Position numbers and translations under genes: made by a program. DNA of 64,000 nt, from positions 1 through 64,000 of the forward strand of contig JAPLNM010000040.1 of assembly GCA_026692845.1 (NCBI GenBank), written 5' to 3'. Under the pieces are notes generated by a model. The model was given only the letters and a program-made list of their open reading frames with translations, was not told the origin of the DNA and did no database searches. Position 1 is the stretch's first letter. Each line of letters begins with the position of its first letter. Shown in pieces: positions 1-64,000 of this stretch. The stretch comes from Planctomycetota bacterium. GTDB lineage: Bacteria; Planctomycetota; Planctomycetia; Pirellulales; Pirellulaceae.

Positions 1-335
1 AGCGATTTCCATCGGTGCAGTTCCATCGATTCGGTGCGGGGTTTATAGCCATCGCCCGCGGCTAGCGCCTAGACGGCTCACGTGTGAGCCAACCAGCGCC
101 AGCGGTTGGGCGATTTAAACAAGCCCGCCAGGACGCTGCGTTTGGGCCTAGCAGGTTAGCGATCGCAGCGGTGCAGCACGATCGATTCGGTGCGGGGTTT
201 ATAGCCATCGCCCGCGGCTTGCGCCTAGACGGCTCACTTGTGAGCCAACCAGCGCCAGCGGTTGGGCGGTTTAACTCAGCCCGCCAGGACGCTGCGTTTG
301 GGCCCGAGCAGGCTAACGATCCCAGCAGTGCAGGT
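1..335. repeat. Tandem 156-bp intergenic repeat (two full units plus a partial one)
   Basis: Two near-identical units run from 28 to 183 and 184 to about 335, period 156 bp; bases 1-27 look like the tail of a preceding unit, so the array probably continues to the left. Each unit holds two hairpin-like elements: GGCTCAC/GTGAGCC around 75-90 and CCAACC/GGTTGG around 91-111 of unit 1. Related, more diverged copies occur at 36489-36720 (partly inverted) and 50857-50903, so this is a dispersed family. An open reading frame of 85 codons crosses the array but repeats with it and is not credible as a gene. Confidence 0.8.
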
Positions 336-337
336 CG

Positions 338-1531
338 CTAGTCTTCGATGCCCCGTTTGTAGGCGTCGGCCAGCGGTTCATCGAGCCCGACGGTCCAACG
401 CTTTCCCTCGGTTTCAACTTCGATAAAATTCGATCCGATCGACACGACTTTGCCCTCGATATCGCCGAGCTTGAGTTGCTCGCCTTCGCGGACATAGAAC
501 GTTTTGTTCTCCGTTTTGGAACGGATCCAAGCTTGGGGTCCTTTGCCGTCGGCGATCAAAGCGCTGACGAACGCTTGGGAGGCGACGTCGAACTCCTTGG
601 GCTTTTTCACCGCCGGAGGGGGTTCCTGGACTTTGAACGAAATCCATTGCACACTGGATTTCGCAGGGATCCCCGAATCGGTCGCGCGAACGCCAACCTT
701 GTAATCACCCATCTCCGTGGCCGTCCAGCTTAAATTGCCGGTGTCTGGATCGAGTTGCATGCCTCGGATCGGATCCCCTTCGAATTCGTATTTGACGACT
801 TGACCCGGGTCCGATTCCTTCGCAGCAACCCCGACATCCATCTTCAGTCCCAGCGTTGCCGCGACGAGCTTGCTGTTCTCAAGTACGGGAGGATTGTTTG
901 TTGGAGCGAAGATATTTCGACCGACAATCGAGTTTTCGTAATCGGCCAAAGGACGCTCGATCCTCGGAGCGTTGTCACCCGGGGCCGGTTGCATCGGCTT
1001 GGCGTTCTTGAGCGCCAAGACTTCGCAATCCAGGGAGATTCGAAGACGGTTTGGGGGGGTGCTGTTGTTGATCGGTTGCATATCGAAACGCACGATACGG
1101 TGCAGGTAGTCTTTGGTGTGGAACGCATGCAAGAGCTTGGTGGCGTTTTCGATGGTCCCGGTTCCAGAGAGTTGGAAACGGAACGATTGATAGAGATCTT
1201 TCTCGAGCGTATCTCCCATCGACTTCGGGAGCGGATCGACGATCTCGCATTGATCGGCAAGGTTGATCAACCATTCCAGATACTGCGCGCGGGCTTTTTC
1301 TTCGTTGCTCGGCAAGGACTGGCCGACCAAGCGATTGAGTTTGGCTTTTGCAATCGCACCGGCAGTCAGTTGCAGCTTCTGTTCGTCGCGCTGTTTGGAC
1401 AAACTAAGTTTTTGATTTTCTTTGGTATCAAATCCCCGACGGATCGACTCCCAGAAGTAGTTTCCTAGGAACAGAAAAAAGACCAAGCCTACGCCGGCGG
1501 CGAGTAGCATTTCACGTTTGGATAAGTTCAC
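338..1531 (-). CDS. PilO-like inner-membrane protein with Ig/cadherin-like insert and PilP-like C-terminus
   Basis: Last gene of the secretion operon, 397 aa, starting with GTG whose bases overlap the TGA of the preceding PilM/PilN gene (GTGA). One membrane segment lies at residues 10-28 after a short basic N-terminus, followed by a coiled region rich in Lys/Gln/Glu and an alpha/beta part like PilO/GspM. Around residues 225-300 there is a putative-Ig (He_PIG/cadherin-like) stretch with the DPDTGNLSW-type motif and a following Gly-Asp-Tyr strand. Residues 325-390 resemble PilP/GspC-type beta domains (YVREGEQLKLGDIEGKV). It probably forms the periplasmic part of the inner-membrane platform with PilM and PilN and may contact the secretin-like protein. 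The assignment to PilO is by position and topology; the Ig insert is inferred from motif pattern only. Confidence 0.7.
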   Translation of the reverse strand: MNLSKREMLLAAGVGLVFFLFLGNYFWESIRRGFDTKENQKLSLSKQRDEQKLQLTAGAIAKAKLNRLVGQSLPSNEEKARAQYLEWLINLADQCEIVDPLPKSMGDTLEKDLYQSFRFQLSGTGTIENATKLLHAFHTKDYLHRIVRFDMQPINNSTPPNRLRISLDCEVLALKNAKPMQPAPGDNAPRIERPLADYENSIVGRNIFAPTNNPPVLENSKLVAATLGLKMDVGVAAKESDPGQVVKYEFEGDPIRGMQLDPDTGNLSWTATEMGDYKVGVRATDSGIPAKSSVQWISFKVQEPPPAVKKPKEFDVASQAFVSALIADGKGPQAWIRSKTENKTFYVREGEQLKLGDIEGKVVSIGSNFIEVETEGKRWTVGLDEPLADAYKRGIED

Positions 1532-2859
1532 GATGCACCTCCAAGGATGGGTTCGTTTTTGGATGGTTCGGCTGGTTTTGAAGATGCCGGCTCGGGCTCG
1601 GTAGACTCTGGTTTTTCAGTAGTTGGCTTCGGCTCAGTCTTAGCAGGCTCAGTCTTAGCAGGTTCAGTCTTAGCAGGTTCAGTCTTAGCAGGCTCAGTCT
1701 TAGCAGGCTCAGTCTTAGCAGGCTCAGTCTTAGCAGGCTCAGTCTTAGCAGGCTCAGTCTTAGCAGGTTCAGTAGCAGCAGGTTCCGTCGCAGCAGGCTC
1801 CGTCGCAGCAGGCTCCGTCGCAGCAGGCTCCGTCGCAGCAGGTTCCGTCGCAGCAGGTTCGATGGGCTTTCGTTTTACATTCCTCGGGTCAATGACTTGG
1901 GATGTTGCGACGGTGATGAGCATATCGGCTGCTACGGGATATTTTTTATCTTGGCTTTGGGCCAATCCAGTGCCGCGAACATTGTGTTTTTCGTCGCGAT
2001 AAGCACCTTGGATCTCCGGTACAAGCTCTTGTTCTTTGGTGAAGAACTTCGTTGCAATCGTGGCGTTGTTGCTTCGTGTTTCTAGGGCAAAGGTCGTTCC
2101 GCCGAAGTAGGTGGTCTCGGAGTCTTTGGCGTTTTGGGAGAGCCGTTCGAGCTCATCGACCCAGAGGATATCCCCTTGGAGGAACGTTTCGACCTTTTTC
2201 CAATCGGCGAGATTTTTTGTTGAGGTTTTCAGGATCGGTACGTCCGAGGCAACCTCTGTTTTGAGCAACGCGATTTCTTGATCTAAGGCTGCGTGGCTCG
2301 ACGAGTACCACCACCAGCTTGCGGCTAGCAAGCCGGTGGCAGCCGCGCCGGCTAGGATGTATTTGGCTATGGGTCTTTTGCGTTCCACCTTCTTGCGAGG
2401 GTTAGCAAAGTCGATCAGATAATCGCTCGAGTTGGGGAATTGCAAAGCTCCTAGGACGGGAGCAAATCGGCCCACCGTTTGGGTCGTTGCGGCCACCGAG
2501 ATGTCTGCCCGTTCGGCCATGGTAAACGGATCGAGCATCTTCACAGGCATATCGGTCGCTTGGCTCAACGCTTGGGCAAACGGAGCCAGGGAGTCTTTCG
2601 TCCAGACGATCAGTTGATCGACTTTCAAGCCAGGGCGTTGCGAGGTGGCCGACATGAGGGTCCGCTTGACCTCGCTTGCGAGGATCTTGACCGACTCGGC
2701 GTCTTGAGGATCCGTCGGCGCGTAGAAACTTCGCATGAAAACCGATTTGCCTCGCTCGGTGATGACCACATCGGCCTCATCGTTGAGCAAATCGATAAAC
2801 AAGGTCGTTGAGTTAGCCCATTCGGGATGTTTGGCGATCGCACCGGCGGCAGCGGCCAT
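1528..2859 (-). CDS. PilM C-terminal part fused to PilN (downstream part of a frameshifted gene)
   Basis: This frame continues the actin-like PilM domain (motif AAAAGAIAKHPEW, then LLNDEADVVI, as in the second half of PilM ATPases) and then carries a PilN-like segment: a basic stretch RKKVERKRP, one membrane helix (ILAGAAATGLLAASWWWY, about residues 168-185) and a periplasmic alpha/beta domain. The last 130 residues are about fifteen 5-residue repeats, EPAAT then EPAKT, followed by an acidic Pro-rich tail. The frame has no normal N-terminus; the missing first 150 residues of PilM are in the upstream frame ending in 2625-3323. Either the gene is one PilM-PilN protein broken by a 1-base loss near 2860-2875 (real mutation or sequencing error), or the ATG at 2859 restarts translation. 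PilM would be cytoplasmic and PilN membrane-bound; a PilM-PilN fusion fits the direct PilM-PilN contact known in type IV pili. Confidence 0.75.
   Translation of the reverse strand: MAAAAGAIAKHPEWANSTTLFIDLLNDEADVVITERGKSVFMRSFYAPTDPQDAESVKILASEVKRTLMSATSQRPGLKVDQLIVWTKDSLAPFAQALSQATDMPVKMLDPFTMAERADISVAATTQTVGRFAPVLGALQFPNSSDYLIDFANPRKKVERKRPIAKYILAGAAATGLLAASWWWYSSSHAALDQEIALLKTEVASDVPILKTSTKNLADWKKVETFLQGDILWVDELERLSQNAKDSETTYFGGTTFALETRSNNATIATKFFTKEQELVPEIQGAYRDEKHNVRGTGLAQSQDKKYPVAADMLITVATSQVIDPRNVKRKPIEPAATEPAATEPAATEPAATEPAATEPAATEPAKTEPAKTEPAKTEPAKTEPAKTEPAKTEPAKTEPAKTEPAKTEPKPTTEKPESTEPEPASSKPAEPSKNEPILGGAS
1630..1862 (-). repeat. 15-bp tandem repeat encoding EPAKT/EPAAT
   Basis: About fifteen 15-bp units inside the PilM-PilN gene encode a Pro/Thr/Glu/Ala-rich periplasmic tail. 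Two subtypes lie in separate blocks: AKT-coding units on the low-coordinate side and AAT-coding units on the high side, so each block probably expanded by local slippage. Unit length is a multiple of three, so copy-number change keeps the frame. Confidence 0.9.
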
Positions 2860-3323
2860 CGGGCGTTGAGTGTTAATCCTGCCTCGGAGACCGTCGAGTC
2901 GATTTTTTGGATCAGCGACGGACTGATCGCTCCGACGATGCAGTCGATGCTTCCCTCAAGGTGCGAGGGCATCGTGATAAAATCAAGGGGCCAACTTTCG
3001 TTAACGTTGGCGAAGTAGCGGGGTGCCGCAAAACGCACCATGTCGGGAAGTTCGTTGTTGTCGACCAATGGCAGGGTGATCGCACGTAGCTCGATATCGT
3101 TGCGGCTGACGCAAGCGATGGCATTGCCCCCTTTGATGCCAGCTTGTTGGAGCAGCTCTTTGAGCGCCGCGGCAGCTTGCGGACTGCCCCAAGGCTGTGC
3201 GGCTTCGTCGAGCTCCAGCGGAGCACTCATGACCTTCTCGATCGAAACTCCGGTCAATCCGCTGGTTCCGACGGCCAACCGCACTTCGGTGGTATCGCAT
3301 TCGATGCTGATGAATTTTGACAT
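2625..3323 (-). CDS. PilM-like actin-fold ATPase, N-terminal part (frameshifted)
   Basis: The first 150 residues are a clear PilM/FtsA-type N-terminus: MSKFISIECDTTEVRLAVG with the phosphate-1-like Asp/Thr, then an ACVSRNDIELRAITLP stretch like PilM. After the motif SEAGLTLNAR (about position 2870) similarity stops and the frame reads Pro/Arg-rich shadow sequence to 2625. The similarity resumes in the next frame at 2859 without a gap, so residues after about 150 here are not real protein. The start ATG at 3323 is 68 bases after the end of the gspK-like gene. Treat this and the 1528-2859 entry as one gene with a frameshift. Confidence 0.75.
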   Translation of the reverse strand: MSKFISIECDTTEVRLAVGTSGLTGVSIEKVMSAPLELDEAAQPWGSPQAAAALKELLQQAGIKGGNAIACVSRNDIELRAITLPLVDNNELPDMVRFAAPRYFANVNESWPLDFITMPSHLEGSIDCIVGAISPSLIQKIDSTVSEAGLTLNARWPLPPVRSPNIPNGLTQRPCLSICSTMRPMWSSPSEANRFSCEVSTRRRILKTPSRSRSSQARSSGPSCRPPRNALA

Positions 3324-3391
3324 GCTGAATTACTCGTCGATGCAAACTATCTTGTTGTTAATTCGTTCTTCTTGGTTTGGTTTTGTCGTCT

Positions 3392-5812
3392 CTAGGGAGT
3401 GGAGACGACCGCATTTCCCATGGCGCGTTGGCCAAGAGTCGACTGGCTGAAACCTCGGCCCAAGTGATCGAGTTTTCGGTATAGAACGATCACCGGGACG
3501 GATCCCGACCCATCGATGACCGCTTCGGTTCGTGCAAATCCAGAGGACTGTTCAAAGTATCCTACGCACTGGACCCGCATGACATCCCCGCCGCCTGTAA
3601 TCAGCGGAGCGATGGTTTTCATTTGGTCGAGTGTCAGGATTCCTTCGACCATCGGCCAAGTCTCGTATTTTCGATTTTCGGTATCCGATTGGGAGGAGCG
3701 GGATTCGATCAGTTTATCGAGGATTTCGTCAGTCATCCCTGGGAGTCCACCGAGGATCTCTCGGGGGGCTTCATTAATATTAATTCGCCCTGGCAGCATT
3801 GGCGCCTCTACGGTAGTCACTTTATCCATCAGCATCGGCAAATAGAGGGCCATTTGTATCGGTGATGCCGTCAATGGGGAGGTGAACCGGACCTCGCGAC
3901 CGTCGACGGTCGCGGTGAAACTCGCATCGATAAGTTCCAAAACGCCGTTGACTTGGAATTGCCCAGGTTGTGTCTCGTCGATTCCTAGCGAGTCGAAACT
4001 TGAGGCGGACCATTGTCGGGTCTCTGAAGGCTGGGCGCCATTGCCGCCAGCTCCGCCACCGCCAGCGGAATTGCCACCGGCGTTACCGCCAGCGCCAGGA
4101 ATTCCACCCCCGAAACCACCGCCTTGGCCACCACGACCTCCGCCACCACCTTGGGCTCCTTGGCCGCCACGACCGCCACCGCCTTGGCCGCCACGACCGC
4201 CACCGCCACCACCTTGGGTTCCTTGGCCACCACGACCTCCACCGCCGCCACCTTGGCCACCACCCGCTTGTCCCCCGCGGCCACCTGCTGGCGGTTGAGC
4301 AAAAGACAAGGGCATCGATACAAGCGAGAAGACTGGATTTGAAAGCTCCAAGAGCGCAAAACTGCTTCGGCCACCACGACCGCCGCCGCCACCTGGGCCA
4401 CCGCCACCTGGGCCACCGCCACCTGGGCCACCGCCACCTGGGCCACCGCCACCTGGGCCACCGCCACCTGGGCCGCCGCCACCTGGGCCACCGCCACCTG
4501 GGCCACCGCCACCACGACCGCCGCCACCTGGGACGCCGCCGCCACGACCGCCTCCAGCTCCGCCAGCACCACCGGGTTGTAGTCCGCCTGGAATATTCCC
4601 TGGCAATCCACCAGCACCACCGATTGCTCCAAGGCCAGCAAGCCCTCCTGCGTTGCTCGATCCGAGCGTCCGGTATGCGATAACAAAGGTTGCCAGATCA
4701 TCACCGACGACTGCGGCTAGGTCGGATCGGAAGTTTGTCATGTCCTGTGTATTGAGATTGACTCGGGCGGTGCCAGCCTCTGTCGCGTTTCGCTCCTTGG
4801 AATAAAGAGTCAAGTACATTGCCCACCCAAGATTCGGCGGGTTTGCTTGTTGGTCTTGGCCCGAACCGGTCGAACCGCCTGAGCCTGCTCCCATTGCTCC
4901 CGTGCCCATTGCGCCCGCGCCCATCGAACCGGACATCATGGCCGCATTGGATTCGCTCGATTCGAGAATTCCATTGCGGTTTTGGTCCAAGCCGAACAGT
5001 AGGTAGGGTGTAACACCTTTGACCAAGAGCAATTGCTCGATCGAGTTCAAAGGACCATTCGAGGGCGCATAGGGGTTGGGCAATTGGGTGTAGTAGTCGC
5101 TCTCTGCGCCGAACTCGCGTGGCTCATCATCGGGGTCGATGAAGTCCAAGATCGCATCGGCAGCATATTCGTCCATACCGGGTAATGCCATGAGCAAGTC
5201 GCGTCCGATGCTGGAGCTACTTGTTGCCGGAGCACCAGAGCCGCTTGTGGAACTTTGGGTGCTCGACGTGCTAGGCGTTGGCATGATCGAATCGGACAGC
5301 GCGCCGAGCAATGCCGCTGGGGCTGAAAGTGCCGCATCGATCGTCGGCAGGACATTGAGATTCAGTCGGGCTGATTCATTCTGCAGGCCGAATCGAACAC
5401 CGGAGTATTTTCCGTCCTCGTTGAGATTCGGTGCGACCAACGTGTAATTGCAAGGGTTCGCAGGATCGGGTGTTTGTAGCACGGGGATAGCTTGGAAAAC
5501 GTTCGGGTTGTTGAACGTTCCGCCTGCTTCCAAGCGTGCAGCGCGGCTGTAGGCGACAAAGAGCCTAGCCGCATCGATTCCCGAATCCGCAGCGTAGCGA
5601 GCTTGGATGCTCTGGCCTGTGATTCTGGATTCCTCGTGGCCTAAGAGCATCGACTTCATGAACGCGGTCGAGGCCAAGGTCACCGCGGAGATAACGATCA
5701 ATACGGCCAGGAGCAAGAATCCACGGCGAGGTTTCGATACAGAGCCCACGTTTTTCACACGGAGCAATTTCAAACTGTTTCTAGCAAGTTTCGATCGTTT
5801 TTTGGTTTTCAT
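3392..5812 (-). CDS. gspK: GspK-like minor pseudopilin with a large Gly-rich insert
   Basis: 806 aa, starting at ATG 5812, which overlaps the TGA of the upstream gspJ gene (ATGA). After a basic N-terminus a hydrophobic segment (GFLLLAVLIVISAVTLAS, residues 31-48) is the usual N-terminal helix of a type IV pilin-like protein; position +5 is Ala instead of Glu, which is typical of GspK. Residues 50-400 and 600-806 match the GspK layout, with helix-hairpin-helix-like LPGMDEYAADAILDFIDPDDE and LPGMTDEILDKLIESR motifs. Between them, residues 415-600 are almost only Gly with Pro, Arg and Gln (GGPGG repeats). E. coli-type GspK is about 330 aa, so the protein is more than twice the usual size because of the insert. 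It would cap the pseudopilus together with GspI and GspJ. Confidence 0.9.
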   Translation of the reverse strand: MKTKKRSKLARNSLKLLRVKNVGSVSKPRRGFLLLAVLIVISAVTLASTAFMKSMLLGHEESRITGQSIQARYAADSGIDAARLFVAYSRAARLEAGGTFNNPNVFQAIPVLQTPDPANPCNYTLVAPNLNEDGKYSGVRFGLQNESARLNLNVLPTIDAALSAPAALLGALSDSIMPTPSTSSTQSSTSGSGAPATSSSSIGRDLLMALPGMDEYAADAILDFIDPDDEPREFGAESDYYTQLPNPYAPSNGPLNSIEQLLLVKGVTPYLLFGLDQNRNGILESSESNAAMMSGSMGAGAMGTGAMGAGSGGSTGSGQDQQANPPNLGWAMYLTLYSKERNATEAGTARVNLNTQDMTNFRSDLAAVVGDDLATFVIAYRTLGSSNAGGLAGLGAIGGAGGLPGNIPGGLQPGGAGGAGGGRGGGVPGGGGRGGGGPGGGGPGGGGPGGGGPGGGGPGGGGPGGGGPGGGGPGGGGGRGGRSSFALLELSNPVFSLVSMPLSFAQPPAGGRGGQAGGGQGGGGGGRGGQGTQGGGGGGRGGQGGGGRGGQGAQGGGGGRGGQGGGFGGGIPGAGGNAGGNSAGGGGAGGNGAQPSETRQWSASSFDSLGIDETQPGQFQVNGVLELIDASFTATVDGREVRFTSPLTASPIQMALYLPMLMDKVTTVEAPMLPGRININEAPREILGGLPGMTDEILDKLIESRSSQSDTENRKYETWPMVEGILTLDQMKTIAPLITGGGDVMRVQCVGYFEQSSGFARTEAVIDGSGSVPVIVLYRKLDHLGRGFSQSTLGQRAMGNAVVSTP
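4380..4530 (-). repeat. 15-bp tandem repeat encoding GGPGG in gspK
   Basis: About nine near-perfect 15-bp units encode Gly-Gly-Gly-Gly-Pro. A second looser Gly/Arg/Gln-rich repeat block lies at about 4060-4290. Both create long open frames on other strands and frames that are not genes. Confidence 0.85.
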
Positions 5813-7062
5813 AATCCTAAAGAACTCATTCCGTTCGAAGAGGTTCCGCCAGGGGTGGCTCCGGCGGGGCTTGCCAACAGCGCCGCACCGGGGATCAAAA
5901 TGTTCATGGAATAAAGTTCGATGCCGTATTCCTGAATCATTGAATTATTGAGAGTCGAAAGGGAAATTCCAGGTGCCATCGGATTGGTCCGTGCGGAGGA
6001 CTCGCGCTGCATCGCAATGGTGACCTTCACGACGCTTGGGAGTCCGAGAGAGACAGAATCCCATTCGGTTTGCCATCCGTTGGCTCCGAAATACGAGAAG
6101 TCGATCCCGAGAACCTCTGGAGCGATGATCTCTCCGGTTCGGATCAATTGATCGCTGTTGCCCATCTCGTAGGCATACTGCGTGACAGCTCGATCGAGCG
6201 ATCGACGGACCAGACCGCCGCTTTGTCCTGTGGTGCTTCCGCTGTTGGATGTATTGAACTGCGACGTCAGGCTAGCCAAGGGGTCTTGGACTCCATCGGA
6301 TCGGGGAGCTTGGACGTAGTACCCGACTGTCTTGATATCGCTGGGCATATCTCCGAGCGAGCCGGTGTTGATATTGCCTGGTTGAATCACATATTCATCG
6401 GGTCGAGGAAGCCGGCTGACGTCGATTTCGATCGACGAAGCCGATCCGAAAATCCCGGGTGGAATGACCGTCGGTCCAGCCGCTTCACCTTGGGCTTGCC
6501 CCCCTGCGGTCGACCCGGATCCAGATGCGTTCATCCCACCAGCAGAGCTTCCTCCAAGACCACCGGACATGCCTCCTGTTCCGGAAGCTGCTCCCGAAGC
6601 ATTTCCACCCCCTGCGGTGCTATTTCCTCCAGGGGTGCTTCCACCGGCACTTGCAGTGGGATTCGTGTTGCCTCCCGAACTTGGATTTCCGCCTGAGCCA
6701 GTACCGCCCGATCCAGCCCCAGTTCCGCCTCCAGCACCTGCTCCGGCTCCGGCTCCACCCGTCAAAGCGCCCAGGGCGCCCCCGGTTGCGTTGTTCATCG
6801 CACTGCCGAGCATCTGGTCCAAGCCGCTTGTGTCGTAAGGATAATAACGAACCGTGGTACGAACATCTTCGGCGATCATGTTGAGGATTGCTCGCGCCAT
6901 CTGCGCTTGTCGAACGCTATCGCGACCTCGCGTTTCGTTGACCAAGAACAATTGAACCATTCCGCCGATCAAGATCGAGACGACGGCAGTAAGTGCCAAC
7001 GCCAAGAGCAGCTCGAGGAGGGAAAACCCGTTTCGATTTGTACGGATCGCTCGCGGTATCAC
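5809..7062 (-). CDS. gspJ: GspJ-like minor pseudopilin
   Basis: The start is taken as GTG at 7060-7062: it has an AGGAGGTG ribosome site just upstream and overlaps the TGA of gspI (GTGA). A longer in-frame ATG at 7197 only reads the gspI 3' end in another frame. The product is 417 aa. A class III prepilin signal is visible: basic N-terminus, Gly12|Phe13 cleavage site and Glu17 at +5, then the hydrophobic helix LLLALALTAVVSILIGG. Residues about 110-200 are a Gly/Ser/Ala-rich insert and the rest is a GspJ-like beta region. It acts as a tip subunit of the pseudopilus. The identification rests on the pilin motif, operon order (I-J-K) and length. Confidence 0.85.
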   Translation of the reverse strand: MIPRAIRTNRNGFSLLELLLALALTAVVSILIGGMVQLFLVNETRGRDSVRQAQMARAILNMIAEDVRTTVRYYPYDTSGLDQMLGSAMNNATGGALGALTGGAGAGAGAGGGTGAGSGGTGSGGNPSSGGNTNPTASAGGSTPGGNSTAGGGNASGAASGTGGMSGGLGGSSAGGMNASGSGSTAGGQAQGEAAGPTVIPPGIFGSASSIEIDVSRLPRPDEYVIQPGNINTGSLGDMPSDIKTVGYYVQAPRSDGVQDPLASLTSQFNTSNSGSTTGQSGGLVRRSLDRAVTQYAYEMGNSDQLIRTGEIIAPEVLGIDFSYFGANGWQTEWDSVSLGLPSVVKVTIAMQRESSARTNPMAPGISLSTLNNSMIQEYGIELYSMNILIPGAALLASPAGATPGGTSSNGMSSLGL

Positions 7063-7568
7063 TGAACACCTCCTGCGGGTGCCGCCGCGCCAGTAGAACC
7101 ACCGGCGCCAGCAGCTCCACTCGCGCCAGCAGATCCACTCGCGCCGGTTGAAGCCGCTGGAAGTGTATCGAGACCGAGCGTCGGGTCGATCATCCAACGG
7201 ACGATATAGAAAACCTCTTTGTTCTCATCGGCCCCAGCTTGATCGGTCACGCTGAGCCGGACTCCAACCATGTCCTTGCGAGCAGCCGATTCGGTCTGCA
7301 GTTGGTAGTACCACGCCCCTCTTGGAACCGTATCGGTAATGGGCATCCATCCGGCAGCCCCTTGTAAGGGTATTGCTCCGGTAACGACCTCGGCCATTTT
7401 GGATTCCGCGAGGATCTGTGCGGTCGCCAATCGGTGGGCGATCAATCCGTTGTCGGTGGCCGTGCGGGTGATCTGGGCCAAGATGGCAGCGGACATAGCT
7501 AGGATTGCAAGTGCCAGGACGACTTCCAGGAGACTCATCCCGAGTCTTGATGGCTTGGGGCTTAGCAT
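7059..7568 (-). CDS. gspI: GspI-like minor pseudopilin
   Basis: 169 aa from ATG 7568, which follows the TAG of gspH by one base and has AAGGAGGG eight bases upstream; the ATG at 7625 is less likely because it lies inside gspH without a site. N-terminal class III signal: Gly10|Met11, Glu15 at +5, then VVLALAILAMSAAILAQ. The segment RLATAQILAESKMAEV is typical of GspI. The C-terminus (about residues 140-169) is Gly/Ala/Ser-rich. It would form the GspI-J-K tip complex that starts pseudopilus assembly. Confidence 0.85.
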   Translation of the reverse strand: MLSPKPSRLGMSLLEVVLALAILAMSAAILAQITRTATDNGLIAHRLATAQILAESKMAEVVTGAIPLQGAAGWMPITDTVPRGAWYYQLQTESAARKDMVGVRLSVTDQAGADENKEVFYIVRWMIDPTLGLDTLPAASTGASGSAGASGAAGAGGSTGAAAPAGGVQ

Positions 7569-7569
7569 A

Positions 7570-8292
7570 CTAAAACCCTCCTTGGATTGCAGGACCGGGT
7601 TCAACAGCAGGGATCGAGGCAGCATCGACTGCGGGCAATCGGACGGATCTGGATCGGCCCGTGACCCCTCGAAGTTGGATCGCCATGCGGCGGCCTCGGG
7701 AATCGGCCAAGATGATTTGCGCCGTCGTCGACGAGCCGTCTGGATACATCAAAAGCGGCGAGGAGATACCGCCGGTGGTTGCAGCTCCGATACCACCGAT
7801 CGGGGGAGCCTGGCCGTTTTTCTGGAGTTCCAAGGCGTTTCGCGCGTCGACGATCGTTTCGATTCCAAGGAACTGTACATCCCCTGCGAGTTGTTTTGCA
7901 TCTTCGCCGAGTTGGCCTGTGGATATGCCCACAGTACCGCCAGCGACACGATCGGTTTTGATCAATCCACCGGCATTCATGACCGTTGCGCCTGCGGAGG
8001 CATCGGAGTCTTCGTTGCCGCTGAGCCAAGGCTCGATCGAATAGCTGTTTCCGTTTAAAGTTGCTCGGAAGACTTGCGCTTGACCGGTGCGCATCGCTTC
8101 GACTCTGGCTTCGAGCAACTCGTTTTGGAGTCGTTCGGCCGATTGGAGCAAGCGACGACCGTAGATCATCGAGTCGAGGGTGGGGAAAGCAAGTGCGGCT
8201 ATCACCACCAGGATGATCAAAACGAGAATAACCTCGAAGAGAGTAAAACCGTTAGGACGAGACGATGTCATCGGAGGTCCCGGATTGTCCAT
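7570..8292 (-). CDS. gspH: GspH-like pseudopilin
   Basis: 240 aa from ATG 8292, chosen because AGGAG lies three bases upstream; ATG 8271 is the alternative. The gene overlaps the end of gspG by 41 bases. Prepilin signal: Gly15|Phe16-Thr-Leu-Phe-Glu20 followed by VILVLIILVVIAALAFP. The segment LQNELLEARVEAMRTGQAQ is characteristic of GspH. Longer than usual GspH (about 150-190 aa), mainly through a middle loop. It is the subunit thought to link the tip to the GspG filament. Confidence 0.85.
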   Translation of the reverse strand: MDNPGPPMTSSRPNGFTLFEVILVLIILVVIAALAFPTLDSMIYGRRLLQSAERLQNELLEARVEAMRTGQAQVFRATLNGNSYSIEPWLSGNEDSDASAGATVMNAGGLIKTDRVAGGTVGISTGQLGEDAKQLAGDVQFLGIETIVDARNALELQKNGQAPPIGGIGAATTGGISSPLLMYPDGSSTTAQIILADSRGRRMAIQLRGVTGRSRSVRLPAVDAASIPAVEPGPAIQGGF

Positions 8293-8662
8293 CCGCTCCT
8301 AAGCTTCGTAGCTCAAAGGTCGATCCATTGAGTTTGTACTCGTAAGGTCGATTCCAGGGATCCGAAGGAAGTTTGTCGAGCAGTTTGGTCCAATCCCCTG
8401 GATTGGCCAGATCTGCAGGCTGGGTCATGAGCGAGTCGAGCGAGGCTGGCAACTGCTGCATCATCAGTTGATACTGCTTGACAGCCGAGGAGAGCTGAGC
8501 CAATTGTGCTGTTGCAGCACGCTTGTTGGCTTGATCGAGCACGCCGGTGAAGTTTCGGATGGAGAAGCCTGCAATGACGACCAAGATGATCAGAACGAGC
8601 ATAACTTCCAAAAGGGTAAAACCACGACGGAAGTTTCGACGGGACCTGCGATTGTTTTTCAT
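8252..8662 (-). CDS. gspG: GspG major pseudopilin
   Basis: 136 aa, the usual GspG size. N-terminus has Arg/Asn-rich leader, cleavage site Gly14|Phe15 and Glu19 at +5, then VMLVLIILVVIAGFS. The C-terminal motif LPSDPWNRPYEY and the Asp-rich end (LGADGQSGTSDD) are the GspG calcium-binding signature. It polymerises into the pseudopilus that pushes substrates through the outer membrane. It lies between gspF (93 bases) and gspH (overlap). A prepilin peptidase is not seen in the window. Confidence 0.95.
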   Translation of the reverse strand: MKNNRRSRRNFRRGFTLLEVMLVLIILVVIAGFSIRNFTGVLDQANKRAATAQLAQLSSAVKQYQLMMQQLPASLDSLMTQPADLANPGDWTKLLDKLPSDPWNRPYEYKLNGSTFELRSLGADGQSGTSDDIVSS

Positions 8663-8755
8663 AACTATTCCTCCAATTTCGTAGGGTAGAGCGTGTGATT
8701 TGATTTCGTTTCGAGTCGATTAGGACCCAATTCCAATGGTTTTCGTTGCGATGTT

Positions 8756-9961
8756 TTACCCTAGAGAGTTGGCGCTGTTAAGGACTGGGAGCATCAGCGC
8801 CAAGACCACAAACATGACCAAGCCTGCGAGGATCAGTAGCATTACCGGTTCGAGCAGCCGGATGACCGTCTCGAGCCGTCGGAACGTGGTTCTTTCCAGG
8901 TTCTCGGCGATGTCGACCAATACCGTATCGAGTGTATTGGATTCTTCAGCGACCGAGATCATTTCGACGACTGTCGGTGGAAAGTGACCTGATTTTTCGA
9001 GCTGTTTGGCAAGTCGCTGTCCTGCAGTGATTTCCGCACTTGCCGACGAGACTGCTTCGGAGAGTATCTTATTGCCCGCTGCGTTTCGACTGATATCGAG
9101 CGACCTTAGAATAGGAACCCCATTTTTGAGCAAAGTTCCGAGCACACGGCAAAAACGGGCGACGGCTAGGTTTAGAAAAACGCCGCCGATCAAGGGGGTT
9201 TTAATTTTGATCAGGTCGGCTCGGTACTGGCCTTCGGAGGTTTCCAAGTACTTCTTCAGCAGCAGGATTAAACCGGCGATCGCGCCCAGGACAACCCACC
9301 AATAGTTTTGAACGAACTTGCTGATCCCGAGCAGCAGTTCGGTCGCAAACGGCAGGCCTTCTTTGGCTCGCATGCTCTGAAAGATGCCTTCGAATTTAGG
9401 AACGAAGAAAATCAGCAGCACGGTCACGACCACCACACCGACGCCCATGACGAAGACCGGATAAGCCAGGGCTCCTAGGGTTTTGCCTTTGAGTTCTTCT
9501 TGCTGTTCGACAAACCCCGAGACGCGTTCGAGGGCGTCTTCGAGAAACCCTCCTTCGCTCCCTGCGCGGGTCATATTGACGGCCATGTCGTTGAAGATCT
9601 TCGGGTAGCGGGCCATCGCATCGGGCAACGATTCGCCTTCCTCGATTTTGGCTTTGATCTCCGAGATTGCGTTTCTGAGCGTACGGCTCGAGCCGCTCTG
9701 TTGCGAGAGCACCGAGAGGGCTTTGAGCATCGGCACGCCGCTTCGAAGCAGCGAGGCCATTTGGCCGTAGAACGAAGCCATTTGCGCGCCGCTGACGCGC
9801 CCTGTTTTGCGTACTTGCCTGGTCTTGTCGACCTTGATCGAAATCGGAAATAGGGACTTTGAGCCAAGTTGCATGGCTGCATCCCGAGTGCTTGCGGCCG
9901 TGACGCTACCCGTGACGGACTTTCCGGCAAGATCTCTTGCGATGTAGGCGAAATCAGGCAT
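8756..9961 (-). CDS. gspF: Type II secretion / type IV pilus inner-membrane protein GspF
   Basis: 401 aa, normal GspF/PilC length. Two homologous halves each have a FYGQMASLLRSGVPM- or CRVLGTLLKNGVPI-type motif followed by helices; membrane segments lie near residues 170-190, 220-245 and 375-395. It is the platform protein that contacts GspE and the pseudopilus base. ATG 9961 follows the gspE stop by 35 bases. The 93 bases after it before gspG hold no gene. Confidence 0.95.
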   Translation of the reverse strand: MPDFAYIARDLAGKSVTGSVTAASTRDAAMQLGSKSLFPISIKVDKTRQVRKTGRVSGAQMASFYGQMASLLRSGVPMLKALSVLSQQSGSSRTLRNAISEIKAKIEEGESLPDAMARYPKIFNDMAVNMTRAGSEGGFLEDALERVSGFVEQQEELKGKTLGALAYPVFVMGVGVVVVTVLLIFFVPKFEGIFQSMRAKEGLPFATELLLGISKFVQNYWWVVLGAIAGLILLLKKYLETSEGQYRADLIKIKTPLIGGVFLNLAVARFCRVLGTLLKNGVPILRSLDISRNAAGNKILSEAVSSASAEITAGQRLAKQLEKSGHFPPTVVEMISVAEESNTLDTVLVDIAENLERTTFRRLETVIRLLEPVMLLILAGLVMFVVLALMLPVLNSANSLG

Positions 9962-9996
9962 GTAAAACCTCGCTGCGTGCGTGCGACTTGGCGATC

Positions 9997-11700
9997 CTAA
10001 CCAATGTTATCCCCCTTGGTCGCTCGGAGAACTTCATCCATGCTCGTAGTCCCTTCGAGAACCTTTCGGAATGCATCCATCCGCAAGGTCAGCATGCCAT
10101 GTTTGAGCCCTAGCTTTTTGATTTCGAAACTGCTGGATCGATCGTGTGCCAACTGACGGATCTCTTCGTTGGTGATGAGTAGTTCATAAATGCCGAATCG
10201 CCCTGAGTAGCCTAAACCGCGACAGACTCGGCAGCCCTCGGGCATGTAAAGGGGCTTTCCGTCGAGTTGCTCCCAGGGGAAATCCCGGGGCAGTTCGTCG
10301 CGTGTGGGGTGATAAGGTTTTTTGCACTGGGGGCATAGTCTGCGAACGAGTCGTTGGGCCATGATCCCTTCGACGGTGCTAGCGACCAAGAACGGTTCGA
10401 TCCCCATGTCGATGATCCGCGTAAACGAGCCGGCCGCATCGTTGGTGTGGAGCGTGCTGAATACGGTGTGACCGGTCAACGAAGCTTGGATCGCATTCTC
10501 TGCCGTTTCGGCATCGCGAATTTCCCCGATGAGCACGATATCCGGGTCATGGCGCAGGATGCTCCGCAGCGAGGCGGCAAAGGTCAAACCGATTTTCGGG
10601 TGGACCTGGATTTGGTTGATTCCATCGAGTTGGTATTCGACCGGGTCTTCGGTCGTGATGATCTTGTTTTCTGACGATCGAATTTCGAGCAGAGAACTGT
10701 AAAGTGTTGTGGTTTTTCCCGAGCCGGTCGGGCCCGTCACGAGAATGATCCCGTGGGGAATCCGGATCAACTCGCTGAACTGACGATAGGTTTCTTCGCC
10801 CATCCCGAGGCTTCGCAGGTCAAACTTCATGGCCCCCTTGTCCAAGATCCGCATGACAAGGCTCTCGCCGTGGATCATGGGGATGACCGAAACGCGAATG
10901 TCGATTTCCCGACCGTGGACCCTGAGCTTGATTCGCCCGTCCTGGGGCAAGCGTTTCTCGGCGATGTTCAGCTTGGCCATGATCTTCAGACGCGAGATGA
11001 TGGCCGCTTGGAAACGGTTGATTTCCGGAGGTACAGGTTGGGTCTGTAGAATACCGTCGATACGGTACCGAACGACGATCCCGCCGGCTTGGGATTCGAT
11101 GTGCACGTCACTGGCCCGCGCATCGATCGCTTCGACGAGGATCTCGTTGACCAACCGAACGACCGAGGCTTCCTGCGCCTGTTCGCTCAGTTCGCTGCCA
11201 TCGGCCTCGAATTTTTCGAGCAGTTCGATCTCGTCGTCTTCATCGCTCCGGGCGGCCATGAGGCCTTCGACCGTTTCGCTACCGACGCCCAAGTGTTTTT
11301 TGACGAGCTTGGCGATCTCGATCTTTTCGGCTACCAAGGGGACTACTGCACAATGCAGGGCCGCCGCAGCTTCGTCCAGCGGATACAGATCCAGCGGGTT
11401 GCTCGTCGCGACATACACACGTCGACCTTCCTTCTTGACCGGGAAGATCGCGTGGCGGTAAATCAGTTTTTGAGGAAAGGATTGCAGCAAGGAAAGATCG
11501 ACATTGGCTTCGCGTAGATCGATGTAATCGATCCCGAGCTCTTCGGCGATCGCCTTGAGCGCAATGTCTTCTTTGATGAATCCTTTTTGAACGACGCTCT
11601 CGAGGATCCCGCCACCGTTCATCGCGGCGCGCGACTCTTCCATTTGGGCTTGGTTGACCAGCCCGCGTCGTACCAATATGTCTCCAGCTTCAAGAATCAT
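9997..11700 (-). CDS. gspE: Type II secretion ATPase GspE
   Basis: 567 aa cytoplasmic AAA-like ATPase driving pseudopilus assembly. Visible parts: an N-terminal T2SSE_N/MshEN-type domain (about residues 5-150), Walker A GPTGSGKTTT near residue 325, the Asp box ITTEDPVEY, Walker B ILRHDPDIVLIGEIRD, the His box LTGHTVFSTLHTNDA and a Cys4 zinc site (CPQC and CRVC). Length matches GspE/PilB. It lies 18 bases downstream of the secretin-like gene and 35 upstream of gspF. Confidence 0.95.
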   Translation of the reverse strand: MILEAGDILVRRGLVNQAQMEESRAAMNGGGILESVVQKGFIKEDIALKAIAEELGIDYIDLREANVDLSLLQSFPQKLIYRHAIFPVKKEGRRVYVATSNPLDLYPLDEAAAALHCAVVPLVAEKIEIAKLVKKHLGVGSETVEGLMAARSDEDDEIELLEKFEADGSELSEQAQEASVVRLVNEILVEAIDARASDVHIESQAGGIVVRYRIDGILQTQPVPPEINRFQAAIISRLKIMAKLNIAEKRLPQDGRIKLRVHGREIDIRVSVIPMIHGESLVMRILDKGAMKFDLRSLGMGEETYRQFSELIRIPHGIILVTGPTGSGKTTTLYSSLLEIRSSENKIITTEDPVEYQLDGINQIQVHPKIGLTFAASLRSILRHDPDIVLIGEIRDAETAENAIQASLTGHTVFSTLHTNDAAGSFTRIIDMGIEPFLVASTVEGIMAQRLVRRLCPQCKKPYHPTRDELPRDFPWEQLDGKPLYMPEGCRVCRGLGYSGRFGIYELLITNEEIRQLAHDRSSSFEIKKLGLKHGMLTLRMDAFRKVLEGTTSMDEVLRATKGDNIG

Positions 11701-11718
11701 CGATTCGATTGCCTTGCG

Positions 11719-14700
11719 TTAGCGATTGCCTCGGTTGTTTCGGTTCCCGCCGCCTGTATTGCCACCACCGGTATTGCCGCCACCGGTGTTGCCTCCACCG
11801 AATCCTCCTCGGTTTCCGCCGAAGCCACCTCCTGCGCCACCCATTCCACCGAATGGGTTGCCGCCAGCTCCTTGCATGCCCCGGAAGCCTTGTCCGCCGC
11901 CTTGACCACCCATGCCAGGAATACCGAACATCATTCCTGGATTGGCCCCTGCTGCGTTGGGAATTCCCATCGGCACACCACCCCCTGCGTTTCCGCCACC
12001 AAATGCGCCTGGATTGAAATTCCTAAACGCTTGGAATGGGTTGGCTTGGGGCTGCGCGTTGTTGGCCGGTGCCGACGATTGAGGATTGGTCGTCGAGGAG
12101 GTTCTTGCTTGGGCTCCGAAGACCGACGAGAGAGCCGATCGAACGGTGTTGGGATTGATCCCGGCGATCGGTGCGACCACGAAGCTATCTTCGCTGCCTT
12201 CGGCGGTTTTATCGAGCATGGTGACGAATTCTTGGACTTGTTCAAACAATTGCTTGGGTGCAACCACGATCAAGGAATTGTTTTTCTTGTCGCTGGTGAT
12301 GGTCATCGTCGATTCTTTGAGCTCCTTGGGTGCTGCCCCACGACGCCCGCCACCGCCTCCGCCACCGCGAAGGGCTTCGATGAACTCTTGGGGGCTGGGT
12401 TGTCGCTGTGCGTTTTGCGCACCGGCAGCGCCTCCGAGACGATCGGCGAACACGCTGCGCACGGTGGCTTCGACTTCCGTGACCGACGCGTTCTCGAGGT
12501 AGATGATGTTTGGGGCGCCACGGGTCTGTGGGTCCACAGGGCTCTTGTCGGTATCGATGATCTGAATCAATTCTTCGATCAATTGCATATCGAGCGGGTT
12601 GGCTTGGACCCAAAGCGCATTGAGACGTGGGTCGGCGGTGATCGATACTTCGCCGCTTGAGGTCGAGGTGCTGCTCGAAGCCGCCGAGCCACCCCCGCCA
12701 CCCATCCCTAGAAGGCTTCCGAGGAATCCGCCGCCGCCGAGAACACTCGAAGCGACTTCGCCGAGCAGGCCACCGCCGCCCGAGCCACCGCCACCGGAGG
12801 AAGCTCCGCTGAGCACACCGCGGATGAGCTCTTCTGCGGCCAGGGCCGAGATGTGCTTGAGGTAGATGACCGTCGGTTCCGAAGGTCCCGAGGCCATTTG
12901 CTCTTGGACGACCCGAGCGATTTCATCGAATTCGTTGAGCAGTTGCGGATCATCGCTCGTGACGATCAAGCCCGCTGGGCCTTGGAAGACTCGCAGTTCA
13001 TTTTTCCCGCCGACGGGCTCGCCTGGGCTGCTCGGTGGTTGGTCTGAAGGGCTTGCCGGTTCGGTCGGATCGACTGGATCCTGATTGAGTTTGGTGTACT
13101 GCACACTCGAGACGGCCGAGAGGCTCTTGGGGAACTTCACAGGCTCGCTCGATGCGGCCTTTTGACCTGGTAGCTTTTCGGCGGCGGGTTCGGGCCGGGC
13201 ATCGGGACGGGCATCGGGACGGGCATCGGGACGGGCCGGAGCGTCGGGGGCAGACTGGTTTCCACCGCCGGATTCGATCTTGCGAATCCTTCCCTTTTGA
13301 TTGGTGGCTTGCCAAAGCACATCGATCTGATCGAGGAACTTATCTGCCGACTTGCCCGAATAAGGCAGGAAGCGGGCTTTTTCGCGAAGTCCATCGAGGG
13401 TCGGGCCGGTACTTTCGACTTTTTTGAGTAGCTCGCGGACTTGGGAGACCTCCTGAGGAGTTCCTTGGACCATGATCCGACGGGCGATTGTATCGCCGTA
13501 GAAAATGGGTCCCTTCGCAGCGCCATCTTTGTCTTTGGCGCTGGACTTGCCGAAGAACTTTTCGAGCGTCATGATGGCCGCTTGCGTGTCCATTTTCCCA
13601 AGATCGATGACTTCGAAATCGCTGGTTTGACCCGAGAGCGTTTCGATGATTTCCTCGATGGTCTTGTGGTCGGTAGGTGTAGCGCGCGCGATGATGTTGT
13701 TGGACTTCGGGTCGAGTGCCAAATTGATATTCGGTTGCCCGGAGAACTGCGTCTGCAGAACGTCCATCGTCGTTTGAGGGTCCGAGCCTCGGATGTTGTG
13801 GCTTCGTACGGCGACTTGTTCGGCCGTGGTCGATGAGGACTTGCTCTCGGTTTGCTCGACGTCGACTTGGGTCACAATATCGCGGAGTTTTTGAAGCTTC
13901 TCAGGCGTTCCGGTTGCATAGAGAGTTGTCCCAAACGCATCGGTCGAGATGCTCAGGTCCTCCGAGACATTGGCGTTTTCTTTGAGGCCCAAAAGTGGCC
14001 TTGCAATCCCGAGCAATTCCTCGGAGCTCATGTTCTCTAGAGCGATGGAAACGATCTTAGACATACGGCCCGCATCGGGCATCTCGGAGCGTTCGATCGT
14101 CTCGCGAATCAACCTTAACTTGCCACCCGTCTCTGTCACGAGCAACTGATTGGCAGAAGGCAGCGCGACGATCGAGCCTTGGGGACCGAGCAGCGGCTTG
14201 ACTTCCTTCTCGGCCTCTTCGACGCTCAAGCGTGTGAGCATGAAAACGGTTTTGCAGATTTCGAAATCCCCGCGTGTATCGAGGTCCTTGGAGGGAACCA
14301 ACTCGGTCAGTTCACGGATAAGGCCTCGGACGAGTTCGGGATCTCCCGCTCCGAGGTCGATGCACAACAACGCGCGCTGCTTGCGGACCAGCGTGTAGCC
14401 ACGGTTGAGCAGCACGCCGTTCATAATGTCCATCGCTTGGGAAACACTGTAGACGCGGAATGGATCGCGATAGGTGAACGTTCCGGGTGGGAAAAAATCG
14501 GTTTGAAGGCTCAACTCGGCTTCCTTGGCAAGCCATTTCAAGACATCGGACCATGGAGCGGAGTTGAAGTTCACACGAAGACCGAATTCACCAGGCACCC
14601 CCGTTGGGACCGACGAGGAACTTGCCTCTCGGCTTGGCATCGGCGTGCTGCCCGCAGATTCGCCGGGGTTCCCAGGAGCACCCTCAGAAGCCGTCGAACG

Positions 14701-15336
14701 GTTTTGCTCATCTTGCGCCGCGGGCTTGCCCGCGATCGGTCCGATCAGTCCAGCCCACTTGGTCTTCTGCTCGTCATTGAGAACCTCGCTGAGCTGCTTG
14801 GACAACTCTAAAGCCCCCTTTTCAGGGCCGAGTTGCCGCAACAATCCCCGCTTGCCTTCGACGATCGTCTGAATCTTCGCCAACTGCTCTTCGTTGACCG
14901 AAAGAGATCCTGCGATTTCCGGTTCCAAAGTTGCAGCCAAACCAAGGCCCTGGAGTCGCAACTGCTCGGCGCGTGATCGCTGCTGTTCATTGAGCATCGA
15001 CATCCCAGCGATCTCGACCGAACGAAGGTTTTGGCGGGCACGCTCCTTGCGCTGGATCGGATCCTCGATCGATCGCAATTCCGAAGCGAAATCGATCGCC
15101 TTGGACTCGTGCTGCTTGACCAAATCTCGAAGCTTGGTCAGTTGCTCGTCGCTCAGGCCCAAATCGGATGCCATGTTCGACTCGGTCAGCGTGGCAAGAA
15201 CACCGACAATGTCCGGGTTACCGTCGCTCAGGGCGGTGCTCGGCGCAGTCATCGAAATGGCGCACGAAAGAAGTAGACTTCCGAATAGCTTGGAATTCCG
15301 ACGCAACCTGAGGGATCGGCGGTTTTTGTTTCGCAT
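11719..15336 (-). CDS. Secretin N-domain protein (GspD-like) without a visible secretin pore domain
   Basis: 1205 aa from ATG 15336; a TTG at 15363 would add nine residues. A signal peptide is clear (LFGSLLLSCAISMTAPSTALS). Residues 50-210 are helical with LSDEQLTKLRDLV and NEQQRSRAEQL motifs like LTXXQ/Spy-type domains. Then follow an N0-like domain (FNSAPWSDVLKWLAKEAEL) and at least five secretin-N repeats, each ending in a strand such as KSNNIIARA or KKNNSLIVVA and an Ile/Val-rich helix. Two long Gly/Ser loops interrupt repeats. The last 130 residues are Gly/Asn/Phe-rich low complexity. The C-terminal multimerisation/beta-barrel domain that defines secretins is not recognisable. It is first in the operon, so it should be the outer-membrane partner, but the pore may come from another protein. 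Confidence 0.8.
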   Translation of the reverse strand: MRNKNRRSLRLRRNSKLFGSLLLSCAISMTAPSTALSDGNPDIVGVLATLTESNMASDLGLSDEQLTKLRDLVKQHESKAIDFASELRSIEDPIQRKERARQNLRSVEIAGMSMLNEQQRSRAEQLRLQGLGLAATLEPEIAGSLSVNEEQLAKIQTIVEGKRGLLRQLGPEKGALELSKQLSEVLNDEQKTKWAGLIGPIAGKPAAQDEQNRSTASEGAPGNPGESAGSTPMPSREASSSSVPTGVPGEFGLRVNFNSAPWSDVLKWLAKEAELSLQTDFFPPGTFTYRDPFRVYSVSQAMDIMNGVLLNRGYTLVRKQRALLCIDLGAGDPELVRGLIRELTELVPSKDLDTRGDFEICKTVFMLTRLSVEEAEKEVKPLLGPQGSIVALPSANQLLVTETGGKLRLIRETIERSEMPDAGRMSKIVSIALENMSSEELLGIARPLLGLKENANVSEDLSISTDAFGTTLYATGTPEKLQKLRDIVTQVDVEQTESKSSSTTAEQVAVRSHNIRGSDPQTTMDVLQTQFSGQPNINLALDPKSNNIIARATPTDHKTIEEIIETLSGQTSDFEVIDLGKMDTQAAIMTLEKFFGKSSAKDKDGAAKGPIFYGDTIARRIMVQGTPQEVSQVRELLKKVESTGPTLDGLREKARFLPYSGKSADKFLDQIDVLWQATNQKGRIRKIESGGGNQSAPDAPARPDARPDARPDARPEPAAEKLPGQKAASSEPVKFPKSLSAVSSVQYTKLNQDPVDPTEPASPSDQPPSSPGEPVGGKNELRVFQGPAGLIVTSDDPQLLNEFDEIARVVQEQMASGPSEPTVIYLKHISALAAEELIRGVLSGASSGGGGSGGGGLLGEVASSVLGGGGFLGSLLGMGGGGGSAASSSTSTSSGEVSITADPRLNALWVQANPLDMQLIEELIQIIDTDKSPVDPQTRGAPNIIYLENASVTEVEATVRSVFADRLGGAAGAQNAQRQPSPQEFIEALRGGGGGGGRRGAAPKELKESTMTITSDKKNNSLIVVAPKQLFEQVQEFVTMLDKTAEGSEDSFVVAPIAGINPNTVRSALSSVFGAQARTSSTTNPQSSAPANNAQPQANPFQAFRNFNPGAFGGGNAGGGVPMGIPNAAGANPGMMFGIPGMGGQGGGQGFRGMQGAGGNPFGGMGGAGGGFGGNRGGFGGGNTGGGNTGGGNTGGGNRNNRGNR

Positions 15337-15697
15337 AGTTTTCGTTGCCGCAATGGATCGCAAATACGTAAGGAGTTGATCGATTCGATGGGTTCTGCGG
15401 GTTGAGCCGACCCTGACTGTAGTCCAAAGTCAACAATTTCCCAAGTCTTTTGCTCGGCTAAGGAAAGATTCCAGCCCAACAAGAGATCAAAAATGCCGGA
15501 TTTGATAGCAAATAACCGATTTGCCATCTTGCCTAGCATTCCTGCAAACCCCCGATTTTGTGAAAGGTTTCGAGCCTCGAGGCTGGTAAAGCAGGAAAGC
15601 CCTACGGTTTGGGAGGATTGCAAGTCGATCGCAAGCAGTTGGCTTAGAATTCGCAAACTCGATGAGAATCTTGGATTCGCGAATTAAATACAGGTTT
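15337..15697. promoter_or_regulatory. 361-bp gap upstream of the secretion operon
   Basis: No convincing gene lies here. It is the only long gap upstream of the minus-strand secretion operon and so is the likely place of its promoter, but I cannot point to a clear -35/-10 pair. Confidence 0.35.
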
Positions 15698-16297
15698 TTA
15701 GGGAGCCCGTTTGCGAAGTTTCCGTTGGAGGGATCTTCGGTGGATCCCCAATCGACGCGAGGCTTCGGAGATGTTGTTGCTGCAGTCGGCAAGAACGCGA
15801 TGGATGTGCTCCCATTCGGCTTGTGCCAAGGTGGGAATAGGGATTTCTTCTTCGGTCGGTGGCATTTCGACCTCGATCCCCCCGCGTTTGAACGCATTGA
15901 GGATATCGTCGAGATCGGCGGGTTTGGGAAGGAAATTCACTGCGCCGAGTTTGATCGCGTCGATGGCCGTGGCGATGCTCCCGAAACCCGACAGGATTAG
16001 GACTCGGACTTCGGGCGAAATCTGCTTGAGGTTCTGTATGAGGGTAAGCCCGGATCGTCCAGGCATACGAAGGTCCACGACGGCAAGATCCGTCGGAGTG
16101 CGTTGGAATTTTTCGACCGCTTCGTCACAGGTCCCGGCGACGATTACTCGGAATCCGCGTTCTTCAAAGGCTTCGGCAAGTCGATCGCGGAGGATGATGC
16201 TATCGTCGACGAGCATGATGCTCGGTAAGCCCGAAGGTGCGACTGGTTCGGCCGACATAGGTTTTGGTGCCCGTTGCTGATTTCGAATGGAACTCAA
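15698..16297 (-). CDS. RegA/ActR-type response regulator
   Basis: 199 aa. Receiver domain at residues 25-140 with acidic pocket VDD, phosphoacceptor Asp in VVDLRMPG, switch Thr/Ser region ILSGFG and conserved Lys in LPKPADL. The C-terminus is a Fis-type helix-turn-helix, NISEASRRLGIHRRSLQRKL, which is the RegA/PrrA/ActR signature; these regulators have no sigma-54 AAA domain. An alternative start is Met14. In proteobacteria this family responds to redox through a partner kinase RegB, but no histidine kinase is adjacent here, so the signal is unknown. Confidence 0.9.
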   Translation of the reverse strand: MSSIRNQQRAPKPMSAEPVAPSGLPSIMLVDDSIILRDRLAEAFEERGFRVIVAGTCDEAVEKFQRTPTDLAVVDLRMPGRSGLTLIQNLKQISPEVRVLILSGFGSIATAIDAIKLGAVNFLPKPADLDDILNAFKRGGIEVEMPPTEEEIPIPTLAQAEWEHIHRVLADCSNNISEASRRLGIHRRSLQRKLRKRAP

Positions 16298-16333
16298 ATA
16301 AATTGGGGCGACACGATTCGAATGTAATCCATT

Positions 16334-17287
16334 CTATTGTAATCCCTCGGTGCCTTGGAGTTGCATCGATCGTTGAGTTTCCTGGCTGGGGATTCCAGTG
16401 GGGTGATGGTACTGGTCGTAGAGTCCGCGCAAACCTACCAGTTCGAGCCGGATATTTCGCAAGCCCGATTGCGCAATCCAGTTGCAATAGGCATCGATCG
16501 TACCTGCCAGTTCGAGGGTGACGTTTTGGTTTTTCGATTCGAGCAGTTGAATTCCGGTGGGCAGATTGTTCAAGCTCACCTCAGGGCCGATCTCGGCGCG
16601 AAGCAAGTGCGTGGTTCGCACTTCGTCGAGTCTTGCTGTCCGAACGATCTTGCCCTGCCTCAAGACCCCGACTTGGTCGCACAGACTCTCGATTTCGCTC
16701 AGGATATGCGAACAAAGCACGACGGTGGATCCTTGCTGATGGATTTGCTGGATCAACTCGATGACGGTAAAACGAACCGAGGGGTCGAGATTTTCGGTCG
16801 GTTCATCGAGGATCATCAAGGGGCTCGGGCAGCCCAAGACGCAGCAAATCGATAGTTTTCTGCGCATGCCGGTCGACATAAACGCGACACGCCGCGAAAG
16901 GTCCAGGGCCAATCGATCGGCGTATTGCATCGCGGCGGTTTTACTGCCTCGCGGGTGCATCGATGTGAAAAACTCGATGCAATCTCGACCTCGCATCATC
17001 CGAAAGAGCTTCGGCTCGGCTGGCAGGTATCCGACGCGCTGCCTGACGAGCAAGCTCTGGGTGCAGCAGTCGAGATCCTCGACACGAGCTCGTCCGGAGG
17101 TCGGTTGGAGGTAACCCAACAAGCACCGGATAAGGGTGGTTTTGCCCGATCCGTTGGGTCCGAGGAGCCCGAAGATGGAGTTTTGATGAACCGTAAGGTC
17201 GCATTCGTCGAGTGCCCGAAACGTCCCATACTGCTTGGTGAGTTTATCTACCGAAAGGATTGCAGGTTGAAGGTTCGCTTGTGCCAT
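16334..17287 (-). CDS. ABC transporter ATP-binding protein
   Basis: 317 aa from ATG 17287 (MAQANLQPAILSVDKL); an upstream ATG at 17413 runs into the divergent control region and is rejected. Motifs: Walker A GPNGSGKTTL near residue 41, Q-loop YLPAEPKLF, a degenerate signature (FMSTGMRRKLSI in place of LSGGQ), Walker B PLMILDEPTENLD and H-loop VVLCSHI. The C-terminal 90 residues are a DUF4162-like tail. This fits the CcmA/NatA-type exporters or ABC-2 type ATPases. No matching permease is adjacent: the neighbouring Wzm has its own ATPase. The ABC-2 permease at 34804 lacks an ATPase, but the distance makes pairing speculative. Confidence 0.85.
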   Translation of the reverse strand: MAQANLQPAILSVDKLTKQYGTFRALDECDLTVHQNSIFGLLGPNGSGKTTLIRCLLGYLQPTSGRARVEDLDCCTQSLLVRQRVGYLPAEPKLFRMMRGRDCIEFFTSMHPRGSKTAAMQYADRLALDLSRRVAFMSTGMRRKLSICCVLGCPSPLMILDEPTENLDPSVRFTVIELIQQIHQQGSTVVLCSHILSEIESLCDQVGVLRQGKIVRTARLDEVRTTHLLRAEIGPEVSLNNLPTGIQLLESKNQNVTLELAGTIDAYCNWIAQSGLRNIRLELVGLRGLYDQYHHPTGIPSQETQRSMQLQGTEGLQ

Positions 17288-17442
17288 CAGGAATCGCCGT
17301 TTTCGATTGGAGTCGTTGGAATATGGGCTATGATACTCCAAGGTCCGAGTCAGAAGACGCTCGGCTCGGCAGGGGAACTCAAGGATGTGGATTCTACGCA
17401 GTGAATCGAGCAAAAAGTGCCCAAGTGCCCGGGTTGCCTAAA

Positions 17443-17510
17443 ACACCCGGGTTGTCTGAAGTGCCAGGGCTGTCTGAAGTGCCAGGGTTGTCTGAAGTGC
17501 CAGGGGAGCC
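17443..17510 (+). repeat. 18-bp tandem repeat upstream of wzm
   Basis: Three to four copies of an 18-bp unit containing the core CTGAAGTGCCAGGG lie directly before the chosen wzm start. If translation started further upstream they would encode PGLSEV repeats. Confidence 0.75.
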
Positions 17511-17514
17511 TGAA

Positions 17515-18378
17515 ATGCCAGAGGAGCGAGATTTAAATTTTTACGGCCAACCCGATCCGTTGGGACTCAGGCAGCTCAAAGAAGCTTGGGATTCGCGCGA
17601 ATTGCTGCTGAGTTTTTTCCAACGCGACTTGCTCATCCGTTATAGACAAGTCTTTGTCGGAGTTCTCTGGGTACTGATCCAACCACTGCTGGGCACCCTG
17701 ATTTTCCTGTTGCTTTTCTACTTCATGGGCGCCCAGGGGACCGCAAGCGGCTCGTCGGATGGCTTTTGGAAGGACGCTTCGGTCATCCTCCTGGGCATGC
17801 TGCTTTGGCAACTGGTCAACAATTCGCTCCGAGACGCCACAGGTTCGCTTGTCAACTACCGGCATGTGATCACCAAAATCTATTTTCCTCGCATGCTGCT
17901 GCCTCTTTCGAGCTTGCTGTGCGCGCTGTTTGATTTGGCCGTCGGAGGGTTGCTGCTCATTCCTCTAGCTGCGGGGTTGGGTCAGGGCTTGCACTGGTCG
18001 ACCTCTTGGGCTGGATTGGTCGCCGTCGTTTGGCTGGCATCCTTCTGTTTCGGTGCCATTCTATGGCTCAGTTCTCTGAACGCTCAGTACCGCGATGTCG
18101 GCTACATACTACCGTTTCTTATGCAAATCGGCATGTTCCTCTCGCCGGTCGTCTACGGGTTCGACCGTATTGAAAATTCGCTGAGTTACTTTTGGCAGGT
18201 CGTCTACTGCGCCAATCCAGTAGCTAGTTGCATCGGGTTGGCTCGATGGGGAGTTCTCGGATCCCCGCTGCCACCTGTCTTGGGCTTGGTCCTCGCGGCG
18301 ATCCTGACGCTCGGGCTTGTCCTCTCGAGTCTGGTGTGGTTTCAGCGTAGCGACCAATGGATGGCCGATCGAATATGA
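17515..18378 (+). CDS. wzm: ABC-2 type polysaccharide export permease (Wzm-like)
   Basis: 287 aa from ATG 17515, chosen because GGGGAG lies six bases upstream and the resulting length and N-terminus (ending in LLLSFFQRDLLIRYRQ) are normal for Wzm. In-frame alternatives are GTG 17401 and ATG 17323, which would add a PGLSEV repeat leader. Six membrane segments are visible, starting with VLWVLIQPLLGTLIFLLLFY, and the family motif YFPRMLLPLSSLL and late FLSPVVYGFD region. It forms the membrane channel for lipid-linked O-antigen or capsule-type glycan export. The stop overlaps the ATG of the Wzt gene (ATGA), so the two are translationally coupled. It is divergent from the ABC ATPase gene at 17287. 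Confidence 0.9.
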   Translation: MPEERDLNFYGQPDPLGLRQLKEAWDSRELLLSFFQRDLLIRYRQVFVGVLWVLIQPLLGTLIFLLLFYFMGAQGTASGSSDGFWKDASVILLGMLLWQLVNNSLRDATGSLVNYRHVITKIYFPRMLLPLSSLLCALFDLAVGGLLLIPLAAGLGQGLHWSTSWAGLVAVVWLASFCFGAILWLSSLNAQYRDVGYILPFLMQIGMFLSPVVYGFDRIENSLSYFWQVVYCANPVASCIGLARWGVLGSPLPPVLGLVLAAILTLGLVLSSLVWFQRSDQWMADRI

Positions 18379-19718
18379 TTCCTTTGCAAGCCCCCCGTCA
18401 AAACCCAGTAGCGATTCGCGTCGAGGATGTCTCGAAGAGGTTTCGCCTCGGAACCATCGGCGAACATCAACGCTTGACCGAGGCGATTTCCTCGAGGCTC
18501 AAGGCGTTCTTGAAACCCAAATCCGCTGCAACGCACGCGATGTCCAAGGACTTCTGGGCGTTGAAACAGATCTCGTTTGAGATTCAACGCTCCGAGGTGG
18601 TTGGAATCATCGGACACAACGGTGCGGGCAAGAGCACATTGCTCAAGATTCTCTCGAGGATCGTCACCCCGACATCGGGTCGGGTGGGAGTCCAAGGTCG
18701 CATCGGAAGTCTGCTCGAAGTCGGAACGGGCTTCCATCCGGAACTGACAGGCCGTGAGAACATCTTCCTCAACGGTGCGATCCTGGGGATGAAACGAACC
18801 GAAATTCGCAATCGCTTCGATCAGATCGTCGAGTTCGCCGAAATCGGTCCTTTCTTGGATACCCCGGTCAAACGCTACTCAAGCGGAATGACCGTCCGCT
18901 TGGGATTCTCAGTCGCCGCGCACATGGAACCCGATGTCCTGATCATCGACGAAGTCCTCAGTGTCGGAGACCAAGCCTTTCAGAACCGTTGCATGGGAAA
19001 AGCTACCGAGCTTGGGAACCAAGGCCGAGCGATTCTGGTGGTTTCCCATAACCTTGCGGCAATCTCCAATATCTGCTCACGAGCAATGCTGCTCGAACAC
19101 GGCTCGGTCGTCCTGGATGCGGCCCCCAAAGAGACGATCGAGAAGTACCTGCAAGCGATGCGTTGCGATTCAGGAAGGATTCAATGGGAGTTAGACCAAG
19201 CCCCCTCAAGCGATCAGATCCGATTGCACTCGGTGGCGCTACGCAATGCCGGGAATCAATCCAGTGGCAATCAAGTCGATATCGACCAACCGATCGTGAT
19301 CGAACTGGACTACGAGGTGTTGGTCCAAGGAGCGATCAATACGGTTCAAATCCATCTCAAAGACGAGAATGGTGTCTTTGTCCTTTCGTCTGCCAATGCC
19401 CCATCGATGAACCTGCAAACCGATGCAACCTTTGGTCAACCTCTTGAGCTCGGTCGCTATCGAACCGAATGCATCATTCCTGCGAATTTCCTCAACGATA
19501 GCCGATACATCTTGAGCGTTTTCCTAGGTCCGCAAATCGGCAAACCAACCATCGAATGCGACTCGGTCCTGGCCTTCAGCGTGCTCGATACCGGCGCGAT
19601 GCGCAAGGAGTTCCTAGGCTCTTGGTACGGTCCTGTGATCCGCCCAAGGTTGGCTTGGTCGAGCCGACCTTGCAATGCTTCGAGGCATGAGCCCAATACC
19701 GTCAAATCGGGACATTGA
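18375..19718 (+). CDS. wzt: Polysaccharide export ATPase with carbohydrate-binding C-terminus (Wzt-like)
   Basis: 447 aa. ATG 18375 overlaps the wzm stop (ATGA); an in-frame ATG at 18357 lies deeper in wzm and is less likely. Walker A GHNGAGKSTLL, Q-loop and LTGRENIFLNG, signature YSSGMTVRLGFSVA, Walker B DVLIIDEVLSVGD and H-loop VVSHN are all typical of Wzt/TagH. After residue 250 follows a beta-sandwich Wzt_C domain (motif VVIELDYEVL-type strands, VLSSANAP), which in O9a Wzt reads the modified non-reducing end of the glycan. Glycan identity cannot be read from sequence. Confidence 0.92.
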   Translation: MIPLQAPRQNPVAIRVEDVSKRFRLGTIGEHQRLTEAISSRLKAFLKPKSAATHAMSKDFWALKQISFEIQRSEVVGIIGHNGAGKSTLLKILSRIVTPTSGRVGVQGRIGSLLEVGTGFHPELTGRENIFLNGAILGMKRTEIRNRFDQIVEFAEIGPFLDTPVKRYSSGMTVRLGFSVAAHMEPDVLIIDEVLSVGDQAFQNRCMGKATELGNQGRAILVVSHNLAAISNICSRAMLLEHGSVVLDAAPKETIEKYLQAMRCDSGRIQWELDQAPSSDQIRLHSVALRNAGNQSSGNQVDIDQPIVIELDYEVLVQGAINTVQIHLKDENGVFVLSSANAPSMNLQTDATFGQPLELGRYRTECIIPANFLNDSRYILSVFLGPQIGKPTIECDSVLAFSVLDTGAMRKEFLGSWYGPVIRPRLAWSSRPCNASRHEPNTVKSGH

Positions 19719-20059
19719 TGAAGTTGCATTTTCCTGGTAATCGGCAAATGATAGCGGAGCAGCGCAAGCTGCCCGGTGAGTCTAAAGGCCAATCAAAGCG
19801 GAACGGCGCAAGCCGTCCGGTGAGTCTAAATATCCAGTGGTTTCCTTAGTGTTCGAGCGTGGATCACGACACTTGACCCTTCACCGGAGGGCTTGCGCCC
19901 AACCGCTTTCAAAAAACCCTCGGCATGCGTTGAAATACATTCAAATCCAATCTTCCCTAAAATGATCCAAATGTCGATTTGCGGTGTTGGGCATGAGCCC
20001 TAAGCTCCCTATGCAAGTAACCTGTGCTAAGGCTTGCCACCCGGATTCTATTTCGAGAT
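19719..20059. repeat. Gene-free gap with dispersed GCAAGC-core repeats
   Basis: Two direct copies of a 33-bp element (19754-19786 and 19799-19831) share the core GCAAG(C)CGTCCGGTGAG and end in TCTAAA. A related inverted core sits at about 19880-19906 (CACCGGAGGGCTTGCGCC). The same element occurs again at 50511-50536. No gene is supported in the gap. Confidence 0.75.
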
Positions 20060-21247
20060 TCACTTTGCCGTCGTTATCCCGTTGTTCTTCGACGCGTTGT
20101 TCTTCGAAGTGCTCGTGTTGCTCGTGTTGGCAGCCGTGCGCGGCTCAAGCTTGGCCGATACGACTCGATCTTCGAGCCTGGAGGAATACTCCAGCAGACT
20201 GCCTGGCCCAGAAAACGAGACGACTTGGTGGTCCCAAGCTAGTTCTTTGGAGATCATTCGACCCGCATCGACGTCGAACTGGATAAGTCCATTACTCAAT
20301 TGCTGCATCACCTGAGCTTCCTCGGTCGGATCATTCACTGGCGAGAGCGGCTCGCTTCGAACCGATAGGGTGGCCACTCCGGCACTGACCTTATCGAGCT
20401 TGAAGAATTCGCGGAACTTGATCATTCGCGAGGTCCCATCCTTGCGTTCAATCCGCAGTTCGCGGGGAATTTCCCAAGTTGCTCCGACGGCAACGGGTTC
20501 GACGGGCAGCGGCAGGGTGATATCCCCCATTCCCATGTGAGGTGGGTCGTTGGAATCGCTCCGGGCGATGACCATCCCTCGGGCGTCGATGCGTATGGTT
20601 GAAACGACCTTGCCGATCGTATCGACGGCTCCTGCAAATTGCACGGGAACCTGCTCGCTTGGCTCCTTGGTGTTGTAGCGTATCTCTTCATTGCTTCCGA
20701 ATTGTTGCGAAAGATCCACCGCTTCGACAAGGTATTCGAAGGTGGTGGACTGCTCGTCGGATTCCAGGACATGCCAAGTCTTATCGGTGATCGTACGGCT
20801 CGAAGCATCCTGCAGAACGGAATTGATCCGGGTACTGTTTTTCGATAGGTGGGTCACTTCGTTGCGGAGCACCAAACCGGGCTCAAAGCGGTAGCGGAAA
20901 AGGTAAGTTTCCCCGCTTTGGCTCGCGGGTGTTTCCTTGAGGGTCTTGGGCTCGACTTTTCGAAGTTTGGTACCGGCGCGGGTTACCACGACGTCTGTAT
21001 CGGAATCTGCGTCGGCTTGCGGATTCGAGTCGGCACGAGAATCCGCATTGGGCTGTGCCTTCATTGCCGCATTCGGGTTTGTATTGGATTTTTGGTTTGC
21101 GTTAGGTCCGGCTGTTTGGGTGCTGCTGGCTGGAGGCCTGGTTTTCGTTGGGTTTTTAGCGCGGCCGACTTGGGCTTCGGCACTGCTGTATGCGAAACTC
21201 AGGGCTGTGAAAAACAGCGTGGGGATGGCAAACCGTCGCATCATCAA
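20060..21247 (-). CDS. Secreted hypothetical protein (DUF6263-like)
   Basis: 395 aa with a signal peptide (FAIPTLFFTALSFAYSSAEA). Residues 28-90 are low complexity, rich in Asn, Ala, Pro and Asp. Residues 110-365 look like a single beta-rich domain with the motifs YLFRYRFEPG, GKVVSTIRIDARG and LPLPVEPVAVGATWEIP. This layout resembles DUF6263-type planctomycete proteins, which have no known function. The C-terminus is Asn/Ser/Lys-rich. The gene is separated from uvrB by 83 bases on the same strand. Confidence 0.7.
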   Translation of the reverse strand: MMMRRFAIPTLFFTALSFAYSSAEAQVGRAKNPTKTRPPASSTQTAGPNANQKSNTNPNAAMKAQPNADSRADSNPQADADSDTDVVVTRAGTKLRKVEPKTLKETPASQSGETYLFRYRFEPGLVLRNEVTHLSKNSTRINSVLQDASSRTITDKTWHVLESDEQSTTFEYLVEAVDLSQQFGSNEEIRYNTKEPSEQVPVQFAGAVDTIGKVVSTIRIDARGMVIARSDSNDPPHMGMGDITLPLPVEPVAVGATWEIPRELRIERKDGTSRMIKFREFFKLDKVSAGVATLSVRSEPLSPVNDPTEEAQVMQQLSNGLIQFDVDAGRMISKELAWDHQVVSFSGPGSLLEYSSRLEDRVVSAKLEPRTAANTSNTSTSKNNASKNNGITTAK

Positions 21248-21330
21248 AGCCTCCGAATAGAACAGGAACTCGAGCGTTCAGAGCTGATAGCAAATTGGAC
21301 TATGGGAGGTCAAGTCCGAACGGGCTGGGC

Positions 21331-23517
21331 TCAGTCCCCGGAGCCATTTCCTGGTGGTTTTCGCTTGCCTTTGCGGTCCTCATCGTCCTTCGGAGAGCCT
21401 CGGTCTTTGGAGCGTCCCCCTCGGAAGGTATTGCCGCGTTGCCTGCGTTGCTTGGCATTCGGCCGCTTGGAGTTTTCCTCAGAGCTGGATCCTTGGGAAT
21501 CCTCGGAATTTTCGCCGGAGTTATCCGGATCGACGGGTTGGCCGATTCGATTTCGGTTGCGTTGGATTTTGTCTCGAATTGCGGCGGCTCGTTCGAATTC
21601 CATTTCCTCGGCTGCGCCCAACATCTCTTGTTCGAGTTCCTTGAGGTACTCTTCGGTGACGATCTTTGGCGGTGCGCTTATGATGATCATATCGCGCGCC
21701 TTCTTTCGGAACTTGGCATGCTCCTGGATGCTTGCCGAGACACTTTTGCGGACGGTGGTCGGGGTGATGTTATGGGCTTGGTTGTATTCTTCTTGTTTTT
21801 TGCGTCTGCGGTTGGTTTCCTCGATGGCGATCTGCATGGCTTGGGTGACTCGGTCGGCGTAGAGGATCACTTTGGAGTTTACATTCCGAGCAGCGCGGCC
21901 GATGGTTTGAATCAGCGAAGTTTCGCTGCGCAGAAAACCTTCTTTGTCGGCATCGAGGATCGCAACGAGGGAAACTTCGGGCAGATCGAGACCTTCTCGG
22001 AGAAGATTCACACCGACGATCACATCGCAAAGGCCTTGGCGAAGGTCTTTTAGCAGATCGACGCGTTCGAAGGCATCGAGTTCGCTATGGAGCCAGCGGC
22101 ACTTGACGTCATGATCGCAGAAGTAGTTGGACAAGTCCTCTGCGAGCCGTTTGGTCAGGGCGGTGATCAGGACCCGATCGCCCATCGCGACGCGCTGTTG
22201 GATTTGTCCGAGCAGGTGGTTGATTTGGCCTTGGGCAGGAACGATCTCGATGATCGGATCGAGAAGACCTGTCGGTCGGATCACTTGTTCGACGACTTCA
22301 CCGCCGGTTTTTTCGAGTTCGTAATCGCCGGGCGTGGCCGATACAAAGACGACTTGGTTGATTTTCCTTTCCCATTCGTCGAATTTCAAAGGTCGGTTGT
22401 CCAGTGCGCACGGTAGACGAAACCCGTGCTCGACAAGGTTTAATTTTCGGTTGTGGTCACCGAAGTACATCGCTCGGACTTGGGGGATCGTCACGTGGGA
22501 TTCATCGACGATGACAAAGTAATCTTTTGGGAAAAAATCGTGGAGGGTATCCGGGGCCGAGCCGGGTGGCTTGCCCGAGAGGGGTCTGGAGTAGTTTTCG
22601 ATGCCTGGGCAATGGCCAGCGATCGAGAGCATTTCCAGGTCGTACTTGGTGCGTGAACTCAGGCGTTGCGCTTCGAGGATCTTCCCTTCTTTTTCGAACT
22701 TGGCCAATTGCATCTCTAGTTCTTTTTTGATCACACGGATGGCTTCATAGATCCGTTGATCGTCGGTTACGAAATGCTTTGCCGGGTAGATCATGAAGGA
22801 TTGCTCTCGCGAGAGCGCTTCACCGGTCTGTGGATGGATGATCGTTAGCTTCTCGACTTCATTGCCCCAGAATTCCAATCGCAGCGCGAAGTCTTCGTAG
22901 GGAGGCCAGATCTCGATGGTATCGCCACGGATGCGGAATTTGCCCCGTTCGATAGTCGACTCGGTCCGGAAGTACTGGATATTAATGAGCTTCAGCAGGA
23001 GTTCTTCTCGAATCAATAATTCGCCGAGATGGATTGGAATGACCATCTTGCTGTACATCTCCGGGGAGCCCAATCCGAATATGCACGAGACGCTCGCGAC
23101 GATGATGCAATCGCGGCGGGTGATCAGGGCACTGGTTGCAGCCAGGCGCAAGCGTTCTATCTCCTCGTTGATCGAGGAGTCTTTTTCGATGTAAAGATCC
23201 TTTTGGGGAATGTAAGCTTCGGGCTGGAAGTAGTCGTAGTAACTGATGAAGTAGTGAACGGCGTTTCGGGGAAAGAACTCTCGGAATTCGGCGTACAATT
23301 GGGCCGCGAGCGTCTTGTTGTGGCTCAGGATCAATGTGGGCCGTTGGACTTGCTCGATGACATTGGCCATCGTGAAGGTTTTTCCAGAGCCCGTGACCCC
23401 CATGAGCACCTGCTGGGGAGTTCCGCGACGGAGCCCTCGGACCAGCGACTCGATGGCTTGGGGCTGATCCCCAGCGGGTTTGTAATTGCTCTCAAGTTCG
23501 AACGGTTTGTTGATCAT
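21331..23517 (-). CDS. uvrB: Excinuclease ABC subunit B
   Basis: 728 aa. UvrB loads onto damaged DNA with UvrA and recruits UvrC for nucleotide excision repair. Visible: Walker A GVTGSGKTFT near residue 40, the beta-hairpin YYDYFQPEAY, helicase motifs VDESHVTIPQ, LITALTKRLAEDL and QTIGRAARN, and the C-terminal UVR domain around EEMEFERAAAIRDKI that binds UvrC. The start MINKPFELES is standard and its ATG overlaps the stop of the ComEA-like gene. A charged, Gly/Arg/Ser-rich tail of about 60 residues follows the UVR motif. Confidence 0.98.
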   Translation of the reverse strand: MINKPFELESNYKPAGDQPQAIESLVRGLRRGTPQQVLMGVTGSGKTFTMANVIEQVQRPTLILSHNKTLAAQLYAEFREFFPRNAVHYFISYYDYFQPEAYIPQKDLYIEKDSSINEEIERLRLAATSALITRRDCIIVASVSCIFGLGSPEMYSKMVIPIHLGELLIREELLLKLINIQYFRTESTIERGKFRIRGDTIEIWPPYEDFALRLEFWGNEVEKLTIIHPQTGEALSREQSFMIYPAKHFVTDDQRIYEAIRVIKKELEMQLAKFEKEGKILEAQRLSSRTKYDLEMLSIAGHCPGIENYSRPLSGKPPGSAPDTLHDFFPKDYFVIVDESHVTIPQVRAMYFGDHNRKLNLVEHGFRLPCALDNRPLKFDEWERKINQVVFVSATPGDYELEKTGGEVVEQVIRPTGLLDPIIEIVPAQGQINHLLGQIQQRVAMGDRVLITALTKRLAEDLSNYFCDHDVKCRWLHSELDAFERVDLLKDLRQGLCDVIVGVNLLREGLDLPEVSLVAILDADKEGFLRSETSLIQTIGRAARNVNSKVILYADRVTQAMQIAIEETNRRRKKQEEYNQAHNITPTTVRKSVSASIQEHAKFRKKARDMIIISAPPKIVTEEYLKELEQEMLGAAEEMEFERAAAIRDKIQRNRNRIGQPVDPDNSGENSEDSQGSSSEENSKRPNAKQRRQRGNTFRGGRSKDRGSPKDDEDRKGKRKPPGNGSGD

Positions 23518-23933
23518 TCGCTAATTGGGTAAGTTGACGCTGCGGGATGGATTCGTAGGTACCTTGATAGAGCGCGGATCCTTTGCTCTTTGAACCCGGG
23601 AATCTCGGCCAAATCGTCGAGATGATCGAAGCCTCCGCGCTGCGTCCGGCGCGTCAAGATCGCGTCGATGAGTTTCGGGCCCAAGCCGGGTACCAATTGC
23701 AACTCTTGGCTGGTCGCTTCATTCAAGTCGACCGTCCAGGGTTGCAATAGCTGAAGTTGAGGTCCGGTGGTCGCAAGTTCGCCCCGAGACTCTACGACAG
23801 AGCCGATTGCCACGGCTAGCAACGAAGCCACAGCTAGCATGCCCAGCGCGCGATTGCGAACGCTGATCGCCAGTGAAACATTGGTTTCCCAATCCGAGCC
23901 TAGAGCCAGACGACCATCCTTGGAATCATTCAA
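23514..23933 (-). CDS. ComEA-like helix-hairpin-helix protein
   Basis: 139 aa: one membrane segment (LGMLAVASLLAVAIGSVV, about residues 30-47), then a tandem helix-hairpin-helix domain (VDLNEATSQELQLVPGLG, AILTRRTQRGGF, LAEIPGFKEQRI). This is the ComEA layout, a membrane-anchored periplasmic DNA-binding protein of DNA uptake. Whether it serves competence here is unknown; no comEC or other competence gene is nearby. Its stop overlaps the uvrB start. Confidence 0.85.
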   Translation of the reverse strand: MNDSKDGRLALGSDWETNVSLAISVRNRALGMLAVASLLAVAIGSVVESRGELATTGPQLQLLQPWTVDLNEATSQELQLVPGLGPKLIDAILTRRTQRGGFDHLDDLAEIPGFKEQRIRALSRYLRIHPAASTYPISE

Positions 23934-23970
23934 TCCGTTGGTTCCTTGAACTCAGATTTCCATTCGTGGG

Positions 23971-24978
23971 TTACACCGACCGAAGTTGCGAAAGGACTTC
24001 GTGAACGATGCGGTTGATGACCGAGTCGCTTGCATCCGACGAGATTTCTCGCGTTGGATTCGATCGCGATTGCATAAAATCGAACCCGGCAAGCATCTCT
24101 TGAAGTTTCCGTTGGGCGGCATCGGCCGCGGTGGCTTGCTGCGGAGACATAGGTTGGCGGGATTGGCCAAGATCCCAGCCCCGGATCCTCGCACCGCGAC
24201 GGAATCCTTCTGGGAATTCCGAAGTCGAGAGCATCGCATCGAACAGAGGCAAGAGCCGGTACTGCAATTGCATCGCCCGATCCCATTGCCCCGCTTTGCA
24301 GGATTCATAAATAGCTCGCGTCAGTTCCGGAACCACTCCGCTTGTGGCATTGGTCCCACCATCGGCTCCGATCATGAGCATCGGGACCAAGCTGGCGTCC
24401 CATCCGGTCATGAAAAAGAAGTCTTTTCTCAAGGGACGCACCTCAGCAATCATGCGCATCATGTGCGGAATATCCCCCGAACTGTCTTTGATCCCGACCA
24501 CTCTCGGGCATTCTTGCGCCAATCGCTTGACGGTTGCCACGTCGATCGGCGAAGCGAACAGAGGGATGTTGTAGAGGGTTACATCGACCGAGACATGGTC
24601 GGCGATCTCTTTGAAGTATGCAAACACCCCATCGGGTGCGAGCCGGTAATAAAAAGGTGCGACGATCGCGACGGCTCGGCAACCGAGGCTGCCATACAGA
24701 TCGCACGCGCGGATCGTCTCGGCGACGTTCGCCTCGGCCGCACCAGCCAAAATCGGAACTCGACCCCGGGTCTGGTCGACGACGACTTCTATGACCCTGC
24801 GACGCTCCTCAGGGGTGAACCGGACGAACTCGCCGGTGCTGCCGTTGGGGTACAACCCATGCACTCCCTTTTCGATCAGCCAATCGACGTAGCTACGAAG
24901 CTTTTCCTCGTCGAGTCGCCCTTGCGAATCCAGAGGTGTGATGTTTGGGGTGAAAATACCGGATAGTGGCTGATTCAT
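23971..24978 (-). CDS. Dihydrodipicolinate synthase / N-acetylneuraminate lyase family aldolase
   Basis: 335 aa TIM-barrel class I aldolase. The Schiff-base Lys is in [10 protein letters not shown], the catalytic Tyr in VTLYNIPLF, and the pyruvate-binding GSTGEF motif is near residue 46. Residues 1-300 match DapA/NanA length; the last 35 residues are extra. Such paralogues act in lysine synthesis or in the breakdown of sialic acids, hydroxyproline or sugar acids; nothing in the neighbourhood decides between them. Confidence 0.85.
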
Positions 24979-25276
24979 GGTTGGTAAGATATCACAATTA
25001 AGTAGGTTTTTCCATGCTTGGGCGCGATAGTCTAGGTTTCGCCAAGCGACCGAGCCTTGGAATGCTTGCAGATAGAGCCTGCGGATGGGGTAAAAAGATT
25101 CCGCAAGCTAGCAAAACAGGTACAATCGGTACATTCGGAATTTCCTTGGGATGAATGCCGATTCGATGGGACTTGAACTCGCTGGGACTTGAATTGGGAA
25201 GACCGTAATGTGGGAGGCCGCAATGTGGGAGACCGGGCAGGTGTGGATGATCGGACAAACCGGAGGGGCTAGACAG
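24979..25276. promoter_or_regulatory. 298-bp divergent gap
   Basis: This gap separates the divergent aldolase and ExbB-like genes and must hold both promoters, but no clear element stands out. Short direct repeats (GGGACTTGAA twice near 25168-25194, GTGGGAG near 25209-25230) lie just upstream of the ExbB-like gene. Confidence 0.3.
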
Positions 25277-26032
25277 ATGGGGATCGATTTTTTCGATCTT
25301 CTGATTCGTGGCGGAATCTTCATGATCCCCATTGGCTTGACGAGCTTGCTGGTCGTGACGTTTGCCTTCGATCGTTGGATCGGACTTCGCCGGGGCAAAC
25401 TGATGCCCTCGCGGACCTTAAAGTCCCTCCGAGGCGGGCTCAAACTTGACGCTTTGGATCCGGTCGCTTTGTACGGGCAGTGCCGGGGCGATTCGGCCTT
25501 GGGACAGGTTGTCCAAGCCGCCTTGTTACGTGCGGGTCGGCCCTACGGAGAGATCCAGGCGGCCGTCGGCGAGACGGTCCAGCGGCAAGTCGATCGGGCT
25601 TATGCAAACGTCCGTTGGTTGAACTTGGGGGCTGGTATCGCGCCGCTTCTAGGGCTTCTCGGTACGGTTTGGGGGCTGATCCGGGCTTTCCACGATACGA
25701 CGAAACTCACTGCCGGCCAGAACCGTGCTGATTTTTTGGCCGTTGGGATTTACGAGGCCCTGGTCACCACGCTTGCGGGCTTGATGGTGGCCATCCCTGC
25801 AGCGGTTGCCTCCCATTATTTCGAAGGGCGAATCGGGCGAATTTTTCGGGATATCGAGGAGCAAGTCGGCGAATTGGTCCGCCGGCTCGGGGGGCTTGAG
25901 GGAAAAATTCGGACCGAGCTGGTAGGTCAGGAATTGAAGACTCGGCCTATATCCAACTCGGTTTCGCCCGCTGCTGCCGGAAGTGTAACGAGAATTCCTC
26001 CCCCAATCCCTGCCGACGGCTCGGATCGGTGA
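25277..26032 (+). CDS. MotA/TolQ/ExbB proton channel family protein
   Basis: 251 aa from ATG 25277, with GGAGG about 11 bases upstream; earlier in-frame ATGs at 25208 and 25223 lie in short repeats. Three membrane segments: about residues 10-32, 118-140 and 165-187. The family motif LNLGAGIAPLLGLLGTVWGLI followed by YEALVTTLAGLMVAIPAAV is typical ExbB/TolQ, split here: the first part before Leu-Gly-Thr-Val is the TolQ core. It would form a proton-driven complex with an ExbD/TolR partner, but none follows, so the partner must be elsewhere. Confidence 0.85.
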   Translation: MGIDFFDLLIRGGIFMIPIGLTSLLVVTFAFDRWIGLRRGKLMPSRTLKSLRGGLKLDALDPVALYGQCRGDSALGQVVQAALLRAGRPYGEIQAAVGETVQRQVDRAYANVRWLNLGAGIAPLLGLLGTVWGLIRAFHDTTKLTAGQNRADFLAVGIYEALVTTLAGLMVAIPAAVASHYFEGRIGRIFRDIEEQVGELVRRLGGLEGKIRTELVGQELKTRPISNSVSPAAAGSVTRIPPPIPADGSDR

Positions 26033-26440
26033 TACACCCCTGATCTGGCCTTACGCGTCCACAGGATCCCATCGTGCTCGTGCTCAGTCCGCCGTGGCAG
26101 ACGGTACTCGTGCTCGTAATCGAACTCTTCGCGCGCATGGCATCAACGCGACTTGCGTTACGGCCCACAAACCGCCGTTCCCCAACTCGCGGATCATGAC
26201 CCTTATCTCCATTAGCCTATCCATTACCCAATTCCCGCCCGAGCAGCGCGTTGACCTGGATAGAATGATACAGTCGCATGATCGATCGAGTACGAGCACG
26301 AGCACCGCTTCGCTGAGCACGAGCACGAAAAACAGCCAGAACAAAACCATGCACCGAAGTGGCCGGTCGGCCGCGATCCATTTTAGAAACCACTTTGGCG
26401 GCCACTGGCTGATGGTTGCCGATCGGATCGAAGCCAAACG
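26033..26440. repeat. Gene-free gap with inverted ACGAGCACGAG repeats
   Basis: A GTGCTC-type motif around 26068-26085 and 26106-26121 is matched by its complement around 26286-26330 (GAGTACGAGCACGAGCACC and GAGCACGAGCACG), so the two ends of the gap could pair over about 230 bases. Such hexamer-like GAG(T/C)AC strings are common between planctomycete genes. The two open frames in the gap show no domain and have no ribosome site. Confidence 0.6.
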
Positions 26441-26743
26441 TTATATCGAAAGCATGACTTGAGAATAGGCCCAATAGCAAATAGCCACGCAAAGCCCGAT
26501 GAGCATCAGCGTATAGAGGAGATTGAGGAGCGACCAAGCCACCTTCTCGGTCGCGTTAAACGCAGGGCTCAACCAAAGCAAAGGGAGCCCCAAAGCACCG
26601 GTGACAAAAAAGAGCATCAACAAAATCACCTTGCGGTTCGATACAAGTTGCTCCCATTCGCTCCGAGGGCGACTGGTGCGTTGCACGTTGGTCTTCGCGG
26701 ACGCTTCGTCCGGGCTAGTTTCCTGGATATCTTCCTTCGGCAA
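26441..26743 (-). CDS. Small two-helix membrane protein
   Basis: 100 aa: a polar, charged first third, then two membrane helices (VILLMLFFVTGALGLPLLWL and LLYTLMLIGLCVAICYWAY). It starts inside the 3' end of the metallo-hydrolase gene (29-base overlap), which supports it as a real downstream operon member. No family recognised. Confidence 0.65.
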   Translation of the reverse strand: MPKEDIQETSPDEASAKTNVQRTSRPRSEWEQLVSNRKVILLMLFFVTGALGLPLLWLSPAFNATEKVAWSLLNLLYTLMLIGLCVAICYWAYSQVMLSI

Positions 26744-27500
26744 TCTCTTGCTCCCACTGTTTCATCAAAGGCCAATCGATGGCGCAGGTACCGAAATCAG
26801 AAAGATGCAAATAGCCATTGAGCCTCTTGAGCACTCGGTCGATCATTGCTGGGTCTTTGCGAAAGTAAGGTCCATGGCTCGGGAGCAACCACTCGACCGA
26901 TGAGTCGCGAATTCTTTCCAACGATTTGATGAACGAAGGAATATCGCTGCCGTGATGCGCATCGATCGCTCCGACTCCTTCGTCGCGGTAGATGTTGTCG
27001 CCACTGAACAAGAGGTTACCGAATTGGAATGCCAACTGGCTATCGGCATGCCCTGGGGTCGACCAGACGGTCATTTCTAAACCGCCGATGCTGATGCAGT
27101 CGCCATCGTTGACCCGGTGCTCGACGGTCACCTTGGGCATCGGTTCGGAGATACCCTGGGCATGGATCTCTGCGAAGGTTTGCAAGCGGTCGCCGCTTTC
27201 CAAAAGATCTGCCGCCTTGGGATGCGCAGTCACGGTGGTCTTGAGCATCTGCTTGGCCTTGGCGAGCCCTTGGCAATGATCTACATCGGCATGGGTTGCC
27301 AGAAGTGTTTTGCATTTAGAAAGGGGGAAATCTAAATCACGGATCAGATCGACGATCTCGTCGACATGCTCTTCGTATCCGATGTCGATCAGCAGCCATT
27401 CGTCTTTGTCGTAGATCAGATAGAGATTGCAGCCGATCAAGTGGCCGGCTTGGACATTCAATTCGATAACGTTTGGAAATATCGGTTTGCGGGTGATCAT
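26715..27500 (-). CDS. Metallo-beta-lactamase-fold hydrolase
   Basis: 261 aa. The metal site reads HADVDH instead of the usual HxHxDH, so the second ligand His is Asp. Other ligand motifs are present: STPGHADSQ, LLFSGDNIY and LPSHGPYF. The family includes glyoxalase II and lactonases; the substrate is unknown. The gene overlaps the small membrane protein gene downstream. Confidence 0.85.
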   Translation of the reverse strand: MITRKPIFPNVIELNVQAGHLIGCNLYLIYDKDEWLLIDIGYEEHVDEIVDLIRDLDFPLSKCKTLLATHADVDHCQGLAKAKQMLKTTVTAHPKAADLLESGDRLQTFAEIHAQGISEPMPKVTVEHRVNDGDCISIGGLEMTVWSTPGHADSQLAFQFGNLLFSGDNIYRDEGVGAIDAHHGSDIPSFIKSLERIRDSSVEWLLPSHGPYFRKDPAMIDRVLKRLNGYLHLSDFGTCAIDWPLMKQWEQEIAEGRYPGN

Positions 27501-27579
27501 ATTGGATTGGCATGGGAGAAAGTGTTGACGAGCTTAGGGTACCAAACCTTGGAAAACCGCTCAAGAATACAAAGGGCTC

Positions 27580-28440
27580 TTAAGCCGACTGCCACTGTCG
27601 AATGACCTCGAAAAGCAAAATAGAGCAAGTTACTGAGGCGTTCAGGGAATCGATTTTCCCGAACATTGGTATATGCACCGGTGAAATTTCTGCCGACTGC
27701 CAGCGGTCCTGGAGCCCATAAGCCTCGCTTCCGATGACGATTGCGGACTTTTTCGGGAATTGGATCTTGGAATAGATCGACCCGTTTTCGGTTCGTGCCG
27801 CATAGCATTTGATCGAACGAGCTCGAAGCCATTCGAGCAAGTCGCTTGAGGTGGCAACGGCAATCGGAACCGTGAACATCGCACCGAGACTGGCGCGGAT
27901 CGCGTTGGGATTCCAAACCTCGCTGATCGGATCGCTGACCAGGACGGCCGTCGCGCCGGCCGCGTCGGCCGTTCGCATCGCGGCTCCTAGATTTCCTGGT
28001 TTTTCAAGACGGTCGAGGACCAGATAGAGCTCATGCTCGGGGCCAACAGCAGGCTGCCGTAGCGGCTCGGGCAAACGATCAAGACAGGTCGATGGCATGA
28101 CCGCAACGGCGATGGCTTGGAGCTCGCGATCTCCATACTGCAGCTTTTGCATCGGAGCCTCAGTGACCCTTGTCCAACGGATCGAGCCGGTAGCTTGATT
28201 GTGCGAACCTTCGGGTTCGATGAGGGTTACGATCTCGCCAAGCGCAGAACTAGAAGCTTCCCAAGCCCTCTGGCAGATGAAAACATCCGTGCACTGGATA
28301 CCGTGTCGAAGCGCGATAGCGATGTTTTTCGGACCATCGATCAGTATCCGATTTTCGCGTCGGCGATCCTTGGAGTCCCTCAAGCTGGCCGCAAAGCGGA
28401 TCCGAGGGTTCGATGGACTGGTGATCAGTTCGCTTATCAA
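27580..28440 (-). CDS. SpoU/TrmH-family RNA 2'-O-methyltransferase
   Basis: 286 aa if started at TTG 28440 (LISELITSPSNPRIR, the usual start of the TrmH/RlmB substrate-binding domain). The open frame extends to 28635 but would run through tRNA-Leu, so that start is rejected. The SPOUT motifs are all present: EKPGNLGAAMRTADA (motif 1), AIVIGSEAYGL (motif 2) and IPMFGKIDSLNASVTCSILLF (motif 3, the trefoil knot with the SAM site). It methylates a ribose of rRNA or tRNA; the target is not predictable from sequence. Confidence 0.85.
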   Translation of the reverse strand: MISELITSPSNPRIRFAASLRDSKDRRRENRILIDGPKNIAIALRHGIQCTDVFICQRAWEASSSALGEIVTLIEPEGSHNQATGSIRWTRVTEAPMQKLQYGDRELQAIAVAVMPSTCLDRLPEPLRQPAVGPEHELYLVLDRLEKPGNLGAAMRTADAAGATAVLVSDPISEVWNPNAIRASLGAMFTVPIAVATSSDLLEWLRARSIKCYAARTENGSIYSKIQFPKKSAIVIGSEAYGLQDRWQSAEISPVHIPMFGKIDSLNASVTCSILLFEVIRQWQSA

Positions 28441-28474
28441 GTCGATCGCCGTTTTTGATAGATAATCCTTGCAG

Positions 28475-28556
28475 TGGCCACTCGGGGAGTTGAACCCCGA
28501 CGCCTTGCGGCACAAGATCCTAAGTCTTGCGTGTCTGCCAATTTCACCAAGTGGCC
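28475..28556 (-). tRNA. tRNA-Leu (anticodon UAG)
   Basis: The cloverleaf folds by eye: acceptor GGCCACT with AGTGGCC, discriminator A, anticodon stem CAAGA/TCTTG with loop CTTAGGA giving UAG, a long variable arm GTGCCGCAAGGCGT and T-stem CGGGG/CCCCG with TTCAACT loop. No CCA is encoded. The class II variable arm and A73 fit tRNA-Leu. Confidence 0.97.
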
Positions 28557-28610
28557 ATTGGTTGAGTATTCTAACCAAGACAGACAAAGATGTCGACGGT
28601 TCTAGAAAAA

Positions 28611-29180
28611 CTACCTTGGAACGGGCTTTCGCCACGGCGAATTGGCCTCGGCGCTCGGTTCGGACGCCAAATCGTTGATCGAGCCGGTCGATGCCGATGG
28701 CAAAGAGCCGGGTGGCAAAGAGCTGGGCGGCAAAGGTACCGGTTCCTGAAACGATGATTCGAGAACTTGGGAAGCTTGCACCACCCCGGTGCCGACTCGA
28801 TCGAGCTGCGCTCCTGCTTGGGAAACCCCACTGGTGATCGAATTGGCCGATTTCTCGATCGCCGATCGCGCGTTATCCGTCGCGATCCGCAGATCATTCT
28901 GGGCCGCAGCGACCGCCTCGGTCAAAGGGCTATTCGAATAAGCCGAAACGGATTTCGGTGCAGCCTGGCCTGGCAAACCCTGGCCTGGCATCGCTGCACC
29001 TGCGCCCATCGGGGTCGAATAAGGAGCCGACGGAAGGTTGCTCGGTGCGTTCGGAGGTGGGACTCGCGTTGGTTGGTTCCATGGTGTACTCGTCATGGAG
29101 TTGGATTGACAACCCCATGCTGCCGGGAGCAGGGCGATTGCAAAAAACGTCGCGAAATTCCTATTTCGTAGACCTACCAT
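28611..29180 (-). CDS. Lipoprotein of unknown function
   Basis: 189 aa from ATG 29180. A lipobox is clear: FFAIALLPAAWGC, lipidation at Cys24, so it is membrane-anchored. After a Pro/Asn/Ala-rich linker comes one helical stretch (EAVAAAQNDLRIATDNARSA, residues 92-130) with heptad-like spacing, then a Pro/Ser-rich tail. No family recognised. An upstream in-frame ATG at 29318 reads through the 19-bp repeats and is rejected. Confidence 0.75.
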   Translation of the reverse strand: MVGLRNRNFATFFAIALLPAAWGCQSNSMTSTPWNQPTRVPPPNAPSNLPSAPYSTPMGAGAAMPGQGLPGQAAPKSVSAYSNSPLTEAVAAAQNDLRIATDNARSAIEKSANSITSGVSQAGAQLDRVGTGVVQASQVLESSFQEPVPLPPSSLPPGSLPSASTGSINDLASEPSAEANSPWRKPVPR

Positions 29181-29248
29181 GTTTAGACCCTCTTTACGAT
29201 TCAGTAGTTTCAATTCAGTAGTTTCAATGGGGATCGGCTCATCGAGCC

Positions 29249-29303
29249 AGCGTCCGAGCCGAAGCCCAGCGTCCGAGCCAAAGCCCAGCATCCGAGCCAA
29301 AGC
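29249..29303. repeat. Three 19-bp tandem repeats
   Basis: Three copies with core GTCCGAGCC(A/G)AAGCCC, period 19 bp, lie between the divergent lipoprotein and redoxin genes. A separate direct repeat of TTCAGTAGTTTCAA occurs twice at 29202-29229. Confidence 0.8.
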
Positions 29304-29442
29304 TTGGTTAAGTCTCATAGACGAAATCCTCCCTGCGCAGCAAGACCGGTGTGTTCTTGCTCTAAATTCTGGTAGAATTTCGCCGCGAGAACTTCATCGT
29401 TCTCCCTTTGATTTCTGTCTTACCCTGAAAGGTATCCTGGCT

Positions 29443-30060
29443 ATGAATCGACGATTTTCTTTAGGCCTACTCTCTGCAGTCGCCCTGGTCTCGGGTTTTT
29501 CCACTGTGGATTTTCCCATGGTGAATTTGCTCAGCAGCACGCACGCGGCCGAACTTGAAATCGGAGCCAAGGCTCCGGATTTCAAGGCCAAGGGGGTTGA
29601 TGGCAAAGACATATCTCTTGCCGATAGCAAAGGCACCAAAGCCACCGTCATCGCTTTCACCTGCAACCGATGCCCCGTGTCGATCGCTTACGAAGACCGA
29701 TTCATCGATTTCCAGAAGAAATTTGCTGGTAAGGATGTCAAGTTCATCGCGATCAATGTCAATTCCTCGGAGGACATCCAAGCCATGAAGCAGCGCGTTG
29801 AGGAAAAGGGAATCAACTACCCATACGCCTACGACCAGTCCGGTGACTCGGCCCGTGCTTTTGGCGCTCGTGTGACCCCCCACGTCTTTGTCCTCGATGG
29901 CGAAGGCAAACTGGCTTATCAAGGTGCCTTCGACGACAAGCAAGATGGACCGACGACCGGCCATGTCGAAAATGCCGTCAAGGCGCTCATGCAAGGCAAA
30001 CAACCTGAGGTCAAAACAACTCGTCCCTTCGGCTGCGGAATCAAGCCGAACAAGGGCTAG
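29443..30060 (+). CDS. Secreted thioredoxin-fold (AhpC/TSA-like redoxin) protein
   Basis: 205 aa from ATG 29443; a longer frame to 29179 has no site and crosses repeats. Signal peptide FSLGLLSAVALVSGFS followed by HAAELEIG. The thioredoxin-like core has TFTCNRCPV-type active-site Cys (CNRC), the segment INVNSSEDI and a cis-Pro in RVTPHVFVLDG. The end carries GCG. Probably a periplasmic disulphide or peroxide-handling protein. It precedes a TlpA-like gene on the same strand by 20 bases. Confidence 0.85.
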   Translation: MNRRFSLGLLSAVALVSGFSTVDFPMVNLLSSTHAAELEIGAKAPDFKAKGVDGKDISLADSKGTKATVIAFTCNRCPVSIAYEDRFIDFQKKFAGKDVKFIAINVNSSEDIQAMKQRVEEKGINYPYAYDQSGDSARAFGARVTPHVFVLDGEGKLAYQGAFDDKQDGPTTGHVENAVKALMQGKQPEVKTTRPFGCGIKPNKG

Positions 30061-30080
30061 TTAGCCTCCCGGGGTTTTCT

Positions 30081-30692
30081 ATGAAACTACTTGATGGGCC
30101 ACGGCTTCATGTTGATGGCCAAATGGCTTGGTTCGTCTTGGCTCTCTGTTTGGCAGGTGGTTTTAGCCCAGGGTGCGACTCGAAGCTCTCAGCTCCGGCG
30201 ACCAGCGAATCGCAAGCGGAGCCTCCCGTCGGGTTGCCTTCCGTCACGCTTATCGAAGGCAACAGTCAGACGCTCGCCTCGATGCTTGCCAAGCACCGGG
30301 GCAAAGTCGTGCTCGTAGACTTCTGGGCTACTTGGTGTGGGCCATGTGTCAAGCAGTTTCCTCATCTGATCGAACTGAGCAGCAAGCACCGCGAGGCTGG
30401 CTTGGCTGTCGTATCGGTAAGTATGAACGAACCGAAAGAGCGCGAGGCGGTCTTGGCGTTCCTCAAACGTCAGAAGGCCGACTTTGACAATCTGCTGCCC
30501 GAGTACGGTGCCGGTTCAAGGTTCCTGGAAGCCTTCGATCTTCGCGGCGATGTACCGTTCTACAAACTCTACGATAGCCAAGGTGTTTTGCGGTACTCGT
30601 TCAGCGATGATCCGTCAGGGATCAAGAATTGCCAATCGATCGAAAAGATCGATCAGCGGGTTGAAGATTTGCTAGGGGAGAAGCGCCAATAA
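30081..30692 (+). CDS. TlpA/ResA-like thioredoxin lipoprotein
   Basis: 203 aa. The N-terminus has hydrophobic LALCLAGGFSPGC with Cys33 as likely lipidation site. The thioredoxin domain has the classical WCGPC active site in FWATWCGPCVKQFP, and a cis-Pro in GDVPFYKLYD. Such proteins are membrane-tethered reductases used in cytochrome c maturation and similar. Likely co-transcribed with the redoxin gene upstream. Confidence 0.88.
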   Translation: MKLLDGPRLHVDGQMAWFVLALCLAGGFSPGCDSKLSAPATSESQAEPPVGLPSVTLIEGNSQTLASMLAKHRGKVVLVDFWATWCGPCVKQFPHLIELSSKHREAGLAVVSVSMNEPKEREAVLAFLKRQKADFDNLLPEYGAGSRFLEAFDLRGDVPFYKLYDSQGVLRYSFSDDPSGIKNCQSIEKIDQRVEDLLGEKRQ

Positions 30693-30733
30693 CCAAGCCG
30701 GCTAGTACGGGCCATTACGGGCCATAGACTGCC

Positions 30734-31771
30734 TTATCGATCGTTTGCAAGCCACTGAGCGACCTGGGGTGCAAAGTAGGTCAAGATCGCGTCAGCCCCG
30801 GCTCGTCGAAACGCAAGCATGCTTTCCATGACACAGGCCTTCTCGTCGATCGCGGCGCTTTGCGAAGCGAACTTGAGCATCGCGTACTCTCCGGAGACTT
30901 GGTAAACGGCAACAGGGATCGGAAAATGATCGTGGATCCTGCGCACGATGTCCAGATAAGGCATCCCGGGTTTGACCATAACGATGTCGGCTCCCTCTTG
31001 GATATCGAGCGCCACTTCCCGGATCGCTTCGTCGGTGTTTGCTGGGTTCATTTGATAAGTTTTCTTCGAGGCACCGCCGAGGTTCTTTGCCGACCCGACA
31101 GCGTCGCGGAACGGGCCGTAGAATGCTGAAGCATACTTCGCAGCATAGCTCATGAGGATCACGTGCTCAAAACCCGCTTGATCCAACGCGGTTCGGATCG
31201 CTCCGATGCGTCCATCCATCATGTCCGAGGGCGCAATGACGCTCGCTCCGGCTTGGGCTTGAAGCACGGCTTGTTTGCACAAGACCTCTACGGTAGGGTC
31301 GTTGACGATGTAGTCATCGGCCATGATCCCATCGTGACCGTGGGTGGTGTAGGGATCTAAAGCCACGTCGCAAACGATCCCGAGGGAGTCTTTGCATTTT
31401 TCGCGGATCGCCCGCGTCGCAGTGCAGATCAAGTTCTCGGCGACTAGGGCTTCGTCTCCCCGAGGACTTTTCTTTTGAGCCGGGGTCACAGGGAAAATCG
31501 CAACGGCTCCGATTCCCAAACCCGCGGCTCGCTCGGCGGCTCGAACCGCAAGATCGATGCTCATGCGCTCGACACCGGGCATCGTTGCGATGGGCTCGGT
31601 ACGCTCGGTTCCTTCAATAACAAAAATAGGCCAGATCAGGTTCGAGGCGTTCAGTTGGGTTTCCTGCACCATCGAGCGAACCCAGTCCCAACGTCGCATC
31701 CGTCGCAAACGTGTCTGAGGAAACCCACCCAGCGGAGATAACGGCGATAACGGAGATGATGCATGGGTCAT
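30734..31771 (-). CDS. hemB: Delta-aminolevulinic acid dehydratase (porphobilinogen synthase)
   Basis: 345 aa from ATG 31771 (MTHASSPLSPLSPLGG). Converts two delta-aminolevulinate molecules into porphobilinogen in haem synthesis. Active-site Lys are in MSYAAKYASAFYGPFRDA and MVKPGMPYLD. The metal-site segment is DVALDPYTTHGHDG, with Asp in place of the Cys of zinc enzymes, so this should be the Mg-dependent type. The frame continues upstream to 31993 but only the shorter start gives the usual length. Divergent from the DUF1080 gene. Confidence 0.96.
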   Translation of the reverse strand: MTHASSPLSPLSPLGGFPQTRLRRMRRWDWVRSMVQETQLNASNLIWPIFVIEGTERTEPIATMPGVERMSIDLAVRAAERAAGLGIGAVAIFPVTPAQKKSPRGDEALVAENLICTATRAIREKCKDSLGIVCDVALDPYTTHGHDGIMADDYIVNDPTVEVLCKQAVLQAQAGASVIAPSDMMDGRIGAIRTALDQAGFEHVILMSYAAKYASAFYGPFRDAVGSAKNLGGASKKTYQMNPANTDEAIREVALDIQEGADIVMVKPGMPYLDIVRRIHDHFPIPVAVYQVSGEYAMLKFASQSAAIDEKACVMESMLAFRRAGADAILTYFAPQVAQWLANDR

Positions 31772-31978
31772 AGAAGCCTCGCCATCGATAAAAACAAAGG
31801 GGAAACTGACGAGAAACACCGAAAATTCTCTTGGGCTCTCTGTCCGCCGAGAGCCTGCGTAGCAGAATATCGACAAACAGGATAAAATAGAACCGACAAT
31901 TTGATTATCCCCCTCCCCTGTCCAGTGTACCCCCTTTCCACAGAGCCCATAGGCTCGGAGCTTAGATAGGCCTTCCCC

Positions 31979-32695
31979 ATGATCCAGACCCAACGCTACT
32001 GGTTTTTCGCTCTATGCTTCTCGACGGCTTGGTTCTCGAGTGCTACCGATCCGCTCAGGGCCCAGGATTCGGAAAAGCAAAATGTGGTGGTGCGAAACGA
32101 AAACCCAGCCGCACCGGTCCCTTCGGGAGAGGGCTGGAAATCCCTCTTCGATGGAAAAAACCTCGACGGTTGGCAACAGAAAAATGGATGGGCTGTCTAC
32201 CGAATCGACGGCAACTCGATCCACGGCACGACGTCGAAGAACAGCCCAAACTCCTTTCTTTGCACGACCAAGGATTACTCGGATTTCGAACTGCGTTTCG
32301 AGGTCAAGGTCCACAACGCATTGAATTCGGGCGTACAAATCCGATCCAAGAGTTTGCCCGAGCGCGATAACGGTCGGGTCCATGGTCCCCAAGTCGAGAT
32401 CGAAGCCTCGCCAGGAGAATCCGGATACGTCTACGGCGAAGCCACCGGGCGCAATTGGATCTCCCCAACCCAACCGATCCACTCGGTCCTCAAAAACGAC
32501 GATTGGAATCAATACCACATCCGAGCCAAAGGCAAACGCATCCAGACTTGGATCAACGGCAAGTTGATCGAAGACATCACCGACGCTCAATCCCACGACT
32601 CGGGGTTCATCGGACTCCAAGTCCATGGGATCGGAGCCGACCAAGGTCCCTTCGATGTCCGTTGGCGAAATATCGACATTCGCGAACTGCCCTAA
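31979..32695 (+). CDS. Secreted DUF1080 (3-keto-disaccharide hydrolase-like) protein
   Basis: 238 aa. N-terminal signal peptide (YWFFALCFSTAWFSSA), then one concanavalin-like jelly-roll domain: WKSLFDGKNLDGW, DFELRFEVKV, NSGVQIRSK and NDDWNQYHIRAKG are the DUF1080 signature strands. Members act on 3-keto-glycosides or bind sugars in the periplasm. The family is very expanded in planctomycetes. Confidence 0.9.
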   Translation: MIQTQRYWFFALCFSTAWFSSATDPLRAQDSEKQNVVVRNENPAAPVPSGEGWKSLFDGKNLDGWQQKNGWAVYRIDGNSIHGTTSKNSPNSFLCTTKDYSDFELRFEVKVHNALNSGVQIRSKSLPERDNGRVHGPQVEIEASPGESGYVYGEATGRNWISPTQPIHSVLKNDDWNQYHIRAKGKRIQTWINGKLIEDITDAQSHDSGFIGLQVHGIGADQGPFDVRWRNIDIRELP

Positions 32696-32746
32696 TCGGC
32701 CTAATGCGTTGGTCCGATCTTAGGTCACTTCAACCCACCATTTCAC

Positions 32747-32782
32747 GAACCGTTTTTAGAACCGCTTTTAGAACCGTTTTTA
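32747..32782 (+). repeat. Three 12-bp repeats just before the cytochrome gene
   Basis: Three direct copies of GAACCG(T/C)TTTTA lie four bases upstream of the next start codon. They may affect ribosome access, but no function is known. Confidence 0.7.
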
Positions 32783-32786
32783 TCGT

Positions 32787-34088
32787 ATGACGCGCTGCAA
32801 GCTCATGAACCGTATCGGGAAAGAATCCGTCCGATCCAAGTCCGCTAACTTCCTGCTCGGTTTAGCGTCGCTCTTGGCATCCCTGGCAGGCTGCCGTGAC
32901 CAAGCGCCCGTTGCCAACCATTACGAGCCGAACTACCTGTTTGCCAAAGCCACCGAAATCGGGCTGAGCAAGGACGAAGGTGAACTCGAGCCGACGCTGC
33001 ACGATAGCAAAACGCTCTTGATCGAATGGTTCGGGACGATGCAGGAGCCTAAGCTCCCGAGTGTCCTCAAAGAGGGCGACTACTCCGATTTGATCTCCGA
33101 AGCGAATCTAAAGATCGCCGTTGGAACCCCGACCGAACCGGGAATCTACGTCCAGCAGTGCGTTTCGTGTCACGGAAGCAGCGGCCAAGGTCGAGGGGTC
33201 AATGCGGCCAGCCAAGATCCTTACCCTCGCGATTTCCGCATGGGGATCTTCAAGTACAAATCCTCGCCACGAACCGCACGCCCAGTCAAGCAAGACATCG
33301 AAAAGGTCCTGCGAAGCGGATTGTCCGGATCGCAGATGCCCGTGTTCAACAAACTCAGCGATGGGGAGATCCAAGCCCTCGTCGATTATGTAGTCTTCTT
33401 GAGCTTGCGCGGTGAATTCGAACGAAGGCTCATTCAACTCTCGGCCACCGAATGGGAAGGCGAACGCCTCTACGATCCCTTCGCGGAAAAATCCGTGCGC
33501 GATGGGCAGCTCTCCAACGCTTCCGACGTGCTCACCGAAATTGCCGACCGATGGGTCCAATCGGCCGATGCAGTCGAAGACTTCCCTAGACCCTCGTTCC
33601 CCCTGGTAGGAACACAGACCGACGAGAACAAAGAAGAATTGCTATCCTCGATCGAGAAAGGCAAGGCTCTTTTTGTCAGCGAGATCGCCTCGTGTTCAAA
33701 ATGCCATGGAGTCAACGCCGATGGCAAAGGCAACCAACTGCCCGACTACGACGACTGGACCAAGGACTGGACCTCCAAGATTGGGATCCAACCGACCGAC
33801 AGCCAGTCGCTCTTGCCACTGATGGCACGCGGTGGGATGAAGCCTTTGCCTTTAAAGCCCCGGAGTATCGTCGAAGGGCATTTTCGCGGCGGTCGAACCC
33901 CTGAAGATCTGTATCGTCGAATTCGCTACGGTATCGCAGGATCTCCGATGCCTGCGGCTGCCGTGGTGGAATCCCGCGAAGAGCCCGGTCTGGTCGATGA
34001 CGATCTGTGGCACTTAGTCAACTACGTACTTTCGATCGCCAAGGTTCCGCCACCGCTGATGGAAACCCAAGTCGTTTCGACTCAGTAA
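32787..34088 (+). CDS. Dihaem cytochrome c lipoprotein
   Basis: 433 aa. A lipobox (LASLLASLAGC) suggests anchoring by Cys36. Two c-type haem sites CVSCH (about residue 124) and CSKCH (about residue 302) each start a cytochrome c domain; axial Met candidates are in GSQMPVFNKL and GSPMPAAAV. It would be a periplasmic electron carrier. Met8 at 32808 is an alternative start. Downstream SCO1 and ABC-2 permease genes suggest a respiratory or copper-centre context. Confidence 0.9.
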   Translation: MTRCKLMNRIGKESVRSKSANFLLGLASLLASLAGCRDQAPVANHYEPNYLFAKATEIGLSKDEGELEPTLHDSKTLLIEWFGTMQEPKLPSVLKEGDYSDLISEANLKIAVGTPTEPGIYVQQCVSCHGSSGQGRGVNAASQDPYPRDFRMGIFKYKSSPRTARPVKQDIEKVLRSGLSGSQMPVFNKLSDGEIQALVDYVVFLSLRGEFERRLIQLSATEWEGERLYDPFAEKSVRDGQLSNASDVLTEIADRWVQSADAVEDFPRPSFPLVGTQTDENKEELLSSIEKGKALFVSEIASCSKCHGVNADGKGNQLPDYDDWTKDWTSKIGIQPTDSQSLLPLMARGGMKPLPLKPRSIVEGHFRGGRTPEDLYRRIRYGIAGSPMPAAAVVESREEPGLVDDDLWHLVNYVLSIAKVPPPLMETQVVSTQ

Positions 34089-34125
34089 ATCCGCAAATCC
34101 GCCGACAGCGAAACCCATTCCCCGT

Positions 34126-34767
34126 TTGGTCCAAAGCGTGTTCGATTCCCATTCGAAATTAGCCGCTGCAAAGCTAGGCGACTCCGAGGCCAAAGGGGAA
34201 CTGCTAGATCGATTTCGTCCTTATTTGAACGTCATCGCGCAGCGTCTGCTCGACGATCGACTCAAAGGACGGATGGATTCGAGCGATGTCGTCCAAGCCA
34301 CCTATCTGGAGGCTTCTCGGGATTTTGGAGCCTTCCGTGGGGATACGATCGAGTCGTTCCTGTCCTGGTTGCGACACATCTTGCGCAACAACGTCTCGAC
34401 GGCGCACCAAGAGCATTTGGCCACCCAGAAACGGTCAGCAAGACTCGAAGTGAACATTCGCCCAACGGGGAACTCCTCATCGGACCCCATGCAATTCGAG
34501 CAGATGATTCCTTCCGACGCGTCATCGCCGAGTCAACGGTTGATGCGAAGCGAAGCGGCCGCATTGCTTGCTGCTTGCATCGAGCAGTTGCCTTTGACCC
34601 AACAAGAGGCGATCCGAATGAAGTACCTCGAGGGCTTGTCCCTCAAAGCCATTTCTGAACGAATCAATAAGTCAGAGATGGCCGTCGCGGGGCTCCTTAA
34701 ACGAGGCCTCCAGGGCCTGCGCGAGCATATGGCCCAAGCCCGAGCGGGCAATAGTTCCTTCTGGTAA
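34126..34767 (+). CDS. Sigma-70 family RNA polymerase sigma factor (ECF-like)
   Basis: 213 aa from TTG 34126; GTG 34138 is possible. Region 2 reads LLDRFRPYLNVIAQRLL and DSSDVVQATYLEASRDF; region 4 reads LPLTQQEAIRMKYLEGLSLKAISERINKSEMAVAGLLKRGLQGLR. The family is typical of planctomycetes and has no obvious anti-sigma gene adjacent. Confidence 0.88.
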   Translation: MVQSVFDSHSKLAAAKLGDSEAKGELLDRFRPYLNVIAQRLLDDRLKGRMDSSDVVQATYLEASRDFGAFRGDTIESFLSWLRHILRNNVSTAHQEHLATQKRSARLEVNIRPTGNSSSDPMQFEQMIPSDASSPSQRLMRSEAAALLAACIEQLPLTQQEAIRMKYLEGLSLKAISERINKSEMAVAGLLKRGLQGLREHMAQARAGNSSFW

Positions 34768-34803
34768 CCGATCCTTCCAAAAAAACTAACGATTCAACAG
34801 CGC

Positions 34804-35700
34804 ATGACGAATACTTCAACGAACCTCGAGCTCGACACGGCACATCCGCTCCGGAGTCCTCACCCATCGTCGGATTCATCATGGCCCGCCGCGTGGATGT
34901 TGGCCAAACGGGAGTGGATCCGATTTTTTCGACAGCCCTTCCGGGTCATTGCGGCTCTAGGGCAACCGATCCTCTTTTGGATCCTCTTTGGAACCGGGTT
35001 CCATAGAGCCTTCCAAGGCAGCGGGCCACAGGAAAGCTACATGGGATTTTTTATCCCAGGCACCGCAGCCTTGATCTTGCTCTTTACGGCGATCTTTTCG
35101 ACGATCTCGATCATCGAAGACCGACGCGAAGGATTCCTCCAGGGCGTTTTGGTCTCGCCAGCTCGGCGCTGGGGGATCGCCTTAGGCAAATCGCTCGGCG
35201 GAGCGGCGATCGCTTGGGCCCAAGCCACCTTTTTTCTCCTGCTTGCAATCGGTATCGGAATGGTCCCCTTGGGCCCGAACCTGCTGATTCTGCCGGTATT
35301 CCTATTTGTCGCTGCCTTGGCCTTGACCGCCATGGGTGTTTGCTTTGCTTGGCCGATGGAGAGTACCCAAGGCTATCATGCAGCGATGAACATGGTCATG
35401 CTCCCGATGTGGCTTTTGAGCGGTGCGTTCTTTCCCATCCCAGCCCAAAGCGATGGCATGCCCATCGGACAGCGGATCCTTCAACTGATGATGCAATGCA
35501 ACCCCATGAGCTATATCGTCGCTGGGATTCGTCACTTATGCACCGTCCCAGGTGCGTTGGGAACCGCGCCTGATGAGCGTCGCATTGACTGGATCCCTAC
35601 GATGCAAGCGAGTTGGTTGGTCACGCTGGGGTTTGCCATCGCCATGGGTACCTTGGCGACTGTGCTGATGCACAGAAGGCAAAAAGGGGAACTGCAATAG
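34804..35700 (+). CDS. ABC-2 type transporter permease
   Basis: 298 aa with six membrane segments. Motifs: FFRQPFRVIAALGQPILFW at the first helix, FFIPGTAALILLFTAIF, and the late LPMWLLSGAFFPIPAQS typical of DrrB/NodJ-type ABC-2 permeases. No ATPase gene is adjacent. Near cytochrome c and SCO1 genes it may act in haem or copper-enzyme assembly, but the substrate is unknown. Confidence 0.85.
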   Translation: MTNTSTNLELDTAHPLRSPHPSSDSSWPAAWMLAKREWIRFFRQPFRVIAALGQPILFWILFGTGFHRAFQGSGPQESYMGFFIPGTAALILLFTAIFSTISIIEDRREGFLQGVLVSPARRWGIALGKSLGGAAIAWAQATFFLLLAIGIGMVPLGPNLLILPVFLFVAALALTAMGVCFAWPMESTQGYHAAMNMVMLPMWLLSGAFFPIPAQSDGMPIGQRILQLMMQCNPMSYIVAGIRHLCTVPGALGTAPDERRIDWIPTMQASWLVTLGFAIAMGTLATVLMHRRQKGELQ

Positions 35701-35714
35701 AGGCTATCAATCCT

Positions 35715-36440
35715 ATGAACCGTCGAGTTTTTCAACTGCTAATGGTAATGCTCGGGGTCGTCATCGGAACGACCGGAGCGATGCTTCGGATCAAAGTAGG
35801 GCGCGTCATGTCCGACAAGGCCGCTGCGACGGCCAAGCTTGAGCCAGAAGATCCGGCCGGAGAAATATCCACAGAAGTCTCCGATGCGAAGTTCGATCAA
35901 GATGCGCAACCGACACGCGATCCTGGAAATCGTCGCTCCCTGGCCGAACTCAGACAGGCCGCGATGCTTGAGCCGAACTGGACCCGCTCGTTCGAGTTGA
36001 CCGAACGCAGCGGGCAAACAGTTCGCTCCGAGGACTTGCTCGGACAGCCTTATGTGGTCTGTTTTTTCTTCTCGACCTGCCCTGGTACTTGCAAAAGGCA
36101 AAGCGGCGAGATGCGTCTATTGCAGTCGAAATTCAAAGACAAACCCATTCGGCTGCTGAGCATCTCGGTTGATCCCGAAGTCGATACCCCCGAAGTCCTA
36201 AGCGCCTACGCCGACGGCTTCAATGCGGATCCCAAGCAATGGTTGTTCTTGACCGGGGAGCTCAAAAATATCATCAAGATCGGTTCGGAGATGTTTTTTT
36301 TACCTGGAGTTGAAAAGCGTGGTCACCCGGATCGCTTTTGTCTGGTCAACGCGCAAGGCGAGCTCGTCGGATCCTATGTTTGGCTCGACCAAGAGGAACG
36401 CGAATTGCTAGTTCAGCACATCGAAGAGCTACTGCAATAA
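35715..36440 (+). CDS. SCO1/SenC-type copper chaperone
   Basis: 241 aa from ATG 35715 (MNRRVFQLLMVMLGVVIGTTG); the frame is open back to 35613 inside the permease gene. One N-terminal membrane anchor, then a thioredoxin fold with the copper motif CPGTC and the distant His in KRGHPDRFCLVN. SCO proteins deliver copper to the CuA site of cytochrome oxidase. Starts 14 bases after the permease stop. Confidence 0.9.
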   Translation: MNRRVFQLLMVMLGVVIGTTGAMLRIKVGRVMSDKAAATAKLEPEDPAGEISTEVSDAKFDQDAQPTRDPGNRRSLAELRQAAMLEPNWTRSFELTERSGQTVRSEDLLGQPYVVCFFFSTCPGTCKRQSGEMRLLQSKFKDKPIRLLSISVDPEVDTPEVLSAYADGFNADPKQWLFLTGELKNIIKIGSEMFFLPGVEKRGHPDRFCLVNAQGELVGSYVWLDQEERELLVQHIEELLQ

Positions 36441-36794
36441 GCCGCAGGCAATTTCGTTTAACCCGCAGCCAACGGCGAGGAGCTTCACCAAGCCCGCCAG
36501 GATGCAATGTATGGGGTCGAAACGAGTTTTTGTTTCCGTTGGTCGAGGGCACGTCGGCGAGTGGCCGATCGACCGGCAGAACTGCGAGAGCGGGAGCCCA
36601 AGCCGCGGGCGATGGCCATGAGCCCCGCACCGAATCGATCGTGCTACACCGCCGAAATCACTAGCCTGCTCGTGCCCAAACGCCGCGTCCTGGCGGGCTG
36701 AGTTAAACCGCCCAACGGGAAAGCGTTAGGCCCATCGAATCCAAGGCAGAACGAAGCGCCGCCCTGGGTTCGTTTGGCGGTAGGTATCGGGAAG
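36441..36794. repeat. Gene-free gap with diverged, partly inverted copies of the 156-bp repeat
   Basis: Forward fragment AAGCCCGCCAGGATGC near 36489; inverted matches to the 1-335 unit at about 36600-36720, including GGGCGATGGCC, CCCCGCACCGAATCGATCG and GCGTCCTGGCGGGCTGAGTT. The fragments face each other and could pair. This gap borders the unusual block to the right. Confidence 0.75.
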
Positions 36795-38672
36795 TTAGCC
36801 CTGCGATAAGATCAACGCCGAGTATTTTCCAATAGCCAAGTTGCCGTGAAATGGAAGTTGATCACGAGCTCCGAGATGTCCCTCGGTATGATATCCGGGG
36901 TGATTGTCGAATAGAGGTGAGTAGCCTTCCCAATCGCTATTGAAACGTATAAACCAACGCCCGCCACGCGGAAGGCCCAGGGTATATGTTTCGTATGCGC
37001 GATTAGCGAAGTTCAGTAGCACAACTACGTCATCACCGGGCCCCCCGTCATGCCAACGGTGGAACGCAATCACTTTGTCCGAATCATTCACGTGAAAGAC
37101 GTTAAGGTTTTGACCGCGAAGTCCTCTAGTGTTGTTGTACCAGTTTCGCCTTAGTCGAATCAAATCGCGATAAAGCGTTACGATTCCCGCGTAGGTCTTG
37201 AGTTTATTCCAGTCCATGCCTTCCTTGCCGGTGAACTGTCTATATTCGAGCATTTCTTGCCCTTGGAAGAGCATTGGAATTCCGGGAGATGTCATCGTCA
37301 CCACCGCCCCAAGCGTTGAGCGTTTCTGCGCAAACCAGTTGTCTGCGTGACCCGGGTGGATTGCTTCCGGAACTCTTAGGCCGCCCTCTGGACGCCCAAA
37401 TACATCTCCGACTTCATCATGGCTCTCGGTGTAGATGACGCGTTGCCAAGCATTACCAAAGTTATTAGAGATCGCACTCGCAACGCTTCTCATGTCCCGG
37501 TATTCGTCGTTGGGTGTGACGATTGCGGCATTCAATTTGTGAAAGAACTGATCATCCCATTGGCTGTCGAAACCCAGCCCTCCGTGGGCGGTTGTGCGTG
37601 TAACCAACGCGTTCTGTCTCATGTCTTCAGCTACAATCAATTTCCAAGGCTGATCCTGGTCGACTCGATTGTTGATTCGCTGCAGCAAGGTCCACCCACA
37701 ACCACCGAGTTGTGTTGGATCGTCGGGGGGCAAGTTATCCCAGCCGCGTGAATTACGAATGTAGCAAGTCATGTCCAAGCGAAGGCCATCGATCCGAAAC
37801 TCATGCAGCCAATACAATACGTTATCGCAAATGAAGTCGCGCACCTCGGGACGTCCGTAGTCCGGCCTTGTTTCTCCCCAGTCTCCGGTATCGGCACGCC
37901 AGTCGTTGTAGAAATAAATGCCGCCCAATCCGTTCTCAGACCACTCGTCAAACTGCCAAAGCGATTCGTGCAAATTGTCTGGTCCGATATGGTTGTAGAC
38001 GACATCAAGAATCACAGCGATTCCCAAACCGTGCGCGGTGTCGATCAGACGTTTGAGCGCTGATGGGCCTCCATACGCTCGTTCAACAGAAAACAAATGC
38101 TGCGGGTTATAACCCCATGAAAGCTCGCCGTTAAATTCATTGATAGGCATTATTTCAATGGCGTTAACACCCAAATCTCTCAACCTGCTTAAATGATCGC
38201 ACATTTCATCAATGGGGTGTAACGGAGCTCGAGCATCGTGACAATCAGCAAGGTAAGAGCCAAGGTGCAGCTCGTAGATCACCAACTCATCCCATGAGGG
38301 CATGCGGTAGGAATCCGTTTGCCAATCGAATGGCTCAGCGCAAATCAAACTGTTTTCGTGTTCACCAATGCACCCTGATCGTGGATCCGACCTCCAATGA
38401 AGGGGCGATTTTGTATTGTCACCCAAGACATAGCGATACTGATCGCCATTGCTTGCCCCCGCTACTTCCACCGACCAGTACCCATTACCTTCAGAGGCCA
38501 GCGGGTTTGCGAATACATCCCAACGATTGAATGTACCGGCTACGTGAACCTGGCTGGTAAACGGAGCCCAGACCCGAAACGCGACACCGCCGTCAAAAAC
38601 GATTGCTCCCAAGCCAGGGCGACTCGACGTGACGGGCAAGGAATTACGAATCACAGTGGTGCTACTCTTCAT
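36795..38672 (-). CDS. GH13 alpha-amylase-family enzyme with CBM48 (branching-enzyme-like)
   Basis: 625 aa. N-terminal CBM48-type domain (residues 20-105: GVAFRVWAPFTSQVHVAGTFNRW), then the GH13 barrel with its four conserved regions: DVVYNH, IDGLRLDMT with the nucleophile Asp (about 298), VAEDM with the acid/base Glu (about 347) and ESHDEVGD with the stabilising Asp (about 418). The closest layout is a 1,4-alpha-glucan branching enzyme or trehalohydrolase-type enzyme; which one cannot be settled. No signal peptide. Its ATG overlaps the GMC gene stop (ATGA), so it is the last gene of the sigma-kinase operon. Confidence 0.9.
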   Translation of the reverse strand: MKSSTTVIRNSLPVTSSRPGLGAIVFDGGVAFRVWAPFTSQVHVAGTFNRWDVFANPLASEGNGYWSVEVAGASNGDQYRYVLGDNTKSPLHWRSDPRSGCIGEHENSLICAEPFDWQTDSYRMPSWDELVIYELHLGSYLADCHDARAPLHPIDEMCDHLSRLRDLGVNAIEIMPINEFNGELSWGYNPQHLFSVERAYGGPSALKRLIDTAHGLGIAVILDVVYNHIGPDNLHESLWQFDEWSENGLGGIYFYNDWRADTGDWGETRPDYGRPEVRDFICDNVLYWLHEFRIDGLRLDMTCYIRNSRGWDNLPPDDPTQLGGCGWTLLQRINNRVDQDQPWKLIVAEDMRQNALVTRTTAHGGLGFDSQWDDQFFHKLNAAIVTPNDEYRDMRSVASAISNNFGNAWQRVIYTESHDEVGDVFGRPEGGLRVPEAIHPGHADNWFAQKRSTLGAVVTMTSPGIPMLFQGQEMLEYRQFTGKEGMDWNKLKTYAGIVTLYRDLIRLRRNWYNNTRGLRGQNLNVFHVNDSDKVIAFHRWHDGGPGDDVVVLLNFANRAYETYTLGLPRGGRWFIRFNSDWEGYSPLFDNHPGYHTEGHLGARDQLPFHGNLAIGKYSALILSQG

Positions 38673-40918
38673 TTGTTCAAGTCCTTGCGCAGCTGAGCCA
38701 GATGCTTAGCAAGTCGCAAAGCGAGAGCTGCGATCGTCAGTGAGGGATTTGCCGCCGGAATGCTGGGAAATACGGACGCGTCGCAACAGTGAATATTGTC
38801 GTAAGCGAGCAGCGTGAGATTCTCATCAACGACGCCTGTTCCGTTGTCGCTCATTCTCATCGATCCTCCGCTGTGCTGGACACTTCCCTTATCTCCCACG
38901 TGCCATTCATCATCATGCCATTGCGTTGAGAGATCTGCCGAAGGAACTCCCAGCGCGATGAAAATATCGTTTCTTGCTTTTACTATCCGATCCAGGTACG
39001 GTTCCGCGTGCCGGTTCAGCCCCACATGGATCAACGGTTTCTTGCCTTCTCCCTTGGGTTGGATCGAGTTCAGGTCGTCCAAGGGGCTCGCAAAAATAAA
39101 CTTGATGCCGACGGTCGCTTCGTTGGGTCTCACGTTCCTCCACAAATCTGGATCGCGGTAACGAACATCCCAATAGGAACTGTTAATCAAAACCTCGATG
39201 TTAAACGGATTTTCGAGTGGGTTAGCTGGGCGAACCATGATTTTTGCGTGTCCATCGACATTCCCCAGCCATCCCAGCGGGCCGGTCGTTGGAAGTTTGG
39301 GAGTCCATTTGTTGACATAGGCGGCGTGATCGGTGAGTCCGCGTCCCATTTTCGTGTTGGGATCGGACAAGCCACTTTGAATTGCAAGACGCGGGGTTTC
39401 CACAGAACCGCAACACATGACCAGATGGCGGGCCTTGTAAGAGCATGAACGATTCGCGATCAGGTCTTGACAATGAGCTAAAACGAAGTCGCCCGCTGGC
39501 TCGATCTTGGTGGTCAGATGATGAAGGGCTAGGTCCAGGTATTGCTCTCCAGATTGGGTGCTGTAACCCAGAGATTCCAACAGAAGATCGGACGAGGAGA
39601 AGGCACCGCAGGAACGACGCAGAACGTTTTGTAATTTGCCGGTACAATCTAGGTCCGGCTGATGCATCGATCTTGGAAGAATCTCGACTTCGTACGAGTT
39701 TTTAAGATCCGTTCGTAACCATTCAACAACTCGATCTTGGTACGGTCCCATGGAGACCTGCTTTGTCATCAGTTCATTAGCTTCTTTATAGACGCCCCGT
39801 TGCCCTTCGGTACCGAGTAGCGCATCCCTAACTGCATCCGGCCAAGGGCCAGTGCGGAACTCCCAAAGTTGCATTTCTGGAATGATACCGGACCAGTAGT
39901 TGGATCGCCCACCCAAATTAAAAATCAAGCCTCCAACAAATTCACTTTCGTGAGTCCAAAAGCTATCCAATTGATCCCTTGAAACGGGATTGAATTGGCT
40001 GCGAGGGAATTCGTTCATGTGAACCGGGTACCCAAGTCCGCCAGCTTCCAAAACCAGGGTTGCGAGCCCCTGGTCGGATAGGGCATCGGCTAGAGTTCCG
40101 CCTGCTATTCCCGAACCCACCACGATGACATCGTAAACTTTTTGCGCACTGGGGCGGGATCTCGGCGGCACGATCCGTTGTTCCCAAAGCGACTCTTCCG
40201 CGACCAAGTTATCGTAGGCATGAACATAGGCACTCGGCGAAATACCAAAATCGATGTCATCGTCCTTGAGCTTCCTCTCGTTTTCGTCGAGCGAGATGTG
40301 CAGGTTTTTCCCCCGTATCCAATGCTGCCGATCTAAGACAAAACTGACCTCCATTTCGGATTCGCGAAACCGCGAACGGTCCAATTCAAATACCCACTTT
40401 CCTGACCCATCCCTGTTGGTATGAAACCTTCCGAACAGATCTCGATACCAGCCGTCGACCGGAGTGCGCAAAGTAACAAGGTGGTTGGGACGCCATCGAT
40501 CGGTAGAAAATTCGATCTTGTGAGCTAAATATACATCTTCGTCGGTCAGATGAATTTCATTGTCGGTTTTGCGAACTTTTCTGTTTTCGCCCTCCATCCA
40601 AATATTCCCAAGTCGGATCTTGAATTCAAAATCTTTGGCGTAGGCATCGCCAGACAACTCAATCTGCCAAGATCCGTCCTCATGCCAGGTCATTGGAGCA
40701 ATCACTCTCCAATCAAAAATGCTCGTTGTGATCCCAATGGGCAAAGGTGCCGTATACTTCACTGTTTTGAAAACGACTCGAATGAGGTTTCGCGTGTCTT
40801 CCTCAGAAGCGAGCATCGCCTCGGCTTTCGTTGGGACAAAGTTAGCTTCTTTTTGAAAGCCGCTATGATAGAAAGCATCTTCGACTGCACGATTACGGGG
40901 GGGGGGGCTGTGTTTCAT
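38669..40918 (-). CDS. GMC-type FAD oxidoreductase with N-terminal starch-binding-like modules
   Basis: 749 aa. The FAD-binding Rossmann motif VIVVGSGIAGG lies at about residue 262 and VLEAGGLGYP follows; C-terminal GMC motifs are HSGGSMRMS (about 681) and CDASVFPSIPAANPSLTI (about 715). The first 250 residues hold two beta-rich modules (IGITTSIFDWRVIAPMTWHE; FELDRSRFRESEMEVSFVL) that resemble CBM20/CBM25-type starch-binding domains, an unusual fusion. No signal peptide. An 11-base run of C in codons 4-8 makes the frame prone to slippage. The gene begins 16 bases after the kinase stop. Substrate probably a sugar alcohol or glycan end, by inference. Confidence 0.85.
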   Translation of the reverse strand: MKHSPPPRNRAVEDAFYHSGFQKEANFVPTKAEAMLASEEDTRNLIRVVFKTVKYTAPLPIGITTSIFDWRVIAPMTWHEDGSWQIELSGDAYAKDFEFKIRLGNIWMEGENRKVRKTDNEIHLTDEDVYLAHKIEFSTDRWRPNHLVTLRTPVDGWYRDLFGRFHTNRDGSGKWVFELDRSRFRESEMEVSFVLDRQHWIRGKNLHISLDENERKLKDDDIDFGISPSAYVHAYDNLVAEESLWEQRIVPPRSRPSAQKVYDVIVVGSGIAGGTLADALSDQGLATLVLEAGGLGYPVHMNEFPRSQFNPVSRDQLDSFWTHESEFVGGLIFNLGGRSNYWSGIIPEMQLWEFRTGPWPDAVRDALLGTEGQRGVYKEANELMTKQVSMGPYQDRVVEWLRTDLKNSYEVEILPRSMHQPDLDCTGKLQNVLRRSCGAFSSSDLLLESLGYSTQSGEQYLDLALHHLTTKIEPAGDFVLAHCQDLIANRSCSYKARHLVMCCGSVETPRLAIQSGLSDPNTKMGRGLTDHAAYVNKWTPKLPTTGPLGWLGNVDGHAKIMVRPANPLENPFNIEVLINSSYWDVRYRDPDLWRNVRPNEATVGIKFIFASPLDDLNSIQPKGEGKKPLIHVGLNRHAEPYLDRIVKARNDIFIALGVPSADLSTQWHDDEWHVGDKGSVQHSGGSMRMSDNGTGVVDENLTLLAYDNIHCCDASVFPSIPAANPSLTIAALALRLAKHLAQLRKDLNK
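40897..40907. repeat. Homopolymer tract G11 (C11 on coding strand)
   Basis: Eleven G in a row on the plus strand encode the Ser-Pro-Pro-Pro-Arg start of the GMC oxidoreductase. Change by one base would shift the frame of the whole gene and, through ATGA coupling, could also lower translation of the GH13 gene. Confidence 0.95.
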
Positions 40919-40934
40919 CGAGCTTCTTTATTCC

Positions 40935-43900
40935 TCATTGAACAATCTTCGGGGTTGGTAGAGTCCTGCAAATTCGAAACCCGTCGGCGTCGGTCTTGTT
41001 GACTGGAGGGTTCCAGTTCTGTGCATTGAAGCCCAGTTCGTCAGTGCCGTCGATGTACGTCCCGCCGCACAGACGATAGTCTCCCAATTTAAAGGGCTCT
41101 CGAAATTCCGTTGTCACCAGCTTGTCGTGACACCATTCCCACACGTTGCCATGCATGTCGAACAGCCCATGCTCATTCGGTTTGAGCTCACCAACGCTAT
41201 GCGTGCGAAAATTTGCGTTGGCTTGATACCAAGCGTACCCTGCGGCCAGTTGATCATCGCCTCCGAATGACCATTTCGTTCGCGCAGAACCCCGACAGGC
41301 GAACTCCCACTCGGCTGCAGTCGCGAGTCGGAACCCCAAGCGTTCCAACGCATCTTCTGGAACCTTCATCCCCTGGCTGTATTCGCCCAACTCATTTGGT
41401 TCGTAGCACCATTGACTTTGCGGAATACCACATTGCTTGCTTAGCCAGTTGCAGTAAGCAACAGCGTCGTACCAGCTTACCATGTTCACTGGACAATTGA
41501 ATTTCGGTGACTTTCGCTCATCCCATTGATGGGCCTGGCGAAATCGAACAAAGTCCTCGACCGTCACTTCCGTCGTTCCAATCGCAAACGGCCTAGAGAT
41601 CGTCAAACGAATTTCGCGTCCCAGGTCATCAGTTCGGCTGAAGTTGCCAGCAGGAAAACAAACCATGGGAGCTTCGAGTGGACGATGCCGATTCGTTTCG
41701 CTGACGGGGAAATGGGTGAGCAAATCGTTCTCGCCAACGGAATTCCATGCGGACGCCCCAGGGGAGCGAGCCTCAGACGGCTCAGACGCTTTTGAAACAT
41801 CGTTTGTTGGCGTTTCCCATTTTCGCAGCACCCATGAGATCGGGTGACGAACACCCGGTGATCCGTTCGAATGCCAGATCCTCATAAGCCTACGAACAGC
41901 CATTGCACGAGCACCTCGTGAACGTGAGCTACCCGTGTCGCCAATGGTCAAGATGATCCCATGTAATGTGCGGGAGTCTGTGAAGGATCCCAATTGTTCT
42001 ACAAGCGAGTCGAAATTGATCGCGCTTTCGACCAGAAAATCGATGAGCTGCGATTGGAATGTGGGGTCTTGGGTATGTTGAAACGCGGTATCGACAGCAT
42101 CCCAACGACCATAGCTTGCAAGCGCGGCTGCGGCTGCGGCTGCCCTTTTAGCTTGCTCAACAGAACGCTCATCAGGCTTCATGGCAGAATCAAAAAGACG
42201 GATGATCGGCTGGTATCCGTTGGGAGTGGCCTGGGCCAACTCGTTGTACAAACTCGCTGGAATTCTCAGCGTCGTTCCATTCGGACTTTCAACAATCTTC
42301 GCGGCCAGTTGGGAAAGAACAGATGCTGCTACTGGCTGAACAAGCACTGCCCATTGCTTTTGTTCCGCTGGGGGCAGATCAAGCAACAACGTAGCGATGT
42401 CGTCGGCCAAGAGTTGCCAGCTTCCGTCAGTCGGGAGGCGATGTGCCAAGAAGATAGCGATGCGGATTCGTTCTGACGATGGCGTCTCTGAATTTTTCAA
42501 GTCCTGCCATAGCGATTCTAAATTACATTGCGAATTGGGAACATGTCTCATCGCGGCGTTCATCAGTACCAGTTCGTCAAGCGGAGCCTCACGATAGTGT
42601 CCTAAGAGCTTTGGTGAAAGCTGATAGTTCCTGCGTACCAAAGCCATCAGAGCTCGTCGCTGCGATTTCCGATCATTAGTGCTCTCGGCGACGGTCAAGA
42701 TGTTTTTCAGTTGTGGATGAGACCAGCGATGACATGAATCCACTGCTTCCATCAAGTGAGAGACGTCTGTGGAGGCGGAGTTTAGGAACGAATCCACCAG
42801 TTTTTTGGCCCGTACGAACTCCAGATATGGCAACGAAATGAAGGCCAATGCGATCATCAAACCGAGGGCGACGATGCCTCGGCGCAGAAAACGCGTTTGT
42901 GCTTGCCGCATCATCCGTACCTGCGAATTCGTCCACTCCGACATAGTAATCAAAGCGCGAATCTGCAACCACTCAATCAGACGGGGTAGGTGCCTAGTAT
43001 CTTCGTACTTCGACCACATGTCATTTAGGCGTCGCAGCATTTGGCGAGTTCGACCACGCCAGGTGAACGCTTCGGTTCTTGCTAACCATTCCTGCAGCGA
43101 CGGGATCAGATAGTCATGGGCCAGTTGGTAGCGACGAACTTGACCAGGTCCCTCGCTCTCATCGCTTCGAATCGGATCCACAGCGGTGATCAGCTTGGTC
43201 TTTTCGTCTAGAATCTGCAGAAGCTCCTGAAATTCGGCACTCTCGTGTGGCATACCACTTGCAAGGCTGAGTTCCTTTTCCGAACGGCTTCGTCCTTTGA
43301 GTGTTGTCCTTGCCTCGCCTTGAGAGCCCGGGAGAAGCAACCGTAGTACCGCCTGGGCTGCCGTCGCATAAGAACGATGAATCACCGGCGCGGTCGGCAG
43401 CGTGAAAGTCTTTTCGAGGAACCGGACTCCTATGCCTTCTACGCCACCGTAGAGTTCCAGTGTGCGAGGATCCCAAGTTTCATCTTTGAGAATCTCGGCA
43501 ACGAATGCGATTTGAACCGGAGCGACGCGTCCGTTTTGGGAAAGCCCTGCAATCGTAGTTCCCACGAACGCGCGTTGATCTCTACTCAGCGGAGCGGGAT
43601 AGGCTGGCAGCGCACGATAGGCACGGCCAAATCCCTGCAAGACAATTTCGGCGTGTGAAGTTAAGAAAAGATCGATGAATATAGCATTCTCGCCGTCGGC
43701 CAACTGTATTTCAACGCTTCTCATCAGCCGCGATGTTGCCAGCCAAAAGTCGTCACGAACGATCAACAGGGTTTGTAAGGCAACTCCATCACAATGACGC
43801 AGAGCAGAAACGAGTGGATCGGTGGGCGCACTGTCTGAAACACTCAACCACTGTTCCAACTGATCGATGATAACGACGAGCTTTTTTTTCTGTGGACCAA

Positions 43901-45587
43901 TCGTACGGCGAACTCGATCGAACAACTCAGCTAGCGTCAAATCGTCAAACACGGAACGCGACACGATGCCGGGTAAGGTTATGTGCAAAGCATCGCGGAG
44001 TCGTGCCTCGAGATCGTGTTTTGTTGCTTCCACGACAACGACATAAGTCGAAGAATCCAATCGGGGGAGAACACCAGCTTTTACGAAGGATGATTTTCCG
44101 CTGCCGCTCGGCCCATAAATCACACCTATTGGGAACGTTGCATTTGGCTCTCGGCACAGTAGTTTGTCACAAACAAATCTGACGGTTTCAGGTACGCCGT
44201 CGATTCCTCTGAGCCCGGGCATCAGAGCGCAGAACACTTCCGCATCCGACATTTCAAAGCTGCGAACGCCGACTGGGAATAGAGACTGCGAGACTCCATC
44301 GAGTTGATTGGTGTTTTGACATACCGCCTGCGGAATCTTGGCTCTGAGAAATTGACTCAAATCGGCGGAAAGATCTGCCGCTGTTGAATAACGGTCGGTT
44401 ATTCGTTTTTGTAGACACTTCATACAGATTCGTTCGAGTTCCGTAGGAACGGATTCGTCGATCTGACGCAACGGTTTCGGGTCGCGGCTCTCAACTTCGT
44501 CGATCAACTGCGACATTTCGCGACCATGAAATGGACGTTGACCTACCAACAGTTCGTAGAGGATCACCCCTATCGCCCAAATGTCGGTGCGTCCATCGAG
44601 CCGGTGGGTTTCACCACGTAGCTGCTCCGGCGACATATAGGGTCTTGTACCAGCGCGTTGGCCCTTGCTTTGCCATTGCTGGTCGTCACGAATCGCGAGG
44701 CCGAAGTCAACCAAATATGCCCTACCCTCGCGATCAACCAAGATATTCTCTGGTTTCACATCGCGATGCACCAATCCACTTTCATGTGTATGTTGCAACC
44801 CATCAGCAATCTGGCGCAGGATACTGACGAGCGCTTTGCGATCCGAATCATTTTGCTGGGTCCAGTCGCGCAGACTTACACCATCGATCCATTGGCTGGC
44901 AACAAAACACTGCTGTTGCTTCCATTCCCCCCAGTCCACGATTGGAACAATTGTGGGGTGCCGCAACATGGATAGCTTCTTGGCCTCTTCCAAATATCGG
45001 GCAAGCGAGTCTTTCGATAATGGCTTGTCGTGCCGAGGGACCTTGATTGCAACTCGTTTTCCGTTGTCACGATGTTCGGCCAAATAGACATTAGAGAACC
45101 CACCTTGGCCAAGTTGCCGAATAATCAAGTAGTCGCCAACGAATTGCGGAATTTTCTGGGGCGGTGTTTCCCTCGGGGCAACGAAATCATCAAGTAGCTT
45201 GATGGGAATGGACTGGATCGACTCTGCGTAAACGTAATCCCTAGGTGAGTCCTTGCGATTGGCATGTCTCGATTCCCTTGGAACTATTTCCAAAGCATTC
45301 TGGCACAACTGACGCAGCTCTGCCTCCTCGAGAAACCGTCGCATGACGGCGAACCCTGGATCGACTCCCAGAGCCGATACACCACTATCCGAAATCGCAT
45401 CGTGCCGACCATCCTCGCCATTTTTCTTCGAGGTAACCGCCGCCTCAAGTGTCTCGACGCATCTCAAACAGTCGGGGCATTCACACAGGTGCTCGCCGAT
45501 CCATTCGCAACTTGATTGGTCGACTGCTCCCCGATGAAAGTCCTTTAATTGTTGCCATGAAGGGCATGCATGGCGAGTCCTGCCCAT
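40935..45587 (-). CDS. Ser/Thr kinase - STAND-type NTPase - FGE-like multidomain membrane protein
   Basis: 1550 aa. In order: a Cys-rich N-terminus (residues 30-45, CECPDCLRC, zinc-finger/anti-sigma-like); a Hanks-type kinase at about 145-420 (GQGGFSNVY, VAIKVPR, HRDVKPEN, DFG); a P-loop NTPase at about 480-800 with Walker A GPSGSGKSS (about 490) and Walker B KLVVIIDQLEQW; one membrane helix at about 900-922; a helical-repeat linker; and an FGE-sulfatase-like domain at about 1306-1545 (FAIGTTEVTVEDF, MVSWYDAVAYCNWLS, GFRLATAAEWEFACRG, HGNVWEWC). The catalytic Cys pair of true formylglycine enzymes is absent near NWNPPVNKTDADGFR, so the last domain is probably a binding module. ATG 45587 shares its last base with the TAA stop of the sigma gene. 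Likely a signal receptor/switch. Confidence 0.9.
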   Translation of the reverse strand: MGRTRHACPSWQQLKDFHRGAVDQSSCEWIGEHLCECPDCLRCVETLEAAVTSKKNGEDGRHDAISDSGVSALGVDPGFAVMRRFLEEAELRQLCQNALEIVPRESRHANRKDSPRDYVYAESIQSIPIKLLDDFVAPRETPPQKIPQFVGDYLIIRQLGQGGFSNVYLAEHRDNGKRVAIKVPRHDKPLSKDSLARYLEEAKKLSMLRHPTIVPIVDWGEWKQQQCFVASQWIDGVSLRDWTQQNDSDRKALVSILRQIADGLQHTHESGLVHRDVKPENILVDREGRAYLVDFGLAIRDDQQWQSKGQRAGTRPYMSPEQLRGETHRLDGRTDIWAIGVILYELLVGQRPFHGREMSQLIDEVESRDPKPLRQIDESVPTELERICMKCLQKRITDRYSTAADLSADLSQFLRAKIPQAVCQNTNQLDGVSQSLFPVGVRSFEMSDAEVFCALMPGLRGIDGVPETVRFVCDKLLCREPNATFPIGVIYGPSGSGKSSFVKAGVLPRLDSSTYVVVVEATKHDLEARLRDALHITLPGIVSRSVFDDLTLAELFDRVRRTIGPQKKKLVVIIDQLEQWLSVSDSAPTDPLVSALRHCDGVALQTLLIVRDDFWLATSRLMRSVEIQLADGENAIFIDLFLTSHAEIVLQGFGRAYRALPAYPAPLSRDQRAFVGTTIAGLSQNGRVAPVQIAFVAEILKDETWDPRTLELYGGVEGIGVRFLEKTFTLPTAPVIHRSYATAAQAVLRLLLPGSQGEARTTLKGRSRSEKELSLASGMPHESAEFQELLQILDEKTKLITAVDPIRSDESEGPGQVRRYQLAHDYLIPSLQEWLARTEAFTWRGRTRQMLRRLNDMWSKYEDTRHLPRLIEWLQIRALITMSEWTNSQVRMMRQAQTRFLRRGIVALGLMIALAFISLPYLEFVRAKKLVDSFLNSASTDVSHLMEAVDSCHRWSHPQLKNILTVAESTNDRKSQRRALMALVRRNYQLSPKLLGHYREAPLDELVLMNAAMRHVPNSQCNLESLWQDLKNSETPSSERIRIAIFLAHRLPTDGSWQLLADDIATLLLDLPPAEQKQWAVLVQPVAASVLSQLAAKIVESPNGTTLRIPASLYNELAQATPNGYQPIIRLFDSAMKPDERSVEQAKRAAAAAAALASYGRWDAVDTAFQHTQDPTFQSQLIDFLVESAINFDSLVEQLGSFTDSRTLHGIILTIGDTGSSRSRGARAMAVRRLMRIWHSNGSPGVRHPISWVLRKWETPTNDVSKASEPSEARSPGASAWNSVGENDLLTHFPVSETNRHRPLEAPMVCFPAGNFSRTDDLGREIRLTISRPFAIGTTEVTVEDFVRFRQAHQWDERKSPKFNCPVNMVSWYDAVAYCNWLSKQCGIPQSQWCYEPNELGEYSQGMKVPEDALERLGFRLATAAEWEFACRGSARTKWSFGGDDQLAAGYAWYQANANFRTHSVGELKPNEHGLFDMHGNVWEWCHDKLVTTEFREPFKLGDYRLCGGTYIDGTDELGFNAQNWNPPVNKTDADGFRICRTLPTPKIVQ

Positions 45588-46219
45588 TAAATGCTCTCCT
45601 GGGCTTCGGAAAACATATTGCGAAGCTGTCTAAGAACACGTGATTTGATGACGTAAACATGAGCCCGCTCTAAACCGTTCAGGTCAGCAACCTCGGAAGC
45701 TGATTTTTCTTCGACCGCTAGCTGCCAAAAAACCGTCCAGTGGATCGGCTGAATATGCTCCTTTGCGTAGTTCAATACCTGAACAAGGAAGCTTTTTTCC
45801 GTTGCATCATTTCCCAGGCTGGATTCATCAGATTCGGGAAAATCCTTGAGTCGGTCGAGCCATTCGCTGCCGCCGGCTGCTTGGGGTTGTGCGTTGATCT
45901 TGTGCCAATGGTCTCGAATCTTATTTTCAGTGATTGAGCGGATCCAACCACGCAAAGTTCCTCCAGGCGATTTGCGATCAAATCGTTGGAGATTTCTTGA
46001 TACGGCAATAAACACCTCCTGCCCCACGTCGCGGGCCGTTTCGGCGTCCAATCCTCTCATACGGCACCAACTGTATACCAAAGGAGCATGAAATTCCACC
46101 AGAAGTCTCCATGAGTTTTCATCTTGTCTACATGCTCGCTCAAGCAAACTCGTAGCGATCGAGCTCATGGTTTCTTCGATCGGATCACTATTGTCTTCTT
46201 CAATCATTAACGATTCCAT
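45587..46219 (-). CDS. ECF-type RNA polymerase sigma factor
   Basis: 210 aa. Region 2: LLVEFHAPLVYSWCRMRGLD, AETARDVGQEVFIAVSRNL; region 4: HWTVFWQLAVEEKSASEVADLNGLERAHVYVIKSRVLRQLR, a planctomycete ECF sigma with helix-turn-helix. First gene of a four-gene operon with the kinase; sigma factor plus Hanks kinase operons are known in planctomycetes, where the kinase may control the sigma factor. In-frame Met5 and Met18 are possible starts. Confidence 0.9.
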   Translation of the reverse strand: MESLMIEEDNSDPIEETMSSIATSLLERACRQDENSWRLLVEFHAPLVYSWCRMRGLDAETARDVGQEVFIAVSRNLQRFDRKSPGGTLRGWIRSITENKIRDHWHKINAQPQAAGGSEWLDRLKDFPESDESSLGNDATEKSFLVQVLNYAKEHIQPIHWTVFWQLAVEEKSASEVADLNGLERAHVYVIKSRVLRQLRNMFSEAQESI

Positions 46220-46511
46220 CTAACAAGCCAAAGCACTAACCGTTCCGATTTTTCTGTACATGGGGCTCGTTGGCCTCTGTACATGGGGCTCGTTGGCCCG
46301 AGAAATGTAGTCTACCAAACCTACAAGATGGACTCCTCAGCTTTTCAGAAAAAATTCTTTGGTTTTTTGTGACTCAGGGTCGGCTTCGCGATCTTCACGC
46401 TGGCCGCGCTGACCGCCGAGGATGAGCCAAACCTCGACGCCGGAAATTTTTGTTAGACCCCACCGTTAATCCTCGTGTGGTTAGATTTCAAAATTTTTTT
46501 TTGGAGAGAGA
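46220..46511. promoter_or_regulatory. Divergent control region with a 23-bp tandem repeat
   Basis: 292 bp between the sigma-kinase operon (minus) and the protease genes (plus). A perfect 23-bp direct repeat stands at 46253-46275 and 46276-46298, 34 bases before the sigma start; its core is GTACATGGGGCTCG. Two abutting copies of about two helical turns suggest a tandem operator or sigma-binding site, perhaps for self-control. Near the plus-strand gene a T-rich stretch and GGAGAG give its ribosome site. The promoter role is inference. Confidence 0.55.
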
Positions 46512-47720
46512 ATGATGAGCGTCGGTGAAAACGGCTTTGGAGAAAATGCGGAAATGAGTGCTAGTTCCGCGGACGATACTGGCAACTTCGACTTACCACC
46601 GAGTGGACAATCGAGTAGTTCCAACTCTGGCTTCGATTTGCCGCCTGGACAAGGTGGCGGAGTAAGCTATGAAGATGGTGGCAACATCGAATCGAGCGTA
46701 TCGGCACAATTGCTTGAGTGCAAGAAAAAAATTGAACAGAAGCTTGTCGAGGCCGCGTCCTCCAATGCCATGTCGATTGCAAGGATGAGGAATGTTGACA
46801 GCGCTGGTGTTCAGGGTGTCGGAATCTCGTCGTCTTGTGCCTTCCTCGGTGGCGAGGCAAGTCTGATTGTCTACGTCGAAAGCAGCGCGGATGTAGAGCA
46901 AGTCCGCCGTGAGCTTGTTGACGTTATGGGCGTGCGAGCGGCTTCTAGCGATTCGATTCCAGTGGAGGTAGAAGTCACCGGGCCAATCACCGCCTACACG
47001 ACCAATAAATCGAAATTTCGGCCCGCCCCAGGCGGTGCATCGGTCGGCCATTTCCAGATCACGGCTGGCACAATCGGCGGTTGGGCTCGCGGTAGAGGCG
47101 ACGACCGCAGACGCCGTCTGTTGATGCTTTCCAACAATCACGTGTTGGCCAACTCCAACGCAGGTAAGTTCGGTGATTCCATCATACAGCCGGGAAGTGC
47201 TGATGGCGGCCTGAACCCGGCGGATCAAATCGCCATCTTGGAACGGTTTATACCCATCAACTTTGCAGCAGGCTCCACCAACTTTGTCGATTGCGCAACA
47301 GGATGGTGTTGGCCGGATCGGGTTCGTCGCGACCACGTGCATCACAGCGGGAGCGTGACGGCCAAGTTTTTCCGGATCGGAAATGCGCCAATCGAACCAG
47401 TGGCCAATATGCTCGTAGGGAAGACCGGCCGGACGACAGATTTGACTCAGGGAACGGTTCGTGCGACAGGTGTAACGGTAAACATCCGCTTCGGTTCGGC
47501 TGGTGTGGCAACATTCGTTGACCAATTCTCGGTCCGATCCACAACCTCTGGAGCATTCGCCGGACCTGGTGATTCGGGTTCCATCGTTTGGGCAGTCCGT
47601 CAGGGCTTGCCGCCGGTCGGTTTGCTGTTTGCCGGTGGTGGTGGAACTACTTTCTGCAATCGAATCACACGAGTGTATGCCGCACTGCAAATTGACCCTT
47701 TTGAGCTGCCATTGATCTAG
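46512..47720 (+). CDS. Nal1-like trypsin-fold serine protease
   Basis: 402 aa; GGAGAG lies just upstream of ATG 46512 (Met2 also possible). Residues 1-60 are Ser/Gly-rich with two FDLPP motifs. Residues 70-165 form a small domain with GVQGVGI, SLIVYVESS and VEVEVTGPITAY. The protease domain follows: His in LSNNHVLAN (about 208), Asp probably in NFVDCATGW (about 259) and Ser in GPGDSGSIVW (about 355). No signal peptide is seen, so it is probably intracellular. In conflict-system NTPase operons such proteases act as effectors; here it lies head-to-head with a STAND-type NTPase kinase. Confidence 0.88.
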   Translation: MMSVGENGFGENAEMSASSADDTGNFDLPPSGQSSSSNSGFDLPPGQGGGVSYEDGGNIESSVSAQLLECKKKIEQKLVEAASSNAMSIARMRNVDSAGVQGVGISSSCAFLGGEASLIVYVESSADVEQVRRELVDVMGVRAASSDSIPVEVEVTGPITAYTTNKSKFRPAPGGASVGHFQITAGTIGGWARGRGDDRRRRLLMLSNNHVLANSNAGKFGDSIIQPGSADGGLNPADQIAILERFIPINFAAGSTNFVDCATGWCWPDRVRRDHVHHSGSVTAKFFRIGNAPIEPVANMLVGKTGRTTDLTQGTVRATGVTVNIRFGSAGVATFVDQFSVRSTTSGAFAGPGDSGSIVWAVRQGLPPVGLLFAGGGGTTFCNRITRVYAALQIDPFELPLI

Positions 47721-47887
47721 TCAGCGAAACTTGATAACCGCCGGACAGTGCGACCTATCTCCATTGGCCGGGCTCGCGGACAATCGAGCATATTGACCCA
47801 TGGCGCATTTATCCGTAAAGTAAATTGCCGTCGTGGATCTGAAAAAATTAGCCTCGCATCAATACCCCCATGGACCAGGAGAAGCAC

Positions 47888-48151
47888 ATGAGTGAAAACG
47901 CAGCGATGTCCTACGAGCCCTCCGACGACAACCAGTTTTTGATTGGTGGAGTTAAAGGTGCATTTGCAAAAGCTCAATCCCAATTGCTAAGCCAACCAGG
48001 TGTTAAAGGTCTGGGCATGACAAAAACACCCGCTGGGCAAGACGTGATCGTCGTCTATGTAAAAAACGCACTTGTTATCGCAAAATTGCCGTCGAACGTC
48101 GATGGATTCCCTGTGATAGGCGAGGTGACGGGCGATATCGATGCTCTTTGA
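47888..48151 (+). CDS. Small protein matching the protease's N-terminal domain
   Basis: 87 aa from ATG 47888, supported by AGGAG seven bases upstream (ATG 47870 would add six residues). The whole protein parallels residues about 98-165 of the neighbouring protease: VKGLGM with VQGVGI, VIVVYVKN with SLIVYVES, and FPVIGEVTGDIDAL with IPVEVEVTGPITAY. It has no protease domain and no membrane segment. A stand-alone prodomain-like protein next to its protease could be an inhibitor or folding helper. Function inferred only. Confidence 0.8.
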   Translation: MSENAAMSYEPSDDNQFLIGGVKGAFAKAQSQLLSQPGVKGLGMTKTPAGQDVIVVYVKNALVIAKLPSNVDGFPVIGEVTGDIDAL

Positions 48152-48341
48152 GTCAGCAGCAGATCACATCCTGTTGCCAGATTCATTCGCGATGCTCGAT
48201 TACATCATTCCATGCGGGCGAGCGGACTTCTCACTAGCAAGTGCCGTTTTTTACCACGGCAAAACCCCGAGGACAGTTCCCCCGTAAGAGCATGTTCGTA
48301 AATTCTATTAACTCAGTTTTAGGTCTTTAATCGGAATAATC

Positions 48342-49169
48342 ATGGCTAGGAAGAAACCGTCAAGTCGCAGCGCAAGCGAATCATCAGAAAAGCTGATGCG
48401 ATCCTGTGGGACAAAACGACCGTCTCACTATGAGATCATGCGTAACGACCAACGACTCGCCGCTTCCAGTCGGCGTATGCGTGCTACCCAAGGCATTTTT
48501 ATTGATATTCAATTCATACACATAACGTCGGCAAATCGTGGCGTGATTTCCGCAGCCAAGCGGAAGAATCAGGTTGCTGTTCTTAACAAGGCGTTCCAGC
48601 AGTACATGATTGAGTTTGCTTACTCTGAGGATCAAGTGCGTATCGTTGAGAGTGACCGTTGGTACTCTATGGATATTGGAAGTTCCGCTGAGCGCGAGGC
48701 AAAGATGGCATTACACGGTAGTCCGGAACGTCATCTGAATTTCTACACTGCAGGCTTGACGGGTGGGCTTCTTGGCTGGGCGACTTTCCCATGGGACTTA
48801 GCTGGTGATCGAGTAATGGACGGAGTTGTGATGCTAGACGAAACACTTCCGGGTGGTTCGGCATCCCCTTATAACCTTGGTATCACAGCGGTCCATGAAG
48901 TGGGGCATTGGCTTGGTCTTTATCATACATTCCAGGGCGGCTGTAACGCACAGGGTGACCACGTTGGCGATACTGTCGCACATGCCGAACCAAATTTTGG
49001 AACTCCCGATGACACTTTACCCAATGGGTCCTGCCAGGTTGGCCAACTTGCTCCCGTTCACAACTACATGAACTACTGTGACGACCGTTGGCTTAACTCG
49101 TTTACGAGCCAGCAAATTGACCGAGCAAAGAAGCATGTGGCCGAATACCGTGCGGGGTTCATTCGGTGA
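48342..49169 (+). CDS. M43 (pappalysin/cytophagalysin-like) zinc metalloprotease
   Basis: 275 aa. The extended zinc motif HEVGHWLGLYH (about residues 184-194) fits HExxHxxGxxH of metzincins; the Met-turn is in HNYMNYCDDRWLNSFT, typical of M43. Conserved Cys (in GGCNAQGDHVGDT and GSCQVG) also fit M43. The N-terminus is basic and Ser-rich, with no signal peptide, which is unusual because most M43 enzymes are secreted. Third gene of the plus-strand protease set. Confidence 0.88.
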   Translation: MARKKPSSRSASESSEKLMRSCGTKRPSHYEIMRNDQRLAASSRRMRATQGIFIDIQFIHITSANRGVISAAKRKNQVAVLNKAFQQYMIEFAYSEDQVRIVESDRWYSMDIGSSAEREAKMALHGSPERHLNFYTAGLTGGLLGWATFPWDLAGDRVMDGVVMLDETLPGGSASPYNLGITAVHEVGHWLGLYHTFQGGCNAQGDHVGDTVAHAEPNFGTPDDTLPNGSCQVGQLAPVHNYMNYCDDRWLNSFTSQQIDRAKKHVAEYRAGFIR

Positions 49170-50116
49170 GGTTGGCAAAAGATCGTTTCAGACTGAACTA
49201 TAGGGCGATTCAAGCCTTATCAACACGACTTGGGGCGGTTTGAGTTGCAGAAAATCGCATTTTTGAGACGCAAACCTTTTTGTGTCTCACAGATGCAATG
49301 CAAATCATCTTCGCCCCTCCGCAAGACCAATGAGCCCTTGCAACATCAGACAACCCACTGGGGCATCCCCAATTCCACAGCGGAACAGCTGACTCGCAAT
49401 ACCGTCCAATTAACATTTGGACGGTTTCACAGTTATTCTGAGCACGTGGATCCGCACCCACCAGCTTCTTACCTCTTTCTTAAACTTGGCGAACTTAGCG
49501 CCTTTGCGGTAAGTTTGGGATGCTTATTGACAGCCCAACACCGTCAAATCGACATTTTTACGGTCTCCGGGAAATCCGCTTTCGGATGTATTGGTTTTCC
49601 ATCGTAATCCCACTGGATTTTTTCGAGCCAATAAGCCTTTCAGTGTAGAGCCATTGTCCCCAATGGCTCCACCCGCCGCGCAAGCGGCGGCGTCTTATGG
49701 TTTTCGGCTGCTTGTCTAACTGGCCACGATACCTTCAGGTTCCGATCGATTTGGGGACAATCGATCCACCAAAAAGCCTCGGTTCCTGATCTGAAGAACA
49801 TAAATATTCGCCGATTGGAGTCGCAGCAGGGTAAGCGTACAGCGGCCAAGTCGGTCTTTTGGGGCCGAGGGGCTAGCAAATTGAGCTAAGAAGAGTCACT
49901 CGCCATGGCCGTCCGGGGCACCTGATCCCGGAGGGATGGAGGCAATTAGCCGGTGGTAAGCGCAGCGCCACCACCGGAGACGTTCGTGGCCCAGCGGGCC
50001 AGAATGTTGGTATCAAGCGATTCCCCACAGACTCGCACCGTCCCCGAAGGACGCTCTGACCGTAGGACTCTAGGAGCCCACGGCTATTGCCCTGCGAACA
50101 TGCCCCTTTCGCTTTG

Positions 50117-50277
50117 CTATTTGCCCTGGCGTAGCTCCGCACGCACCCGCCGCCGTGCAGCTTGCACAACAGCCGTATCGGCCTTATCGCGTCGCGCTTG
50201 CTCGCAGTACCACGCATCGCCTTTCGGATGCGCTGCGGTCCAACGATCCGATAGGCGGTTGTATGCGTACGCATCCA
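50117..50277 (-). pseudogene. Possible C-terminal coding remnant
   Basis: A frame of about 53 codons reads as normal protein (AYNRLSDRWTAAHP, then EQARRDKADTAVVQAARRR) and ends at a stop, but its upstream end runs into the 32-bp palindromic array without a start. It may be the end of a gene cut by the repeat expansion. No family recognised. Confidence 0.3.
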
Positions 50278-50283
50278 GTATTG

Positions 50284-50468
50284 TACGACGGACTTCCAGT
50301 CCGTCGTACCCATTGATCGATGGACTGGAAGTCCGTCGTACCCATTGATCGACGGACTGGAAGTCCGTCGTACCCATTGATCGACGGACTGGAAGTCCGT
50401 CGTACCCATTGATCGATGGACTGGAAGTCCGTCGTACCCATTGATCGACGGACTGGAAGTCCGTCGTA
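50284..50468. repeat. Array of six palindromes with 32-bp period
   Basis: Five 32-bp units plus a leading 25-bp half unit. Each unit has a hairpin GACGGACT-3 nt-AGTCCGTC and a constant linker CCCATTGATC. The first palindrome is in the opposite orientation (TTCC against GGAA centre). Linkers are identical rather than variable, so it is not a CRISPR array. Period is not a multiple of three alone, so the translated repeats are accidental. Confidence 0.9.
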
Positions 50469-50639
50469 CAGTTAACGATACAACAGCCGTACGCTCACCC
50501 CAATTTCTCAGCGGAACGGCGCAAGCCGTCCGGTGACGACACATCGGGAAATCGCAAGCATGCGGCAACCCACCGTGCGCTTACTTTGGCGCGTCTGGTT
50601 TACTGGGAGTCGCGTGGTTGGCTCGGCGACTACCGATCG

Positions 50640-50800
50640 AGGGTTTGAACGTTTCGCCAAGCGACGGTTCCCGTCAAATCGATTCTTCGCTTGATTAAGT
50701 CCGTTGATACGATCAGGCTGGTCATCTGTGTCGCGAATGAGAACAACTGCATCGACATCATCAAACAGATTTCGAATAACACTTGGAAAGAAACCGGGGA
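50640..50800 (-). pseudogene. Possible gene fragment
   Basis: A minus-strand stretch reads VIRNLFDDVDAVVLIRDTDD then QPDRINGLNQAKNRF, which looks like coding sequence with a nucleotide-binding or toprim-like Asp motif, but it has no start and is flanked by repeats. Identity unknown. Confidence 0.25.
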
Positions 50801-51020
50801 CAGTCCCCAGGTCAATTAGGCGTGGTTGGGTTCCGATCGAGGTGCTTGATTGGGGCGGTGCCGGGTACTGGCCATGCCCGCGGCTTGCGCCTAGGCGGCT
50901 CACGGGGACGCCTGCGGCGTTTGATGGATTAGGGTGCGCGTTGGTTTTGAGTAGGAAAGAAGGTGGTCTCATCTCCGGTACGTGCGGGCTCGGAGGCCCA
51001 CACTACGCGAGGAAGGAACA

Positions 51021-51092
51021 GACGCGAGCAGACGCGAGCAGACGGATCGGACGGATCGGACGGATCGGACGGATCGGACGGATCGGACGGAT
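51021..51092. repeat. Short tandem repeats (10 bp twice, then 9 bp)
   Basis: Two copies of GACGCGAGCA (51021-51040) are followed by at least five copies of GACGGATCG to 51092. They lie upstream of the sugar-phosphate transferase start and would encode Asp-Gly-Ser if read in frame. Confidence 0.85.
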
Positions 51093-51214
51093 TCTGCGGG
51101 TTGCGCCGGTGGGCCGAAAGAGATGGAAATCCCCTTGGGGATTACCCGATACTCAAACGGAACGGATTCCCCCAGGTTGTTCCTTGGAACGAACCAACCA
51201 CTCACGAAACCAAG

Positions 51215-52600
51215 ATGATTTCGCCGACAACTAGTCCAATCCGGTCCGCCTTTCCAGCGATTCAGATCGCTTTGGATTTTTTGATCATCGGCCTGTGTTA
51301 TGTCGCGTTTGTCGCCTGGCAGTCCCCTTTGACGGCTATCCCTCCTCTCCAGACCGCTTTTTTGGCGGCGCTGGGGTTCGTCATCGCGGGAGAGTTTCTA
51401 GGGGTGTTCCATACCGGACATCACCGCCCGGCCGATTACGACATTCTGTTGATTAGCGGATCCTGGCTTCTAGGGTTTGTCCTCGCCGTTTTTGGGGGGC
51501 TGATGCTCAGTCCCCTCAGAGAGCCGCTGAGCAACAACAATCTGGTCCTATGGTTCCTCGTCTCGCTTTTGTTTGTTTTGCTTTCCCATATGCTCTCGCG
51601 GGCGCTGTTCGCTTGGATGAGCGAGCGAGGGTGGACCTCTCGCCGCTGTGCGATCCTCGGAAACAATGAACTTGGACGGCATCTTGCCGACGCGGTGGCT
51701 TTCGATCGCGATCTAGGAATCCGCGTCGAAGGCATCTTCGATGAGAACGCCCGGAGGCATGAGCGGGGACTTCATGAGGGGGGATTTGAGGACTTGCTTG
51801 TGGCGATCGGTCAAAGAAAAATCGATACGGTTTTCATCGCCGTACCGATGAGCATGGACGAAAAGATTCGAGCCTGGATCGATCGTCTTGCCGACACGAC
51901 CGCTTCGGTTTACCTAGTCCCGAATCTCGACGCGTTTGATTATCTCTATTCGCGTTGGGGATTTGTCGGCGGCCACACGGTGGTGAGCATTTTTGAAACG
52001 CCCATCTATGGGGTCGACGGGTGCCTAAAACGCGCTCTGGATATCGCCTTGAGTATTTTTGGCCTACTGCTTTCTGCACCGATTCTTTTGATGGCCGCCT
52101 TGGCGATCAAGCTCACGACCATCGGACCGGTCCTCTTTCTTCAGCGCCGCTATGGGCTCGATGGCAAAGAGATCTCGGTTTGGAAGTTCCGAACCATGAC
52201 GACGATGGACGACGGTTCGGACGTCAAGCAAGCCACGAAGAACGACCCGAGGGTAACGCCGATTGGCCGATTGCTTCGTCGGACCTCCTTGGACGAGTTG
52301 CCCCAATTGTTCAACGTTTTGATGGGAACGATGTCACTCGTTGGCCCTCGACCTTATGCCGTGGCCCACAACGAGCAGTTCCGAAATTTGATCCGAGGCT
52401 ACATGCTCAGGCACAAGGTTAAGCCGGGAATCACCGGCTTGGCCCAGGTCCTTGGAAGCCGACTCGAGACCGATACGGTCGAGAAAATGCGAGCCCGCAT
52501 CGAATTGGACCATCGCTATATTCGCGATTGGTCCCTCTGGCTGGACCTGAAAATCATGGTCAAAACGATCGCTGTCGTTCTTCGACAGCAAGCCCACTGA
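51215..52600 (+). CDS. Polyprenyl glycosylphosphotransferase (WcaJ/undecaprenyl-phosphate sugar-1-phosphate transferase)
   Basis: 461 aa from ATG 51215; the frame runs open to 50963 across repeats and is cut. N-terminal membrane segments (about four, residues 15-130), a CoA-binding-like Rossmann domain (CAILGNNELGRHLADAV), then a re-entrant helix and the bacterial sugar transferase domain: WKFRTMTT, RLLRRTSLDELPQLFNVL, GTMSLVGPRPYAVAHNE and KPGITGLAQVLGSR. It moves a sugar-1-phosphate onto undecaprenyl phosphate to start a glycan repeat. Wzm/Wzt at 17515-19718 could export such a product, although the two loci are far apart. Confidence 0.92.
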   Translation: MISPTTSPIRSAFPAIQIALDFLIIGLCYVAFVAWQSPLTAIPPLQTAFLAALGFVIAGEFLGVFHTGHHRPADYDILLISGSWLLGFVLAVFGGLMLSPLREPLSNNNLVLWFLVSLLFVLLSHMLSRALFAWMSERGWTSRRCAILGNNELGRHLADAVAFDRDLGIRVEGIFDENARRHERGLHEGGFEDLLVAIGQRKIDTVFIAVPMSMDEKIRAWIDRLADTTASVYLVPNLDAFDYLYSRWGFVGGHTVVSIFETPIYGVDGCLKRALDIALSIFGLLLSAPILLMAALAIKLTTIGPVLFLQRRYGLDGKEISVWKFRTMTTMDDGSDVKQATKNDPRVTPIGRLLRRTSLDELPQLFNVLMGTMSLVGPRPYAVAHNEQFRNLIRGYMLRHKVKPGITGLAQVLGSRLETDTVEKMRARIELDHRYIRDWSLWLDLKIMVKTIAVVLRQQAH

Positions 52601-52798
52601 ATTAACCAAAAAACTTCCAGTTTTTCGAGGTTGTACCGCAGTCGGTTGGAACGAAATGACTAAAATTCCATCCGTAAGTACACACTCCGGGCTTCTGTGC
52701 GTTCCTGGGTTCTCTTGGTCGCTTGCCGACGATCGGAACCTTCGGGCGAAAGCTTCGGAACAGGATCGCTGGTCAACGTTTCCAAGGGTTGAAAAAAG

Positions 52799-53692
52799 AT
52801 GCGTTGGGAAGGTAGAGATGAATCAAAGAATGTCGAAGATCGCCGTGGGTCGGCAATGCCCGTCGCAGGGATGGCAGGCGGCGGATTGCTGTTCCTGATC
52901 CTCACGGTTGTGATCTCGATGCTTCTGGGGAGCAATCCGAGGCAGTTGATTGAACAAGCTGGTCAGCAGCAGCAATCTCAGCAAAATCGCATGCCGCCAT
53001 CGGCAGAGAACGATAAAGATGCCAATCTCAAGAAGTTCGTCGGCGTGGTGCTCAAGGACAACGAAGACGTTTGGACAAAGCTCTTTCGCGAGAAATTGAA
53101 TGCTCGGTACGAAGATCCTAAGTTGGTGATTTTCAGCGGCGCGGTCCGCTCCGCCTGCGGAGAAGCTTCCGCAGCCGTCGGGCCCTTCTATTGCCCTGGC
53201 GATAAGAATGTTTACCTCGACTTCGACTTCTTCCGCACCATGGAAAGGGACCTGGGAGCCAAAGGGGAGTTCGCCATGGCGTTTGTCATCGCGCACGAGA
53301 TCGGGCACCACGTTCAGAACCAAATGGGCTTGTCGATGAATATTCAGAAGATGCAGATGCAAGCCAGCCAAGAAGAGGCCAATCAATTGAGCGTTCGCTT
53401 GGAGTTGCAAGCCGACTATCTAGCAGGCGTTTGGGCCCATCACGCCCAGGAGATGAAGGGGATTCTTGAGAAAGGGGACATCGGAGATGCGATCAATACC
53501 GCTCAAAGAATCGGTGATGACGTGCTCCAGAAGAAGGCCACCGGGCGGATTCGCGAAGCGGCCTTCACCCACGGCAGCGCTGCGGCTCGGGAGTATTGGT
53601 TCACCCAAGGGCTCCAATCCGGAGACCTTGAGGGAATGATGAAAACCTTCGAACTCCCATTCAGTCAACTTGACCCGAAAAACATGCGATAA
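52799..53692 (+). CDS. YpfJ-type neutral zinc metallopeptidase
   Basis: 297 aa. One membrane helix (GGGLLFLILTVVISMLLGS, about 28-46), a Gln-rich linker, then the metallopeptidase domain with zinc motif HEIGHHVQNQ (about 164) and the typical AACGEASAAVGPFYCP-like region (SACGEAS, FYCPGDKNVYLDFDF) and ELQADYLAGVWAHH. This is the YpfJ/KPN_02809 family, membrane-anchored, function unclear. Confidence 0.9.
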   Translation: MRWEGRDESKNVEDRRGSAMPVAGMAGGGLLFLILTVVISMLLGSNPRQLIEQAGQQQQSQQNRMPPSAENDKDANLKKFVGVVLKDNEDVWTKLFREKLNARYEDPKLVIFSGAVRSACGEASAAVGPFYCPGDKNVYLDFDFFRTMERDLGAKGEFAMAFVIAHEIGHHVQNQMGLSMNIQKMQMQASQEEANQLSVRLELQADYLAGVWAHHAQEMKGILEKGDIGDAINTAQRIGDDVLQKKATGRIREAAFTHGSAAAREYWFTQGLQSGDLEGMMKTFELPFSQLDPKNMR

Positions 53693-54048
53693 CCAAGCGA
53701 CTTGGAAACCAAAAGAATAAGGCCGTGTCAACCGCACGGCCTTTTTCTTTGGCTCTCCCGCAGAATTTGTGGGTGAATAAAGGTCTAAGAGCCCTGAAGT
53801 GAAGCATTTTCCACTATGCCGATCCGTTGTATGCCTGATCGCGTTTAACAGCCAGCCGTAGGCGTGCTGGTCGTCGAAGATGGCAAGGAATCCAGTACGC
53901 CTGCGGCTGATTGTTCAACGAAGCTTGCGGATGAGATCCAACGACGTTTTGGAGGTCGTTCAAGAGGGGGATCCGCCGTAGAGGATTCGGTTCCGGTAAG
54001 AAGTCGGCACATCGCAAGCCGAAAACGCCCCACGGCAAGGGGCCTAAG
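53693..54048. other. Gap with terminator and no gene
   Basis: After the terminator the stretch to the tRNA gene shows no supportable gene. It holds one or two frames made of tRNA-flanking sequence only. Confidence 0.5.
53719..53751 (+). terminator. Rho-independent terminator after the metallopeptidase gene
   Basis: Stem GGCCGTG / CACGGCC with loop TCAACCG is followed by TTTTTCTTT. It stands 30 bases after the stop codon. Confidence 0.9.
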
Positions 54049-54130
54049 CGGAGGACACGGGGATCGAACCCGCAACCCCTTACGGGGCACATCATTTCCA
54101 ATGATGCCGCTAACCATTCGCTTATCCTCC
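54049..54130 (-). tRNA. tRNA-Ser (anticodon GGA)
   Basis: Cloverleaf by eye: acceptor GGAGGAT with GTCCTCC, discriminator G, anticodon stem ATCAT/ATGAT with loop TTGGAAA giving GGA, a class II variable arm (TGCCCCGTAAGGGGT-like) and T-stem GCGGG/CCCGT with TTCGATC loop. G73 and the long variable arm fit tRNA-Ser. CCA is not encoded. Confidence 0.96.
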
Positions 54131-54169
54131 AAATGGTCGACTTTAAAACCTTACGCTCGGTTTTTCTCT

Positions 54170-55198
54170 ATGAATGACTGCCGTCGCTGGATCTATCGTA
54201 AAAATTCCACCTCCTACGACTTGGTTTCCGACCCCCGGCCGGCCCCGAGCCCGACGGATCTCAAGCCCAATGAATGCCTCGTGGCCGTCCGAGCCGTCTC
54301 GCTGAACTACCGAGACCGCATCCAATGGCGAAATCTTGCTGGCAGAAACGTAGACGGCGCGGTGCCCGCCTCGGATGGAGCCGGCGAGATCCTCGCGGTC
54401 GGATCGGCCGTCTCGCGATTCGAACCCGGCGAGCCTGTCGCCGCGTGTTTCTTCCCAACTTGGCGGTCAGGGAGGTTTGACCTGCGATTTCACCAAGCGG
54501 ATCTCGGTGGGAATTTGGACGGAATGCTCCGAGATTATGCGGTATTTGACGAAAACGCATTGGTCCGAGTCCCCGACGGCTGGAGTTTTGCCCAAGCGGC
54601 CACGCTTCCCTGCGCGGCAGTTACGGCCTGGGTGGCCCTGGTCCGTCGCGGAAACCTACAAGCTGGGCAATCGGTCTGTGTTTTGGGGACCGGTGGGGTG
54701 TCGATCTTCGCCCTGCAATTCGCCAAACTCCTCGGGGCCAAGGTTGTGGTCACCTCGAGTAGCGATGCGAAACTCGAGCAAGCCCGCCAACTGGGCGCCG
54801 ATTACGGAATCAACTACCGGGAAACACCTGAATGGTCTAAGCCCGTTTGGGCTTGGTCCGAGGGCCGAGGGGTCGACCATGTGGTCGAGGTCGGTGGACC
54901 CGGAACGCTTGAACAATCGATGAAATCGGTGGCCGCCGACGGGCACATCGCCTTGATCGGAGTTCTGACAGGTTTTGGCCCACCGACGACGAACCTCTTC
55001 CCGTTGGTAGCTCGCAACGTCAGGCTCAACGGTATCTATGTCGGTTCGCGTGAGGACTTCGAAGCGATGGTCAGATTCCTGAACTTGAATCGTCTGACAC
55101 CCCAGATCGATCGAACATTTCCATTCGATCAAGCACCGGCAGCTTTCGAGTATCTTGAATCGGCTTGCCACTTTGGCAAGATCGTCATCGAGTTGTGA
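54170..55198 (+). CDS. Medium-chain dehydrogenase/reductase, zinc-independent quinone-oxidoreductase type
   Basis: 342 aa from ATG 54170; the upstream extension to 53864 would cross tRNA-Ser and is rejected. GroES-like N-terminus (VRAVSLNYRDRIQWR, GEILAVGSAVSRFEPGE), then NAD(P) fold with GTGGVSIFALQFAKLLGAKVV-type nucleotide motif (GTGGVSIFALQ). No Cys/His zinc pattern in the active region, so a quinone reductase/enoyl reductase-like member. Its 3' end overlaps the convergent gene by 14 bases. Confidence 0.88.
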   Translation: MNDCRRWIYRKNSTSYDLVSDPRPAPSPTDLKPNECLVAVRAVSLNYRDRIQWRNLAGRNVDGAVPASDGAGEILAVGSAVSRFEPGEPVAACFFPTWRSGRFDLRFHQADLGGNLDGMLRDYAVFDENALVRVPDGWSFAQAATLPCAAVTAWVALVRRGNLQAGQSVCVLGTGGVSIFALQFAKLLGAKVVVTSSSDAKLEQARQLGADYGINYRETPEWSKPVWAWSEGRGVDHVVEVGGPGTLEQSMKSVAADGHIALIGVLTGFGPPTTNLFPLVARNVRLNGIYVGSREDFEAMVRFLNLNRLTPQIDRTFPFDQAPAAFEYLESACHFGKIVIEL

Positions 55199-56375
55199 TC
55201 GGATTGCGCCGATACACGGCCCGCTCTGGCCACTGGACGCTGTACTCGCTCCAGCGAGCGTCTGGAACCGGATAGTCGGTGCTGATAAACTGCGCCCCGC
55301 TGGCAAACGCTTTTTCTCGTTGTGTTGGGTCGTTTTTGCGAGCTTGTTGGGTGTCCGAGTCGGCTCGTGTGCGGACCAAAAAACCCTTGCGAACGCACTG
55401 CTGAATCCGTTCGAAATCACGGATAGGATCATTGATCTTCATCCAAGCGGCCGCGGGGTGATCGGCTCCAACGGACACAAACATCACGCGATCTTGCAAG
55501 GCTTCGTGATTTTCCAGATACCGATCCTTGAGTGAGTCGGTGTTGTCGAGCGCAAAGAAGATCTTTCCGCAAAGGCTTTCGAGGGTGGGCCAACCCTGGG
55601 TTTCGATCGCATCTCGGAGCGATTGAAATTCGCCTCGTACTGAGTCGGGGGTCAAAAGCATAGCAGGCGGTACACACTCGCGGATTTCTTCATCGAGTGC
55701 ATCGAGCATCGCGCGATCGTACTTCAGTGGTTTGACCCCGGCAGGTCCGGGCGCCGACTCTTTGATCTCCAAAAGAATCAAAACAGGAAGGTGTCCGGGA
55801 TGGGATTTCGACCAAGCGACCGTCTGGCCGAGGGCCATCTTTAAGGTCGGAACATGGGTAGCAAAATCGAATCCTGGAGCATGGATGATTTTGGTACCCG
55901 GTTGCTTCATCACGGCATCGAAATCAAAAGGCATCCTCGCATCTGGCTCGGTCTGCTGAGCCAATCGCATTCCGACAGGCTTGCTATAAAGCCCACCGTC
56001 GGGATCGGCATAGATGTCGAGCTCGATCTGACGAATGCCGTACTTGCCGTACTGTGTGTCCAAGATCGGATGGGAGTAATCGATCGCATCGGAAACCGCT
56101 TTACCCGCAAGCCCGATGAGGTTCATGATCTCCGGTGCAGGTGCGAGATGATAGGAATTGTGAGTTCCGATCACTTGGATCTGGTCGAGTCGAAGATTTC
56201 TATCCTTGGGGCGCACCTCGAGGGTGGCTTCTGGTGTCGCCTCGAGGTTGGCCACGGCAGGGGCCGATGGCTCTTGGCCATTGGCCCCTTGCTGGGATAC
56301 GAACGATATGTCCATCGCTAGCAACCAACCGATCGAGAGAAAAGTCCAAGCTCGAGCGCTGAGAGGGTTTCGCAT
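55185..56375 (-). CDS. Secreted Ca-dependent phosphoinositide phospholipase C-like protein
   Basis: 396 aa with a signal-like N-terminus (AWTFLSIGWLLAMDISFVS). TIM-barrel motifs of the PI-PLC-like superfamily: QVIGTHNSYHLAP with catalytic His (about 72), RQIELDIYADPDGG with Glu/Asp metal ligands, and a late GAQFISTDYPVPD. These match the Ca2+-dependent phosphoinositide-specific PLC-like (PI-PLC1) family. Substrate is probably a phosphodiester, by fold inference. Convergent with the dehydrogenase gene. Confidence 0.85.
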   Translation of the reverse strand: MRNPLSARAWTFLSIGWLLAMDISFVSQQGANGQEPSAPAVANLEATPEATLEVRPKDRNLRLDQIQVIGTHNSYHLAPAPEIMNLIGLAGKAVSDAIDYSHPILDTQYGKYGIRQIELDIYADPDGGLYSKPVGMRLAQQTEPDARMPFDFDAVMKQPGTKIIHAPGFDFATHVPTLKMALGQTVAWSKSHPGHLPVLILLEIKESAPGPAGVKPLKYDRAMLDALDEEIRECVPPAMLLTPDSVRGEFQSLRDAIETQGWPTLESLCGKIFFALDNTDSLKDRYLENHEALQDRVMFVSVGADHPAAAWMKINDPIRDFERIQQCVRKGFLVRTRADSDTQQARKNDPTQREKAFASGAQFISTDYPVPDARWSEYSVQWPERAVYRRNPITTR

Positions 56376-56414
56376 GGTCGTTGGTTGCGTTTCTAGGGTC
56401 CGAAAAAAATTCGC

Positions 56415-59400
56415 TTATCTGCGTCGGTTCCTACGTGCGATCGGATCGGTCTCCAAGGCATCGAAACCGAAATCGCCTTGGGCAAACACCGAATCGATCG
56501 CGTTGGTTTCCGCAGCGTCTTCGCCCTCACCGGCCCCTGGAGTTTGATTGATCGCATTGACGACTTTCAAAACATCCAAAGGAGTGGCGAATCCATCCCC
56601 ATCGACATCGACGAAGGGAGGCACATCCGGCCTGTTGAGCGGCAATTGCGACTGGCCTGGGTTGGCATTGATGTAGTCGACCGTCGCGAGCGCATCGAGG
56701 GGAGAAATCAGTCCGTCGGCATTGACATCCAAGGGGTTACCTTGGTTTTGGAACGCCGAGTAGAAGGAGATCGCTACGGTACCGATGTTGCTTACCATCT
56801 GGTTGATGTCTTGAACCTCGTATTGCAGGACCACCTGTGCATTTCTATCGGCAACATTGTGGGTAAAGAGAATGCGCCCGTCAGACAACGCGGTCGCAGA
56901 ACCTTGGGTCGGAGGCGTGACGATTCGAACCGTCGTCGGATCGAGGTCCGCGCCCAACCCAGAGTCATTGGCTAGAACGTTCATCGAGATCGGTCGACCG
57001 AAGGACGTGGTAAACGCGTCGTTGGTCGCAAACGGTGGGAATTCGGCCACATTGTTGATCGTGACAATGATCGCCTTCTCGAAGAACAGTCCCCCTTTGT
57101 CCGTCGCGCGGACCCTTACAGAGTAAAGGTCCTGCTTTTCAAAGTTGAACCGGGCATTGGTTTCGAGTCGATTGCCATTGATGCGGAACGAAGCATTGTT
57201 GAATCCACCTGAGCCAGTGACCAAGCTGTACGTCGCGGTTTCGTTGGCATCGACATCGGGGGCCGATAGCAAACCGACCAATGCACCTGGTGCAAGATTT
57301 TCATTGACCGCTTGATTGCTGATCAAAACATTTGTCGGACGTTCGTTGACATCGGTGACCTGCACGTTTACCGGAACGGTCACGGTTGCACCAGCTGCAT
57401 CACTGGCAACAATCGAAGGAGTGTAGTTCGAGAGGGTTTCGAAATCGAACGAACCGGTCGCGATCAGTTGGCCTCCGACGATGACGAAGTCCGTCGTCGG
57501 AGTCGCAAATGCGTAGCTAAACGCGTCATTTGCATCCTGATCGACCGCCTTGAGGATTCCGACAACGCGATTGCTGCCGGCGTTCTCGGGGAGGCTTGCG
57601 GGCGTCAGTGTTACGCCTGTAGGTGCATCATTGGCATCGAGCACTTGGATCACAAACGCGTTGGTCGCTTGATTATTCCCCGAATCGGTGGCTTGAATCC
57701 GAACGTTGTAAGCGTTCTTGGTTTCGAAATCGAAAGCGGACTTGGCACGCAGTTGATTGCCAACGATTACGAAAGCGTTGTTGTCGGTGCTTCCCGTTCC
57801 GGAAACCAATTGGTAGACCGTTTGTTCATTGGTGTCTGGATCGTCGGTAGTTAGAATTGCCACAAGCAGGTTTGTCGAATTCTCGGCAATTTGATTCGAA
57901 GAGAGAATCACTTGGGTTGGGATCTCGTTGACATCCACGATACGGATCGTGAAGTCGCGGAAAACATTTTGGCCGGCGACATCGGTGGCCCTGATTCGCA
58001 CTTGATAGGTCGACTTGGATTCAAAGTTGAAGATCGCGTTCGAAAGCAGTTGCGTTCCAGAAACCTGGAATAGTCCGTTGTCGAGCGCGTTGGGAACCAG
58101 ACTAAATTCGACAGGACCTGCCAAATCCGGATCGAACGCCGAGAGCAGTCCGATGAAGCTTCCAGGCGGCAATTTCTCAAGTAAAGTAGCGTTGCTGATC
58201 TCCAGGTTGATCGGGGCTTCTTCGAGATTGTTTACAAAGATCGAAAAGGATTTGGTCTTCGCATTGCCACCGGTATCGGTCGAACGTACGAGGATGTTGT
58301 AGATCGCTTGCTCTTCGAAATCCAGCGATCGGGTGGTCCTGAGAGTATTGCCGACCGTCGTAAACGCCGTATGGTCGGTACTGCCTGCCTGAGGCACGAT
58401 GCTGTAGATGAAGCTATCTCCGAGATCCTGGTCGATCGTCGAGAGCATCCCGAGTGTTGTTCCGGACGCCAGGTTTTCATTCAACGCATTGCTCGACAGG
58501 AGGATGTTCGTTGGTGTTTCGTTTCGGTTGATCACAAGAACATTGAGTACCTTCTCGAACGATGCTCCCTGAGGGTCTGCTGATCGAACACGAATCGAGT
58601 AATTCGATTTGGTTTCGAAATCCAGCGAGCTATTGACTCGAAGGTCTGGTCCATCGATGGTAAACGACGCGTTGTCGGTACTACCGAAACCGTTGACCAG
58701 GGTATAGACGTGATTATCCAAAAGGTCTTCGTCGCTGGTCATGAACGTACCGACGATGCTTCCGGTAGCATTGTTTTCAGGAATGCTCGATGGAGTCAAG
58801 TTGACGTCGCTAGGGGTATCGTTTTGGTCGATGACGTTGATCACCAACGCGCGTTCGATCGATAGGCCACTGGTATCGGTGGCTCGAACACGAATCGCCA
58901 GAGTCGGTTTGGTTTCGAAATTCAGCGGTGAGAGTGCAAAGATCTTGCCATCGGCATTGACGCGGACCAAGCCGTTGTCGTTCGAGCCCGTGCCCGAAAC
59001 CTTTGCAAAGGTGACCCCATCTCCGGCATCTGGATCGATGGCTGAGAGTTGGGCGATCTGGATACTGATCGCTTGGTTCTCCAAAGCGTTTTGGGAAATA
59101 TTGATCGCCGTTGGAGCTTCGTTGACGTTCGATACAACGATCGCAAAGACCGACTCGAACGGCAAACCGCCTGCATCGGTGCTGCGGATGCGAATCGAGT
59201 AGCTCGGTTGGGTTTCGAAATCGACCGCTGCGGTTGTTTGAAGCTGGGTTCCAACAAGGGTGAACTTGTTGTTGTCGGCGCTGCCGGAGCCTGAGACCAA
59301 TGCGTAGGTAAAGGTATCGGCGGCGTCTGGGTCGAGGGTTGTGAGCGTACCGACCGTGGTTCCGATCGGAACATTTTCAGCGATGGATGTTCGGCTTAGG

Positions 59401-62400
59401 ACAATCGAGGTAGGAGATTCATTGACATTGGTGACGGTGATCACCAATGCCTTTTCCGTCAGTAGCCCACCTGCATCGGTAGAACGCACCCGGACGCGAT
59501 GGACGGCTTGCTGTTCGAAATTCAGGTTCGAGTTGGTGAACAACCCGTTGCCGATAATCTGCCAATTGGCATTGTCGGTACTTCCGGTTCCTGCGACCAA
59601 GCTGTAGCTGTAGGTGTCTACATCGTCGGCATCGGTTGTTCTGAACGTGCCGACCAAGGTTGGAACACCTGCGAGTTGGTTTTCCGCGATGGTCGCATTG
59701 GAAAGAGCGATGTCCGTTGGCGGATCGTTGACATTGAGAACTTGGATCGTCAATGGAGTATCGACGGCAAATCCACCGGCATCGACCGATCGGACGCGGG
59801 CCGAGTAGGTTGTGCGCACATCGAAATCGAATACCGAGGTGCTTCGCAGTTTGTTCCCGACGATCGTAAAGAAGCTGTTGTCTTGGGATCCGGATCCGCT
59901 GATCAAAGAATAAACAAACGAGTCGCCCGCATCCGGATCGGTGGTGCTCAAATCGCCGACCAGGGAGTTGATCGGCAGACGCTCATTGATCGAGCTGGGG
60001 TTGACTGCCACGAGCGTGGGGGCTTCGTTGACATTGGTGACAAGGATTTGGAAAACCCGTTCGAGTCCGGCGCCGAATTGATCCTCGACGCGAGCGCGGA
60101 TGCTGTAGGTTTTCTTGGTCTCAAAATCAAGCGAGGCGTTGCTTGAAATGCTGTTTCCTGCGAGGGTAAAGCTAGCGTTGTCATCGCTTCCGGCTCCGGC
60201 GATGAGGCTGAACGAAAGGACCGAGCCAGCGTCTGGATCGGAACCCATCAAAGTACCGATGGTTGTTCCAAGGGGTGAGTTTTCGGCGATGGTGTTTGCC
60301 GAGAGGGTCAGCACGTTGGGATTCTCGTTGGTATCGAGAACATTGATCACAAATGGGGCTTCGATGAAACCACCGACTCGGTCGGTCACTCTGACGCGGA
60401 CGTTGTAGGTCGATTTGGTTTCGAAATCGTAGCTTTGGAAGGAACGCAATTCGTTCCCGACGATATCGAAAAGCAAATTGTCTTGTCCGCCAGAACCCGG
60501 TTCGAGGGTGTAGATATGCGAATCGTTGAAATCCGGGTCGTTGTTGCTAAACAAACCGATGGCAGTGCCGACGGGTTGATTTTCAAGGATTGTATTTCCG
60601 GCGAGATTGAGTGCCGTCGGCAGTTCGTTGACGTTGGTCACATCGACTGCGAAAGGAGCTTCGACAAACAGTCCACCTAGGTCCGTACTGCGCACGCGAA
60701 TCGAAAGCTTGTTTAGCATCTCGAAATTCAGCGGAGCATTCGAGAGAACTTGATTGCCCGAAATGGTGAACAAGTTATTGCTGCTATCACCGCTGCCTGT
60801 GACCAGCGAATAGACAAACTCGGTGTCGGTCAGGGTATCGGTATCGGTTGTCGAGAGAGTGCCAAGCAGCGTACCAATCGGAGAGTTCTCGGCGATGGAA
60901 CGTCTCGAGATCCGAACCGAAATCGGTGTCTCGTTGACGTTGGTAATCGAAATCGGGAAGAGCTGCTCGAAGGTCAATCCGCCTGCATCCTGGGTTTGGA
61001 TACGGATCGAATAAGTGCTGCGGCTCTCGAAGTTGAAAATATTTCGTGTCACAAGGCTGTTGCCTGCGATTGCAAACAACGTGTTATCGCTATCTCCAGC
61101 CCCAGTAACAAAGCTGTACGTATGGGTGTCACCGTCATCAGCATCTGTAGTGCTAAAGGATCCCACCAAGGTTCCGATTGGCGAATTTTCTGGAACGGTC
61201 GAATTCGAGATCCGAAGCGCTGTTGGTGGATCGTTGACGTTGGTGATGTTCACAAAGATCTGTTGCTCGACCGATAGCCCTCCGAGATCGATTGCGCGGA
61301 GTCGGATCGTGTAGAGTTTTTTCATATCGAAGTCGAAACGTGCGTTCGTCTTGATTTGATCGCCGACGATCGTAAACAAGCCGTTGTCCTCGGATCCGGA
61401 TCCCGCCGTAAACTCATAACGGAAGACGTTGTCGCCATCGATGTCGGTCGTGATGAGATTACCGATGGTTGTTCCGATGCTGGCGTTTTCCGGGATCGAA
61501 TCTGGATTCAAGGCGATGCTAGAGGGAGTCTCGTTGACGTTTAGGACAGCGATTTGCAGAATCTGTCGTGTTGCGAGTCCAGAGAGGTCCGTAGCTTGGA
61601 ACAATACGCTCAGGAGTCGTTTGGTTTCAAAGTCGAAGGTTTCCAGGGAATATAGATTCCGACCCACAAGCTGGAACTTGCTGTTGTCCTCACCACCTGG
61701 TCCGTTGACGATCGCGATTGAAACAGAATCACTGCCATCGACATCCGTCGACGATACGGTGCCAACAAAGGTGCCTGAGGGTAGGTTTTCACGGATGCGG
61801 TTGTTGGATATAGTCACCGAGGCAGGGGGTTCATTCACATCCGTCACATCGATCGTGAATGGCTGTTCGATGAAGAATCCACCGCGGTCGGTGACTCGAA
61901 CACGGATGTTATAAGTATTTCGCGCCTCGAAATCGAACGTAACGGTCGATTGGAGTTTGTCTCCAACGATTTGGAACATGATGTTGTCGTCGCTGCCGGT
62001 ACCAGTAACCAGGGAGTAGACGAGGGTCTCACCCACGTCTGGATCATTGTTGGACAGGGTCCCAACCTCGTATCCGGCAGGTTGATTTTCCGGAAGCGAC
62101 TGGTTCGATAGAAGGATCGAGGTAGCGGCCTCGTTGACGTTGTTGACCGTGATGGTCAGGATCTCGTCGGCAAACAATCCACCTTCATCTGTCGAACGCA
62201 CTCGGATGGTCAAAACCGGTTTGGTTTCAAAATCGATCGGGCCGTTGACCAGCACATCGCCATTGACGATCGAGAAGGCGGCATTGTCGGCGTCGCCAGG
62301 TCCGGCAACGAGTTGATAAGTGAATACATAGTCTGTTAGAAAGTCCGTATCGGTCGTCGAAAGGGATCCGACGTACGTACCAATTGCCGAGTTTTCATCG

Positions 62401-64000
62401 ATGTTCGACGGAGCCAACGCGATCGTCAATGGGACCTCGTTGACGTTGATAACCGAAATGACGACTTCCTTTTCGAAAGTCAAACTGGTTGAATCGGTCG
62501 AGGCAATGCGAACCGAGAAGCTTTGGTTGGCTTCGTAGTCAAAGGTTTCCGTGGTAAAAATTTGGTCGCCGACGATTTGGAAGCGAGCGTTGTCGGTGTC
62601 GCCTGCACCGGGCACAAGGCTGTAGGTAAAGGTATCCCCTCGGTTTGGATCGATACTGATGAGCGTGCCAACGAAAGTCCCGATCGGTTCGTTTTCGAGA
62701 ACTGTGCTATTGGACAACAGGATTTCTATGGGCGGCAGTGGTGGTATGCGAGCTCCATAAGTGCGACCGAAGATCGGGCTGCCCGTTGCGCTAAACGAAT
62801 GCGTACCGTCTGCCGGGAACGTATATTCCCAGGAGGGTTGCAACTGCAAGACCGCCGTGGCAGGGCCGCTTGGAAGATCCATGATCGCCCATCCGTTCGA
62901 GTCGGAAACGGCCGCTAGGTCACCTACAATCGTAAATCCCCAGTTCAGGAGGGTGCCGGAATCGCCGCTAAACAGGTCGTCGATTTGTAAGGTCCAGGTT
63001 CCAGCAACGGATTTTCCGTTGAAGGTGGACAAGGGTTGTTCTGGAGTAAATCGTCCAGTGAATGGTGCGGTTCCAGCAAAGATCGGAGTTGCGGCTGCGT
63101 CATCGAAGATCGTGTCGGTGTAATTGTCATCGCTAAGACCATTTTGATTCGACAGAAGAATACTCGTATTATCCGGGCTGATCAACGAAATCGCCATATC
63201 GCTGTCCCAGGTGTGGGTCAGGTTGATCAGGACGTCGATATCGCTGATCACCGGCCCGGAAGAAGGAATAGAGATCTGCGATGTCGAAGTTGCTACATCA
63301 ACGATCGGAACAGGGATGTTCGATGCGTAGTTTAAGGTTGTTTGTCCTGCACTGACCACAAAGTTTGGCAATGGCAAATCGGATCCGTTGAAAATCCCGT
63401 CGCCATCCAAATCCTCAAAAACAAAGGAATAATAACGGTTGTTTTTGCCGTAACCAAAATCGTTCCCTAGCGAAAAATCGCTCGAGTTGTTGAGTGTGAC
63501 GGAGTAAAAGTCGCTTGGCGTGGTTCTGGTCCAGCCCGGTAGGTCTAGCCTTACGGTATAAGTCCCATTGGGAAGGGTCGGGAACGAATAATAACCGTTG
63601 GCGTCGAGGATCGACTGCTGCTCACCACCGTCGAAGAAACCGTTGTCGTTGGAGTCCAGATAGGCATATCCTGTGTCGGTCGCTCCGCGTTCAAAAGATT
63701 CAAAGATTGCGTTGTTATTGAAATCTTCAAAGGCAGTCCCCGAAATGCGAGGTGCCGTGGCCGTTGCGGTCAAGCGGATCACGTAAGCCGATTCGTTGGT
63801 GTCATTGTTGTTGATCACCAAATTCTCCGCGAAACTTCCGGGCCCGGTGGGGCTGAACCGTATTCGAATCAGTTTTACCCCACCCAGAGGTACAGTGCTG
63901 GCGGTGAAATTGACAACCGAAAAGGGAGCCGGAACGTCGATCGAGCTCAGGACCAGGTCCTGGGTGCCTTGATTGCGAATTCTCAAAGTCGTTTCGACGA
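56415..64000 (-). CDS. Giant cadherin-repeat surface protein with dockerin-like C-terminus (5' end outside window)
   Basis: At least 2528 aa; the frame is open to the right edge, so the start lies outside. In order from the edge: a HYDIN/choice-of-anchor-D-like domain (LRIRNQGTQDLVLSSIDVPA-type start), an SdrD B-like domain (DLPGW, YYSFPTLPNGTYTVRL), a proprotein-convertase P-like domain (THTWDSDMAISLISPDN), nineteen cadherin-type repeats of about 100 residues, each starting near xLSxxxxxENxPxGTxVG and holding DxDNxxF and a DFExxxxYxxRVRxxD core, then one VCBS/cadherin-5-like domain (DAFTTSFGRPISMNVLANDSG) and a dockerin-type pair of Ca-binding loops (DVNADGLISPLDALATVD; DVDGDGFATPLDVLKVVN). 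A large extracellular adhesin or scaffold. Ends about 40 bases from the PLC-like gene. Confidence 0.92.
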   Translation of the reverse strand, partial: VETTLRIRNQGTQDLVLSSIDVPAPFSVVNFTASTVPLGGVKLIRIRFSPTGPGSFAENLVINNNDTNESAYVIRLTATATAPRISGTAFEDFNNNAIFESFERGATDTGYAYLDSNDNGFFDGGEQQSILDANGYYSFPTLPNGTYTVRLDLPGWTRTTPSDFYSVTLNNSSDFSLGNDFGYGKNNRYYSFVFEDLDGDGIFNGSDLPLPNFVVSAGQTTLNYASNIPVPIVDVATSTSQISIPSSGPVISDIDVLINLTHTWDSDMAISLISPDNTSILLSNQNGLSDDNYTDTIFDDAAATPIFAGTAPFTGRFTPEQPLSTFNGKSVAGTWTLQIDDLFSGDSGTLLNWGFTIVGDLAAVSDSNGWAIMDLPSGPATAVLQLQPSWEYTFPADGTHSFSATGSPIFGRTYGARIPPLPPIEILLSNSTVLENEPIGTFVGTLISIDPNRGDTFTYSLVPGAGDTDNARFQIVGDQIFTTETFDYEANQSFSVRIASTDSTSLTFEKEVVISVINVNEVPLTIALAPSNIDENSAIGTYVGSLSTTDTDFLTDYVFTYQLVAGPGDADNAAFSIVNGDVLVNGPIDFETKPVLTIRVRSTDEGGLFADEILTITVNNVNEAATSILLSNQSLPENQPAGYEVGTLSNNDPDVGETLVYSLVTGTGSDDNIMFQIVGDKLQSTVTFDFEARNTYNIRVRVTDRGGFFIEQPFTIDVTDVNEPPASVTISNNRIRENLPSGTFVGTVSSTDVDGSDSVSIAIVNGPGGEDNSKFQLVGRNLYSLETFDFETKRLLSVLFQATDLSGLATRQILQIAVLNVNETPSSIALNPDSIPENASIGTTIGNLITTDIDGDNVFRYEFTAGSGSEDNGLFTIVGDQIKTNARFDFDMKKLYTIRLRAIDLGGLSVEQQIFVNITNVNDPPTALRISNSTVPENSPIGTLVGSFSTTDADDGDTHTYSFVTGAGDSDNTLFAIAGNSLVTRNIFNFESRSTYSIRIQTQDAGGLTFEQLFPISITNVNETPISVRISRRSIAENSPIGTLLGTLSTTDTDTLTDTEFVYSLVTGSGDSSNNLFTISGNQVLSNAPLNFEMLNKLSIRVRSTDLGGLFVEAPFAVDVTNVNELPTALNLAGNTILENQPVGTAIGLFSNNDPDFNDSHIYTLEPGSGGQDNLLFDIVGNELRSFQSYDFETKSTYNVRVRVTDRVGGFIEAPFVINVLDTNENPNVLTLSANTIAENSPLGTTIGTLMGSDPDAGSVLSFSLIAGAGSDDNASFTLAGNSISSNASLDFETKKTYSIRARVEDQFGAGLERVFQILVTNVNEAPTLVAVNPSSINERLPINSLVGDLSTTDPDAGDSFVYSLISGSGSQDNSFFTIVGNKLRSTSVFDFDVRTTYSARVRSVDAGGFAVDTPLTIQVLNVNDPPTDIALSNATIAENQLAGVPTLVGTFRTTDADDVDTYSYSLVAGTGSTDNANWQIIGNGLFTNSNLNFEQQAVHRVRVRSTDAGGLLTEKALVITVTNVNESPTSIVLSRTSIAENVPIGTTVGTLTTLDPDAADTFTYALVSGSGSADNNKFTLVGTQLQTTAAVDFETQPSYSIRIRSTDAGGLPFESVFAIVVSNVNEAPTAINISQNALENQAISIQIAQLSAIDPDAGDGVTFAKVSGTGSNDNGLVRVNADGKIFALSPLNFETKPTLAIRVRATDTSGLSIERALVINVIDQNDTPSDVNLTPSSIPENNATGSIVGTFMTSDEDLLDNHVYTLVNGFGSTDNASFTIDGPDLRVNSSLDFETKSNYSIRVRSADPQGASFEKVLNVLVINRNETPTNILLSSNALNENLASGTTLGMLSTIDQDLGDSFIYSIVPQAGSTDHTAFTTVGNTLRTTRSLDFEEQAIYNILVRSTDTGGNAKTKSFSIFVNNLEEAPINLEISNATLLEKLPPGSFIGLLSAFDPDLAGPVEFSLVPNALDNGLFQVSGTQLLSNAIFNFESKSTYQVRIRATDVAGQNVFRDFTIRIVDVNEIPTQVILSSNQIAENSTNLLVAILTTDDPDTNEQTVYQLVSGTGSTDNNAFVIVGNQLRAKSAFDFETKNAYNVRIQATDSGNNQATNAFVIQVLDANDAPTGVTLTPASLPENAGSNRVVGILKAVDQDANDAFSYAFATPTTDFVIVGGQLIATGSFDFETLSNYTPSIVASDAAGATVTVPVNVQVTDVNERPTNVLISNQAVNENLAPGALVGLLSAPDVDANETATYSLVTGSGGFNNASFRINGNRLETNARFNFEKQDLYSVRVRATDKGGLFFEKAIIVTINNVAEFPPFATNDAFTTSFGRPISMNVLANDSGLGADLDPTTVRIVTPPTQGSATALSDGRILFTHNVADRNAQVVLQYEVQDINQMVSNIGTVAISFYSAFQNQGNPLDVNADGLISPLDALATVDYINANPGQSQLPLNRPDVPPFVDVDGDGFATPLDVLKVVNAINQTPGAGEGEDAAETNAIDSVFAQGDFGFDALETDPIARRNRRR

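Follow-up and report, generated by a model that had tools for sequence, protein, structure and literature searches.

The 64,000-nt stretch of DNA analysed here (the window) encodes a large protein combining a Ser/Thr kinase, an nSTAND1 NTPase, a hydrophobic segment, a repeat region, and an FGE-type domain (named KSF here), whose gene recurs next to that of a "long" GMC flavin oxidoreductase and, in most cases, of a GH13 enzyme. The core of the locus is this three-gene signalling-plus-enzyme module; the sigma factor and protease genes around it are local additions. The best reading, to which we would give about an even chance, is that a receptor-kinase/STAND switch controls the oxidation of carbohydrate. 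Planctomycetes have many STAND-kinase-FGE proteins, and the branch described here has a definite, recurring enzyme partner, through which the function of such a receptor can be put to a concrete test. Should the link prove true, STAND-type switching would extend to carbohydrate oxidation, of which no description was found in the open-access literature.

Four genes lie on the minus strand: the GH13 enzyme (36795-38672; 625 aa, with CBM48, catalytic, and C-terminal domains), the GMC oxidoreductase (38669-40918; 749 aa), KSF (40935-45587; 1550 aa), and an ECF sigma factor (45587-46219; Sigma70_r2, E 4.5e-10). Divergent from these, on the plus strand, are genes for a Nal1-like serine protease (46512-47720; 402 aa), a small protein (47870-48151; 93 aa), and an M43 metalloprotease (48342-49169; Peptidase_M43, E 8.9e-14). 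The intergenic region between the sigma factor and Nal1-like genes includes a perfect 23-bp tandem duplication (46253-46298), a possible control site. The genes, overlaps, and domains given in a preliminary description of this DNA agree with the ORF coordinates and Pfam matches, including the operon-like spacing of the minus-strand genes (a 1-base overlap of sigma factor and KSF, a 16-base gap from KSF to GMC, and a 4-base overlap of GMC and GH13). The interpretation placed on them there survives in part: the architecture, the overlaps, and an exchangeable unit including the protease were borne out; the protease as a general partner of the kinase operon, and a role in defence, were not.

KSF adjoins the long GMC gene in all nine genomes, each planctomycete, found to carry this GMC form (the window, its sister genome G019, G196, Roseiconus nitratireducens L107, L108, L109, L110, L111, and G873), the last of which was found after the module had been defined and showed the predicted arrangement. 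Orientation differs (co-directional, divergent, or convergent); the adjacency stays, and its recurrence in 9/9 genomes places it above chance. GH13 accompanies the pair in six of the nine; it is missing beside the other three (one of which, L108, ends 1.35 kb after GMC) and is therefore not indispensable. GMC and GH13, regarded in the preliminary description as odd additions to the operon, are thus instead conserved partners of KSF. The three are also co-inherited, module members being set apart in each tree: nine GMC proteins from 13 others (branch support 100/100), eight KSFs from 19 others (100/100), and six GH13 enzymes from 14 others (99/97). A DNA-level scan found no GMC or GH13 match near the 19 KSF relatives in 20 fetched loci. 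In one genome (G782) a GMC of the other clade has, ~2 kb away, a KSF-type protein that does not belong to the module clade, so a loose GMC-KSF neighbourhood can arise otherwise. Loci with short or distant GMC forms were considered as members of the system and rejected: a KSF-type protein was nearby in 1 of 18, this same G782 case outside the module branch. No neighbour family common to the modules was seen in a Pfam scan of 20 neighbour proteins from six module loci.

The window and G019 share a block (36741-48147) with 94% nucleotide identity, against 81-84% in the left flank. From GH13 through the small protein gene, dS between the two is 0.10-0.23, and in six flanking genes it is 0.49-0.80; this low dS and the break at the block edges indicate that the module and the protease pair were exchanged together recently, the block being an exchangeable unit in which the Nal1-like protease and the small domain gene are included. 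The left-flank genes are present in all nine genus relatives fetched, without the right flank next to them. Just three of these relatives have at least 17 kb downstream, one of the relatives (G008) carries a kinase-type match at 5-8 kb on that side, and no clean empty site was seen in the nine.

The kinase, nSTAND1, and FGE-type architecture proposed for the 1550-aa protein is supported by Pfam, with a Ser/Thr kinase at about residues 150-403 (Pkinase, E 1.4e-49), nSTAND1 matched over residues 486-619 (E 1.2e-17; 65.1 bits vs. a cut-off of 27.1), and a C-terminal FGE-type domain at residues 1308-1540 (FGE-sulfatase, E 3.2e-35). The nSTAND1 match being above its cut-off, the P-loop segment is that of a STAND-type NTPase, as supposed. 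A hydrophobic segment (residues 904-920) precedes a repeat region (~920-1290). All eight KSFs compared conserve the kinase VAxK/HRD/DFG motifs, the P-loop GPSG[SC]GKSS, and an acidic Walker B [IL]DQ[LF]EQW; the hydrophobic segment is detected in each, weakly in two (1.40 and 1.71). Catalytic formylglycine-generating enzymes have an active-site cysteine pair after a GGS/GGT motif. This pair is absent from all eight KSFs examined, those of the window and G019 having a single Cys at the active-site position (FRIC). Of 396 genomes from one planctomycete class, 159 have KSF-type proteins (matches to the A6 profile), mostly without these enzymes, so the function of KSFs in general need not be carbohydrate-related.

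For the GMC protein, sequence and modelled structure suggest sugar or glycoside oxidation. It has a GMC_oxred_C match (E 1.2e-14), and its N-terminal part is composed of two beta domains (~45-125 and ~131-218) that arose by duplication, as their mutual hhalign match (99.6%) shows, followed by a pyranose-oxidase-like core. Its model is closest in structure comparison to a bacterial pyranose 2-oxidase (E 4.4e-21), with <20% identity to the best such match over the fold alignment. The traits of pyranose and glycoside oxidases that it possesses are the GMC fold, a GxGxxG FAD motif, and a catalytic His/Asn pair: H682 and N724 are invariant in 19/19 aligned sequences and are of the same type as H440/N484 of PsG3Ox, reported there to be required (PMC10646112). 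Core fold, FAD-binding motif, and His/Asn pair are like those described for the bacterial pyranose 2-oxidases and glycoside 3-oxidases PsG3Ox and DaCGO1 (PMC10646112); unlike these enzymes, the GMC protein has the two extra N-terminal beta domains, and its gene is physically linked to a STAND kinase. That the extra domains are of CBM48 type was considered and is unsupported (hhalign probabilities vs. CBM48 of 2.5 and 4.5%); as they could not be linked to this starch-binding family, alpha-glucan binding by the GMC protein would be a guess.

The GH13 enzyme (Pfam Alpha-amylase, 1.5e-21; CBM_48, 5e-12) conserves D300, E349, and D419, which we take to be its catalytic acids, in 20/20 aligned sequences. 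By sequence it places between the branching enzyme GlgB and TreZ, sharing domain order and the three catalytic acids with both, but missing both NCBIfam equivalog cut-offs (259 bits vs. 741 for GlgB, 256 vs. 538.8 for TreZ). It is not the ordinary enzyme of the genus: 14 close homologues (G019 apart) fall outside the module branch, and near these there is no GMC, STAND, FGE, sigma factor, or protease match, with a kinase-only match near two.

Two such enzymes might also point to ordinary regulated carbohydrate use: the block would be an accessory locus for the catabolism of a glucan, whether external or stored, and KSF would sense the nutrient, with no need of a switch-like STAND event. The GlgB/TreZ-like GH13 with its CBM48 and the sugar oxidase-like GMC protein would fit such a locus, as would a 3-keto-disaccharide hydrolase gene in the same region (31979-32692), but this last falls outside the exchanged block, which itself has no transporter or secreted hydrolase. 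Nor is GH13 always present beside the module, and the GMC N terminus is not signal-like in a crude scan (best 12-residue hydropathy in the first ~46 residues 0.63, compared to 1.09 for the small protein, 1.77 for GH13, -0.27 for the Nal1-like protease, and -0.61 for M43). A purely catabolic role seems rather doubtful on this evidence.

Under the preferred reading of a sensory switch over carbohydrate oxidation, KSF would be a single-pass membrane receptor, with the kinase and STAND NTPase in the cytosol and the repeat region and FGE/C-lectin-type domain outside, a topology suggested by its single hydrophobic segment, which is flanked on the N side by basic residues. A ligand bound to the FGE domain would alter the NTP state and oligomerisation of the STAND domain and so turn on the kinase, which might then control the cytosolic GMC/GH13 pair by phosphorylation or direct contact. 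The GMC flavoenzyme would convert a sugar or glycoside to a keto-sugar and a reduced acceptor or H2O2, and GH13 may remodel or open the alpha-glucan supplying or receiving that sugar. In the window lineage, the ECF sigma factor, perhaps held by a zinc-finger-like KSF N terminus, could add a transcriptional output, and the Nal1-like protease and free N-terminal domain would ride along in the exchanged block.

The ECF sigma factor is a lineage-specific addition, its gene adjoining KSF in the window and G019 and being unmatched in 7/7 other module loci. An N-terminal H-x3-C-x2-C motif is found, among the eight KSFs, in those of the window, G019, and G196 only; the zf-HC2 match to this N terminus (14.7 bits) is below the Pfam cut-off of 22.2. 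Overlap of an ECF gene with that of a kinase bearing this motif resembles the systems of PMC8103513, in which Ser/Thr kinases or anti-sigma factors regulate an ECF sigma factor; unlike those systems, as described there, the sigma factor is present in two of nine module genomes, and the zinc-finger match is sub-threshold. The preliminary description knew of no described case of a sigma factor added, with two starch-type enzymes, to a conflict system; for a sigma factor there is precedent in ECF sigma genes reported beside EACC2/caspase systems (PMC8195603). In G196, an ECF sigma gene of a different Pfam type lies ~0.5 kb beyond GMC, beside other genes.

The genes of the Nal1-like protease and the small protein are a pair of their own, locally added and co-transferred, outside the conserved core. 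The protease falls short of the Nal1_C cut-off (20.8 bits vs. 26.1), but the 32 best Foldseek matches of its model (mean pLDDT 62.7) are all rice NAL1 (E 3.9e-12). H210, D260, and S355 are invariant in 13/13 Nal1-like proteins and presumably form its candidate catalytic triad. As modelled, it appears to resemble rice NAL1 in overall fold and in the conserved H, D, and S positions, and differs in being bacterial, with 15-18% identity in the structural alignment and a free N-domain gene adjoining. That the small protein is a free copy of the protease's N-terminal domain, as first proposed, holds through homologues: it matches the segment just N-terminal to the protease domain in four (L095, L096, L097, and L101), while in L087 and, with a weak match (E 1e-3), in L094 a Nal1-like gene is accompanied by a small gene of its own. 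No homologues of the small protein were found in plasmids.

The seven genes might conceivably form one conserved multi-gene system, given that six of them lie in the block common to the window and G019. However, the sigma factor, Nal1-like, small protein, and M43 genes are unmatched in 7/7 module loci outside the window and G019, and GMC, GH13, sigma factor, STAND, and repeat-region matches are lacking in all 20 other Nal1-like loci, near which there is one FGE-domain match (L090) and a kinase-only match in four (L054, L088, L093, and L104). M43, absent from the G019 block, is for this reason probably not part of the exchanged unit. A single seven-gene system is thus largely refuted and very improbable; the protease set as a general partner of the kinase operon is unsupported. 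The preliminary description was to count as refuted if homologues of the protease genes and of the kinase operon were never neighbours in other genomes; among the loci compared, they are neighbours outside the window only in G019.

Proposed conflict systems combining nSTAND1, a C-terminal FGE domain, and a trypsin-like peptidase (PMC10907252) speak for a role in defence. In such a role, FGE would sense an external or phage-linked trigger and the STAND/kinase would fire; the oxidase would turn carbohydrate of the cell itself into toxic H2O2 or keto-sugars, and the Nal1-like protease would act as an additional effector. The union of kinase, STAND, and FGE in KSF is in keeping with this, as are the inclusion of the protease in the exchanged block and the patchy spread of the long GMC (2/392, 2/396, and 2/266 genomes, counting its own genome where drawn). 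Like the nSTAND1/FGE (CLec) systems of PMC10907252 and PMC8195603, the window lineage also has a serine protease gene nearby. Unlike those systems as presented in these papers, KSF is predicted to be membrane-anchored, has an active-looking kinase and GMC and GH13 partners, and is not a target of a diversity-generating retroelement (DGR), having no DGR variable repeat; the protease is not retained with the module elsewhere, and no adaptor shared by STAND protein and protease was detected (Nal1-like N-domain and small-protein queries against the G019 KSF, E 1e-3). PADLOC gave no matches in 10 flanking window proteins, its hits to KSF itself being kinase-domain matches, and no GMC was detected among phage records, with distant core matches only on two plasmid records. 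Defence in this form has no direct support and seems unlikely. A fuller version would be a metabolic-effector conflict system, in which a kinase-STAND receptor in the membrane, its C-lectin-type sensor facing outward, responds to attack by unleashing a cytosolic sugar oxidase fed by the alpha-glucan enzyme. H2O2 or keto-sugars from the cell's own carbohydrate would then poison or starve it, with ECF sigma factor and Nal1-like protease added in this lineage; this version is in our judgment decidedly unlikely.

The last 120 KSF codons are more diverged between the window and G019 (dS 0.36, dN 0.116) than the remainder (0.10, 0.026). Positive selection on the FGE domain is unsupported (dN/dS ~0.3). 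DGR diversification was rejected as well: synonymous changes are also in excess, and changes are not A-biased, since A is involved in the same share of substitutions (0.528) within the diverged segment as in the rest. A DGR template for 40935-41400 was sought, and elsewhere in the genome there was no match of repeat length, only pieces of at most 58 bases. Recombination with a diverged allele is the more likely origin of this C-terminal stretch.

All seven genes of the preliminary description (positions 36795-49169) lie where it placed them, and its 1-base overlap, 16-base gap and 4-base overlap were all recovered. The 1550-aa kinase-STAND-FGE protein (KSF) has Pfam matches to Pkinase, nSTAND1 and FGE-sulfatase; its operon partners match Sigma70_r2, GMC_oxred_C, and Alpha-amylase with CBM_48 (the sigma factor, GMC oxidoreductase and GH13 enzyme). 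The plus-strand genes yield a Peptidase_M43 match and a sub-threshold match to Nal1_C. Immediately right of this span, 32-bp palindromic REP-like repeats form an array of 5.8 copies (50286-50469).

A scan of genome contigs with three GMC proteins as queries gave 20 loci in two groups. The long GMCs carry two N-terminal beta domains and, among these loci, come from Planctomycetota records only; the shorter ones are from cyanobacteria, Nocardia, proteobacteria and planctomycetes, among others. KSF adjoins every long GMC: in L106 (the sister genome, G019), L107 (Roseiconus nitratireducens), L108, L109, L110 and L111. A genome search added G196, also with an adjoining KSF (8 genomes, window included), and a subsequent search, covering 266 genomes of the order, added one further long GMC, in G873, where 43 bases separate the KSF end from the GMC stop, for a total of 9 of 9 genomes. 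The relative orientation of the two genes varies by genome (co-directional, divergent or convergent); the adjacency has therefore outlived rearrangement. GH13 genes lie beside this module in the window, G019, G196, L107, L109 and L110, their products 56-59% identical to that of the window (95% in G019); none lies beside it in L108, L111 or G873, the L108 contig ending 1.35 kb after GMC. The shorter GMCs of L112-L125, from cyanobacteria, Nocardia, Polyangia, Nitrospirales and others, have one N-terminal beta domain.

Trees of all three proteins set the module members apart: 9 GMCs among 22 rows (branch support 100/100), 8 KSFs among 27 rows (100/100), and 6 GH13s among 20 rows (99/97). When G873 and G782 are included, all 9 module KSFs remain parted by a 99/98 branch from G782 and 19 relatives, the latter being the best matches to the module's own profile and so a non-random sample; the program flags the branches of the window, G019 and G196 as long. 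In G196's class, a profile built on the C-terminal half of KSF has matches in 159 of 396 genomes (E 1e-40), and KSF is therefore a member of a large planctomycete family. No GMC, GH13, sigma, Nal1-like, small-protein or M43 match was found in 20 loci of its best relatives. One of the family's loci (L205, G549, 1823-15461) encodes three KSF-type proteins (1461-1538 aa) one after another on the same strand; in another (L240, G782, 2611-10784), some 2 kb separate a shorter-clade GMC from a KSF-type protein that is not on the module branch, possibly an independent pairing.

The kinase VAxK, HRD and DFG motifs, the P-loop and [IL]DQ[LF]EQW are kept in 8 of 8 KSFs. All 8 also have a hydrophobic stretch (weak in two) that follows the STAND region and is flanked N-terminally by basic residues. 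An H-x3-C-x2-C motif occurs only in the KSFs of the window, G019 and G196; the zf-HC2 match is below cut-off. The FGE domain lacks the catalytic cysteine pair of FGE enzymes, so that binding is a likelier role for it than catalysis. By Foldseek, the AlphaFold model of the GMC (mean pLDDT 74.2) best matches pyranose 2-oxidases and C-glycoside oxidases from bacteria and fungi (7qva, E 4.4e-21). All 19 GMCs compared keep H682 and N724; by motif and spacing, we read them as the His/Asn pair on which PsG3Ox catalysis depends (PMC10646112). The three GH13 catalytic acids are present in 20 of 20 sequences. KSF would be a receptor, its STAND domain setting a threshold, and its kinase would act on, or recruit, the GMC and GH13 pair; we infer the substrates, the ligand and direct contact between KSF and the enzymes. 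Searches of the open-access literature turned up no paper on a STAND kinase with GMC and GH13, which is no proof of novelty; PMC7159879 does not contain the words oxidoreductase or sigma.

The preliminary description treated the locus as an island. This holds for six of its genes, in the lineage of the window and its sister, and fails for M43, which is missing from the sister's block. Positions 36741-48147 are 94% identical to the sister genome, with 80-84% for the left flank. Nei-Gojobori dS between the two is low in the block (GH13 0.146, GMC 0.112, sigma 0.100, Nal1-like 0.203, small protein 0.229, KSF codons 1-1430 0.100) and 0.489-0.801 in six left-flank genes; right of the small-protein gene, the sister sequence rejoins only at 50786-51044. 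Identity, dS and the missing M43 gene together indicate a single exchanged unit of six genes, moved either recently or between the same donor and both lineages. GC is 0.520-0.524 at 36-48 kb, lower than the 0.546-0.594 of the first 32 kb, but also low at 56-64 kb (0.519-0.535). Nine genus relatives have left-flank genes without the block, only three of them with at least 17 kb of downstream sequence. The last 120 KSF codons (40935-41297, the C-terminal part of the FGE domain) show extra divergence from the sister, synonymous sites included (dS 0.360), as if recombined with another allele. The left flank also encodes, outside the block, a 3-keto-disaccharide hydrolase (31979-32692; PF06439, 4.6e-45).

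The boldest alternative to an enzyme-regulating receptor is a conflict role for the module, suggested by the likeness of KSF's domains to the nSTAND1-FGE conflict systems proposed in PMC10907252, by patchy distribution, and by co-transfer with the Nal1-like protease. The protease is not conserved with the module, however. Its homologues occur in 28 of 392 phylum genomes (E 1e-6), and matches to GMC, GH13, sigma, STAND and the repeat region are absent from all 20 loci examined; an FGE match occurs in one (L090) and a kinase-only match in four (L054, L088, L093, L104). Relatives of the 93-aa small protein, itself a free relative of the domain preceding the protease domain in Nal1-like homologues, lie beside or inside Nal1-like genes in L087, L094, L095, L096, L097 and L101. 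Given these neighbourhoods, the protease and free N-domain protein make up a separate pair. Also against a conflict role, BLAST detected no shared adaptor, PADLOC matched none of 10 flanking proteins, and no diversity-generating retroelement (DGR) repeat was found in KSF. The GMC queries gave no phage match, no confirmed viral-contig match and, on plasmids, two distant matches only.

On another contig of the window's genome, a DGR (L233, G000:C99:60667-66966) comprises a reverse transcriptase (65959-66492, PF00078), two genes with FGE domains (products of 891 and 578 aa) and a template repeat of 134 bp (66833-66966). Against three variable repeats, 17 of 18, 13 of 14 and 12 of 15 mismatches are at a template A, and a further FGE gene lies at 49262-51346 on this contig.
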